The notes beneath the pieces were generated by a model that did not search any database, was not told the origin of the DNA, and saw only the letters and a list, made by a program, of their open reading frames with translations. This document shows, in pieces, positions 1 to 64,000 of a DNA stretch of 64,000 nt (the stretch's first letter is position 1; each line of letters begins with the position of its first letter). The translations under genes and the position numbers were made by a program. The DNA comes from Apostichopus japonicus (taxonomy: Eukaryota > Echinodermata > Holothuroidea > Aspidochirotida > Stichopodidae). The stretch spans positions 7,933,501 through 7,997,500 of the forward strand of contig NC_092563.1 in assembly GCF_037975245.1 (NCBI RefSeq), given 5' to 3'.

Positions 1-3000
1 ACTGCCAGAGAGAAAACGGAACCAAACAAATGGTCCATCTTCTTCTTCATGCTGAACTGAGAGGTTGCGTCCCAGACGGTCACCGTGTTATGGGAGCCAC
101 AGTATAAGTTCTCCTACAGACAAACAAGAACAGAATATGATATTAAAAGCTGAACCAAAAAAACAAAAGAAAACATGTACACAATTTGAACAACAGAACA
201 TCAAGCCAGAACTCAAACAGTTTCAAACCATTCTGAGACCGAGATTGTATCAACAATTAGGAAACAAAATCAAATTGATTCATACTAGATACCATAAACA
301 CAAAAATAGATATAGACAAAATCATATTCTGATTGGGAATGTTTACAGTTAATTCATTTCCTGCAATAAACAAACAAGAAAGGAGATTATTCGATGAAAT
401 ATTAAGGTTGAGATAAAAGAGAAAATTACCCGACTTGAGTGACTTGCGTATCTCTTATTTTGCAAGCCAATTCCCAAGTGACCAAATCTCTATGAGTTTA
501 ATATGCTCATTTCATGTCACATCCCTATCAGGGATGCCAAATGGATAAATGCCACAAAAGCGATTTGACAGTTGAAAAATGCCTCTGTATACCATTACCC
601 AATCAAACAGACAAAGGCAGTAATATTGGAAGGGATCAAGCAGAGAACAAAAGCTGGTGATGGGTTCGAGTAAGACTTTAATTCCATGCAGAATAAACAA
701 TGGTTAGCACACTTGCAAAATGGTCTTCCAAACTGATTCAAAATGAGCTACGACTGTTAAGAATTAATTTTCACAAAATGAAAACTTAACAGCACATGAA
801 GGTTAGAAGAAGCTTGATACATTTGCATTCAGCGTCGCGACCCCACTCCCTCCCTCCCCCACCACACCGGCGACCCCACTCCCTCCCTCCCTCCCCCACC
901 ACACCCCCCTCCTCCACACACATGTCGAACACTCTTCATTCTAAATTTGGTATGAAACCTACATATAATAATTTGTTTCCCTTCCTTACCTCATGAGGGT
1001 CCAAAGCCAGTGCCCGTACCCAATGATGTAGGCCTGATATGGCTTTTAGAAACTCCAGCGTATCAGCCTTCCATATCTATTTGAAGATTCAAAAAGACTT
1101 TTGTTATTTTTCTTCACTTTATTTAATTTGCTTCTTTTGTTTTCAGTATCTGGTAAATCTAGGATAATTTACTAGCCACAAATAAAGTAGATATGTCAAT
1201 CTCCAAAAAAAATAATCGTTTTTGTTTACAACAGCATTTTATCACAAAATAAACAACAAAGTAATCTGTAAAATCAATAAATTGCTAGAAAATAAATACA
1301 TAAAACTAAGTTTTAACATATTGAAAGTGGAAAAAATGGCAAAAAGATTGATGGAAGAGGTCCAAGCTATCAACCTGGTATATGTTTACAAAACTGTGAT
1401 TTGTCCTTTAACCAACATACTCCATGTTGATTTGTGGGAAAAATCATAATCGAAAAATGAATTTCAAAATTAATACCTTCACTTCAGACTTTGATGATGA
1501 GAAGAGATTGCTACCGGCCATTATGAGAGCACATATGTCTTCATCATGGGCATTCTACATCAAAAAAAAAATATTAATATACAAAACTCTCAGAGAAGAA
1601 AATGGATGATACAATAGCTATAAAAATGGTGAAAATGAAGTCTTGTCTAATTGCCAATCATTGTAACAGATTAAGATGGTTGAAAATTTATGTCAGTTTC
1701 ACAGTGAGTATAAACCCAAATAAAATGTGTTAGCAGATATTTATTATTCCTTTCTATAGAACTACATAATAGCGAGGATTAACATGATGTATAGCTATCA
1801 TGGTTTAAAACCAAGGATCCAGGATTTTAGGATTTTAAAAGGTTCCAGGATTTTAGGAATTTAAATGTATCCAGAATTTTAAAGGAAAATATGCAGGATT
1901 TCAGGATTTTTAAAAGGAACCAGGAATTTGAAAAGGAGCTGGTGCGACCCTGGAGTTTTACAGCTAGCCGACTCCCTTGTAAGGTGGTATGTATGAATGT
2001 ATGTATTTTAGATCCTCCTGCAAGCAGGAACTTGCGAAGAAGCCATCATTGGCTTATCACAACCGCAAGCTGACCGAAGTCAGTCTCTTAGATTCATATT
2101 TTACATCCATGATTATGAATTGTCAATTGTCAACAACTGTGTAACTATAGACTACATACATTAATCTTGGAGTGACTCAAACTCGGGACCTTATGATTGA
2201 AAGGCACCGGGGTTAACCACTGAGCTAACATTCCTATTCTGGTCTTCAGAAAAAGATTAAAACAATATATGTGAAATGGTGCTTTTCTGAGGCATGTTTA
2301 GGTTGCAAATTAGGTTTAGAATTAGGTATACATGTAAGGTTGTATTTATAATCACACGTCTAATTTTTTTTGAGGGGTTGAAAAATAGGGGTTGTTCATC
2401 CTCCCAACCCCCCCCCCTGGATATGTGTGTGCGTAAACAAAGATGATGTTATTGTACCCAACCTGTGAGTTCTTTTACTACATCAACCTCCCCCTTTCCC
2501 CCCCCCACCTCCCTTTCCCTGCCTCCTCTCCCCTCCCCTCTTTCACACGATGATGGTCATATCACAGCTTAAAACTCAGTACTTCACTCACTTTGATAAT
2601 TTTAACATCAGTGTCCGGAGTCTCATAATTCCAGCATCGTATGGTCTTGTCCAGGGCAGCACTGTAGAGGTATATTTGCCCAGCTACCAATGCCACCACC
2701 TGTTGATAACAAAGCAATAATAATTATTATTATCAGCAGTTATTTTTACGACGCTTAAGCGACCGCAAACGTGGGAGAAACCCGCAAGGGCGTATGGATT
2801 ACAACTTACACGTCGACTCGCTTCCTATGCAACATTTTAACTCAAATTTGGAATCTTTTCAATTTTAGAAAGTCATTTCAGATGGGAAAACCAATAGATT
2901 GCTCTTGGATGGAAAACCCACTCTACTATGACCCCGGCCGGGTATCGAGCCCAGAACCTCCCGATTGCTATTCCTCATTGCTTCAAATGCCACCGCCTTT

Positions 3001-6000
3001 ATCCACTCGGCCACAGCACCCCCCGGTATACAACTATTAGCTAAATATACAGCAAGGGGTTCTTAAAAAGGAGGCACACACTGGACAAGTCTGGTCAGTA
3101 CATTTTGACTAATATGACTTCTACCCAAGTGTACTGTTATCAACGGTTTGTCTACTAGTGGAATACATCACTCGCAGTACAACTATCAGTTTAATACACA
3201 GCAAGGGGTTCTTAAAAAGGCGGCACACACTGGACAAGTCTGGTCAGTACATTTTGACTAATATGCCTTCTACCCAAGTCTACTGCTATCAACGATTTGT
3301 CTACTAGTGGAATGCATCACCCGGAGTGTGACTGAAAAGTGATATGGGGTAACGACGGGGTAATACGGAGTACTAGGGGGTAACCACACAGACAGCTCAC
3401 CTGTTTGGTGTGTCCCCTAAGTTCCTGGACACAACCTTTGCTAAGTCCCAATAAATTCCAAACTTTAATAACACAATCTGAGCCTCCCGAGTAAAGTTTG
3501 TCTCTGTGAATGGCAAGACTGTGGACAGCACCTTGATGGCCTCTGAAAACAAATCAAATCACCAGGTTAACATGGACTTGTACTGAAGTCTTTATAATGA
3601 GGGGGTGAGGGTGGGGGTGGGGTTGGGTGGGTGGGTGGGGGTTTTGCTTGGTGTTGGCAGAGGAGTAAAGTTTGTCTCTGTGAATGGCAAGACTGTGGAC
3701 GGCAATCAAATCACCAGAAAAATTTGGACTTGTAATGAAGTCTTTATAATGGGGGGTGGGGGTGCGGGTGGGGTATGGGTGTGGTGGGGGTTGGGTGAGG
3801 TGGGGGTTTTGCTTGGTGTTGGCAGAGGAGGTTTTAATACCCAAACTATCTGGAATTGTCTTCTGTTTTTTCTTACTGAATTTTTGTATCCTGGTGTGTG
3901 TGCTAGGCTAGGTTTTTCAGCCACTTATATCAATGAGCCTGTAATGTTTAAATGAATTGTATAGAAATATACAACTCACACAGGCAATAGTGGATTTTAC
4001 CTGTCTATAAAATGTCCAAATGAAATTTGTGTCTTAAGAGTTTCTTTGAAAACCCATGACGAGAATTAGTCCCTTAACCATAGGTTGTGCATTTTTAGCT
4101 CTCTTGACCTCAACTTACTGAAACTTTATCTCTCCTGCAAACAGACTGGTGCATTTGGAAGAGTTGATTTGTTCACACCTTGCAATGTCTGCCTTGATCT
4201 GATAGTGATTTGGCTACTACTAGCTGTGTGATGAGTTGCATAATAGACGAATATAGGCAGCTGAACTAAGGTGCGAAAAGATGGGACTGATCACTCAGCT
4301 AACCAACTGGAAAAACCTGCCATTCAGTACAAACAGCGGGTTTTTGGATGCAACCTATAGCTAAATGGACACTTTCACGGCATGCTCACCTCAAAGTGCC
4401 GATACACTTGAACTCAAACGGTAAGTGCCAGGCTTCTCTGCTCCACAGGTGACTCTCGAAGCTGGCAGAGAGACTAAGTTTCTGTCCTGTGGGTATCAAC
4501 AGCAAGATAAATGCCACACACTGTATATGCTATGACTTCCCAACAACGAACCGCCCACATTCCTTGAGATAATTAATCAACAACATTAAAATCAATAACA
4601 CCAACATCTAAAAATAATGGTTTTTCCTCCTTTTTCCAACAAAACTTGAAACTTACCTCACTTTAAATAGCTAACTAATGTTATCTTTATTCATCCAACT
4701 TGTTTACAATTGCAAATGTCGCTTCAAATGCCAATTTTACGATTTTACTTTACTTGGCATGCACAAAATAAGGGAAACAAAAACACCCCTCTCCAACACC
4801 ATCAAACACTACTAACATACAGTACTACACAATCAAACACTAGTATTCAGCACCCATGAAACACCACGACACTACACTACAATCTAACACTACATCCCTA
4901 CACCATCAGCACTACTACTTTGCAACATCAAACACCATTTATACCTAACATCACAAAACACCATCACCCTTAATACATCAGCTATTACAACGATTTTGCA
5001 CCATCAGACACCAATACCTTGCACCATCCAACACCACTTTTCTACACCTTCAACACTACTACTTTGCAACATCAATGATCAAACACCATTACCCAACATC
5101 ACCAAACACCATCACTCTTACATCAGCTATTACAACGATCCTGCACCTTGCACCATCCAACACCACTATTCTACACCTTTAAAATCTAAGTTTGCACCAT
5201 CAACCACCACTACTACTATTCTGCACCATCAAGCACTGCCACTCGATCTGCACCATCAAACACCACTAGCCTTCACCATGAAAAAAACCTACTATCAGAT
5301 ATGTGTGAATGTTGCATAGTTTAATTAGCCAGAAATGATGCAAAGTTCATGGCACAGAAATGTCTAAATAGATCAAACGAACCACGATTCGTGGAAGACG
5401 TTCTTGGTCTCTGTCTATTAACGGAGGCAACATCTAACCTCTTCTGGTTGGACTGGACTTCTCCCTCCAGTAGCTTTAGCTTTCTTTCTAAAGTCTGTAT
5501 CAAGCTGAAAGCAAATATATAAGAAAGACCAGCTAGCAAATGTACCAAAGTACGATTTAGAGAGACAATTGGAGGTGAGGGAGGACGTGGAACGGGGGCT
5601 GAGTGAAGGAGCCGGGTGAAATGTCTTACGAATCCAAAATGTTGAAAACACTTTCTTTGGTCATGCATTAAAGAACGAAAATGCACAGACACCACATTTT
5701 TTCCAATTATGGCATTTTTTTTATAGTGAATACTTGAGGTTTGGTAAATAAAAAATAAAAAAAAAATTAAAAAAATGTCTTTATAATATTCAACTGAAAC
5801 GATAAGAGGAAACACCAAGTGGTTTATGCGTTAAAATTCCTATCAATGGTTTTGCATTGTACAGAACAAACGAAGTAACAGAAAACAAGGCAAGTAAAAA
5901 CCCCAAATAAGGGACTGATTTCATCAAATTTGTTTGGAAGGCTCAGAATTTTGTTCTTATGAAACACCATGGCATGATGGGCGAGAACGTGCGACACATC

Positions 6001-9000
6001 TTTGTAGCGATCGTATATCAATTTAATAATTGACAATGCCATATTTGATCAATTATTCCCTGTTCAGTGTAATTCAGCTTACTTTCTTTGCTCTGTTAGA
6101 CTTTGCTCCATTACAGCCCTCGATTGTTCCAGATCACCAATCTTCTTAAACAGAGTCGTAATGGTTTCATCACTATTTGTCTGGGTATTGATCGATGAAT
6201 TCAGCTGAAAATTTAAAATTTTTAAAGAGAAAACAGAAGGAAGAAAGAAAGAGTCAAAATAACTAAAGTAGAAAATGAATTCTTTTTTCGGTTAGTTATT
6301 GTTTCTGTTTTATGGTTTTCTGTTTAATTATAAAATTAAGATTGTTAACTTGTAAAAACTCCTTCATCAATCCAATTTATGTAAGGAAACAGCTCTGAGC
6401 AACTCAAAACTACACAAAGTTCTCTATTGTAGCTATAGGATATGTCTTCTAGCTACTGACTCTCCATTCCAGCTGTTCAGTCTCTCATGTTATAATATCT
6501 CTTTACAGCTACTGTATTACAGCTATCTGATGTCTGTTGCAGCTATAGGTCAATATTGCATTTCTCTTATCTCCTTACAGCTTATCTCTTCTTTACAGCT
6601 ACTGCAATACAATTTCCAATACAGCTATAGGGTCTTTCTTCAGCTATAGGATAGTTATTGCAGCTATAGGATATAAATTGTAGCTATATGATAATTTTGT
6701 ATAGGATATAGATTGTAGCTATATGATAATTTTGTGGCTATAGAATATCAATTGTAGCATAATTTTGCAGCTATAGGATAGCTGTTCTAGCTTATGCTAG
6801 TTTTGCAGCTATAGGATAGCAATTGCAGCTAGAAGATATTAATTGTAGCTATAGGATAGTTTTGCAGCCATAGGATATCAATTGCAGCTATATGATAATT
6901 TTGTAGCTATAGGATAGATGTTGTAGCTATATGATAGGTTTGCAGCTATAGGATAGCTATATAGTCGTTTCATAGCTATCGAAAGCTTTTGTAGCTATAG
7001 GATAGTTTTGCAGCTATAAGATAGCTATTGCAGCTATATAATAGTTTTGTAGCTATAGGATAGATGTTGTAGCTATATGATAGGTTTGCAGCTATAGGAT
7101 AGCTATATAGTCGTTTCATAGCTATCGAAAGCTTTTGTAGCTATAAGATAGTTTTGCAGCTATAAGATAGCTATTGCAGCTATATAATAGTTTTGTAGCT
7201 ATAGGATAGCTGTTGTAGCTAATGAACGTTTTGCAGCTATATGATATCTATTGTAGCTACAGAAAACTTGTGTAGCTATATAGGACAGTTATTGCAGCTA
7301 AGGTATCTGTAGTGCAGCTAAAGTATATTATAGCTATTAGATGCAGCTACCATATCTATATTTCAACTATAGGGTTTCATTTGCATGATTCGCTACAGGA
7401 TCTGTAGTTACGTTGCTTGATCAAATGTGGCATATATCCTAATATCAGTACATAGAGTATATCCTGTTACAATCCCACATCATTACAATAACTAACACAA
7501 ATATGACACTCACCTGTGACATGAAGAATGGACAGGTAGTTTGATGTTGCCTGATATCAGCTAATGTCCCATGATGGGAACAACCTTCAAAACAAAGGAA
7601 AAAACATTATCACCAAAGACTAGCAATTGGAATTCAAGAAATTGGGTAATGTCTTGGGCAGAATTTTTTTCTTCAAATTTAAGCCCTCAAAAACCCCTAT
7701 CTATCCATAACTTGGGGTAAAACAGCTAGAAAAGATTTCAAAGTTTATCAAAATAAATAACACCAGTCTGTTCAAAAGGTCAAATAAGATGAGTTTTACA
7801 ACATGCCACTGCAGAAGTTTATGGTTCCCTACTGACAGAGTACTGAATTGCTTTAGTGTGGAAGGCCATCCTGTGAGCTAGGGACATAGCACATGTGACA
7901 ACATCGCCCTCCCCTCCACCCACCCTCTGGAACCCTTGAATGCACCGCATAATTAAATACGATTAGTATTAAACAAAGTAAACCACTTCAAGTAAAACTA
8001 TCTGTCAATTACTAACTCTTGCAAAAGCTTCAATCGATTCTGTTCTGATTTAAATCACAGCACCAATGATTATCATTTTATTAAACTTCTTCTTTGTCCT
8101 GTGGAGATGCATATATATATATATCTATATATATATATATATATCGACAAGCTCACCTTTATTAGGGCAGCTTACGAAACAGCAGGTGTATGACAAGTGA
8201 TCCGCCAGTTCGCCTTTCTTGAACTTTCCGCAGATCGGGCTATTTGGACATTCTATATCGTCAAACTGACAAACATGAGTAGCGGCTGATGCTATCGACA
8301 ATACCTCTGGACAACCATTTTGTACCACGACAGTGTCATTTCGAGAATTCAATCGCTTCATTCCATTCCTGCAATATATTCTCAGATCTTGAATCTGTGA
8401 AAGGATAGCCCTAAAAAACCAGGGGAGAAAATGGAATATTATAGCTGATTACATAAACCATCTCATAGTATTTCTGTTGAATACAAAACTAATGCGTCTT
8501 GGCATATAACCATGACTTTAGCTTCATCATGATGAAAATCTCTTCTGAGCGATGTGTTAAAAGCTAGAGTATCAATATTTCACAATTCGATGGACTATTT
8601 ATCAATGCATGAAATGTGCACAAGGATATTTTAATAGAACTGTATATTAAGGTGAGAAGGTGTGAAGTCCCAACAGCTATGTACGCCGCAGCTCTAACAT
8701 GCTTCATGCAACTATGTGCTGTACACCAGTGGTTCATGCAGTTGTGAGTCTTCTGTCATCAGAGGCGTAATAAATAATATCGGTTTTAGCCGAGACTGGT
8801 GGGGTTCACCTGTCAAGAACCATCGGTATTGCTGACATACTGTGATGGTTAGGTGTCAATTTGAGAAAAGGGGAAATCTGTTCTGTGATGTCGACGAATT
8901 CTGTCCCTGTATCTCTTCAATATGACCCATTTATAGTTATTGTTAATTGATCAATGTCATAGGCATAGGAGCCCAATTTGATTTGGGGGGGCTGTAATGA

Positions 9001-9522
9001 ATTGCCCAAAAAATATACCCAAATTGACATGTTAATGTGCATATCATATAGGCAAGCATAGATTATTACATCGCTTGCCAATAACATACAATCATTTGCC
9101 GTGTATACCCTTCCATATTGGTTATAATTATTGAGGAAGTCGTTACAATAAAAATATCAGTTTAACCATTGAAAACACACATTGCAAATTATTTTTCTTT
9201 CAGTAGGGGCCCGAAAAATTCTCATCATATTGCCCAAATTTTCACACAAATAATTGGTTGGGGGGCTGCAGCCCCCACAGTCCCCCCACCTCCAACGCCT
9301 ATGATCAATGTACCTGTTATCGACAGTGGTACCATTTTGGATAAATGTCTGGTCCACGGGGCAATTGGTCACCTTAACCGTCCCATCTGAATTGCACAGA
9401 CAGGCCCGGCAAAATGTATGGCCACATGCCACACTGATGACAGGATCGCTGAGAATGTCACTGCATGTTGGACAATACAAGTGAGATGACGGAGCTTCTA
9501 CAAATAATGGTTTCTGGCTCAT
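1..9522 (-). CDS. TRAF7-like: TRAF7-like RING/TRAF zinc finger/WD40 E3 ubiquitin ligase, 3' part outside the window
   Basis: Ten coding exons on the minus strand: 9522-9314, 8410-8157, 7584-7514, 6204-6083, 5504-5386, 4486-4390, 3542-3401, 2699-2592, 1067-990 and 113-<1. All phases agree (437 residues so far). Residues 17-57 form a C3HC4-type RING (C17, C20, C33, H35, C38, C41, C54, D57) with the CGHTFC core and CPVD end seen in TRAFs. Residues about 80-178 carry two TRAF-type zinc fingers (CPNSPICG, CPNKGCSHH). Residues 179-258 are coiled coil (LERKLKLLEGEV). From about 285 come WD40 repeats (GHQGAVHSLAIH, KVWN, GLHHWVRALAL, TVTVWD). The order matches TRAF7, a ubiquitin ligase of MAPK/NF-kB signalling. 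An acceptor at 9531-9532 precedes the ATG, so a non-coding first exon lies upstream. The 5504-5386 donor (ATC|GTGG) is weak and chosen by phase. One WD repeat fewer than human TRAF7 is seen in the part present. Confidence 0.88.
1800..1985. repeat. Short CAGGATTTTAGGATTTTAA-type repeat
   Basis: Between about 1812 and 1945 the motif CCAGGATTTTAGGATTTTAA recurs four to five times with small changes. It is a degenerate minisatellite in the intron between exons 2592-2699 and 990-1067 of the TRAF7-like gene. Confidence 0.55.
1988..2240 (-). mobile_element. tRNA-derived SINE, family 2, copy 1
   Basis: On the minus strand the head reads TTAGCTCAGTGGTTAAC (A-box-like), then a B-box region CCCGAGTTTGAGTCACTCC. 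The body contains GAATTGTCAATTGTC in opposite sense, and the tail is a CATA repeat (1988-2012 on plus). It is about 85% identical by eye to 52508-52760, which confirms a dispersed family. Confidence 0.8.
2714..3027 (-). mobile_element. tRNA-derived SINE, family 1
   Basis: Read on the minus strand, the head (about 3020-2920) has an A-box-like GTGGCCGAGTGG and a B-box-like GGTTCTGGGCTCGATACC, as in a Ser/Leu-type tRNA. A non-tRNA body follows, ending in an ATAATAATTATTATT tail at 2714-2734. The D-arm/anticodon geometry is degenerate, so it is a SINE and not a tRNA gene. It lies in a TRAF7-like intron in the gene's own orientation. Confidence 0.7.
3029..3326. repeat. Two direct copies of a ~149 bp unit
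   Basis: 3029-3178 and 3179-3326 align along their whole length with scattered substitutions (shared blocks CAGCAAGGGGTTCTTAAAAA and GGACAAGTCTGGTCAGTACA). It is a tandem duplication in the intron of the TRAF7-like gene, next to a SINE. Confidence 0.8.
3489..3835. repeat. Tandem duplication including part of a WD40 exon, with G-rich spacers
   Basis: The 38 bp at 3489-3526, inside the WD exon 3542-3401, recur at 3663-3700. The intron sequence that follows (CAAATCACCAG, then TGAAGTCTTTATAATG and a GGTGGG-rich run) also occurs twice, so a unit of roughly 170 bp was duplicated. The second copy lacks the acceptor and the exon start, so it is a decayed partial exon copy. The G runs at 3600-3655 and 3751-3830 are quadruplex-prone. 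Confidence 0.75.
4780..5300. repeat. Degenerate CACCATCAAACA-type repeat, nearly free of G on the plus strand
   Basis: About 500 bp of irregular CACCATC/ACACCACTA units where G is almost absent from the plus strand. It lies in the intron of the TRAF7-like gene between exons 5504-5386 and 4486-4390. The open frame across it on the plus strand is a by-product of low complexity. Confidence 0.7.
6420..7390. repeat. AGCTATAG minisatellite in a TRAF7-like intron
   Basis: About 950 bp of a degenerate repeat of roughly 20 bp built on CAGCTATAGGATAG with TTTTG or ATTG spacers. A higher-order unit of 146 bp is present twice (from 6913 and from 7059), nearly identical, so recent expansion was by blocks of several units. 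It lies in the intron between coding exons 7584-7514 and 6204-6083. Confidence 0.85.
8111..8144. repeat. AT dinucleotide microsatellite
   Basis: A run of TA repeats with one or two interruptions, starting 13 bp into the intron downstream of the 8410-8157 exon of the TRAF7-like gene (minus strand). Confidence 0.85.
8958..9303. mobile_element. Short hAT-type element (346 bp) beside a TRAF7-like splice donor
   Basis: The ends are inverted (left CATAGGCATAGGAG, right reading inward CATAGGCGTTGGAG). The element is flanked by a perfect 8-bp duplication ATCAATGT at 8950-8957 and 9304-9311. An 8-bp duplication and short inverted ends fit a non-autonomous hAT element. Inside are a G run near the left end and C runs near the right. 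The right-hand duplication occupies intron positions +3 to +10 of the RING exon donor (exon ends at 9314). There is no transposase coding. Confidence 0.8.
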
Positions 9523-9530
9523 TAGTGAAT

Positions 9531-12500
9531 CTGAAAAAGAGATTCCAGAAAAAAAAATATGGAGTTAAGTTGCAGAACAATTAGCCAAAATTAATTTCAT
9601 GGAACTGCTTGAATAATGTTAAGCTTCTTGAAAACATAATTGTGCATAAACACACTGCAGCAAATACTTTACTTGACTCACAGCTGGCGGAGCAAAGTTG
9701 CGCGCCTTGGAAGGGGATGACAAAGATGAGTGAATGAATTTGATTTATTATCATTACTATCATTTCAGTGATAATCATTAGACATTAAGAACTATCTAGG
9801 GTGCATTCTAGTCAATGTCATAAACTTTCAACAAATGCTGTATGATCTATTGTCAGTGGACACTAGGCCTAATCTTAAACTTTCATTCCTGTCTAACCTG
9901 AAACTGGGGCGAGTTAAAAGTCTCTCACCAAACAACATGTGGTGTTGCTAACCAAGTTGTTACAGATACAAAGTACAGAACCATCCCCTTCCCATACATC
10001 TTCTTCCTAACGAAAATAGCCTAGGACCTACTGTATGGCTCAATCTCACTCTAGTAATGGTATATATAACCAGGGTACATACCTCCTGTGAAAAAAGTAT
10101 TTAGAGTGGCTAAATAGGCCGTTTGATTACTCCTTGCAAATATAATATATATCAAGTATCTCCCAAGTTACACAAAATTCATGCAAAGATCATGTTATTA
10201 AGTTTTTGAACGTTTTGCTAACCTACCGACCATAGCATTTACATAAGACTCTCCAGAACAGCCTTCGGGACCTACCACAACCAGCACCACATTGGCTAGG
10301 CCCTAGGACTTAAGACCACCAGCGCTGTAGAAGTTTGTCTGTATATGTTACCACTCCCAAGTGGTGCTAACAGGTTGACGGGAGTAAGATTGTAGCGAAG
10401 AGAGTTGCTTGTTGGTGTACAGGTGGTTTACCATTGGCAGTTCTAGCCTTCAAATACATGCTAAATAGATATGCGCTAGCCTAAAAACACCAAGACCAAT
10501 CTCTCATATAATTTCGACTTCCGCAACCAGGTGGAGTAAACAAGAGTACAACAAGGGTGACTGGAAATTGAACCCCATTATCTTGGAGCGCGAAAGTTGT
10601 AAAAATTCATCATTGTTGCATGAAAACCGGATATGGTGTACGCGAGTATCGCATGAATGTATTGTGTTATGAAAAGACCATTGGCAACTTAACATATGAT
10701 AAAATCGTTATCAGTGTTATACAAAGTCAGCTCACATACTCAGACTCGATGAATTAATTTACTGACAATAAACACCTCAATATTAGATTCCGCAACCCAC
10801 AATGCACTCCAGACAAAACGAAGGTGACCTATTTGTCTCGAGTCAAAACGAGAATGGCTTTACTATTACTCGAGTTAAAGGAAGATACCCCAGCCAATGG
10901 AAAGCGGCTTTAATTAATTGATTCTTCTTTTTGAGAAATGACAAGGTGCTAAGTTCCGCCACGTAAACAGCGGCAACGAAAATACTAACCTTCCAAAACA
11001 AGTGTAAACATACTAAACTAGGCTACTATAAATGCAAACTAACATTAAACCAGTTAATTACATTTAACATGCATTGACATCCGTCCGGAACAGCAAACAC
11101 ACTTCACTGCAAAAACAAAACAAACAAAATCATAATAAACAGAACAAAACAAAGAATGAGGAAATATCAATATCTAACTTCCCCAAGCAAAACCGAGGAC
11201 CATGTGTTGATAAAAAAGTATGTCATAATATATCTAGTGACTTAAGGTTCAATTGGCCGATATTTCTTGCAAACAAATAAAATACCCTTTGGCCGAATAT
11301 TAGTTGTGTTTGGGTGTTCACTTTAAGTGAAAAGTGAACACGTGACCCCACCCGCCGCGTTTAAAGAAAAGTACAAATTTTAACCCACGTAAACATTTTC
11401 TTCCTTTCGTAAAGTATTTCATTCATGCAGTCCGTTAAAAAGGGCATTTAAACCACTTACCATTTTAGTTTCTGGAAGCAAAATTAAAACGTAAAGCAGG
11501 AAAATTATTGTGATAGTGCGGTACAGCTATAGGGCGGTACAGGGCGTTGCACTTTCTCACTAGTCACATATATCAGTTTGCTATAGCAAGTTGCTAAAGA
11601 AAAACCCAAGCCTTATGAAGAGTGGAACTATTTTGGTTCCAATAATTGCATTTCTAATTAAGAGAATATAGAATGTCTTAGTCAGCATTTCAAACGGAAT
11701 TATACCACCGACTGCAGCAAAAGAATGCGGTGGAGCGAAGCTTATTGGCTAGACTGGTTTCAACGTCATCAGTGGGTCTGGCGTTTGCACAAAAGTTCTG
11801 ATTTACTTCACTTGGTACATAATCCATAGGTATTCTTTTGAACAAAATAATGGTATAACTGTAATAATTGCTCTATTGATATACAAGTAATCCACCCCTG
11901 GCCACTATTCGATTCCAATGTACGTTTAAAGAATGCCTTCGATCCAAAGAAGAAATTCCATTCGCGAATAGTATGAATGGTTTTGAATGTTGTTTTTCAT
12001 ACTGGGAATTGGCCACATCTTGAATGGTCTGATATGGTTTTGAATAATTCCATTCGTGAATGGTTCCATTCGCGACTGGTTTCAACTAGTTCCATTCGCG
12101 ACTGGCCGGGTTTTGAATGGTTCCATTGTGAACGGATTCCAAATGGTTCCATTTAGCTATCCTGGATGTATTTGTAGCAATTATACACCCGAATTTATTT
12201 TTACCAGCTGCGTCGGATACCTCGTCAAACTTCCTTGCAGTAGTATAATGAGAACCACCCATCATTGACCCAAATCGTTACCTATGCGAGTTTTCAGAAA
12301 ATTCCAAAGTATTCCCCGGGAGTGGCCGCTATATACACCGGCTCTGTCGAGAAGTTCTTTTATTACGCAAGTATAATAAGAACGTGAGAAGATTAATAAA
12401 TCAAAAGGTTTCCCCGGGAGTGGCTACACAGGCTGCTTCGTAAAATACCCTTACGACCCATCGTTGACACCAATCGTTTCCTACGCGAGTTAATGTTAAG

Positions 12501-12813
12501 AAATATTTCAGAACAATACCCAAGTCCAAAGTTTTCCCGGGAGTGGTTACACCTGTCGGTTTCATCGAGAAGAAGTCTTTTATTACGCGGAGCGTCCATA
12601 TAGTCAGGGGGGCGGACCCCCCCCCCCCCCCTGACGGACTCAAATGGACTGCTGGCGCCCTTTTCAGCTTTTTACTTATTCGCGATAATTGACTTTTTTA
12701 TTGCGCTCTCATCTACTATTGACATTTGTCACATTTTGTTGGTGTAATTTTCTGACAAAATGGCTATGACACCATTTATTCTTCGTTTATCTGCAAATTA
12801 GCAAGGCCCGGAA
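9531..12813. other. Upstream of the TRAF7-like gene; no coding gene recognised
   Basis: No exon with recognisable similarity was found. A possible first non-coding exon of the TRAF7-like gene ends at a strong minus-strand donor (GTAAGTGG) near 11460. A CCAAT motif at about 10893 would suit a promoter nearer the gene. 11900-12150 holds palindromic TTCCATTCGCGA/TGAATGGTTCC repeats. 12240-12600 holds about two diverged copies of a ~200-bp unit (shared CCCGGGAGTGG, TTTTATTACGC, CCTACGCGAGT). Confidence 0.45.
11940..12150. repeat. Palindromic GAATGGTTCCATTCGCGA-type repeat
   Basis: At least six copies of a self-complementary motif (TGAATGGT / CCATTCGCGA / TTCCATT) in both orientations within 200 bp. 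It could fold back strongly. The TTCGCGAATG core recalls the inner part of the terminal repeats at 18687-18773, but no end or target duplication was found here. Confidence 0.5.
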
Positions 12814-13577
12814 GCGAATTTCTTTTTCCTGAACCTTTCGGGCAGTGTACGTGGAGTTTAGCCAATCAGAGCGAGGCTGTGTTGATGACGTACTACTCAG
12901 TAAAGATGGTCAGTCGGGTAAATGCGTCCCCTCAATAACATAAGGTGGAAAACGAAAGAGCGCAAGTTCGAGCCCCCGTGTGGATTTTCCCCCCACTTTT
13001 TCTCATGTTCAAGTAGTTATGTCCAAGTATTATATCATGAATTGAAAATCGATATTATAAGTTATGTCGTGGTTTTCGTGCATGGTCATCTTATATATGA
13101 AACTCTGTAGATAGTGTGGTGAAAATATATATAGTTTCTTTTGTTTATTTTCCTTCTAGATCTTATAAGAGGGAAATCGGTCTCAGCCCCAAAATGTGGT
13201 ACATCCGTTTTAGGAAAGTTTATCTTAATTTAAAGGCAGATGACTTGCTAGAATAAAAGACAAGGGAAACAGATATTCATTCTGGAACAATTAAAGAGAG
13301 AGGATTTATTGCATAATAAAACAAGGGCAGTATACTTGCACTCTTATTTACCTAATTCGCTCATCAGTTTACAACAAACATTTGGCAGTTTCCACAATAA
13401 ACCGTTAATTACTGGACCTCGTCTCTCACAAGGAGGTGCTATAGGACTGTACCACTGTGTACAAATATTGCTGTGTAGATGTGTGTAAACTGTAAGTACG
13501 TAACAGACTACTGTACCAGTACTACAGTACTGAGTACAGTAATCACTGCCCGAAAGGTTCAGGAAAAAGAAATTCGC
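12814..13577. mobile_element. 764-bp DNA transposon with 34-bp terminal inverted repeats and 9-bp target duplication
   Basis: 12814-12847 (starting GCGAATTTCTTTTTCCTGAA) is the exact reverse complement of 13544-13577. The flanks are a perfect 9-bp duplication GGCCCGGAA at 12805-12813 and 13578-13586. The interior is AT-rich with no transposase frame, so it is non-autonomous. A 9-bp duplication points to the Mutator (MuDR/MULE) or Rehavkus group; superfamily assignment is inference. Confidence 0.88.
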
Positions 13578-13631
13578 GGCCCGGAAAGGGTCATTTCCGG
13601 CGATCTAGGGAGTATCATTACTCAACAAATT

Positions 13632-13676
13632 TCTGTACGCTCCGCGCCAACCTGTGGTGGCGCTCCGCTTAGATAG
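13632..13676 (-). repeat. Hairpin-forming GCTCCGCGCCAACC repeat, copy 1
   Basis: The sequence TACGCTCCGCGCCAACC, then GGTGGCGCTCCGC, is an imperfect palindrome. Its reverse complement recurs at about 18870-18915 and 19868-19912, and a variant (GCTACGCGCCA/TGGCGCGTAGC) at 20274-20306. The flanking bases ACTATCTAAGCGGAG are shared too, so this is a dispersed element fragment. Poly-C and CTCCGCCACTGG follow at 13705-13743. Confidence 0.6.
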
Positions 13677-13979
13677 TGTCGAAAGCGCCCCTACAGAACA
13701 TTCTCGCCCCCCCCCCTGGCCAATACCCCTAGCTCCGCCACTGGCGAGTATAATAAAAGCAAGTGAAATATATTTATTTATAGTCAAAAGGTTTCCCCTG
13801 TCAGATACTTCGTCAAATACCCTTACAGCATGTACTGTTCAATGAGTCGACGTATACCCTTCAATGCAGCTTCTACGCAGAGCCATACGGTTCTGCGTCT
13901 ATGCAAGTCGATAGAGAGGGCGCACTATCAGTAGGACATTGGAGGGTTTTGTTATTTCTATGAAGGGGAGTGTAACCTA

Positions 13980-14460
13980 ACGTGACATAATAATAAATTA
14001 CATTTATATAGCGCTTAATACAGCCTTTCAAAGCGCCTAACAAAGTAGGAAAGTGACAAAGGAAACCAAGGAAAGAGTTGTCTCTTGAAAATACAAAGGT
14101 AGGGAGAGCCACGAACGTGAAATGGGAGTTTGTTCCAAAGAGAAGGCCCAGCAACAAAAAAGACACGATCGCCATAACGAGTGCGGGTACGTGGACCAGG
14201 AGGTAATTGCAAATGCGCATGATAGGAAGAGCAAAGCGTAACTGTAGCTGACCGACGCAAAGGAATAAGAAGGTCAGTGATATATTGATGGGCAAGCACG
14301 TTGATCGCTTTGTAGGTGAGAAGTAGGATATTAAACTGGATGCACTGAGACATAACGATAACAGAGAAGCTCCAGGGCATGTGTAGGTGCCGCACCAAAC
14401 CGTAAATGGTGCTCATAGTAAGGTGTTGATATCCCAACAGGATACTTATGGCCAACAAGT
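13980..14460 (-). mobile_element. CR1/L2-like LINE 3' fragment, minus strand
   Basis: Minus-strand translation gives the typical end of a CR1/L2-type reverse transcriptase ORF: QFNILLLTYKAINVLAHQYI, then RTRTRYGDRVFFVAGPSLWN KLP and a final FKRQLF. The 3' end reads AAGCGCTATATAAATGTAAT followed by an ATT-rich tail at 13985-14000. It is 5' truncated at about 14460 and has no catalytic reverse transcriptase block, so it is dead. Confidence 0.82.
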
Positions 14461-15709
14461 AGAACTTTCTGATCTTTCCTCATGCACAAAATGTCACGTG
14501 TGACATGTCCATTTCGCTACGAGAGAAGGTGCATCAACACTTTCACCGGATATAGCCGCATCAATTCCATGCACCACCTTCCCTCCGTGACTTAGGTAAT
14601 GAACTAATATACCCCGCTGAAGGTACGCCATCTTGCATTATTGGGTATCCAGCCAAACATTAGATACTACATTGGGGGGGGGGGTCCTTGGCATCAACAA
14701 TATACAACCTGCCACTGGAAATAACACTTCTACATATCACTCTCTCTGTTCAACAGATAAATGCACAGTGTGTATGGTGGTACTGTCCTGGGCAAGAGAA
14801 ATACTTACATAGAAAAGGAGAAAGTAAATATACTCTTACACCTTAAATAAATTCAATTCTATTGGTCAAGAAGCTGCTAGATAGAAACCAAAACAAGCTG
14901 TATTTTTGAAATATTTCTTCAGCCTTTATTTAATTTCTGATCTGTGAACTAAGGTTGAACAAGCTCCGTTCATCATAATAAATCTTTTTTTTTTCATTTA
15001 AAAATGTTAAAAGTTGGTAATCCAAACCAACATCACACAACTGATGCTTTTAACATTTCTTTATACTGGTGCTGCAAGAAGAAGGCGGAACAGGCAGGAA
15101 TTGGGAAAAACATCCCAAATCGTCACCCCCCCCCACACCTTCTCCACTTCATTACCGCTTTGCCCAAAATGACATATACCAATTAGAAATATGGCCATGT
15201 AATATTTAATACTTTGATGTCCCCTAGATGATAATGGTGCCCATCTTTTCATTAAAAGCAATTCCTGACTATGCTTTTGATTACGAAACCCTTCTTTGAG
15301 ACAGGAAACCTTCAAACTAAAAGCCAAGTTTCCTAAATTCAAATAATGAATTTTTCGACAGTAGCAGTAACAGAAAAAGAGATAATTTTTTGTGTTGTAG
15401 TTCTGTTTTGACCAATTGAGCTGGTAACAAGTTTGTTAGCATCATTAATCTACTTTTGTGTGAGAACTGTTCCTCAGCATCGGTTACTAAAAGTCTTAGT
15501 CATGTCAGAAAAGTCTTCTTATGACTCTTCTGAAAAACACAGCAGCTACAAGATACCACATAAACAACAAAATGTTTACAGCATAATTTTGTTTTCACTC
15601 TGTGACTCTTACAGAATTCTGAAGGTTTACAGACTTTTTCCAGTCAGGATGAGAAATTGACCATAACATTCAAAACACTTTCAACTTGCAGAGAACACAG
15701 AAATTCAGC
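14461..15709. other. No gene recognised; possible distal 3' UTR of NDUFB9
   Basis: AT-rich sequence with a poly-G run at 14673-14682 and a poly-C run at about 15127. No exon or repeat family recognised. The 3' end of NDUFB9 transcripts is not obvious: no canonical minus-strand AATAAA was seen within 800 bp of the stop, the nearest being at about 14926. Confidence 0.4.
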
Positions 15710-15900
15710 AGGCCGAGCTGCATTTCACTATGCTTACAAAAATTCACAAAAGGCGAAGAAGATTTCAAGAAAAAAAAGAAAGATGCCCCGAAGAGAGATA
15801 ACACTGAATCCACGCTGATCCAAACTTCTCAATGCCCATTCTCCAAATATGCTGAGAAATAACATTCCTTCCTCTATTGTCTCTATTGTTCATAAAATAA

Positions 15901-18529
15901 TTATTTTGGGACATAAAACTGATCGTCGTGCTCTCCTCCTAGTCTCGGTGGAGGCGGTGGAATTTTTCCTTCTATGGCCAGTTTTTCCTCTTCTGCTACC
16001 AGTTCCTTCCATCTCGCTGTCTCGTCTTGCAACCTCTTCTCCCGGCGAGCAAAGTATGTCGGGTATCTGGCTCGTTCTGCTGGATGCCAGTTATCCAAGA
16101 CCTTGAAAGAGGAGGAGGAAGATGAGGAGGAAGATGAGGAGGAAACAGGAGGTCATTGTCTGGATTCACATATATGCAATGTGTACAATTCAATGTGTGT
16201 TATAGTAGAAAAATATTTTCCCCTTTGCCCCAGTGACAAAAAGGTTACTCTGTGGGACTATAGCTCTGCAGAGGTATATATGTGGTTGTGTCCCTGTTTA
16301 CAGATGGATAGTTTCTTAAACGTAATCTCACACTATGATCCTCCAACAACACAAGATGTGTTAATAAATAAGCCATAATTTTCAACGTAGAATTTTTCTG
16401 TGCCAAACTCAACAGTCTCTAACTCTCTAATTAGGAGTAACTCACTGGTCTTGTACTATACATATTTCTTATTTAGAATGAGGAGTAACCAAGTATGTGT
16501 GAATATCAATTGGTTGGCCAGAATGTGGAAGACTTTGAATGCAAAGTAGAGTGATGTTTTAAGAAGATAACTCATAACTTGAATACTCAGGCTCTTGCAT
16601 TACAACCTGTGTTTTACCAAGCTCATACTTACCCATTCTGGTGATGGTATATTCCTCTCATATCTTGTTCCCCCAGATGAGTCAATAACTGGCAAAAGGA
16701 AGAAGAAAAATTTGAGGTTACATTTATTTTCCCTTTTTGACTGATAGAAATTTTAATAAGTGATCTTAACAATTGAAGCACTTACAAATATATGGCTGTG
16801 GATGCTGTCTCTCCCAAAATTCTTTTTCTCCTGCTTCAAGGCATCTAAGAGCAGCTTTCATATCCTTCTCATTTTTTTGTTCATCAAAACGTGCTCGCAG
16901 CAACACAGCCTGATACCTGAATTCGACTCTGAAAGGGAAAAAGAAATGTAACATAGTAAATGGTCAACAGTTTTTGAGAAGAGGTCATGAGCTTTCTCCA
17001 CAAACCTCTAGGTCATGGATATCCATCTCAATATTTTTTATTTAGTAAAAGATCATTTTATGAATCAAAATGCAGAACTCAAGCTATCTTCAGCCATAAG
17101 TGCACCATTGATAATTAAAAAAATTGCATATGACTTTCACAGCACTGGATACCTACTTTTCCATAAGTTCTGTTTAATCTACATTATTCTCCTACTGATG
17201 GGCAAGTTAGAAAATATTACTAAAATTAGATCTTCAGTTTAATGTGAATATGCATTGCATTTCCAACCAACACAAAATATAGCTTATAATATGGCATTTA
17301 TTGCAAGAACTTTCTTTACAATGTGTACTTCTGTTAGCAACATTTAACATTAGATAGCTAATGTAGCCTTACCCTGAGAAATTATTATTTCACTTCAGCT
17401 AAAACATGCTAAAATGATGAGGCTATGGGTAGGTGGGGGAAAGGGCTCTGGGGTATTACTAAAACGAATGACAATTGCGTTACACATAACGAATGACAAT
17501 ATGTTGTACACACTAAAAAATTGCGTTAACTAAAACGAATGACAGTGAATGACAGCACAGACATTTGTTCAACCGGATATCACAGTTCAGACTTCGTGGG
17601 TATATCAAAGCCACGCAAACGGAGTGGACGCGAAGTGGGTGGCTTACAGATCTAGTAAAGTACGGACAAGATACAAACGCACCTTATAGTAAGCGAAATT
17701 GTAAGTCTGATTTTAAAAAGTAAATTTAACGTCATTTTTCCGATATTAATTGTTAGAAACTAACAATACTATAATCTTGAAACGGCTTCAGTTATTTTTC
17801 TGTATAAATCTACAGAGGTAAATGTCAAAAGCACAGCACTCAAGCGCATTCTCACACAAAAACTTTCCCTGTGGTATCTATCTGTAAATTACACCAAAAC
17901 CCTGCAACCACGTAGCCTAACATGCCATTTTCCTCAAATCATTTTGCGCAGAAAACCAATAACCGCATTTACTCCACTCCGTTAATCATTCTACCTCCAC
18001 TCAACACTGCACTTCGTTGTCGTTCGTTGTCATTAGCTGTCATTCGCTGTCATTCGTGAATGACAATTAACCCTGTACAAAGTCAATTGTCATTCGGTCA
18101 TTCGATGTCATTCGTTTTAGCTCTGGATTAACCTTCAATCATATATATATGATCGGCCTATATAGGACGGTAAATACAATGTGGCCAGGCTCATGTTAAG
18201 CCAACTTTGGCTAGCACACAAATATGCATGTCAAATTCATTCATCGGTCTACTGTGTGTACCTAGCGGTTGGGCCCTTGCCTACTCTTCATTCAAAACTC
18301 AAATGGGCTTAGCAGTTTAGGCCTAAGCTAACTGACGGTAGGCTAGTAGTGTTAGAGTTACTGTTACTAATACTAGTGTAATTAGGCCTAACCTAGCTAA
18401 ACATTAAGTTTGGCAAATTTTAACGAGTCTCACTTACCTATCAACATACCAACATTGCAAGTGACGTACTGCCTTCTTGTACAACCTCAGGACGCGTTGT
18501 TGTTGTGTCAAAAGCGGACTGGCAGCCAT
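15901..18529 (-). CDS. NDUFB9: NADH dehydrogenase (complex I) 1 beta subcomplex subunit 9
   Basis: Four coding exons on the minus strand: 18529-18438, 16928-16786, 16688-16633 and 16101-15901 (163 residues; human is 179). Phases match at every junction. The protein starts [11 protein letters not shown] and carries the LYR-family motif near residues 14-23 ([12 protein letters not shown]). Then come the diagnostic blocks [35 protein letters not shown] and the joined [17 protein letters not shown], all as in NDUFB9/B22. It is a nuclear-encoded accessory subunit of the inner-membrane arm of complex I that binds acyl carrier protein through its LYR fold. The exon 4 acceptor has a long CTTCCTC tract. 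The C-terminus has a run of five prolines and ends YVPK. It is transcribed away from URI1. Exon 4, part of intron 3 and 190 bp downstream are duplicated at 19265-19725. Confidence 0.95.
17459..18120. mobile_element. Inverted-repeat element in NDUFB9 intron 1 with many CGAATGACA motifs
   Basis: The ends are 15-bp perfect inverted repeats (CTAAAACGAATGACA at 17459-17473; its complement ends at 18120). Further GAATGACA motifs fill the left 100 bp, and the reverse TGTCATTC fills the right 120 bp, giving repeated sub-terminal sites. The flanks CTCTGGGGTATTA (17446-17458) and CTCTGGATTA (18121-18130) look like a 10-bp target duplication with a 3-bp change. There is no coding capacity. It may be a MuDR-type element like the two 9-bp duplication elements nearby, but that is inference. 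Confidence 0.65.
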
Positions 18530-18677
18530 GTTTTCGTGCCAACCAGATACTAAATTGACAATTCTGTCTGTATCACTTTTGCTATATGTATTCAGCTCGC
18601 ATAGACCTGTGCGTGCTGCCTCTTCACGATCAAGTACAATACACTGAACTACAGTGCTATAGTACTGCTATACTCGG
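18530..18677. promoter_or_regulatory. Remaining NDUFB9 side of a probable NDUFB9/URI1 bidirectional promoter
   Basis: Only 148 bp separate the NDUFB9 start codon from the target duplication of the 4.4 kb transposon. Only 124 bp separate the other duplication copy from the URI1 start. Before insertion the two start codons were therefore about 280 bp apart, head to head, which is typical of a shared bidirectional promoter. No TATA box was seen. Confidence 0.55.
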
Positions 18678-18727
18678 TACAGAAAAACCGGTGTGAAGTT
18701 AGATACTTATTCCCCGTTCCTCGTTCG

Positions 18728-19267
18728 ACATTCGCGAATGAGTAACTACTACCTATTCAGTTACGTATTCGACGAAGTGATGATTTAGTGGTCAGTTTAA
18801 TTGGTCAAGCACTCTTTGCAGGCGAGGCAGAACGGGAAAATTATTGGGGGGGGGGGGGGCTAATATGTGGAGACTATCTAAGCGGAGCGCCACCATCGGT
18901 TGTCGCGGAGCGTACAAGAAAATTTTGGGTTTTTCAAACCCCCTCCCCCCCCAGATGGCCGGAAAAGGCACTTCCCGAGTGTTTTATGCTGCGAATACCT
19001 AGCCCTAAAACATGGGTCTCAAGCCTGCAATTTCTCAGATTGCACGTAAAAATCTGTAAAACTTTGTAATTTGTATATTCGATGGTGTTTTAAGAGAGTA
19101 GCTATTACTCGACGTGTACTCGCAAAGACGTTTTTGAGTGTAGTAAATTACTACTTGCAATTAAATGCAATAATTACAAGGGCGTCGGAAGCTATTTTTG
19201 ATTGGTGCGGTGGTTCAGACTTCAGAGTGTGGCCAACTATCATAATTGTCGGGGGACGTTTGGTAGG
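18728..19267 (+). repeat. Transposon internal segment, copy A
   Basis: It runs from inside the left terminal repeat (ACATTCGCGAATGAG) to GTTTGGTAGG. It is nearly identical to 19725-20267 except for G- and C-run lengths and isolated bases (for example GGAAAAGGCAC versus GGAAACGGCAC). It includes the hairpin motif GCGGAGCGCCACC at about 18878. Confidence 0.92.
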
Positions 19268-19725
19268 CCGAGCTGCATTTCACTATGCTTACAAAAATTC
19301 ACAAAAGGCGAAGAAGATTTCAAGAAAAAAAAGAAAGATGCCCCGAAGAGAGATAACACTGAATCCACGCTGATCCAAACTTCTCAATGCCCATTCTCCA
19401 AATATGCTGAGAAATAACATTCCTTCCTCTATTGTCTCTATTGTTCATAAAATAATTATTTTGGGACATAAAACTGATCGTCGTGCTCTCCTCCTAGTCT
19501 CGGTGGAGGCGGTGGAATTTTTCCTTCTATGGCCAGTTTTTCCTCTTCTGCTACCAGTTCCTTCCATCTCGCTGTCTCGTCTTGCAACCTCTTCTCCCGG
19601 CGAGCAAAGTATGTCGGGTATCTGGCTCGTTCTGCTGGATGCCAGTTATCCAAGACCTTGAAAGAGGAGGAGGAAGATGAGGAGGAAGATGAGGAGGAAA
19701 CAGGAGGTCATTGTCTGGATTCACA
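19265..19725 (-). pseudogene. NDUFB9 (fragment): Captured copy of NDUFB9 exon 4 with acceptor and 3' flank
   Basis: This block matches 15710-16170 with a constant offset of 3555 bp at both ends, so no indels; no mismatch was found on reading. It holds all of exon 4 (19656-19456 on minus, [10 protein letters not shown] to the stop), 69 bp of intron 3 with the pyrimidine tract and AG acceptor, and 191 bp after the exon. Exons 1-3 are absent, so it cannot encode NDUFB9. The left junction shares AGG with both parents and the right junction shares one A. The near-identity means the copy is young or kept alike by gene conversion. Confidence 0.93.
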
Positions 19726-20267
19726 CATTCGCGAATGAGTAACTACTACCTATTCAGTTACGTATTCGACGAAGTGATGATTTAGTGGTCAGTTTAATTG
19801 GTCAAGCACTCTTTGCAGGCGAGGCAGAACGGGAAAATTATTGGGGGGGGGGGGCTAATATGTGGAGACTATCTAAGCGGAGCGCCACCATCGGTTGTCG
19901 CGGAGCGTACAAGAAAATTTTGGGTTTTTCAAACCCCCTCCCCCCCCCCCCCAGATGGCCGGAAACGGCACTTCCCGAGTGTTTTATGCTGCGAATACCT
20001 AGCCCTAAAACATGGGTCTCAAGCCTGCAATTTCTCAGATTGCACGTAAAAATCTGTAAAACTTTGTAATTTGTATATTCGATGGTGTTTTAAGAGAGTA
20101 GCTATTACTCGACGTGTACTCGCAAAGACGTTTTTGAGTGTAGTAAATTACTACTTGCAATTAAATGCAATAATTACAAGGGCGTCGGAAGCTATTTTTG
20201 ATTGGTGCGGTGGTTCAGACTTCAGAGTGTGGCCAACTATCATAATTGTCGGGGGACGTTTGGTAGG
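19725..20267 (+). repeat. Transposon internal segment, copy A'
   Basis: Second copy of 18728-19267 at an offset of about 997 bp. It begins 41 bp inside the terminal repeat sequence, so the outer repeat end is missing, and continues at 20268 into sequence not seen in copy A. Placed directly after the NDUFB9 fragment, it looks like a return to element template after a copying excursion. Confidence 0.9.
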
Positions 20268-20561
20268 TCAAACTACGCTACGCGCCACCATGGTTGGCGC
20301 GTAGCGTAATGGAGATAACTTTGAAATTATGCCTCCCAGATTGCAGGAAATGGCACTTCCCGAGCTTGAAAATAAGACCCCGCCATTCCAGAGTAGTCAC
20401 ATTTAGCCTACTTGCCGTCATTATTATTGAAACTTATTGAAACATATACCTCCGAGATTTTTTTTCCCCATTTTTTAGTCCTACTTTTTTTTTTTCTTGC
20501 GTCGTGAATGTTGGTCCGGCGTTCGCCGGACCTGCCCGTACCGGCTCCGACGCCTATGAAT

Positions 20562-21595
20562 CACTGGCGGATCCAGGGCCTTTGTTTGGGAGGGGCCAAA
20601 GTGGCATTAGAGTGATATGGGGAGGGGTCTAAGGGGAGGGGGCTCCCCCTCCCCTTTGGAAAATTGTCTATTTCTGAATGCCCTCAGATGCAATTTGGTG
20701 CGACAAAAGTGTACAATGGTGATGTTAATTTACTTCTAAAAACAAAGTTTCCCAGGTGTAATTTTCTAAAATATTTGTAAAACAAAGTTGAGATCATCTT
20801 TCTCAAGAAATTTGATTTCTCATAGGTTATAAATTTCTTACAACCAGCCTGTAACTGCAAAATGGTGTTAAACTGTAAATCCTCATGCTCATACATTTAC
20901 ATAGCTCCCAACTCTTCTATTTCTGAATGCCCTCAAATGCTGGTCCATGCCACGAATCGCCGTCCTGGGGGAGGGGTATAAGGGGAGGGGGTGTCCCCCT
21001 CTCCTTTTGAATTTTTTTGGAATCCTGGTGATGCCTACATGTAAAATGGTGGCACTTAGAAAGGCTTTTGTCACCCAAAATTTTCTGAGAAATATGCATT
21101 TTTTGTGTGTAACATCAATAAATTGAATACTAGTTGATAATTCATTCTTTCCCGTGGCATGAAAATGTTCGCTGCTCGCCCCAATGAAAAGAAATATAGG
21201 CTAATTTGAGGTTCAAATGATGCTGTAAAGGAGGTTTTATACTCTATTATGCTAAATGCTAAAGAAATTATGGTTGCTAAGTCAAGATTTGATGCAATTT
21301 TTTTTATGTATACTTGACAATTACAATGCGGTTTTTTCGGACGCTTGTGCGGGTCAGCGGGTTTGGGTGTTAGAATGCGGGTCTAATTCCCGCGAATTGC
21401 GGGTCAGTTGGGAGCTCTGCATTTAATTTTAAACCAGAAAACGAAAAGGTTTAGACTAGTCTACCACTGCTATTCCTCTCGATTTTTTTAATTACCAATC
21501 ATATGATTTAGCGGATGTTCGGAAACACTTTTTGGCTCACCTTTGGGGGGGGGGGGGGGCATGGCCCCCCTTGCCCCCCCTTGGATTCGCCAGTG
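20562..21595. mobile_element. Possible hAT-like element nested in the 4.4 kb transposon
   Basis: The left end CACTGGCGGATCCAGGG and the inverted right end CACTGGCGAATCCAAGG match at 15 of 17 positions. The flanks CTATGAAT and CCCTGAAT agree at six of eight bases, which could be a worn 8-bp target duplication. The interior contains two related GC-skewed stretches (20620-20690 and 20960-20940 region) with CTATTTCTGAATGCCCTCA at 20670 and 20917. No transposase was recognised. Confidence 0.45.
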
Positions 21596-22130
21596 CCCTG
21601 AATTAAATAAATGTCATAAGAAAAAAAATAGAAAGCATTTCTTAATGTCAACAAATGGGTAATTCCAAAACCATGTGCAGTTGCCAACAAATTTCTATGA
21701 CCTAGCACTGTCATCATGTCATGAATGCATGTACCCTATACAGTACAGGCGAAATGCTAATATTGTGTTTTTGTTCGTTTAATAATTGATTGCGTTTAAA
21801 CATCAAGCCATGTTCCACGCCTTGCGTGTACTCGTAGTGTAAACGCAAATGTTGATGAGTGTAGCGTTTAGCTTATTACCCTCTTATTTAAAACACTAAT
21901 ATTCGATGAGGCATGATACAGACAATCAATTATCATATTTAATTATTACACTTATATAGTATACGTGTGCATCGGACAGATCGACAAGTATGCATTACAA
22001 AATGGGCAGATGCACGTTTCGGAGCCTTGGTAAATATTGGGGAGGCTTATCATGCATTTGCCCTCTCAACTTTTTCATTGGGGGGGGGGGCTGAGCCCCC
22101 CAAGCCCCCCCCCCTGTTCCGCCCCACTGA

Positions 22131-22929
22131 CTCTTTGGACCGGGCAAGACGCATTATGGTATCCTTCTACATTGTCATTAGAGTTCATATGACCCATTGG
22201 TTAGGTGGTCCAAGGCGTGCTGCATGGATAAGGGCCCAAAGCTTTTTCGTGGTCCCGTTACACTCATTGAAGAAGTAATGATTTAGTGGTCATTTAAATG
22301 GTCAAGCACTCTTTAGACCGGGCAAGACGCATCATGGTACTCTTCTACAATGTCCTTAGAGTTCATGTTAACTATCGGTTTGGTGATCCAAGGCGTGCTG
22401 CATGGATTAGGGCCCAAAGCTTTTTCGTGGTCCCGTTACACTCATTGAAGAAGTAATGATTTAGTGGTCATTTAAATTGGTCAAGCACTCTTTGGACCGG
22501 GCAAGACGCATTATCGTACCTTTCTACAATGTCTTTAGAGTTCATATGACCCATTGGTTGGGTGGTCCAAGGCGTGCTGGTTTTGATTAGGGCCCTAGTG
22601 TTTTTATTTCAGTTCCCGTTACATTCATCTAAAAAATTGTTGATTTAGTGGTCATTTTAATTGGTCAAGCACTCTTTGGACCGGGCAAGACGCATTATGG
22701 TATCCTTCTACAATGTTTTAAGAATTCATATGACCCATTGTTTGGGTGGTCCAAGGCGTGCTAGTCTTGATTAGGGCCTAAAGTGATTTTTTTCAGGTCC
22801 CGTTACATTAATTTAGGAACTGATGAACTAGTGGTCATTTTAGTTGGTCAAGAACTATTTGGACCGGGCAAGATGCATGATGGTACCCTTCTACATAGTC
22901 ATTAGAGTTCATATGACCCATAGATAAAC
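22131..22929 (+). repeat. ~180-bp tandem repeat, about 4.4 copies, inside the transposon
   Basis: Units start CTCTTTGGACCGGGCAAGACGC at about 22131, 22310, 22489, 22671 and 22853 (the last is partial). Each contains GGTCCAAGGCGTGCT, GTCCCGTTACA and GATTTAGTGGTCATTT. The last motif and GGTCAAGCACTCTTTG also occur once near the left end (about 18783-18818 and 19783-19818), so the repeat grew from an internal element sequence. Confidence 0.88.
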
Positions 22930-23224
22930 CTCTTTCCACGACCAAACGTTGAACATCTTGTAAGAAAGCTTTTGTCTTGCCAGAGGTGTTACGTCGATAC
23001 CATTGTCGAATACGTAACTGAATAGGTAGCAGTTACTCATTCGCGAATGTCGAACGAGGAACGGGGAATAAGTATCTAACTTCACACCGGTTACAGAAAA
23101 ATCCTTTTTATTTGTTCACCGCCCAGAATGAGGGACATCAAATGTGCTAGAAAACCAAACTTTGCTATCAGAGCCATGCAACTCGGACACGGAAAAATAA
23201 TGTTAGACTAGAGAAAGAGAAGGA

Positions 23225-26200
23225 ATGAGTTTATTGCCTAAAATGGATCAAGATTTGGGCAGGTTGAAAGAAGAACAACTTTTGGAACTTAGAAATACCG
23301 GAGTGCAGATCAGACAGTGGTAAATATTCAGCGGTCTTAACTAAATTCATGTGGAAAGCACAGTATTCAGGAGCCAAAGCCTATATATTATATAGGTATA
23401 GCATTAGAAGCTAGTTCCGCGAAATATTAGCATGGCATCCTTACGCAAGTTACAGTACAGTTACAGCTTAAAACATGGTGAATTACTCAGTGTTGATTTT
23501 ATTACGTTTTAGTAACACTACCAGACAGACAGGTGAACACTTTTATTCAACATTATTCTAGGATTGCAAGCATGTAATTAGTCCTCATAAGGTAAAATGA
23601 CATCAATAATGTTTTTGGTTACCTTCATTTCAGGGAGAAATTCAAAGAAGATTACAACCATTTGCAAGAAAAGCTTCAAGAATTACCAGACAAAGTCAGC
23701 TATGAAGTTATGGTGAGTATAACATGCATGTAGTAGAAATCAAACTGCTCTTGTATAGCCTGTCCCATAATTATATTTTGCAACAAACAAACAAGACATT
23801 AAAGTTAACAAGTTTGGCATTTATTCATTTTATGTGGAATAGTGCATTGTTTTACAATGTATTTTTACTAATTATACATTTTAATTGCACATTTGTATTA
23901 CAATGAGGTTAAATTATCATTTTAGGAAACAAAAGCAGGACTTCGTTTGTGTACCTGACCTCCATGTACGACGTAACATTATTGCGCAGTGCCATCATCA
24001 AAATAAAGTGAATAAACTAGCCTTTAATAGTTTATGCTCAATAAGGCAAGGCTCCAGGATGATGAACAATGGGTGTTGTTTCACATGATAGACAATTGTG
24101 GTAATTAAAATTCCCAGACCTCTTGTCAGGGATTTGATGGAATTGCTTCATTACATTTCCCCTATTGTGCTGTAATTTGCAGGTTCCGCTTGGACCTTTG
24201 GCATTCATGCCAGGTCAACTCGTACATACCAATGAAATTCTCGTCCTTCTTGGTGAGAATTGGTTTGTAGAGAAATCAGCCAAAGATGCCTGTGCAGTTA
24301 TAGACCGGAGGAAAAAATGTGAGTAATATTACTAGCTATGGTTACTTCATACCTTGAGAAAAACCAAGAAGTACAAATGGACAATGACTGCCATTCTTAA
24401 TGCTTGTTTTTATGCATCCTTAACTTCCCTTTGCATGTACTTTTCAAAGCAAATTTTGGTTAGACAGGAGTTTGAAAAAGGCCTGAGGAATAAACTTCAT
24501 CCTTAACAAGGGAATAAATGTCAATATATTGTTAGTATCTCAAGTTACTTTTTCCATGTGATCATTGCTGATAAAGAAGTTTCATTGTGAGAATGGAATA
24601 AAAGGAATTAATCACTCACTGATTAATTTTCACATAGTAGAAAAATCTATGTTTTATCAAATGCAAGGTTAGTTCGCATAATTATCGGTAGGTTTGGTTA
24701 CACTGTCATAAAAAAATATGTTACGTGTTCCTCAGCAATAACTTATCCTATGTCCAACTTATGTCATGTGAAAACTTAATGGCCATAGAGATTGAACTAT
24801 GACAAAATCTCTCCCACAGATTCAGTTTTTATTGTTGATAAAAAGTGGACTTTTATCTCATTTGGTTGTGTTTGTTTCACAACACATTCTGTATCTGGTA
24901 TTTGAACTAAATTCAAGAGTCTTTTATTATTGTATATAACTAAATTTCAGAACCTCCTCTGAACTATATTTGTGATTTCATGACATTAAAAGAAGAACCT
25001 TTGTAATAATTTTATAAATAATTAGCTTTTTTTACTGTAGCCTAATGGTGACGTAATGACTCACTGTGTCTCTTCGTTGTTATCAAATATGTATACATTG
25101 ACTCATCTCTCTACAGCAATAGCAGATACTATTAATAAGTTCAAAGAGCAGAAACAGTTACTTGAATCCCGGTTGGAGTTTACCGCTGACATTCAGAAGG
25201 AAGCATCAGGTACAGAAGGCATTGTTGACATCAGGGAAGAGTATGATCCAGAAAAGGAAGCCAAATGGAGAGGTAATTCTGTAATTAAAAATTGGGGATG
25301 GGGAGGTTAGGAATGGGGAGGTTGGGGAGGGACTCCCAAGTCATCAAAAGGATCATCGTAAGTTACATGGGCAAGTGACCACTGGGAGAGTTTTATCAAT
25401 CCGATTTTATCAAAAGTAGTCATCCACCAGATATTTTTCAGAAATTGTTCAGGAGTAAATTATTTAAAATAAGTTAATATGTTGTCAATGTCTGTGAACA
25501 AGAGGATTGCTAAGTGGTTATAATAGATTGGTCTCAAGGATTGGGTTCTTTTAGGATGGTAAATGTCAAGTTGATTGCAGGGGTGTATTAAAGTGACAGA
25601 TCGTATTATTATGAATTTCCAAATTGATATCCAGCTAGTTTGATGATTGACTTTCAATATGCTTTTTAGAGGGATAAATTTGACATGAACTCCAAGAACT
25701 GGATGTAATGTACTATAGTCAGTTGGGGTAAAAAAAAACAAGGGGGTAGTTGGGGTAAAAAAAAACAACCCCTTTTTATAGAAGGGGAATATTTAGCCAA
25801 AGTTCTAATTTATTTTGGGTGATAGTCGTATATGTCTAGTTTATTATTATATAATTTCTGGAACTCTATGTCACTTCGCTGCCAATCACCGCTTCATCGA
25901 ATCAAGCAAATGCTAAACTAGCAAAATTTGAAGTTTGTACCACATATCCGAAACTTTCTCCTGCATACCCAGCTTATATGATGTGGAGATTATTCCAGCA
26001 GTTACAGCATAGCAGTTAGTGATATTACACTCCCCTATGGTAGAATTACTCCAACTTCATTCACGCTTCATGGGGGGGGCCTTGTTTTTTTTTACCCCCA
26101 AAAAATGATGCGAATCGGGTAAAAAAAAACAAGTACTTTCCGGCTCCAATGTACTCCCTATTTTGCCCGAATGGATGAATTTTTCCATAATGTTGATTTT

Positions 26201-29113
26201 AGAGGTTAGGCAAATAGTTTTCATGTCTGTCATGTGTCAAAAATGTTAAATAATTGGGCAGAAGTAACTGAAATCTCATGTTTCTACTATATTACACCAC
26301 ATTTGTGTAGCATCATATACACACTGTACAGTATGAATATGGCTGAGCATGACATATGACACGAGCCATCCATAATTACGAATTAAGACAATTTCACAAT
26401 TTTTTTCCTTTTTCATGTAAAGGTAGTAGCTCATACTTAGATGTAATTATATGCAAACATGATTTTAAGATACATTCATGAAGAAAATAGCTGTTTTCTA
26501 GCATTGTTTTTTTTTACCTGGCATTGTTTTTTTTTACCCCGAATTAGGCAAATTTTGGGGGTAAAAAAAAACAAGATTTTTCGCAAAAAACGACACTTTC
26601 CATTTACAAAAAAGTTATTTTTGTTAGATTCTCTTTAAGAGAATCCCACTCCACACACTTGAACATTGGAACCGAAACAATACCTCTTACTGATCAATTT
26701 TAGAGCAAACTTTAGGTAAATTGTTTTTTTTTACCCCACTTGACTATATGTCTCTCTCTGCATATAACAGTTTATATTATTCTTGAATTTGCCTATAAAT
26801 AATAATAGGTTAACGTAATAGGTTTGAATAATGAATAATTTTGCTCCATAGAGAACAGAGCTAAGAGGAAACGAAAAACAATGGGGAAAGTGCCAGACAA
26901 AGAGGAAACAGATTTTTCAGATGGAGGGAGAGCAGAGAAAACTCAAAGCACGAGAGAGAAAGAAGAAGCAGAGCTGTGGGCTCATCTTGATCGGTTGGAG
27001 AGACAGGAAGAAGAAATGGATGAGCTTGCAAGGTAATGATAACAGATGTAGCTATGTCAAAGGTCAAATAGATGAGCTTGCGAGGTAATGTTGACAGATG
27101 TAGCTATGTCATAGGTCAGACAGGTGAAATAGATGAGCTTGGAAGGTAATGTTGACAGGTGTACAGTAGCTATGTCATAGGTCATACAGGTGAAATAGAT
27201 GAGCTTGGAAGGTAGTGTTGACACATGTAGCTATGTCAAAGGTCAGACAGGTGAAATAGATGAGCTTGGAAGGTAGTGCTGACCGGTGTTGTTATGTTAA
27301 AGGTCTGACAGGTGAGATAGATGAGCCTTGCAAGGTAATTTTGATAGGTGTTGCTATGTCAAAGGTTGAAGAGAACAAGTGGAAGAGCTTGGAAGGTAAT
27401 GTTGACAGGTGTTGTTATGTTAAAGGTCACAGTGGTTTTCTTATACCACCCCCCCCCCTTTCCCCATCCTTTTAGTAAAGCGTTAAAGTCCCTTAATCAA
27501 GGAGAGAATATGACCTTCCCTTTGTTTGATACAAGGGCAAGAAGTTACTATAAATTGTGTTGGGCTAGAGAGAAAGGGGGTAACAGGTCTTGTAACTGAA
27601 TGTAAGCTGTGTAGAATCATAGGAATCATGTAGATATCAGGGGTAGATAGCTAACGAAAGAAGAAGAAGTGTATAGTCTATCTCTGCAGGATTCACAACC
27701 ATTTTTCGTTCCCTCTACTGAAATGACATCAGAACATTGTCATTCTCACACTTAAGTGTGTAATATTGGATGTATTTCTTTCTATCTCACCTTTGATTCA
27801 GGACGGAGGAATCTCCCGATTCAGACGAACCGAGTAGAGCTTCGCTCGAAGAGGAAAGTCCGGATGAAACAAAGAAGAAAACTGTCAAGTGGAAAGATCA
27901 GCAGATGGAGACGATGGATGAAGATAAAATAGAACCAAAGAGGAATCAAGGAGGAGATGAGAGGAAGGACCAAGGACTTGGGACTCCGGATGAGGAGGAG
28001 GGAGATGAGGAGGAAGGAAAAACTTCCACAATCGTCTTCTCTCACTCGGATGTTCCTTCAGTAAGTTAATTTCCTGAATTCATACTTGGTAGCTTAACTC
28101 GTGGGACTTACAACACTTGTTGGTTGAATATTTCCAAAGTGGCAAACCTAAATTTTACACAGATAGGATTACAAATGAAAATGAAAGTCATGTACCTACC
28201 TTATAACATCATCTAACTTTATAAGTTAAGAAAGCTTCGATGTGCATTCCTAGAGTGGAGATGACTTTTCATTCATTTTCTAACACATATATAGTTTTCA
28301 CTTCATGCACACAGTTCAATGTGTTAAGTGCCTGTTTTATATTTCTTCCCCAATATTAGGCGTTGCCAAGTTCTCCATCAGATGTAGTTTCATCACCGGC
28401 AGATATCTACAACCGTTACCAATCCAAGCTGAAGGTTACTACAACTCAAACACTAGAACAGCCCAAATCAATCTTAAAGGAACCATCGGGGTTACCGCTC
28501 TCTCGAGATGTAGAACCAGAGACAACACAAGACAAGAAACCCACTGTGCAACCAATACCAGAGTCTGTAAGTAGTCATCACATTAGCACCCCTGCAGTGG
28601 TGTCACCTTTAGCTAGTACTCTTGTAGCACCTCTCACCTCCACCCCAACTCCACCTCCTCCACCCTCAAAGGTAGAAAACCCACATATGGATTCATTTCA
28701 AACCCTATCTGTCTTGTTGTGGACGAACAGGTCATCCTTTTACAAAGCTTCCACTTTTCGACGACTACTCAGAAATTAACTGCTCAGAAATATTCATCTT
28801 TGTCTCCTGATGTTTTTCCTCTCCCTGCTCTACAATCCAATTGGATTGACAACAGCTGTCCCAGCCGCTAATACACCAGTATTCCCTAAATCTCTATAGC
28901 TCTATCAATTCTTGATAGGAGCTCCAATCTTATTTACATCATGTTGTGTTTCAGTTCATAAAAACTCCCTTTAGTTGTTACATCTATGCCCTTTAAAACC
29001 AACAGGCCTTTTCTGGAAATGTTGTCGAGCATCAAAGTGCAGCTGCGGATATTCAACCCAAGAAGAGAGTATCCAAATTTAAACAAGCCAGACAGGTCAA
29101 AGGTGAAAGGTGA
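23225..29113 (+). CDS. URI1: Unconventional prefoldin RPB5 interactor (URI)
   Basis: Eight coding exons: 23225-23319, 23634-23712, 24183-24318, 25117-25272, 26852-27032, 27802-28060, 28360-28566 and 29006-29113 (406 residues, phases consistent). Residues 1 to about 150 form a prefoldin alpha-like domain: coiled-coil N-terminus (RLKEEQLLEL), LPDKVSYEVMVPLGPLAFMP, GQLVHTNEILVLLGENWF, then a second helix (RLEFTADIQKEA) and DIREEYDP. An acidic, charged middle follows (LWAHLDRLERQEEEMDELAR; EEEGDEEEGK). SPADIYNRY with PKSILK and the final KKRVSKFKQARQ match conserved URI C-terminal blocks. URI works in the R2TP/prefoldin-like co-chaperone complex that assembles RNA polymerases. An in-frame second ATG at 23243 could also be used. 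It is head to head with NDUFB9 across the transposon and convergent with cyclin E. Confidence 0.94.
25714..26748. mobile_element. ~1.03 kb inverted-repeat element in URI1 intron 4, likely mariner-type MITE
   Basis: The left end TATAGTCAGTTGGGGTAAAA and the inverted right end TATAGTCAAGTGGGGTAAAA match over 28 bp with two differences. The outermost TA on both sides suits a TA target duplication. The motif TTGTTTTTTTTTACCCC, or its complement, occurs about eight times inside (near 25723, 25752, 26083, 26118, 26504, 26524, 26559 and 26723). No transposase was seen. Confidence 0.65.
27014..27435 (+). repeat. ~60-bp minisatellite spanning the URI1 exon 5 splice donor
   Basis: About seven units of 54-66 bp. 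The first overlaps the end of exon 5 (GATGAGCTTGCAAG followed by GTAATG at 27033). Later units repeat GATGAGCTTGGAAGGTAATG and GTAGCTATGTCAAAGGTCA with substitutions. Each unit therefore keeps a copy of the exon end and of the 5' splice site. Confidence 0.88.
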
Positions 29114-30035
29114 TATTAACAGTTCTACAAGCTGGACCCATCTGGGTAATACTCTCATGGATGGTGTCTGTGGACAGCATTATTTGAACTGAGACGCTTT
29201 TATGGAGACAACTTTCTGTCGAGGTGACTGTGGTGACCAAAATGACCTTAGAAGGAATAGCACATGATAGCACAGATGGATGGATGTGAGAAGCAGCACA
29301 GATTGATGGATGTTTAGAGCAGCACAGGTGGATGGATTTGAGAAGCAGCACAGATTGATGGATGTGTATGCACAAGTTGTTCCTTCCAGTTATCTCTGGA
29401 AAGATTCTACGGCCAGTCAACGTGAATAAACTGCAAACTATTGCATTATTGAACATTGGTTTAGAGATGCAAGTGTGAAGAGCAAGAGATGCTTGCAAGC
29501 TTTGTGTAGTAAGTTTACTTGATTGGAAAGTTTTGGTATGAAAAAAATCCAAGCAGCCATGATTGAAAAACTTGATTTATAACAACCTTATCAATAAGTA
29601 CCCACAGGCCACAACCATTGTCAATGGATAATCTCCTGTTCTCGTTTGTTACATGGCTACATAATAGCAATTTCCCATGACTCTCACCAACAGGACGTCT
29701 TAAATACCGGTCACTTTAACAACTACTATTAGCTTTCGCTTGTATTTTACAAACTAAAAATATGAGAAAAGAAAGTGGTGTAGTACCTCTATGTTTGGTG
29801 TCATATCCAAGGGTTTGGAAATGTTACCATATTGAGATTGCACCCTTTTAATATTATTTCATATGTAAGTATGTATGTATCAATGGTGAGACCCAAAATA
29901 AATAGTTTGATACGATATTGCTGTCAAAGAAGAACATGCCGTGACTTTTGTAATGGATCAAGTTTCGTATCTGACCCCTTTCCCCTCCCTTCTCCACGAG
30001 AAAAACCCTGATAAGGATTAATTGTCCCATGAGGA
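29114..30035 (+). other. URI1 3' UTR and downstream flank
   Basis: A candidate polyadenylation signal AATAAA lies at 29897-29902, about 790 bp after the stop. A small minisatellite at 29268-29372 has about four units around AGCACAGATTGATGGATG. No further coding was recognised. Confidence 0.5.
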
Positions 30036-30690
30036 ATGATACAAGCTTCCATAAATTTGGGTGAAGCTACAGTAATTACAAACCTTGGTTGAAGCTACAG
30101 TTATTACAAAACTTGGGTGAAGCTGTAGTTATTACAAAAACTTGGGTGAAGCTATAGTAATGACAAAACTTGGGTGAAGCTATAGTAATTACAAAACTTA
30201 GGTGAAGCTACAGTAATTAAGAATTTTGGGTGAAGCTATAGTAATTAAGAAACTTGGGTGAAGCTATAGTACTTAAACTTGGGTGAAACTATAGTTATTA
30301 CAAAACTTGGATGAAACTATAGTAATAACAAACCTTGGGTGAAGCTATAGGAATGACAAAAACTTAGGTGAAGCTATAGTAATTACAATGCTATAGTAAT
30401 CACAAAACTTGGGTGAAACTATAGTAATTACAAAAACTTGGGTGAAGCTATAGGAATAACAAAACTTGGGTGAAGTTATAGTAATTACAAAACTTGGGTG
30501 AAGCTACAGTAATTAAGAAATTTGGGTGAAGCTATAGTAATTAAGAAACTTGGGTGAAGCTATAATAATTAAACTTGGGTGAAGCTATAGTAATTACAAA
30601 ACTTGGGTGAAGCTATAGTAATTACAAAACTTGGATGAAACTATAGTAATTACAAAACTTGGGTGAAGCTGTGGTAACTTGGGTGATGGT
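30036..30690. repeat. 28-bp minisatellite with GAAGCTATAGTAATTACAAA units
   Basis: About 22-24 units of roughly 28 bp, each a variant of GAAGCTATAGTAATTACAAA followed by ACTTGGGT. It lies between the convergent URI1 and cyclin E genes. It shares the AGCTATAG core with the array at 6420-7390, but period and flanks differ. Confidence 0.9.
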
Positions 30691-33600
30691 ATGGTTCATA
30701 CTTTTGAACTTCTGTTATTTATCCCACTCCAATCAGAGGGTGAAACATTTTTAAACCTATTACGGAAAAGAAGGCAACAGACGACACATATAACTGAAGT
30801 TAAAAATACTTTATTTCCAACAATTCCATACAATTTTGTCATAAAAAATAAAGCACCAATTGTTATTTTGTCAGTTTTTGAACAAATACAAATGAAAAAT
30901 TCATTCTCTACACCATATTATTTGAAGAACCCGCTTAAATTTGTATCTTACCAAAAAAAGGGTTGGAATGCAGAAATTACTGGTTCAAAAAAACAACATT
31001 AAGGCACTTTTTCGCTTAATGCGAACAACTTACTATAAAGAGACCTGACCATTTTTAATTCATGAAAAAGTGCTATAGTCTACAAAACAGTATTGTTACA
31101 AGAAAATGTTTTGAAGACAGGTTTATTTACCTTTAATAATAATTACAAATTAGAATTAAAATAATTCCATGTTGATGAAATTCATTAATATTATAAATGG
31201 ATTTGGTACTAAAATACTTACATGACACCTTTTTTCGTTAGAAGATTAATGCATACATTACACCAACATTCATCAACCATTAACAGATAGGATTTTTTTT
31301 TTTCAACTTTTACTGAAGTTTTCATGTGCTCAGTTACGCCTTGTTTGATTTCGTGCACGGCAAGGATAATAAATATCACAAACATGTATACAACTATTTT
31401 GAAATAAACTCTGCATTTACAAGTGTTTAAGTTGATTAAAAAACCTCAGATCATAGCATGAATAACTATTTCACACACACTAGCACAAGTTTTATTATGA
31501 CTGTGCACAAAAAAAAAAAAAACGTAGATATCAACAGTAGATTTTATTCACAATTTATCAAGCTTATTAAAGAAGAAAATTAACACAATTTCAAGAGTCA
31601 ACACTAAGTAGACAATCGTTAAGACAGTTTGATGGAAGACTGATATTTCATTTTCTATTATTTTAAATAAGTACAAATCATTCATTGAATATTTATAGGC
31701 AGCTGGTTTTGTCCCATTGTTTAAGACAGTCGATTGAATTCAATACAAATACAGCAATTAACATAACTGTTCAAATGACCACCAGATATGTCACAGCTGG
31801 TGCCACAAATAATCTCATAACAACCACTCCCCCTCTCCCTAGACCAAATACTGTTAATTAATTCTTCTATGCTCCTCCATCATCGCCAATAAAATCTACA
31901 TGTGAGGTAGGCTCAGACAATTGATAATTCTGTCCTAGAAAGTGCTACAGAACTAGGCTGCTAGATTTTTTTTGGACAGTCACAGATTTATGTTAGTATT
32001 TTTCACATATTGTGATGTCATAGCAACAAAGTTCCAAAATATTTCCTTATAGCTGTGTTCTTGTGAGGCACAGTTACAAAACAAGCCACTCTATATAGCC
32101 GTTGTACAAAATATTTCATCGCTAAAACTGATTGGTTTTGAGAATTTTTTTTTTCCACTTTTTTCTTCAGGGGAACAATGGAGAGCATTGGTATGTTGCA
32201 ACTTTGCTAGCTTTACCATACAAACATAGTTCAAAACAGCAAACACCGTCTTACCAAAAAAATTACTTGCAATATGAATTTACCGACTGGTATATTAGGT
32301 GAACTTTCTTACTTTTATATGCATGGGAGTGTTGGTACCGCCCAGACGGCCACACTCATCTCAAGTTACTAAATAAAGAATATCTTCCTAAAGGCAAAAA
32401 AAAAAAAAATTGTGTATTAAGATTGTCCACTTGAACTTAAGCTTTTATATAAATCTTTTTTTGTTGTTATAATATCATATTTAGACTAGTTGTAAATGAA
32501 TGGTATAAATGAATGTTGTAAATGAACAGGGCAGATGAGAATGAACTAAACCAGCCTCCAGTATTACAAATATTCACCTCAGGAAACCCCCAAAACAAAA
32601 GTAAAATTTAAGCATAGAAGTATTAATCTTTTATGACCAAATTAACCAAAATTCATTACAAAAGTAGCTTCCTGCTAACAAAGAATGTTTTAATAACCTT
32701 ATAGTTTATAATAATTATAATAAGTTTTAACATACTTTGATGACCAGTTTTGCACTTGACCTTGATATCATGTAGTTAACAAATGTTTTGCAAATAAATA
32801 TTATTACAACCAGAAGTACACATGCAAACAAAAAACCTGTTTGCTGCAACAATGTTGCAATGTCATTGTTTACAATGGTCATTTTGTACTTGTAAATTTT
32901 TTCCCTCTTTTACCCACTAGTTTTTTACCACTTTCGCCCTCTATTTTCACCCCACCCTTATCTATTTGAACGCTCCCCCTTTTTTTTTAATAAAAGAGAC
33001 TACAAATAAAGAGATATTAATTCCACAAGGCAGGGAATTCTATATCCCATGAATGTCATTCGTAGAGTATATAACAATTAGTCAGCTACTTATTCAATTC
33101 AGTACAAATGTTTTGCTTATTTGTTGGTAAACATTGCAAAACCAAACAAAACAAAAAAGAAAAATTAAAATGGGGGGGGGGAAAGAAAATTAATTCACCA
33201 ATTATTAACATCAACTATCCACATTTACAACTTCAAAAAGATTAAAATATTTTTTTCAACAAAAACGGTTAAATTTGGCACCACACTTTATTCTTCCTTT
33301 TTTCAAACCGTTTTAAATTTTTGGTAATACCCTTCTATCCTCCTGGTCTTCTGATCCTTCAGAAAAACAGCCTTAAATTGTGACAAAACACTTACTGAGG
33401 TTTCTGATTCATATGTCACATTATAAACCAACTAAGAGAGTGATTGCACACTAGCTTAGAAGAATTAGGTCAGAGTCTGGTAACTGGACTCTGACCTAAT
33501 TCAGACAGGCTCTCGTGAGGAAGACATTATGATGCACAGAGAGCGGTAGCACAAACAATAGCTCATAACCGAAATTTATTTTTAATACTTCAATAGTTTT

Positions 33601-34471
33601 ATATTCTGAAATGAAGAGAGGTACATACATACTCAAGTTATATTCAGTTGTCATAAAAGAAATTTTGCGCACTGACATATATACATGTAAATATATAATT
33701 TTATATGCATGTATATACTGTACCTATATACACCAGCCAAACAAAAAAAATGAAAATCGACAATATATAAAGGATTTCTGCAGAATGAAGGAATATTAAT
33801 ACCCTTGAGATTTGGAGTCAGTAATTACCCTTTTTTTTCTTTTTTTAAATTTTCAGGCTCCCATACCACTGCACACTACTCAGCCTGATGAAATTACAGA
33901 AAGACACATCAACAATACATCATACAAATGTCTCAAAACCACTTGTCAATCCAGTTAGGTATATTAGAGACAAATAGGTTACATGTAGAATATTGACCAC
34001 AACATTACCATAGCAACAAACTTGTTTCAACTTGACCAGTACCAAGCACATTACCATTCCAACCAAACAGTCGCACCTTGAAATTTGACCAGCACAAAGT
34101 GCACTACCGTAGCGACTTACTCGTTGGATCCTGTAATGTCGTCAGCACAAAGTGCATTACCATAGCAACAAACTTGTTGCAATCTGAAACGTGGTTATCA
34201 CAAAGTTCATTACCGTAGCAACACACTTGTTGAAATCTGAAATTAGACTAGCACAATGCTGGAAATATTTAATAACAGTATATGGATCTTACAACACTAT
34301 CTTTTGTTAGTAGGTCTGTGGTCTTGACAATCACTGACTATCAAACACTTACTCTTTAGATTCACAATCACCTTCCAAAGCAATCTCTGTAACGATGCTT
34401 CTATCATTCTTCAACTTTTCCTGTGTCATACCTCCTAACCATTGACTCTCATTTAAGAAGCACAAGCAATG
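30691..34471 (-). other. Probable long 3' UTR and downstream flank of cyclin E
   Basis: AT-rich sequence without a recognisable exon. Minus-strand AATAAA signals at about 31543-31548 and 30811-30816 could end cyclin E transcripts. 33995-34255 holds about four units of a ~63-bp repeat (CATAGCAACAAACTTGTTGC / AGCACAAAGTGCATTACC). Poly-T/A runs at 31509, 32398 and 32976, and a G run at 33172. Confidence 0.45.
33995..34255. repeat. ~63-bp repeat, about four units, downstream of cyclin E
   Basis: Units share ATTACCATAGCAACAAACTT and CCAGCACAAAGTGCA with substitutions. The recurring CC(A/G)TAGC(A/G)AC resembles an RFX half-site, but this may be chance. The array is likely in the cyclin E 3' UTR. 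Confidence 0.65.
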
Positions 34472-37400
34472 TCAGCCTTTTACCTCAGCAATATCAGCCT
34501 TCCTCTTCTTCTTACTACTTTGTGGAGGAGTTAGTACTGTTGCCATGGGAACTGGACTATATCGGCAAGATGAATTCTCTAATTTAACTTTGTCTTGTGC
34601 TTTTGCCTGAAGGATAATGAAAAAGGAAACATTTTAAGTTAAAATGATTTACAAGAATTCTTTGCAATGAGCAGCTCATGTTTTCTATAAGTTAAACAAT
34701 TTAATGTAAAAAATTTAAATCCTTGTTGTCCTTATAAAATGAAAACAGGTGATGAATGAGGAAAAACAAAATAAATCCAGATCTCCTCCAAACGAGTTAA
34801 AGAAACTGTGCATTAACTCAGTGTTTGCTTAAAATGAGGTTTTGCAAGGCTGCATTAATTTTAATTTTTCTAGTGTTTGTAACATGGCAATGGAATTCTA
34901 GCAATCTTGATATGTCATGTCACAAATTTAGGTGTACACATCCACACTCCACTTCTGACTGAAATGAAAGCCTTTCCATCCTCATACTCACTCAGTTCCA
35001 TAAAAGCCAAAAAAGCCAGTATCATAAAAGCCAAATGGCTTCAGAATATTGTCCAGGATACGAGACACGTTCTTTCATTTACATGTAATATGAAAGTATG
35101 TCTCTAAAGGCCCATGCACACCCACCCACACACCACCAATGTTTACAGAATACTTTTGTCAAGGGTACAAGTGGCTATACATTTTCCTCTTATCTTTCGC
35201 GAATATAAAATAGATCGATTCATTTATATCTTTCAATTTTTATTAAACGGTAATTTCACTTAAAGAATGTCCACTCGAGTACGTGAAACTTATTTCTAGG
35301 AAATATAATTTTTTCAGCCACTGAAGGAGAGGAAAGGGAGACAATACCTTCTATTAACATTCATTAACATCTAAATTAATATTGTTTAAGTTGTATAGGA
35401 ACATATATACATGATGTTGTTTCTTGAAGGTTTATATATTAAATCATATAAGGACATCAAAGTCATCAAATGACAGGTTTATCAAAAGGCAGGAAGCAAA
35501 TTCTGATAATTTATTTTAGGCCCTTTTAGAGATTATATTAATCCGAGAGAGAATCATATTGGGACATCTTGCTGATATACTTACCAACAACTCAAGGTTT
35601 TCTGAATGTGTTTGGATGTTGTGACTGTCATCGACCACCACATTTCGAAACTTCTTCAGCACAACTTGTTTCTCTTGTTCCTTGATGGTCAGGGCAAATG
35701 GCTCCATCCACAGGATACAGGGAGCAATGTCTTCATAAGTGAGCCCTTTGCAACATACGACAAAATGATGTGAAAGTTAAGCAACGCCTTGAGGAATCCA
35801 ACATATGAAAAGGCGATTAGTGGAGGGAGTTAGGAAAACACAAGGGTGTGGCACTGTGTGCTGTACTTGTGCCACTACATAGGTCATGAATATTATGTGT
35901 CTCACACATCACATTGTGACAGAGCCTATCGATTACTTGGAACAATTTTCTAGAAAATTTATGTAGGCATGGCCTAAATTTGCTTTGCCAATGGCAGATT
36001 TATGTGTGCATAGAAAATGTTGCACAAGTATTCTGTTGAAAATTGCCTTCATGTATTTGTGTAACATTAATTAGCAATCATTTCTACCGACGGGAGTTAG
36101 AAGATATACAGTATTTGAATGAACGTTGCATTGGTTAACTTGAATAAACAACATGATAAGGTGAAATCCTTAAATTCAAAATGGCAATGTGTTACCTTTA
36201 AAGAGTAGAAACCACCCCCCCCTCCCCACCACACAACACAAAAAAAAAGGAAAAAAAATACAGTGCAAGAACTAAATATCATATCTTTAAGGACATCCAC
36301 TTTCAAATGTTCCTTGGAAACTCTTTCAAGCTAACTACTTTAAACAAAGGCTTATACCCTGAATTGCTTTTCAAGGTTATACATTTGATCGAAAGGGAAA
36401 GAGACCTCCCCTAAATGCAATCCACAAACAACTACAAGATGAAATGAATAAGATATGAAGGGTCCTCACCTGTCACACAGAGAGCCCCGTCATCTGAAGA
36501 CATATGATAGAGAGCCGTGGCTGCCAAGATACTGTAAGGGAAGTGCCAAGATCCTACGTCTAATATACATAAATCTAAGAGCTGTAAGAGAACAAGGAGT
36601 GTTGACAAAGTTAGTAATCTTATGATTGCATTGAAACATATCGAAGTCCAAATGAACCATGACAGAAAGAAGATAATATCCAACAACAACCAAGCTGCGA
36701 TCATCTCATACCATTCAGTTTCATTGACCACAGGGTTACCGTCTGAAACCAGAATGCAAAATTGCATTGTGGTTTCGATGATGTAACACAAGCAGTTTTC
36801 TCCATGAATAATCAAAACTAATCAGAATGCAAAAATGCATTGTGGTTTCGATAATGTAACCCGAACAGCTTTCTTAATGAATAATCGAAACTATAAGGAG
36901 AACAAGTTGTCACAGCCTGAGCAAGGGGTCTTAGTTGAGGGGTTGCTCCACTTGTTTATGGGGAAAAGAATGATTTTGAAGAATATCTACAATAAAATGG
37001 TACTGAATCTAGAGACAAATTCTACCAATGCTACTGTTGACATATTTGCCTTCATGTGCTTCCTGTGAATCCAGCTTAGCTAAATTCCCAAACCACCACA
37101 TAGCAAGTTTTTCCATTGTAATCTTTATACATTTTTCAGAACTACCTGAGATTGTAAATGCATAGGCATCTGTTTAGAACCCTTCTTCACAACTTTCAAA
37201 ACCATGACAAACATGAACTGCTTTGAATGGTTAGAACATGCTAACCTTTTGCATGACATCAGAGATGCTTACCTGTGTAATTTGAATAAATGTTGTGGGT
37301 GAATATTTTGGGAATAGAAAATTGGCCTCTCCTTCAATAATTTCATCTGTATGTGCTAGCTGCATGTAGACATTCAGCCAATTGTTGACTGTAACAGGTG

Positions 37401-40400
37401 AGAGATTCCATTTGAGAGCCTGGAAGACAAAAGCAAAAAACATTACTGAACAAGCACACATTTTTACTGGAAATTTGATTTCCTTCATGGACATACAAAC
37501 ATAAAAACATCGGAGTCACTTTTGATAGTTCATACTCATTCAAGCAACATATTTCTAGTACTTGTCAATCAACTTCTTGCACAAGTCAATCAACTTCTTC
37601 CTCCGCAAAATGGCACACATTCGGAAATATCTAACTGAAAAGTCATAAAAGACCGTCATTCATGCTATAATGTCTGCCAAACTGGATTATGCGAACTAGC
37701 TTCTATATGGTTTACCAGATAAACAGCTTCAATTGCTCCAGCCAACACAAAATACAGCAGACAGAATCATCACATGCTCAAAGAAGTTCGACCACATCAC
37801 TCATATTCTTTGGCAACTGCACTGGTTACCTGTTTCCTACATATAAAGCCCTGCATGGATTAGCACCAGGATACATGAGTAGCATGATCAGTCGGAAGAC
37901 CACCACCCGCTCTCTCCGATCCTCAAATCAGCTACTGCTCCATGTTCCCTAAGTGGAAGCTCGCTCAAGTCATTTGGTCAAAGATCGTTTTCTAATGCCG
38001 CTCCTACTCTTTGGAACTCACTTCCACTGCACATCAAGTCGGCACCCAACGAAAATTTTCAAAAACAGACTCAAAACTTATGTTTTTTTGACTGCCTACC
38101 CTGAGCACTATCGCCACTGAGCATTGGTTTTCCTCTGGATATTGGCACTATATAAATTTGCATTTATTATTATTTTTAATATCACAATTCATTTGAATTC
38201 TTTACCCAAAGGCTATTAACAAGTACATAGTAAGTGTATGGACAATATTGGTCCAATTGTTTGGAAAAGCTGTTCTGTTGCTCAGTGATGAAGGAGTAAA
38301 ATACTTCATCAAAAACCCTCTATATATTATTTTATCAATTTTAACTTGCATTTATAAGAGCTGCAATAACTTTAAACTTTGTTTCTCTAGTTTAATGACG
38401 AATTGAACGTTTTTTAATAGCATTTCTTATTTCACATATTCATAGATGACACTAGCATTAACTGCTCCATATCAAACTAGTATCAAGGAAGCTCCCTAAC
38501 AACCACAACAAACATTCCCCCACAATGCAATTTACCTGCAACATAATAATTTCTTGATCCAGGATATTTCGTTCTGAGCATGCTCCATCAGTGACGTACG
38601 CAAAGTCACCTAGTTTAGGAGGATAGATCTCCTGTGAATGCAAAAAAGAAGATAAAACTCATCTATACATCACTGATTAGTCTTATTAAGTCTTATTAAG
38701 TGCTCTAGAGACTTGTCCAGTTAAGGTAGCGTACCGAAACCTAGTTTAAATATTCAAGGAGTTATAGAATAATAGAACAAGTTACATTGTTTATGAAGAC
38801 TTTTAAATGTAATCATTTCATTCTTTTGATCGCTTCAAATGCAAAACTAAAAACGTGTTGAATGACAGTGCACCTTACAGGTAACCTCTAGTCATTGACC
38901 ATCCCGTGCATCAGTAATGTAAATCGGATTCACACACACTGACGCCAGGAATGCTGAAATGATGCAGGCTTGACAGAAGACCATGTGACATTTCAATTCT
39001 CTGGTCAAAAGTTTCAACAGCCAACAGGTTTCATAAAGCTCTGGCTAATGCTACCATGGCAACACCTTTATCCACAACATTGTAGCACTATACTACTAAA
39101 CCACCAGATTGTCGGCTGTAACTAAAATATTAACACAGTTGACCAATCAGAAAGGTTTATTAAAGAAATTAATATTACAACACTAAATGATCAAAACTCA
39201 TGAAATGTTACCTCCAGTTTGGATGCAATAAAAAGAGACGTAATTCCAATAAGTTGTAACGTCATCTTAGGGATGTCTTTGGATGCAGCTAAGAACCTAT
39301 CAACATAATCTTGAGCTAGGAAGAATGTCTCTCTGTGAAGGTGATAAACTTCACAAACCTGCCAAAAAAAAACATTTAGTACATCTTATTGCTTTTTGAG
39401 TAAAGTCTGATAAATTTATAGTTGTGTTTGATATAAATAAAAATTCCCAGAAAATTTCAAGTTTCATTTCAAATTAATCAAATACACCAAAGAATTAAAA
39501 CTTTAAAATAGGTAACGAAAGTATGTAAATGTTTCTTATAACGTTTTGCAAAACTCAACAAAAAAGTTATAACCTTACTTCAATTAACCAATCTAATAAG
39601 ATGGACCTCATCTTGGCATCAATGAGCGGATGTCTCTCTAGGCAACTTCTGTCTCTCACGTAATGTATTTCCCTTTTTAACATATTTCTCCACAGTTCGT
39701 CGGAATCTGCCCAATTTAGGTCAGGTAAAGGAGAAGTTCTGTCTTTGATAGGGCAGGGAAAAATATTTTTAAATCTAAACGATGAGAACGAGTCGATGGG
39801 TTTATCGATTGGACTCGATGGTCCGTTCTCTGGTGTCGGTATAAGTGCACTTCTGTTAAATCCTACTGTTTCAGATACTGGTATCCAACGATTCTGTCAA
39901 AAGATAAAACAAATTTTCAGTTAGAAGCGAAATCAAGTATTAATTTCCTCAGTCCTAAATCTCAACTTGACTGTTATGATCTAGTCGGTTGTTGACAAGA
40001 TCCCTTACATCACTCCCCTCCCTCCATCACACACACACACACCATGAATGACTGACTTCTGTGTATTATGACGGGTGCTGGGTTATGTCACAACCATCAC
40101 AATCTTGCTGTTATCGGTTACAGTTGTACTTGAAACTGGGCAAGTATACTTGTCAACCAACTCACACTGTACACTGCCAGTTGGAAATAAACAACAAATG
40201 CTGATTTTGTTTTGGAGTGAAGCTGATGCGACTTCAACTGGCTAAGCATAATGACCAATTGTAGTTGTAAGCACATGCATACTGCCTGACCATGAATATG
40301 CATGTTATGACTGTCAAGTTAAGGTCGGGTCCCAAACAGTGAAGGAGAAGACGGATGTCATCAGAGGACACTCAGGGTATTTGATAAACCAGAAGAAACC

Positions 40401-42882
40401 TGCTATGCTACAAGCAGGGCCACCGTCTACTTGAATGTAAATACTAAACAGAGCTGTGGTGAATTAGTTACCTTCACATTATTTAAGGAATATTAAACGT
40501 CCTGGACTGTCACAATCTGTTCAGCGTTATGCAAGTATTATCAAAGATGACACAAATGCCGACAATGTATCAAAGGTAACTTGGGGGAAGAAAAAGCATT
40601 TGTCTGAGAGACCTGTGGCAAATTAATGGCTAGTCTCGCAAGCTAAGTGCCACGTATAGTCAACGTAGGCTACATGTTGCTGTGGAAAATTGACACTAAG
40701 TACCTCTTTTCTGTGCATATGATATCTAAAAGATTGTGAATAGAATGTCCTTACTTACTGTCATGTGGCAACAACATAAGTCTTTTTTTTTCACCTTTTA
40801 TGTTGCATCCATATACAACGGTTTGGTGAAATGTCGTTAAGTTGGTTGTATATTTAGTTAAAACATACAGTAGCATGCATGTGACGAACATTTGTAATGC
40901 AAATTCAATGGGTAACTCGCCATTCCTAATTCCTGAACAAGTGTCTTTTTGTTAAGAGCTAGTTAAGGTGGTTAAGGTACAGGCACTTCAGGCAAAACCT
41001 CGAGAGATAACATGGGAACTCATACCTCTTTGTAACCTTAAATGCTGTATTCCTGTGTAAACTGTTTTTAATACATTGCAGAAGATGATAGTGACTTACA
41101 TTTTATACATATATGCATCACCGAGGATGATAATGTAGGCATCGCCAAGGGTGCACTACATTTGTTTTGCGACGTACTGAGTGTCGGGCAATATTTTTAT
41201 TTAAATTTGTAGTCCTGACCGTCAAGGAACCAAGTCCACCTTTGAGACTGGTAAGTACTATCTGTCTAGTGAGAGGGGGGGGGACCAATATACTCTAAAA
41301 TTGATTCCCCCTCCCCTCTAAAATTGTACAAATTAAAGGGATATTTCAATTATTCTACTAGAAGGCTATGACCCCATGTTTTTTTGCCTTTTTCAAGGTT
41401 TTCCGGTATGACAGCTTATGAGGTCTTTCTCCACTTTTTCGATTTCAGGGGTGCGAGGTGTCTCAGCCATAGAATGACGATGACAGCTTGAGGGCACACC
41501 TACTTCCCCTTCTGCGGCAGGTTTCCGTTTCACCCAATCGTCCCGTCCATTCAGTCGAATACCACCTAGCGTTACTATCCAAAGCAGGCGAACACTTTAT
41601 GACCAAGTCAAATAGTCATTGAGAACAGAAGGTTTTCCTATATCAAATATATATCAATAAGTCATCAAGTCGTTGTGTTAAGGAGTATTCACAGCTGACC
41701 TGTGTGCCATGTGCATGTCATCCTTGCAGGATTTTCTTCAGAGGCTGAATGACAAGTGGAATCACAAAGCTTTTACATTGTGACATTTACTACTAACATC
41801 TTAAAACATACATATCTGTGTATCATTACTTGCAATGGATTTCACACCCCTTCCCCCTCCCCCAACTCCACTCATTTATCAGCAAATCCTAATATTGGCA
41901 TAATTTCAAGCTGTTTACCTGTATTTCAAATTGAAACATTTCTTTAGACATCTCTTGACAGTCCTGCAAAATAAATAAATAAGGGAGAAATGTTTCTGTT
42001 GTATTCATACACTTTGGCTTGATTCTTGAAAAGATTTGTCAACATGACACAATCAAGTTTATACTTTTGTTTCCTGGCTGTAGGATCCTACATTCATTAA
42101 ATCGATGAAAGCTGTATACACTTAAAGAAATAACAACTCACACAAAAAACTGTGTTCATATCTATATAGGTATTACTCCAATTTCATTTGTTCAAATAAT
42201 GTACAGTAAGCACCTGTAGAAGGGGAAAACAGATCAAGCTATATGTTTAGGTTAACAACATTTATTCTTAAATCATAAACCTGAATTGCCAAGTTATACC
42301 CTTTGATGTTGCTATGCAGAACGTATCTAGGCCATGTATGCAACTCCCTACCTCCTTCTCTGCCAATAGTTCAGTTAATACATGTACCATTAACAACTGC
42401 AGCTTTGCTTATACACTTTATGCTCGAAAGACCCTGATCCACTTTTTGAGTGTACAGAAAATTCAGAATCACAAGAGAGGAGCATGTCTCCTCACTTCCT
42501 AGTAATTAAATAAGAAATATTGCAGGCTAGCAACAAAGCAAGACTGCAACAGGGTTCTTTCCTCATCAGAAGAAACGCTGAAAAGAAATAGCACTCTAGA
42601 TATATGGAAAGTATAAAGAAATACGTCACAAGGACACAAAACTAGGTCATTGAAATGAATGTTGCTGAGCTGTTTAACGTTAAGGCTGCCGAAGAAAGAG
42701 TAAAGTCCATGCTTAAACCTGTCAGTGGGCAGTGAGGTAAGTTCAGGACAACAAGAAGGTATCTTGAATTCATGAGTAAGAAAATAATATCTTACCTCGG
42801 GACTTAATTTTCTCTTTCTGTTCAGAATCCTGACCTTTCGTGCGTGTTTCTGTGCGACAAACAGCTGGTCTTGCCTCTGCAT
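34472..42882 (-). CDS. CCNE: G1/S-specific cyclin E
   Basis: Nine coding exons on the minus strand: 42882-42796, 41963-41919, 39893-39579, 39358-39212, 38631-38536, 37419-37273, 36581-36470, 35745-35585 and 34606-34472 (414 residues; human CCNE1 has 410). All phases agree. A basic N-terminus (RKRKLSPE, residues 22-29) is followed by ALIPTPEN at 60-67, like the human N-terminal phosphodegron. The cyclin box runs from about 130: [57 protein letters not shown]. The C-terminal cyclin fold includes LDLCILDV and [13 protein letters not shown]. Near the end, VLTPPQS (T396, S400) matches the Fbw7 phosphodegron. Cyclin E activates CDK2 at S-phase entry. A possible extra upstream exon is listed separately. 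Introns carry a LINE fragment, a ribozyme relic and tandem repeats. Confidence 0.96.
36749..36893. repeat. Tandem duplication of ~72 bp in a cyclin E intron
   Basis: Two adjacent copies of CAGAATGCAAAATTGCATTG, then TGGTTTCGATGATGTAAC, with a handful of differences. It lies in the intron between exons 37419-37273 and 36581-36470. Confidence 0.8.
37495..38175 (+). mobile_element. CR1/L2-like LINE 3' fragment in a cyclin E intron
   Basis: Three-frame reading gives decayed but clear reverse transcriptase C-terminal text: [15 protein letters not shown], [17 protein letters not shown], [40 protein letters not shown]. The 3' end is CACTATATAAATTTGCATTT and an ATT-rich tail at 38163-38175. Frameshifts and stops are frequent. 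It is antisense to cyclin E, starting about 70 bp upstream of the 37419-37273 exon's acceptor. Confidence 0.85.
41715..41756 (-). ncRNA. Degenerate hammerhead-ribozyme-like relic
   Basis: On the minus strand the sequence TTGTCATTCAGCCTCTGAAG, then AAAATCCTGCAAGGATGACA, matches the strand-I, CTGAAGA and stem II portion of the ribozyme at 52003-52041. The GAAAC and GTC parts are lost. It is a fragment of the same repeat family within the cyclin E intron 41919-39893. Confidence 0.5.
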
Positions 42883-42950
42883 CTGTAATCTACCACTGTG
42901 GATGAAATATTATGTCAAAAGAATGATTTCTCAGCATACACTAATAACGA

Positions 42951-43310
42951 GTCTGAACGAACAGTTGTTCCACACATGCCTTAGTCTTTTTGTGACCCTT
43001 TGCCAATCCATGAACTGAAAACAGACTGTAAATTAAAATTTGAAGGCAATTCTGAAGATTTTCAACAAATGAGCCTGAACGAACAGTTGGTAAACACATG
43101 CCTTAGTCCTTTTGTGACCCTTTCCCAATCCACGAACTGAAAGCAGGCTGTAAATTAAAATTTGAAGGCAATTCTGAAGATTTTCAACAAATGAGCCTGA
43201 ACGAACAGTTGGTCAACACATGCCTTAGTCCTTTTTGTGACCCTTTCCCAATCCAAGAACTGAAAGCAGGCTGTAAATTAAAATTTAAAGGCAATTCTGA
43301 AGATTTTCAA
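42951..43310. repeat. Three tandem copies of a ~122-bp unit near the cyclin E 5' end
   Basis: Units begin GAGTCTGAACGAACAGTTG or GAGCCTGAACGAACAGTTGG at about 42950, 43072 and 43193. Each contains ACACATGCCTTAGTC, TGTGACCCTTTCCCAATCC and AATTCTGAAGATTTTCAA. The second and third are closest. Confidence 0.88.
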
Positions 43311-43493
43311 ATTATCTCGGCACATTAGGGTAACTGGACAGAAAGGATCCCACTGCTACAATTATTGTACATTCAGTTAAAAAAAAAAAAAATGTGAAGA
43401 AACTGTATTTAAGCATAACAGTCCTACTAAGGAATGGATCAATAGCACTAATGGTATAAGATGAATGTAAAGAGTCAATATAGCATACTGTAC

Positions 43494-43565
43494 CTCCGCC
43501 TTGGCATATTCTTTGTCTTTCTCAGTACATACTTGTCCAGAACAAAAGAAAAGTGAAATTGAAAT
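43494..43565 (-). other. Candidate upstream exon of cyclin E
   Basis: On the minus strand, 72 bp between a good acceptor (TTTTTTGCAG) and a donor (GAG|GTACAG). It is open in phase 0 (ending KDKEYAKAE). If spliced to an acceptor just before the ATG at 42882 it would extend the N-terminus; with the better acceptor at 42894-42895 it would be 5' UTR. No similarity recognised. Confidence 0.3.
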
Positions 43566-45149
43566 CTGCAAAAAAGGGAAAGAAAATTTCTCAAACTTCT
43601 GTTGCTCATTATTTGACCTTTCTCAAAATTACGCAGAAGTAACTGCTTGATCGATAGAACTCATCTTCTGCATGAAATAGTTCAATTTATCAACAACTGG
43701 TCAGATCAATTCAACAGACAGGTCTACCATGAGAGGTTGCATGAGACACAATCATCAAAAGGTATCAATCAGACTACATCTGATACCTTTTTGGACGACT
43801 TTCCAAAAAGAAAAGCAGTTGCCAAGAGCATTTCCTCAGGGCCATTTACAAGTTCAAAGTTCAACCTTGAACCAGCGGTAAAGTGATTTTGTTTCGTATG
43901 AAACATTGTGGGGCATCACACAAGGTAATGTTGTAGGCGTCAATCTTTTGATAAATCTTGGTATAACACTGGAACCAATTTGAGGACTTTTTAGTTTGTG
44001 ATATGACTACTCAAATCACATGGAAAATAGTGAAAGATGACTTAAATCAGAAAATGGAAAACTTGACAGGTTTTTACAAAGGTCCAGTGACTTACACATA
44101 CTTGGTGACTTCAATAACACTTGAAGTCCAACAGGCATTTTAAGTAATTGATATGTCATGTATGGTGCAATCCTCCTAATAATAAAATTTGCCGACTGAA
44201 ACTGTGCGGCACCGAAAAATCTCTTTGGAGCATTGGACAGCAAAAAAACAGTTGCACTTTGCATAACTTTAATACATACAGAATAGATACAGCTGCATGC
44301 CAGAGAATCAACTCTGTGTTTATAATCATGCCCATAAATGTAATAAATGGTCAAACCCTGCCTATGAAACACTCATACCTCTTTAGAAGCTACTCTAGGC
44401 TTAGTAGTAAGGTACCAACACCATGGGCCTGCTAATAGTGAATAGGCTAGACCTTAAATAAATTAAGCATTGGGGCCTCAGGTATTTGCCTTCAGGCGAA
44501 GTAACATTAACAAGCAAAAACTTTTACTTAAATAAACGCTACTGTAAATAAATCACTGAAGGCTTTAACATTCTTAATAGTATTCTAGGCCTACGTAGGA
44601 TTGCTTGGATAATGCATATGGTATTTCATTAAGGTTATTCTAAAATTGTTGATTGCATAGTTTCGCGGCCAATCTGTATCGATGGCGGGAGTTGATCTGC
44701 ATTGACTTAGTACAGTAGGCCCATTCTCAGCTCTGCTGAACAAAGGATACAGCCAACAAGCCTAGGTAGCACACACGACATACAATTTACACAAATACCT
44801 AACTCGTAATTTTAAAATTATGGATTCAGCATGCAAACTCCCAAATATATATTAATATGTCCAACATCTTAATTTTAAACTGTAAAAAGAACTTGATGCA
44901 CCATCTCTATCTGTCCAGTTCGGGAACTGGTTTTCATGACGTAACGTTAGTCTTACTCTTGCCTGGATTGTCGCAAATAGAATATCCTCCAATTATCCAC
45001 TTCCAGTTATACTCACCCAAATACAAAATTTGCCTTCAAATTCAAGTAAAAAATTGCATGCAAAACTTACAGAAAATGAACAAGACGACAAAAAATATAA
45101 TTGAGAACAGAAATCCCACCTAAAAATATGTCCAGCAGGTCTGCACACT

Positions 45150-45850
45150 GTAAGGTAATAAATGCGACTAGTTTGTATGATGAGCAAACGTACAACTAAT
45201 GCAGCTGTGGGCCGGGCGCGCGAAGCTGTGATTTTGCATACTACAAGTTTGGGGGCGCAAACTTGCCGCGGATTTTTTACCGGGCTTTACAAAAAGAAAA
45301 CGAAAACTTTATATTTTCACCTACGCTTCGCAATGTTTTTTCCCAAAATGATAGTCGAATGCTTATTGCATGCGTCGAATGTCATTAGCATTTCAGAAAA
45401 ATATTTATTAATGAAATTTGAGACAGGTTTCGAAGACCATTTTCAGACGAGCTGTGGAAAAGTCCGTATCCAGTACTGGAATATCGATTGGTGAAACTTT
45501 TCTCGAAATCTGCCGCAAAAACTCTAAAGAAACTTTCTGAATGAAGAATTTCAAAGTACATATACGTCATTATCATATTAAAAACATTCTTAAGTTTTTT
45601 TAAAACGAGTTTTTCTGTCGATTTCGCGTAGCTACTTTGTTAGCAACAGATTGAGCGTCCGTATCTAGAGAGCTGTGATTGGCTCAAATCAGTGACGTTG
45701 CAAAGAGCATATGTAAATTTCCACGTGAGTTTCTCCAGATGTAAACATTGCTAAGCTGGGAAAACATTTGAGATCGTTACACACAGCCTAGGTTGCTGTC
45801 ATTTACAAAGTAGTACTTTGATAAGCTATTTCGAGTTTGTACCTTTGGTA
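45150..45850. promoter_or_regulatory. Candidate divergent promoter zone between cyclin E (-) and the BtpA-family gene (+)
   Basis: 45205-45275 is a GC-rich island in AT-rich sequence (CCGGGCGCGCGAAGC, GGGGGCGCAAACTTGCCGCGG); CTTCGCGCGC on the minus strand is one base from an E2F-type site. At 45676-45700 there is an inverted CCAAT box (GATTGG) near TGACGTTGC, and CACGTG at 45722-45727. A strong plus-strand donor TTTG|GTAAGG at about 45848 could end a non-coding first exon of the BtpA-family gene. Confidence 0.4.
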
Positions 45851-46994
45851 AGGATTTTTTTCTGCCTTTTTTAAAGCATTCACACTGATGTATTTGTTTG
45901 ACTCGCAATTAATCTTATTATCTCACCTGCGAATCAGCTCCAACTAGTCAACAGTGTTGGTGTTGCAGCATTAGCCGGACACCTTCAACGTTAGTCAGTG
46001 CCCATGTGTGACTGCACGTCTTACGTGTTTGGCCTAGCCTACCATAACCAATTCCAACAGCAGTGATGTTGGGACATAAATTAGCAAAAAAAGTTAATAA
46101 TATCCTTGATCTCATTCGGAAGGTTTATCTTGGTTGTCTTGAAGTTGATGCAATTTGTCCACTTCAACTTCAGTACTTGTCGTTGTAAAAGAATTTAGCC
46201 TGATACTTGACAGGCAGCTGTCCCAACCAGCCTAATGTTAGGCTTTAAGTTTAACATACATGGTAGGCTTGTACACTATATTACTAAACAGCTGTACACA
46301 TTGACTGCTCATATCACAACTTTGCAACATAACAAGCTAAATTGACTGTGCCATACAACTTGCACCCCTCAGTAGGCCTACTATAATAATTTGTGACTTT
46401 GCTATATATTCCCTTCGATGAGGAATGATATAAAGTGTTGATTTTATATCTACGATCATTCGGTTTAAACTTTTAAGAAAGTAGACTTGTCAATAATAGT
46501 TATAATACATAATAGAGAGGAACGAGGGTTGCTAGACTTGCCAAGGGAAAGCATATAAAACATACAACGCAGAGCGAACTCATTTACAATTTAATGAAAG
46601 ATCACCATTCCAACTAGTCAAGTCATATGAACACTTCTCAATCTGATAGCATTCATGTTATATAGCAATCAATCAGCTTTCAGTGTGCAAGTTTCTTAAA
46701 ACAACGTGACTGTTGCTGGTATAAATCGGTTGATGCTTTCAGATGAAAAAGTGACATTGAAATGTTTCTAATCATGATCTGTGTGTTTATCCCAATATAG
46801 TATATATAGCATAAGGCCTATCTGGGATGGAATCTCTGCAAAGCACTTTGTGATAATTAAGTATGTAGTTTGCTAAACATAAATTGGCAGAATGCTTGCT
46901 GTGCAGATGCCATCATGAAATTAGAACTTTTATCATGCATATTTTCTGCTTTCAGAGAAGAAGATTCTTGAACATTTTAGAGGTCCCATCTGAA

Positions 46995-49900
46995 ATGGAT
47001 AAATTTATCTCTCTATTCAGGAGGCAAAGAGGAGTGATTGTAGCAATGGTTCATATTAAAGCTCTGCCAGGTAAAATTTATTGTTATCATACAGTATGGT
47101 GTATCATCACAACTTATCCCAGGTTTTGTTTCTGCCCATCCCATTGAGACAGTTCTGCTACTTTTCTAGACAATATTATCTGTCCTTATACTTAAAGGCA
47201 TTAAAGACTCGCCCCAAACCGCCTGCCGCGTTCTGAAAAAGTTAACTTTCCGTTGCTTGCAAGTGAAGTTTTTTTCTTGTTTCTACAAAATGCAGACAGT
47301 AATGAAACGTGATACCTTGTTATCTTTTATCTAGACCTGAGATATCCACGCTGCTATGTACACTGTGTTGTGGATATTGACCGTAGCTGTATGTATTGAC
47401 TGTACACTAAGTGTCTAATTACCAACGGTAGCAAGCTGTGTGTGTATTTTCTGGGATCAAGGGTGGTGTCTAACTCTTCTGTTACACCTCATTCCAAACT
47501 AGGTCAGATTACACGAGACGTTTCTTTGTGCGCGAGTCTTCACACCCTTTAAATCATTCTCACACATTGGAAGTTTGTCAAATGAAATGACAAAAGCTTA
47601 TAAAAGGTTTGTCATTGGCAGGCCTGGGCATTGTAGCCTAGCTACCATTTATGTTTGGCTTAGAACTGGATCATTGCTTGGTCTGTAGCACTGTAGTCAC
47701 TGCATGCATCAGTTGGTTCAATGCCCAGCATCACAGATTAAATAACTGAGTCCTAGAAGTCTTGTTCAAAGGTTACTCTTTTTTTATTAGGTTTAGTTGC
47801 ATTCTTTTGGGGGAGAAACCACTTCCTTTTAAAAATTGTGATATTATGTGTAGTATGAATCAATGTTTGATTTAAAGGTCATGTTGATGAATCTTGCAAA
47901 TGGTACCCTTAAGGTCTTCAGTATTGCCTCCAATTATGCTAAAAAGTCAAACATACATCATTGAAGCCTCGATGCTTTCTTGCAATTCTGTTTGAAACTT
48001 TATTTCCCAAGTTTAATAAGTGTATTCTCGGAATATGCTTTTGTAGAACATAGAGCAAGCTTTACTTAAATGTGCTTGAATGTTTCACTACAAGAAGGAA
48101 AATTACTTAAAAGTTGCTTAATGCTTCATCTGAAGATCTGTACGTAGAACAAATTTGTAATACCCACCAAAACACTTTCTGTACCTGTACTGTAGTTTCT
48201 CAAGTCCCTCCCCCCCCCCCCCCCTCCAAAAAAAATGTCACCACCATCTAGGAAGCTAGCTACAAAGTTATGCTGCATGTGGAACAAACACAAATCTATT
48301 ATTGGGTAATACTATATTCTGTTAAGTATATGGGAACATCCAGAACAGGAACAAGAGGCTTTTCACTGAGCTAATTGTCAACAATATTTGCAACAAATGT
48401 TCATTAGGAAATCAACTACAACAGGATAACAGCAATACTTTTTGTTAGCAATATCTTACGCTACTTGTATTGTGTTTATTTATTTATGCATCCCCTGTTA
48501 TAAACAAAACAAATTTATGGTAGCATCTATTGGCACAAGGTGTAAACAATTTCTTGTTTTTACTCAGGAATTCAAAATGGGGGGAGTTTATCATTCTTTT
48601 CTTGTTTTTCATATAAAGGCACCCCAAGGAACAGTCAGAGGATGTCAAAGATCATTGATGTGGCTCTGGAGGAAGCAGAAATGTACAAGAATGCTGGAGT
48701 GGTAAATCCAGCTTTGTTTTTTATTCCTGATTTTTTTCATCATAATGCATTGTTGAGAATTTTTTACTAATTATTTATAGCCCACAAAGGATATCATAGA
48801 TTGGCAAAACAAAAATGATGAAGCTTTTTTTATCAAAGTACAAGGTAAGGCATGGCCATGTTTCAAGGATATTTTCTGTTTAACGCTGGGACAACCAGTT
48901 GTTACACTTTGGATACCAAACAGCAAAATTGATTGTCCGAAAAAGTGTAGCAAAGAACAATGACCGATATGTACACTGCAGGAGAGATGTGTAGGTTTGC
49001 TGAATAGAACACCAGCTTTGGGGGTGATAGCAATTTATCATAGAACCTATTTGTATTTGGTGATATTTAGTTAAAATGCAATTCAAATTTGATGTAAACA
49101 ACTGATGACCTCCAGAACAGAAATTTGGTCGTCTCAGAGTACCCATCAGCTATTAAACAGTTTGTTCTAAGGTTTCAAACATAGATTGCATGTCAAAGGA
49201 TTATAAATGGACAGAAAAAGGGTTTGAAGGGCATATGTTGTGATAGGGTATTGAGGTGTCTGTTGGTTTCATTGAAAACAACAAGTACAAGAACAACAAC
49301 AACTATGATATATGGTATATGTACGGTTAATAAGAAGATGTAGCTATAAGCTAGTAGTGGAGAATATTTTGGTCTTATTCTTATAGAATTTCACTAACAT
49401 TTATGCTAAGAGTGGTTTCCAGTACAAACATAATGAAAGCAACTGTTGATAAATGGCAATGCAATGCAACATAGATTAACATTGATATAAACTGACATTT
49501 TTAACAGACAAAAGTGATGCAAAGAGAAGACTCATCCATGTATTAGAGATAAAAAAAATGAGATGATACATTTTCAAGGACAAGCTCTAGAAGACGGTGG
49601 GGTGGGGGTGATTATTAAGGGATTTTCTCAAAGATGGTTTATACTCCTTTTAATATTCTGTCCAGGTAATAATACTGTGGCCTATGAACAGTACTGCAGT
49701 GTATAGTAAATGCATAAGATGGTGCAACACACACTCTGTAATCAAATGGAAAAGATTTATATCCTAATTAGCAGCTGGAGGCAAACTGCTATGGGAGCAA
49801 ATATTGTTGAGCTTGTTAGGTTTGAGTTTTCTCACTTAATCCTATTTGGTTTCCCTGTTTGTATAGACATAGCCCAGGATGCATGCTAGGAGATTTATAT

Positions 49901-52900
49901 CAAACTTGGCCTAGGGAATTATCCAATGATTCATCCTCAGAATTTTGGCTGGCTAGCTTTCAGACATAAATCAATTTAAGGTATTTTATCTTGAATAGAG
50001 ATTAGCTGCTTCACTGATCCTAGGGTGGTATAGAAGAACACAGTATTGTGAGTGAGTAGTGGAGCATTTTGGACACCCAGTTGGGACAATTGTTTTTCTA
50101 TACTGTAGTGTCATGTCCCGCTTCAGAGCACTTGTTTTGTCAGTACGAGCATGATGAATATCATGTTTCTATCAGATCAAGGTGCAGGAACTGTTTGTAC
50201 TGTCAGTACCAGTGCTTTGAGAGCATGATAATGGAGTACAGTTTAGAGAGGTAGTAGCATTAGGAAATTGTCCCAACTGGCTGATTTTGATAGCAAAGTG
50301 CTGAATATTCATGACATGCATGACATGCATTGATGACAGTATGGTAGGAATGGACTGAGTTAAGTAAACTCCATGTTGTGTCACTCACCTACCAACCTCA
50401 TATGTAATCCCATCAGAAGAAAGAAACTGGGGGTTATATTAATATGGTTTGATGCACTGTCAAGATTTAACCACACATCGCTGTCTATGCAGTCATATGG
50501 TTTTACTATACATAGCGGAGATGTTTAAGTTGAAGTTAGGTGGAGACTCCAGTGGTGCTTTTCCGTACCCAGAAGACGGAAGATACATATGTATGCAGAG
50601 TTGCTGAGTTATAATACTAAGTTGGTGTTCTATTATTCTATAAATGCTATGTTAGAATCTACTATGTCAAAATAGCTTAAATACATGTGAGTATTTGCTT
50701 CCTTATGTACAGCACTGCCAAAAAACAGCAATAAATATCACTGATATATATATATATATATATACAGTAGCAACGTCTGATCTTGAGCGAATTTTGGGCT
50801 TGGATCCAAAGTTTTAGGACAAGTGTCTTGTCAAACGTTATTAGAGCCAACAGAGAGTTGTCTCCAGTTAGTGATTCTAGTGTAGTCAGGTGTCAGCACA
50901 TCATATCCATGTATCATTATAATGATACAATGTCAAAGGTCATAAACTTCCAAACCCATCATCACTGACACTTATGTGTGAAAGATATTTTTTAACAGTC
51001 TGTTGCGTCCATGCAGAGTGACATCACACTTTAAGAATGGTTAGGTCTTGCTTTCTACATTTCAAAATGACTTCAACTATTTCATTGCTTCGAAAGGGAT
51101 AAATGTGATAGCAAGAACACAGTAAAAAATAGTTCCATTTTTCAGCATATATCTATAAATGCCTGGTATTGGTTTTATTTGTATTTCAGGATGCAATAAT
51201 GCTTGAAAACATGCATGACCTTCCCTACCTGCCTCCACACAAGATTGGACCAGAAATCACAGCAGGAATGGCAGCCGTCGCTTACAACGTCAAACGGTCT
51301 TTACCTCATCTTCCTTGCGGTATACAGGTGCTGTCCGCTGGGAACAATATTGCCATCGCTATAGCTCAAGCTGCTGGTAATGACTGCATGTACAGTAGTT
51401 TACCATACATCCCTATTCTCTCATCTCTGTCATATCTTCCCCTATCCCCCTCCCCCCCCCTTCTCCATTCTCTCTCTCTCTTTCACCTTTATCCTCAGTA
51501 ACTAATTTTTCTGTTCTATTTTGTGTATGATGGCTTAGAAGACGATCAGTGTTTTATGTGGGCTTATGACTTCACTTGCAAATCTTGGAATTATTTTGTC
51601 AGGTGACTACTTATATTCCTTGCTAATGCATGACTGAAATGCAAATTTTTAACAGTGAGTGCTGTGAGAATTGTGAAAACCTGGTATTAGCAGGTTACTA
51701 ACCTAATTAGATGATGATTACATTTTAATTATTTGCCAGGTGGCTTTCTTATATTCCTTGTTAACGCTCCTCTCAAATTCAAATTTTAAACAGTGAGTGC
51801 TGTGAGAATTGTGAAAACCTGGTATGAGCAGGTTGCTAACCTAATTAGATGATGATTACATTTTAATTATTTGCCAGGTGACTTTCTTATATTCCTTGCT
51901 AATGCATGTCTGAAATGCAAATTTTTAAACAGAGAGAAATGTGAAAACCTGGTATAAGCAGGTTACTAACCTAATTAGATGACAAGGGTTACTTGTCATT
52001 TAGCCTCTGAAGAAGATCCTGGTAGGATCGAAACGTCAGGCCAATTTACTTTTACACACTAATTAGGTGATTGTTACATTAAAAACTTTAAATTGCCCTG
52101 ATAGTAGGTTAATACTAGGTTCATCTGCTGTGTTATTGGGTTTTAGCCAATATTATGTTGATGTTACTTTGGAAAAAAGAAGAGGACATGATCTCTCGTG
52201 TTATGTCGATAGATGCTGATATCCCTATTACGGTACAAGCAGCCACTGAAAAGCATCAGTTCAAGGTTGAACTTAACAAGAAATAAAGGCGGAGCGATGC
52301 ATATGAAATACTTTGTTAGAACTGTCAAGTTCTCGTGTACAATATCATGATTGATACAAAGTTGCTGGTACAACAAAATATTGTACCAGTCTGCCCATGT
52401 TAAAAGCTGGTGATATCAGTGTTGCAAATTATTACTGGCAACCTTCAGCCATATACATTACCATTCTGTAATTTCCCTGAATTGTTTTGGTAGTCATCTG
52501 TAGCAGTATGTATGTGTGTATGTATGTATGTTAGATCCTCCTGCAAGCAGGAACTCGCGAAGCAGCCATCATTGGCTTATCAAAGCCGCAAGCTGACCGA
52601 ACTCAGTCTCTCAGATTCATATTTTAACGTCCATGATTATGAATTGTCAATTGTCAACAACTCTGTAACTGGACGACATACATTAATCTTGGAGTGACTC
52701 GAACTCGGGACCTTTTATTTAAAGGCACCGGCGTTAACCACTGAGCTAACACTCCCTATTGTATGGATCACTTAGTATGGATCACTTAGAAAGATTACTT
52801 AGAAAGATCACTTAAAAAGAAGTATGGAACACTTAGAAATAAAACAAATTTAAGCAGGAATTTCTGTATTTATATTTAATGTATAACAAGAGAAAAGGCT

Positions 52901-55514
52901 GTAAAAGCTCATTTCATTATCAGCTCACTTACTTTCCTTTCCCCCCACCCCTTCCCCCACCCCCCGAGATTCATAATCAACGTTGTAATATTCAGCTGTT
53001 CGTACATAGAAAGGTGATGTCTCCTTTCAGCAGTGAGATAAATTGTTTAACTTATTGCAGAACAAACGAATCAGTAGTTAATCCACCGACAAAATGTATT
53101 TTTGACATCTTCAAGTTGTGAATTGGGGTGTACTGAAGACTCTGGACAATGCTTGTATTATTATGTAGTGCATTAGGGGGCATCGGTGTTTAATTTATAT
53201 CATTCCATTGATCAAGGCATGATATGACATCATTGTTAATGACTTAGAAGCATCAAATATCCCCTCCTTCTCCCGACCATCATCCCCACTCTTACCCCAA
53301 CAGGTCTCCCCAGGAGTATGAAGAGAGAATTGCTTGAAAGTTGTGTCACAAACTCACCATTAATGATTTTTGCAGATAAACTGACATGATCATTTTTGAA
53401 CAAGTCGTTGCTAAGTGATCCCGAATGCGAACAATGTACATTCTGGAATATAGAACTGTTTAATAGCGTTTTTTGTTTCTTCCATCAGGTTTGGAGTTCG
53501 TACGAGCAGAAGGATTTGTTTTCAGTCACGTAGCAGATGAAGGCCTCTTGAATGCGTGTGCGGGAGAGCTACTGAGGTACAGAAAAAGCATCCAAGCAGA
53601 GGACGTCCTGATATACACGGACGTTAAGAAGAAACACAGGTATGCAGGGACAAATTTAGATCACATCACATGACTGTCCGTAGTAGTGACTAGCCTAGAA
53701 AAGTTCAACCAAAAATATGGGCCATCAAAAGAGGCATCTTTTTGTTGCCACCTGTTTTTGTTTCCTTTTCATTCATTCTTATTCCAGGCCTCTTCATATC
53801 CATGGGTAGTGTCAAACCACGCCTGACACACAGCTCAAATTTGAGAACGACTTGGTATCAATTTATATATGAATGTAAGCCCCTGTGGGTTATGACAGCA
53901 CTGAGGTATACACACATGTAATTTGACATCTCATGTGGATATTCTGGGGCCGTCGTGATATTCTTTGCAAAAGGCTCAAATTTAGTATACTTTGGAAGAA
54001 AAGTGAACCAAGATGGAATTGTTGGCACGAAATACCAACAACCTTGATCCACTCTCATTCCCATTCGCCGTACTTCGAGACTGTCAACCGTATGGTCACG
54101 ACTGTATTAGGTCAAGTGAGAATAACGTCGGAAGGGAAGAGATACGACACACGATCTCTGTTAATGATCTGTGAGCAATCTACTGTGCATAGAAAGAACA
54201 GTTGCAACAAATTTATGATAAACACCTCATTTTGCACTGATATAATTTCTATAAATACTGAAATTCATGGGTGTGTAAACAGGACTGGGTATGATTTTAT
54301 TATCCATATAATTGGAAGATTTAAAAAGCAGACGAATTCTTTACTAAAACAGTATTCGAGTATAAAATGTGCCCTAAAATTTTCAATCATGCTTGTAGTC
54401 ACATTTTATGTTTATCATTTCCTGACATTTGAAGTAAAATGTTTAAGTGGAAAATGTTGTTTCTCCCTCTTCGTAGTTCGCATGCAATTACATCTGACCT
54501 GAGCGTGTCAGAAGTTGCTCGTGCAGCAGAATTTTTCGGCAGCGATGGAACCATTGTGACTGGAACAGAAACAGGTAGTCCTGTGGAAAAGCGGGACCTA
54601 GAAGGTAGGTACTTTGTCAGATTTATTCAATGGATAAAAAAATGTCCTGAGGTTTGTTTAACCATGTTTCGTGTTTTACACAATTAATGATTCTTCCTCA
54701 GTTGATTTCACCTATATTAACATATTAACACTGTGAATGATGCAAATTTTATATCAAATAAAAAATATTTCTTCCAAGGATTGATAATGTTACTTTGTCA
54801 GTTAGTTGTCCCCACCCCCCCCCCCCCCCCCCACTTTCTCACTCTCTTCCAGTTAACTCTAAAGTTGATAGATGAAGACATTTAAATTGCATGGTATTTT
54901 TTATGTTTCTCAAAAAGACAAAATACTGAGTTCTATGTCAATACATAGCAGTGGTACTTTGGTCACATATGTACATGTTCACCATTCTAGTTTGTATTAA
55001 TTTCCAATACACAACAAGTATATAGCTACATGACACAAAATACTGAGTTCCATGTTAGTACCCAGCATGTAGTACTTTGGTCACATATGCACAGATCACC
55101 AATGTTTCTAGTTTGTATTAAATTCCAATACACATCAAGTAGAACTACATGACAAGAAATACTGAGTTTGTCATACTGAGTCTCCTTCAAACTCAGAAAA
55201 TGCAGCGTTTAAAGTTTTTAATTATCTTCGGAGTTATCACCGAATGAGGAATTTGACCCAAATGGATTTCTCTTGACACCTGATCCTCAAAGTGGAGACC
55301 TAATTTGTTCATTTTGTTTCCGTCAGATGTCCTACGAAGCGTGAAGATTCCAGTCTTGGTCGGTTCCGGTGTGACCTCACAGAATGTCAGCAATTTCATC
55401 TCTGCCAACGCTCTCATCGTCGGCTCACACTTCAAACGTGACGGTCTGTGGAGCAACGAAATAGTTCCAGAGCAGGTGGAAGAATTTGTCAGAACAGTCA
55501 GAAGTTTACGGTGA
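46995..55514 (+). CDS. BtpA-family TIM-barrel protein (F13E9.13-like)
   Basis: Six coding exons: 46995-47070, 48619-48701, 51190-51376, 53489-53639, 54477-54604 and 55327-55514 (270 residues, phases consistent). The family is recognised from VIVAMVHIKALPGTPR near residue 14-29, DAIMLENMHDLPY, GIQVLSAGNN, AEGFVFSHVADEGL, YTDVKKKHSS, GTIVTGTETG, PVLVGSGVT and ALIVGSHFKRDG. These are the phosphate- and loop-binding segments of a beta/alpha barrel. BtpA was named for stabilising photosystem I in cyanobacteria, but animal members are widespread, and the C. elegans relative is annotated as mitochondrial. The true role is unknown to me. The exon begins at 46956 and is open upstream (RRRFLNILEVPSE), so a longer N-terminus is possible. 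Divergent from cyclin E, convergent with TP53INP. Confidence 0.92.
50080..50281. repeat. Small inverted-repeat element
   Basis: CCAGTTGGGACAATT at about 50080-50094 is matched by its complement AATTGTCCCAACTGG at about 50267-50281, enclosing about 170 bp. No target duplication was found, so it is a MITE-like candidate only. Confidence 0.4.
50744..50764. repeat. TA microsatellite
   Basis: About ten TA dinucleotides in BtpA-family intron 2. Confidence 0.85.
51598..51995 (+). repeat. Three tandem units of ~139 bp ending at a hammerhead ribozyme
   Basis: Units begin CAGGTG(A/G)CT at about 51600, 51738 and 51877. They share TTATATTCCTTG, GTGAAAACCTGGTAT, AGCAGGTTACTAACCTAATT and AGATGATGATTACATTTTAA. 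The last unit diverges at GATGACAAGGG and runs into the ribozyme. Confidence 0.85.
52003..52041 (+). ncRNA. Type I hammerhead ribozyme with minimal stem III
   Basis: Stem I is GCCT (52003-52006) with AGGC (52038-52041). The conserved CUGANGA box is CTGAAGA (52007-52013). Stem II is GATCC (52015-52019), loop TGGTA, GGATC (52025-52029). GAAA (52030-52033), a two-base CG loop, then U and C give a one-base-pair stem III and the cleavage site after C52037 (GUC). This layout is known from ribozymes of Penelope-like elements and related retroelements, which often act as dimers. It lies in BtpA-family intron 3, in sense orientation. All core bases are present; activity is untested. Confidence 0.8.
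52508..52760 (-). mobile_element. tRNA-derived SINE, family 2, copy 2
   Basis: Same family as 1988-2240. The minus-strand head is GTTAGCTCAGTGGTTAACGC with B-box-like CCCGAGTTCGAGTCACTCC; the body contains GGACGTTAAAATATGAATC; the tail is a CATA repeat at 52508-52530 (plus). The B box is better preserved here, suggesting a younger copy. It lies in BtpA-family intron 3. Confidence 0.82.
54918..55165. repeat. ~125-bp direct repeat, just over two copies
   Basis: CAAAATACTGAGTTC(T/C)ATGT, GTACTTTGGTCACATATG and TCTAGTTTGTATTAA recur at about 54918 and 55035, and a third partial copy starts at about 55155. Located in the last intron of the BtpA-family gene, after a poly-C run at 54815-54832. Confidence 0.8.
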
Positions 55515-56200
55515 CGGTTTTTGCAATCATCTCTCCCAGGTATTGTAAACTATATTGTGTTATGTATTTGGTTGATACATCTTGTTGCAAAGTTACTTAC
55601 AGTTTTGGGATGGAAAGTTGGTCAGATGTATTATAATGAAGAGGCCGATAGTTAGATTTCTGTCTCAAAAACTATCAGAAGCTAAGGCAATGACCTACCT
55701 GCTTTACATCAAAACCTTTGCCAAAAGTCTAAAATGGACAAAGGGTTGTAATTTGTTTTTTCACTTTTCCTTATGCTGACAGCTCTTCAATTTTCAATAT
55801 TCTGGCATTTTCACAACTGAGAATGTAATAATGCCCTAATCACACAATTCTTGTGAATTTATTTAGTTTGAATGTGTTGAAACTATGCAGGTTTGTACAG
55901 TGTTACACAAATGGTACTGCTGGTTCGGACGGTATATACTCTTTATTCAAGTATAATCAAAGTTGCCGCCCCTATATGGCCCCTTCCGACCAAACAGAAC
56001 ATACATCTCGACACAACCAAAATCATTTCCATCAGTAACTTATTAAGCTGGATCATTCTGTCAGTAATAATACAAGACTACCACTGGTATTAACTTTTTT
56101 GTCAAAAAGAAGTAATAATTTCTGACAGAAATAATTAGATTTATAGTTCATACTTGAATAAAAAAAAGCATAATAAAAATATTTACAATTGTTGAAGAAA
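55515..56200 (+). other. 3' UTR of the BtpA-family gene
   Basis: An AATAAA signal at 56157-56162 followed by A-rich sequence is the best candidate for the transcript end, about 640 bp past the stop. Confidence 0.45.
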
Positions 56201-59200
56201 AATAAAAGAATTGCAAGAAATGACAACAAATAGTATCAGAGAGAATGATGTTTCCATCTTTTTATTATTATTTTTGCCGAACATTCTCATACCAAACAAG
56301 TTAATACTTTTGTTAAATCTCACCACACCTTACATACATACATACATACACACTACCAGCATCATCACTGCATGAACATTGGTGGCTATAGAATCCTGTA
56401 AAGACTCTTTCATTGTACGGAGATACAATAGGAGGCAAAACGATGAGATCATTTTACACTCAAATCAGAAATAAGGTACGTCAGGGGGGAGTGGGTGATA
56501 CAGCCGAGAATGTCTGACTTATCACCACCGATCAAAATAGTTTGGAACTTTGGGTCAAAAGTTTTCTCTGTGCAAAATCTCTGAAACAGTTAACTTTTCT
56601 TTGTTACTTAAATATCTCATGGGTGATTAAACTGGGTAAATTTTAAGATATTGATGCATCATATATGTTATGGTACACCATACTTGACACCATGGTTAAT
56701 TACAAAGACCACTTAACTATTGAAAATAATTACATCCATAGTCCAGTTCATTTCCTCTTACTGTGAGGAGATCTTTGTTTTGTAATTTTTCAAACGATTC
56801 TTAGTCTCTTCCATTATTAAGAAGAAAGCGGGGGGTCAAATGTTTTGCAATCCACTCCTGTGCGTGTTACTATTGTGGAACAGTATCATATCCACTGTTA
56901 GCAATAATATCGTTTTGCTTTGTGCCTTCGATTCTTCATAATGTTCATACAATACTTCATGAATGCAAGCGCGGACAAAACTTTCCATTAACAGAGCCTT
57001 TAGATCTGTCTTTAGTATTGCTTGAAATTCAAGAAAAGACAACTACCAATAATTGTATTCTTACATTAGTATTCTAAAAAGACCACACCCAAGCCATGCA
57101 GAGAAAACAAAACATTGCAAAGTCATCAAAATTCCAAAAATTAGCTTTGCAACAAGTTAGCTGATATTCCCAAATTCAGTTTCCTGAAACACTAAAATAA
57201 TACCTGTCACCAATAACCCAAACTAATATCAAACCCACTAATATTTTTTTCCTTTTCTTTCCCCTTTTTATTATTTTTTAATTTTTTTGTGTGCACGAGT
57301 CACACAGAAATTTAAAGCTGAAATAAAATATTCAAACAAAGACACAAACATACACACAGGACTCATAACCACAACTATGAGGTAATCTGTTTTAAAGATA
57401 TTGTTTGAGGGAGGTTTACTCCCAATTTTGTCTTCTTTATTGAAATTCAGGTGAGATATTAAACACATTCCAATGTGGATGAATTCCTTGCAGGCCCCAG
57501 GGGTTGTCCAAACAGGGTTTATAACAATGATCTTAGGTTTCCCTGAAATCAGTAGTGTTTATAAGATTTTAAAATTGAAAGTATTTTCCTACAGATTTTA
57601 CAGCAATAAATTTGTAGAATGAAAAAGTGGAAGTTTATATTCTGTCCGTCATTAACAGTTTTGATTTTAGTAACATGCTGTAAGGCATTAACATCATTCA
57701 ATGTGAATAAATATGAAGTCAGAAAACCAAGCTACCCTTTGCGGATGGCATTCATTCTCAGACAATTTGGATTCATCTTAAGAAATATTAGTTTGGGTGG
57801 CCAAAAATTCCTGCTTGGATAACCCAACAAGAAAATCCATATCATCCAAAGGATAAAATGTATTACATTGAAAGCAGTCATCATATTCATAAAAAGTTTA
57901 AAAATTGTTTAGAATATTACAAACCCTTCTCATTATCTGACAAAAACAGTTTTGAAGAACCAAAAATAATGTATATACAATCATTTTTGCAGTCTAAGCA
58001 CCTTCTCATGAAAGTAGTAATCAGATACCCGAAGTATACGTGTAGATATAGTTTATTTTGGTTTTGAAAGATAAGCTATCGTTGATGCGTTAATTATTAT
58101 ATTGATGAGTTATACATGCTTAGACATACTGAAAGTGTGCAAGTTATAGATTATGCAAATTACTCTGAATAAAACATGAATATTCATCATACTTCATACA
58201 GTGCATGTCACGTTTTCACAGGCATAACTTTAAGGATATATCTGAGGAAAAATGCATTCCATTTGCAAAGAGAAACATTCCCTACGTATTTTTTGGGATC
58301 AAAGATGTGAATAAGGTGACCAATAAGGCGACCAATAAGGCGACCAATAAGGTGACCAATAAGGTGACCAATAAGGTGACCAGTGTCTCAGTGGACTCAA
58401 TTATTCGTACTTTAAAAAAAATTGAAGCTCTTCTTTCTGTTGTTATATTCTGTCTGAATTCATTCAATTGAAATGCCACTTCCTATTTTAGTTGCAATGC
58501 ATTTCCTCAATCTTCCCCCCATGGAAAAGAGGACATATTTTATTTTTCAAAGAAGGAAAATGAAATTAATGAATATGAAGAAACATGTTGGTTTTTATCT
58601 AGTGAAGACTAGTGAAGACAAATAATTTAAATAATGTAAAATATTCAACAACAAAAAACCAAAACACACAAAGGCTACGCAGAAAATCGAAAGAAAGAAC
58701 AAAAAGTCAAAGAAATAACGAAAAGGTGACATCGCATGACATCAAAAGCTCTAAATAGAGCTTGCTTCCCGATGTTTACAGAAGGAAAGAAATGAAAGTA
58801 AAGAACTAAACAATTTTTTTTTTAAATATGGAATATATACTATTTCTGTGAATTTCTGACAAATATATACATTTTCATGTGACTTTTGAACTATATATTA
58901 ATAAAGCCATACACTATCTACACTACATTAGTTATAACGTAAACAACAATTCCAAAATAAGTTTTTTTCTTTTCTTTGTTTTATAGTACATTAATATAAA
59001 TCTATCACAGGTGTAACAACCATGGTGATGGGAATGGAAAAATAGATGTTTATAATTTGTAATTAATTAGTAATTTTAAGCAGTCTTTAACAGTTTGAGT
59101 CATTGACAATGTTATAAGTCGAGGATACTGTTTTGGTTGTTGCTGACCAGTGTCTACGTAGATCCTGGTCAGTATAATCTGTCGATTAACATCCATCTTA

Positions 59201-61333
59201 GTCCCGAATGATATGGCAGTTTGTCACATTTCTACGTGAAATTCTCAAAATGCTATTAACATCTATCACTTTATCTCCAATTTTGGTATTTGTGAGAAAA
59301 TGTGGAAACCAGCAAACAATTTTCCAATTCTTATAGGACCTAAAGAGATGAATTGTAAAATACCTTGCATCTGTCCATTTTTTTATGTTTTCACAAATTT
59401 TTATGGATTTTTGTCAAGGAGGAAATAGGTTGATATATTGTTTTTACCTGATGCCCAAATGCATGGTTCCGGAAATTACTCTAAAAGCCGGAACGCTTCT
59501 TTAATTACTGTCCTAGCCCGACAGAAGACAACTTGTGATGCTGTGCAAGCTACATAAATGCAATGCTGCAATGGTATACAATGTAACATGAAGGTACACA
59601 TAAAACTCTATACATAAAACTAAATATGATAAACCGTAACAGCAGATTTGATATGAAAATCTGGTGGAGGGGAGGGGGGGGGGTGCGGGATTAGCAGATG
59701 AGGGCAACAGTATTTTTCACTTGAGAAATTAATCCTGTCACTCTGCCAAATAATTGTCTTCTATTAGTAGTCTGTTATTTGCAAGTTAGATCGCCAGTCA
59801 ATGGAAGAGGACCTTTTTCTTTTCTTTTTTAGCTGTTTTTTATGACAAATAAATTTCTTTGAAATGGTTTGGACCTACAGACAGGAGCACCACCATTTGT
59901 TGCTGTACATTTTTATAAAATGTAAAAGTTGTCTTCAATTTTAATACCCAGTATTGCTTTCAATTGTTGCAGCATTCAAAATGTATGCATTAAAAATGAC
60001 GTTAAACTTGTAGCACTATACCCATGGCAGGTATTCAAAATAATACAAAATTACCTGACAAGAGTTGCTCACCATACATGAAAGGCACAATTTTAAGGTG
60101 CTAAGGGACAAGATCCAATTCCCTCCCCAACCCCCACGCCCTCCCTTCCTTCAACCACACAATGGCTTCTAATTTTACTAAAATTAATAGAACATGCAAC
60201 TACTTTAAATGAATACCACATTATGGTTTAACTTTGATTATATATTATGTTATATGGCAGAAACAAGGTAGAAAACCAAAAAAAATTAAGAATATTAGAA
60301 CACTAGGAACCCAGGCCTTAAGCCAGTACACAATAGAAATTTTTAATTTAGCCCGTCAAAACCAGTAACAGAATATTACTTATTTTTTTGTTTTTGTTTT
60401 AATATAGCATCATATAGAGGGATTTCTCCCAAATCCTCTTTTGAAACAAAGTCTGTGGTCTAAGTTTTTTTTATATATATTTTTTGTTTGTTTGTTTTTT
60501 GGCCAAGTTATCTCTTTTCCTCCTTTTCATCACATGTGGTAGTGACCTGCTAACATAATACTTAAATTGCTACAAAATGGCAGACATACTTTAAAGACAT
60601 CACAATTTTAAACTCAGTTCTGTTTAACCTGTAGCTTTCCTTAAGGTTATTTGAGACAAAACAATATATATATCTAATTAAAAAATAGGAAAACGAAAAA
60701 AAAATAGTTAAAATTACAAGCAGTTTTTAGGTTTAGTTTGAATGACTGACTTATCCACAATTTATATTTATCTGATGGTGGAAGCTCTAGGTAAGCCGAG
60801 GAATGATATGAATACCAGTTATAGTTAAAATTTTAAGAAGTTGTTATATTTCCATTAATTTCCAAATTTTACTCTTAAAAAGATTTAATAAGTTAAGAGA
60901 AATTATATTCTAAGATCTAAAGGAATACAGATCCATAGATAAATATTGCTTTCTTTACCAAAGAAAAGAATGGCCCAGTGTGTATAATAAGGTTAAAATA
61001 CAGTAACTTTAAAACTAAGAAGGTAAAATAGGTTTTAAACTTCAAGTGTTGGTTTTTATGTTTGTTTTGTTTTATTAAGTTAAATATTTGCAAAGTTTCA
61101 TCAAATGTTATAAACAAGACACAAACGTTTTTTCAGGGTTTTTTGCCACATCAGATTATTATTTAAGCACATTGCTGGTAAAAAGTAACACATTTAACAT
61201 TCGCATTCAGTTTTCTAAAAATTAATTCAAATATTCACCACGTATGTCTAATTATCATCATCATCATCAACAACACCCATTCAAACGCACACGCACACAC
61301 ACAAACACAACAGTCACACTCGATGCAAAGCTG
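56201..61333 (-). other. Probable long 3' UTR and flank of TP53INP
   Basis: About 5 kb of AT-rich sequence with no recognisable exon, many ATTTA-like motifs and a CATA run at 56333-56349. A minus-strand AATAAA at about 56263 would give a UTR of about 5 kb, close to the convergent gene's end. A 12-bp minisatellite lies at 58308-58381, and a G run at 59670-59682. Confidence 0.4.
58308..58381 (+). repeat. 12-bp minisatellite AATAAGGTGACC
   Basis: Six near-perfect units alternating GGTGACC and GGCGACC. It stays open in one frame as a four-residue NK(V/A)T repeat, but the surrounding frame lacks any gene-like sequence. Confidence 0.9.
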
Positions 61334-63766
61334 TTATCGTGGTTGCTTGGTGAAAGCTGGCGAATTGTTGACCATGTTTCGATGATGGCGGCGCTTGGTT
61401 CCTAAACTCTGTTGATGTACTACTTTATTCTGTCTCTCTAGCGTGTTACGACTCAAGAGCTTCCGTTGAGATTTCCTGGCCTTATCGACCTGTTCTATAG
61501 AAAACTGAGACGTCTGCTGGATACCGAGGCGAGCTGCAACCGCGGCCGCACGCTGGGACGGTCTGCCGGACGTCTGCCGTACTCTTAGGTTGTGGCAGCT
61601 GAGAATGAAGAATAATTTATCCTGAACAGAATCATTTTCAAACGACACGAAAAGAATCGGGGAAATCGAATGGGGACTCTTAGAAGAATTGATCAGACTG
61701 GTGAGAAGGAAAGTAGAGAAGATGCCTTTCAGGCAAAATTTTTCTTTGTGACGATGAAAGATATTTGTCAAGATATCATCGCAGTCTGGTGACGATGCAT
61801 ATAGTGAAGGTATACATGGTACCACACGTCTTCAGAAATTTATGGTTTTATACAACAACAAAATTATCAAAATCAGGTACGACTTAATTAGCCATTTAAT
61901 GTTTATTGATAAACTGAAAAACCCAGTTCTAAGGGTAAAGATGTTATATTAATGCAACGATTTGATGTTTGAATGCATTTTTTTATTTATTTGCTGCAAT
62001 TAGTGTGTAGCACTAAGTGGTTTTATTTTGATATTATTCTATGAAATACTGATGAAATCTATGAATCTCCCATGCTTAATATCTGCATCAGTGATACAAC
62101 AATCCGAAACACATTTTTTTCCTAACATTATCAAATTTGAGACAAACCAACCTGGAAAGTCAGCCACTTACCGTTTTGTTACTTGGTTGTTTCTGACTTG
62201 CTTTGGTCGTTGAGCTTTTCGCCTCGGTGTTCTATTCTCCTGGTTTTTACCTTTTCCAACATATACAGACATACTCGGATGCTCTATTAATAAATCTTCC
62301 ATAGGACTGGTTGCTAAATGTTCATGTGTGTGACCACTGGCAGTAAAACAGGGTGGCGGGGTGACAAACCAACTTTCTTCTAACCCTTTATTACTAAACT
62401 TTCCTCTAATACGGCATTCACTAGGACAAGGTGGTACACGATCTTCATCTGTAAAGAGAATATTAATCAGAAGATTTGTCAAGAAAAAAAAAGAAGAAGC
62501 TTGGTGTACTTTTTATGTATAATTTGTCTTTCTTATTATTTTGGCCAGACTTGTACAAACGATTTCTACCCGAAATAAGAAGATAAGATGGATTAAAACT
62601 AATTGGGAGGAGGGGGGGGGGGGTGTGAGAGGGGAAGTAGGTTTCCTCTCACTAATCTGGAACAATCACATGCTGGTTGAAACAGATTCCCTTAATTATA
62701 ATCTTTTCCATCATGTGTTTGTTTATATTGGTAGCAGGTAAAAGATATGTTTGCAAAGTAATTGTAATGAAAGAAAAAACTAACATTAAAAAAAAAAACA
62801 TCCAGAAACTCCATTAATCATTTACAAAAGAACTAACCTGATCCTTAATTGAAAACATGTTAAGATTTTAGGTTTAAAATACACAATTAAACTATATGTG
62901 GACTTTCAGTTTTCTTGAAAATTTTGACCTTTACTTTTCAGTCTTTGGTATACAGTTTGTGGCTGAATTTGCTAGTTGTGGTATGTGGGAGAGAACCCAG
63001 ATACATAATTGAAAACATGTAAAGATTTTCATTTTAAAATACAGATCTATTAAACTATTTTGGACTTTCAGTTTTCTCAAAAATGTTGACCTTTGCTTGA
63101 ACAGTCTTTGGTATACAGTGTGTGGTTGAAATTTGATTGTTGTGGTATGTTAGAGAGAACCCAGATTCTACTGTAGGTGGATCTATCATAAAAAAATTAA
63201 AAAAAGGTGCACTAAATATACTGTATGTATGTGGTCTTTGAATATGCAATGAGTCTATTTCACACCCTACCATAATGTCAACTAAAATAATGAAATTTGC
63301 ATAATTGTGTTATTTACTCAATTTAACAGAACTACACCTATAACCTCACATGAGCATGCCCCACTGTTAGATCAGTACTTTGTGACCAATGGGAGATACC
63401 GTATTATTACCCTAACCTCAAACATTCTGGAAAAAATATTGATTGCAACTTTAGAGGGCTTAATATTTTCTTTTTAAATTACATCCACAAGAAAGTAAAT
63501 CATAGATATTACAAAAAACAAGAACATACATTACATGTCTAGTCAAGTTTGCACTAATTGTTTTTCTCTCCTTCTAATTACTTACTCGTTACATCAACGA
63601 GAACCCAATCATCTTCATCCTCCTGAACTTCCATCGGTTCAGCCAATTTTCTTGATTCCTCCTCCTTCTCTTCCTTTGTCCTGGACTCCTGATGCTGTGT
63701 CTCAGGCTGCTCCTCAGCTGCTGGTGTCACAGCACCAAAGAAATACTCGGATAGTGAACTAAGCAT
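61334..63766 (-). CDS. TP53INP: Tumor protein p53-inducible nuclear protein 1/2 homologue
   Basis: Three coding exons on the minus strand: 63766-63586, 62448-62172 and 61598-61334 (240 residues, the length of human TP53INP1). Phases agree. The LC3-interacting region is at residues 51-58 (acidic EDD then W54-V-L-V57-D). Conserved blocks follow: EESWFVTPPPCFTA and SPMEDLLIEHPSMSVY. The C-terminal part is basic (TPRRKAQRPKQ; KARKSQRKLLSRNTLERQNK). Vertebrate members shuttle between nucleus and autophagosomes, bind LC3/GATE16 and co-activate transcription. Here a single gene stands for the vertebrate pair. The region above 63766 is 5' UTR or promoter. The C-terminus beyond the shared QRKLLSRNTLERQN block differs from vertebrates. 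Confidence 0.94.
62849..63167. repeat. Two direct copies of a ~160-bp unit in TP53INP intron 1
   Basis: ATTGAAAACATGT(T/A)AAGATTTT, TGGACTTTCAGTTTTCT, CAGTCTTTGGTATACAGT and GAGAGAACCCAGAT occur at about 62849 and again at about 63008. Several small indels separate the copies. Confidence 0.82.
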
Positions 63767-64000
63767 CTTGGGATCAGTACGTTGATTGAGTTTAAACCGG
63801 TGGTTAAGTTATTACTCAAGCAGAAGACTGTATAACTGTAGATTAGTACTCCAGCAGAAGATGTATAACTGTAGATAGAGACAGAAATAAAAAGTCTAAT
63901 GTCTTGGCAGGTAAACAGACCATATTTCCTTGCCCATGGCAAGCCCTGTAGAAACTCTGACTGTACATTTATAATTATCTGACTACTTATTATAAGACTC

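Follow-up and report, generated by a model that had tools for sequence, protein, structure and literature searches.

How does part of a host gene come to lie inside a transposon that sits beside that very gene? In the window analysed here, a stretch of 64 kb, a transposon of ~4.4 kb (18687-23091) adjoins the mitochondrial gene NDUFB9, just upstream of it, and carries a copy of part of that gene. An earlier note had taken the locus for a Pack-MULE-like element. Part of that reading stands, namely a multi-copy transposon family with a host gene piece; its other part, Mutator-linked capture, is not supported, and the piece was most likely gained when replication or repair of the DNA miscopied nearby sequence.

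A transposon with intact ends beside NDUFB9

The element and its surroundings contain the following features (window coordinates, strand, description, basis).

15710-16170, minus strand: part of the resident NDUFB9 from which the captured piece was copied (sequence identity)
18452-18529, minus strand: first coding exon of NDUFB9; its ATG (18529-18527) and the element are 157 bp apart (sequence; structure-chain match)
18678-18686, plus strand: left target-site duplication, TACAGAAAA (sequence)
18687-23091, no strand: whole element, a non-autonomous foldback-family DNA transposon with an NDUFB9 copy (terminal inverted repeats, target-site duplication, genome-wide family)
18687-18773, plus strand: left terminal inverted repeat, 87 bp (end-versus-end comparison)
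18819-22129, plus strand: nested hAT-like MITE 1, split by both the captured piece and MITE 2, with the 8-bp duplication ACTCTTTG at 18811-18818 and 22130-22137 (sequence comparison)
19265-19725, minus strand, gene sense: captured 3' end of NDUFB9, comprising intron end, last coding exon and 3' UTR (461/461 identity to the source)
20562-21595, plus strand: nested hAT-like MITE 2 within MITE 1, flanked by CTATGAAT and CCCTGAAT, alike at 6/8 positions (sequence comparison)
22130-22921, plus strand: subterminal satellite array, 4.4 copies of a ~184-bp unit (sequence repeats)
23005-23091, minus strand: right terminal inverted repeat of 87 bp, differing from the left one at a single position (end-versus-end comparison)
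23092-23100, plus strand: right target-site duplication, TACAGAAAA (sequence)
23225-23320, plus strand: first part of an open reading frame that runs divergently, 124 bp from the right target-site duplication (sequence)

The earlier note had described 87-bp inverted ends with one mismatch, a perfect 9-bp target duplication and a 461-bp NDUFB9 piece free of differences, and all three were borne out: the ends pair as listed, TACAGAAAA is exact on both sides, and every one of the 461 bases matches the source. This source lies 2.5 kb away, in the same orientation, in the gene immediately next to the element. Its identity as NDUFB9 is supported by solved structures, the last exon matching chain 8esw_B9 best (E 3e-6) and the first coding exon matching chain 9cwt_p (E 6.7e-6); Pfam gave nothing above cut-off for the last exon, with SR-25 appearing below cut-off only. 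The exon edge within the captured piece follows our reading of the splice motif. Without the 4.4-kb insertion, only 281 bp would separate the NDUFB9 start codon from the start of the divergent frame, making the locus a case of a large insertion that has parted two start codons.

A search of 35 contigs with the NDUFB9 piece returned nine matches, of which two were near-full (the copy and its source) and seven were short, all of them over a GAGGAG tract. No third near-full copy emerged from these contigs, whose masked or gapped stretches could hide one. The element carries the right satellite array only, the left array of its relatives being absent, and the junction between left terminal repeat and satellite has two matches in the genome (at most 3 mismatches), both at this locus.

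A dispersed family with Mutator-like ends

The genome search proposed in the earlier note yielded a family. A 25-nt end sequence (at most 2 mismatches) gave 274 genome matches against none for the reversed control, which excludes chance as the origin of the inverted ends and shows that they are not unique to this locus. We scored target duplications in 22 of 23 end pairs (L035 was left out for want of the exact search 12-mer at its right end, and eight further pairs among the 100 of 274 ends listed were not included): 15 of the 22 had an exact 9-bp duplication and one a 10-bp duplication, whereas six had none, so the 9-bp duplications expected across the family hold for most pairs and not for all. 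Members have foldback-like arrays with units of ~180 bp. An inverted satellite unit follows the end in all 30 single-end loci (L007-L036), and arrays in opposite orientation flank the complete members (L001, L002, L003, L004+L005, L059 and L060).

Two features of Mutator elements are thus present: target duplications within 8-11 bp, and long inverted ends, 87 bp here and followed in relatives by inverted satellite arrays. The members examined yielded no MULE transposase; membership in Mutator therefore rests on the duplications and the length of the ends, and the autonomous MULE relative that the earlier note had named as a check did not appear among them. The longest stop-to-stop frame was 167 aa in eight complete-member loci (L001-L005, L058-L060) and 141 aa in the 3 kb examined at each of 30 end loci, and no Pfam family exceeded the cut-off in 9 of 13 frames of at least 80 aa scanned from the interiors of L002-L004. 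A genome search with PF10551 gave 38 matches, which we compared by eye with 40 scored ends out of 302 candidates and with the first 100 of the 274 ends; among the ends compared, one match, on contig C11, lay within 20 kb of a family end. It falls beyond what can be recognised of a truncated member. We did not accept this match, 12 kb from the family end, as the transposase of the family: the member at that place is truncated on the left, with no terminal repeat in the stretch examined beyond it, and the adjoining open frame gave DUF5575_C above cut-off and ZSWIM1-3_helical just below. A Pack-MULE holds a host gene piece between the ends of a MULE; here such a piece lies between inverted ends of putative MULE nature.

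Other members with different host inserts were a further check named in the earlier note. Among 26 compared interiors, we chose the three that matched no other (L007, L015 and L027), and none of these held a clean host gene piece. The L007 interior matches repeats elsewhere, two copies at 100% among them; that of L027 matches other places on contig C7 and a common repeat; and L015, beyond its satellite, comprises two pieces with 85-86% identity to one place on contig C17. The far ends of the L015 and L027 interiors may be flank.

The captured piece sits in a duplication of the element itself

Four further features concern the surroundings of the captured piece.

18728-19267, plus strand: duplicated segment, copy 1, comprising the terminal repeat from position 42, a 44-nt satellite stub and the left part of MITE 1 (self-comparison)
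18729-18740, no strand: perfect palindrome CATTCGCGAATG, part of the terminal repeat and adjoining the return breakpoint (palindrome scan)
19725-20267, plus strand: duplicated segment, copy 2, with 1 mismatch in 538 aligned bases and 2 homopolymer-tract length changes
20274-20308, no strand: hairpin with a 14-bp stem, 6 nt past the breakpoint, a candidate stall site (z -5.75, 0/200 shuffles)

The order of the segments, their identities, the junctions and the nested insertions can be read directly at the locus, for which the search showed no counterpart. The element's left part is present twice, with 537 of 538 aligned bases identical, and the two copies bracket the NDUFB9 piece, which lies exactly at the junction of this duplication. 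The breakpoints are at element positions ~580 and 42, and the bases common to both sides are AGG (3 bp) at one junction and A (1 bp) at the other; taken alone, matches this short count little for template switching. MITE 1 must have been in place before the capture, since its left part belongs to the duplicated segment. MITE 2, nested as well, may have arrived before or after the capture. The duplication, the two nested MITEs and the position of the source in the neighbouring gene are additions to the earlier note. The hairpin and the palindrome were picked out after the junction positions were known, from four such hairpin places, two of which fall inside the element, and from 54 perfect palindromes of 12 bp across the window.

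Probable template switching in place, and alternatives

Together, the adjacent source, the absence of a further copy from the contigs searched, the duplication of the element's own sequence, the nested MITE, the short junction matches and the hairpin and palindrome point to template switching in place after the element had inserted, which we consider the probable origin of the composite. A non-autonomous foldback-like DNA transposon would have entered the gap of 281 bp that separated the divergent frame from the NDUFB9 start codon, duplicating 9 bp of target; this element has no left satellite array and bears MITE 1. During later replication or break repair, a growing strand may have stalled at the hairpin inside MITE 1, jumped back by ~3.5 kb to the last NDUFB9 exon through the AGG match, copied 461 bp, moved ahead on a 1-bp match to the terminal repeat at its position 42, and recopied 540 bp. 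We infer polymerase template switching, its direction, its stall site and its occurrence as a single event, in which case the insert and the flanking duplication would have been made together; switching could also have run in the reverse direction, stalling at the palindrome.

What made the break is a separate matter. A transposase might have excised the element from one sister chromatid, with repair off the other sister straying into the neighbouring gene and back. We regard such gap repair as possible though rather unlikely, and its probability is not to be added to that of in-place switching because the two readings overlap, differing only in what made the break. The ends and target duplication are intact and 16 of the 22 scored pairs have exact duplications, which implies recent mobility of the family; the lack of a satellite array in the left arm might also reflect incomplete repair. 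Against this, the sequence offers nothing to tell gap repair apart from switching during replication, the members examined yielded no transposase, and for most single-copy cases the authors of a survey in animals prefer breaks that involve no excision (PMC8277862).

A more far-reaching but rather unlikely reading is that the element is a freshly loaded Pack-MULE, seen between capture and first transposition, with the MITE hairpin and terminal-repeat palindrome serving as built-in stall and restart points. The intact ends and target duplication and the unmutated cargo are the features cited for it; were it true, nested MITEs and foldback ends would promote gene capture in animals. Nothing in the sequence shows the composite moving after capture. 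That the piece was taken up elsewhere and the composite then transposed here, as conventional Pack-MULE cargo, is improbable: the copy is enclosed by intact ends and a target duplication, but its source is the gene next door, and the searches turned up no other locus with either the NDUFB9 piece or the left junction of the element. Together with the capture postdating a nested MITE, this speaks against the earlier proposal of capture within Mutator-type mobility. Single-copy state alone would not decide the matter; among rice Pack-MULEs, 36% (481/1337) are multicopy (cited in PMC8277862).

An ordinary 540-bp tandem duplication followed by a separate NDUFB9 insertion would account for both parts, yet is very improbable, as the second event would have had to hit the junction of the first exactly and both seem recent (1 mismatch in 538; 0 in 461). 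Least credible is a misjoining of repeats by the assembler, for although near-identical repeats lie close together, the duplicated copies are told apart by a single base and by the lengths of two tracts, junction overlaps of 3 bp and 1 bp are presumably too little to join on, and one copy of the locus was found among the 35 contigs.

Comparison with known systems

Several foldback elements resemble this one. Ssk-FB4 of Drosophila, called a Pack-MULE by its authors (PMC8277862), is likewise a foldback element with long ends, 9-10-bp duplications and host gene sequence inside; it took up a nearly whole gene and transposed to several loci, whereas the piece in the window's element is a fragment, and the search for it showed no second copy. 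Tm1 Mutator/Foldback elements of root-knot nematodes share foldback-like composite inverted ends, 9-bp duplications and MITE-like members, although some Tm1 members have a putative Phantom-type transposase (PMC3169594) and none was found in the members examined here. Tetris of Drosophila virilis, apparently non-autonomous, also has tandem repeats (~220 bp) inside inverted ends, a likeness in description; the Tetris abstract does not mention gene capture (PMC4079207). Tandem repeats within long inverted ends, the foldback-type feature of Tetris and Tm1, occur in the family, the window's element having the right array only.

The closest parallels are the animal Pack-TIRs, of which Tan et al. 2021 report 370 cases (PMC8277862). 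The rarity in animals asserted in the earlier note holds for Pack-MULEs, but animal Pack-TIRs are on record, among them the Drosophila element that the authors call a Pack-MULE (PMC8277862). In the survey's account, most of them (323 of the 370) are hAT and Tc/mariner elements, whereas the ends here are Mutator-like; published cases have a small gap between breakpoints, whereas 540 bp of element is duplicated around this insert; and they lean to internal breakpoints, whereas one here is near the end (position 42) and the other at ~580 (PMC8277862). Single-copy animal Pack-TIRs nevertheless share with our element terminal repeats on both sides of a copied host piece, an identifiable and nearby parental copy (within 15 kb in 160/281; here 2.5 kb, 461/461), breakpoint microhomology (190/281, median 2 bp; here AGG and A), a single genomic copy (here copy and source are the two near-full matches found) and a capture that here too probably followed insertion, as in 91/97 primate Pack-TIRs (PMC8277862). 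Because such capture is already described in animals, the locus is a clean new example and no new phenomenon. It is a very young, fully readable gain of host DNA by a transposon, in which both junctions, the restart point and the donor, the adjacent gene, have been kept, and it suggests a role in capture for the hairpins of nested MITEs. Being a single locus, it can do no more than fit the published picture, in which animal transposons make single-copy captures mostly by local template switching after insertion (PMC8277862).

A transposon carrying the 3' end of NDUFB9

The window's transposon lies beside the resident NDUFB9 gene, with these features:

18687-23091: element, a non-autonomous DNA transposon with inverted ends of 87 bp (one mismatch)
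both sides of the element: target duplication TACAGAAAA, exact, 9 bp
18452-18529, minus strand: NDUFB9 first coding exon (NDUFB9 match, best E 6.7e-6)

The ends, duplication and NDUFB9 copy are thus as the earlier note had observed them, the copy at 19265-19725 being identical to 15710-16170 over 461/461 bp and in the same orientation. The copied sequence comes from the 3' end of NDUFB9: the last exon there aligns with NDUFB9 chains from solved complex I structures (best E 3e-6), and a Pfam search of that exon returned zero families above cut-off. With the intron edge placed by splice motif, the captured piece would span some 68 bp of an intron, the final coding exon including the stop, and 3' UTR. 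A genome-wide search with this piece gave two matches of near-full length, the copy itself and its source, plus seven short ones across its GAGGAG tract.

On the left, 157 bp separate the NDUFB9 start codon from the element; on the right, 124 bp separate the duplication from the start of a candidate divergent open frame, so the two start codons would lie 281 bp apart if the element and one duplication copy were removed. The element splits these starts (18530-18686; 23101-23224), and the gap between them was possibly a shared promoter. Another open frame further right (25041-25310) gave no match in a Pfam scan.

A multi-copy family with satellite arrays

A genome search with the element's ends, which the earlier note had proposed as the way to find a family, recovered one: with 2 mismatches allowed, the first 25 nt have 274 matches across the 671.6-Mb genome, 133 of them forward and 141 reverse, against 0 for the control. 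We assembled 23 end pairs, the window's own among them, and could score 22. Target duplications were exactly 9 bp in 15/22, 10 bp in 1/22 and lacking in 6/22; given these six, the set may include mismatched or rearranged pairs.

The end is succeeded by ~180-bp satellite units in inverted orientation in 30/30 single-end loci (L007-L036), and the arrays are oppositely oriented at the two ends of complete members (L001, L002, L003, L004+L005, L059, L060). L002, L003 and L004+L005 measure 7.2, 8.7 and 10.3 kb, with related interiors of about 3.2-3.5 kb; those of L002, L003 and L004 form at least two related subtypes, with pieces about 83-86% alike and no long open frame. Compared with these, the element in the window is reduced, retaining the right satellite array and no other. 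Its terminal-repeat-to-satellite junction has two genome matches (up to 3 mismatches), both within the element itself.

Some members have similar flanks. On contig C2, L031/L048 and L063/L064 have a common target duplication, GACATTCCT, and nearly identical flanks; the surrounding sequence may be a repeat present more than once, or part of a larger duplication. The almost identical outer flank of L020, L033 and L036 (GCTCCTTA.CTTAAAC.TTG) suggests that these members either inserted into a repeat or were duplicated afterwards. About 1,040 bp of another locus (L007:927-1965) match places on C6 and C3 at 100% identity, which suggests very recent movement of another repeat in the genome. Within the window, short-tandem-repeat arrays at 6622-7300 and 30053-30677 have the word AGCTATAG common to their units.

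Long open frames were not seen (maximum 167 aa in eight complete-member loci, 141 aa in 3-kb end loci), and a Pfam scan of the tested family frames gave no match above cut-off. The earlier note's Pack-MULE-like reading is sustained in part: the family is multi-copy with mostly 9-bp duplications, and MULE duplications span 8-11 bp (Mutator overview, PMC6446971), but Mutator membership is unproven because no transposase was found in the frames and members examined. The autonomous MULE-type relative that the note had named as possible support did not emerge among the members examined; one PF10551 (MULE transposase profile) match lies 12 kb from a family end, but falls beyond the recognised part of a truncated member. 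At this locus on C11 (L045:4101-6977), a MULE-like open frame with the PF10551 region stands beside a left-truncated family member; DUF5575_C scores above cut-off and the ZSWIM1-3 helical domain just below. A search for host cargo in three other member interiors gave no clean host gene piece; across the wider family, a habit of capture could still exist.

Probable capture by template switching

Two hAT-like repeats lie within the element, which is therefore a transposon holding two further transposons. MITE 1 (18819-22129) bears ACTCTTTG on both outer flanks, an 8-bp duplication as expected for a hAT-type insertion; MITE 2 (20562-21595) lies within it, flanked by CTATGAAT and CCCTGAAT. First looks gave 2694 candidate places for MITE 1 and 4798 for MITE 2, with 40 scored for each. 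In 7/7 fetched MITE 1 copies (L037-L043), parts A, C and D are contiguous without MITE 2.

Starting at its left end, the element passes from terminal repeat through MITE 1 to 19267, then 461 bp of NDUFB9, and restarts at 19725 (element position 42), repeating 540 bp before continuing. The duplicated segments show 1 mismatch across 538 aligned bases, and two homopolymer tracts vary in length between them. AGG is common to donor and element at the left junction, a single A at the right. Capture postdates the MITE 1 insertion. Cargo brought in by transposition fits less well than template switching in place, since the donor lies in the adjacent gene, the near-full matches are copy and source, and capture came after MITE 1. 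The break may have arisen during replication, or excision and repair, between which the sequence does not discriminate.

A hairpin with a 14-bp stem lies 6 nt beyond the left breakpoint in element sequence (DNA fold of 20250-20330, -20.7 kcal/mol, z -5.75, equalled in 0/200 shuffles); the 64-kb window holds four such places, two within the element. The perfect palindrome CATTCGCGAATG adjoins the return point, and perfect 12-bp palindromes number 54 in the window. Both features are suggestive only, because they were spotted once the junctions were already known. Copying may instead have proceeded from right to left, in which case stalling would have occurred at the palindrome.

Comparison with known gene-capturing transposons

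Tan et al. (2021) catalogued 370 Pack-TIRs across 100 animal genomes, 160 of 281 unique cases (56.9%) lying within 15 kb of the parent and 190 (67.6%) showing breakpoint microhomology (median 2 bp); the element preceded capture in 91/97 primate cases (PMC8277862). Our return breakpoint, close to the element's end, runs against the published trend. Tan et al. detected zero Pack-MULE in reference genomes and argued that Drosophila Ssk-FB4 is one (PMC8277862). Among the papers listed on animal Pack-MULEs and Pack-TIRs, titles and abstract openings name no further animal Pack-MULE, and an arthropod MULE paper mentions host gene capture in general terms (PMC13359780). The present element is a well-preserved new case of an already known phenomenon: it fits the single-copy Pack-TIR class (PMC8277862), to which it adds Mutator-like duplications and foldback ends in its family, and has structural parallels in Tm1 (PMC3169594) and Tetris (PMC4079207).
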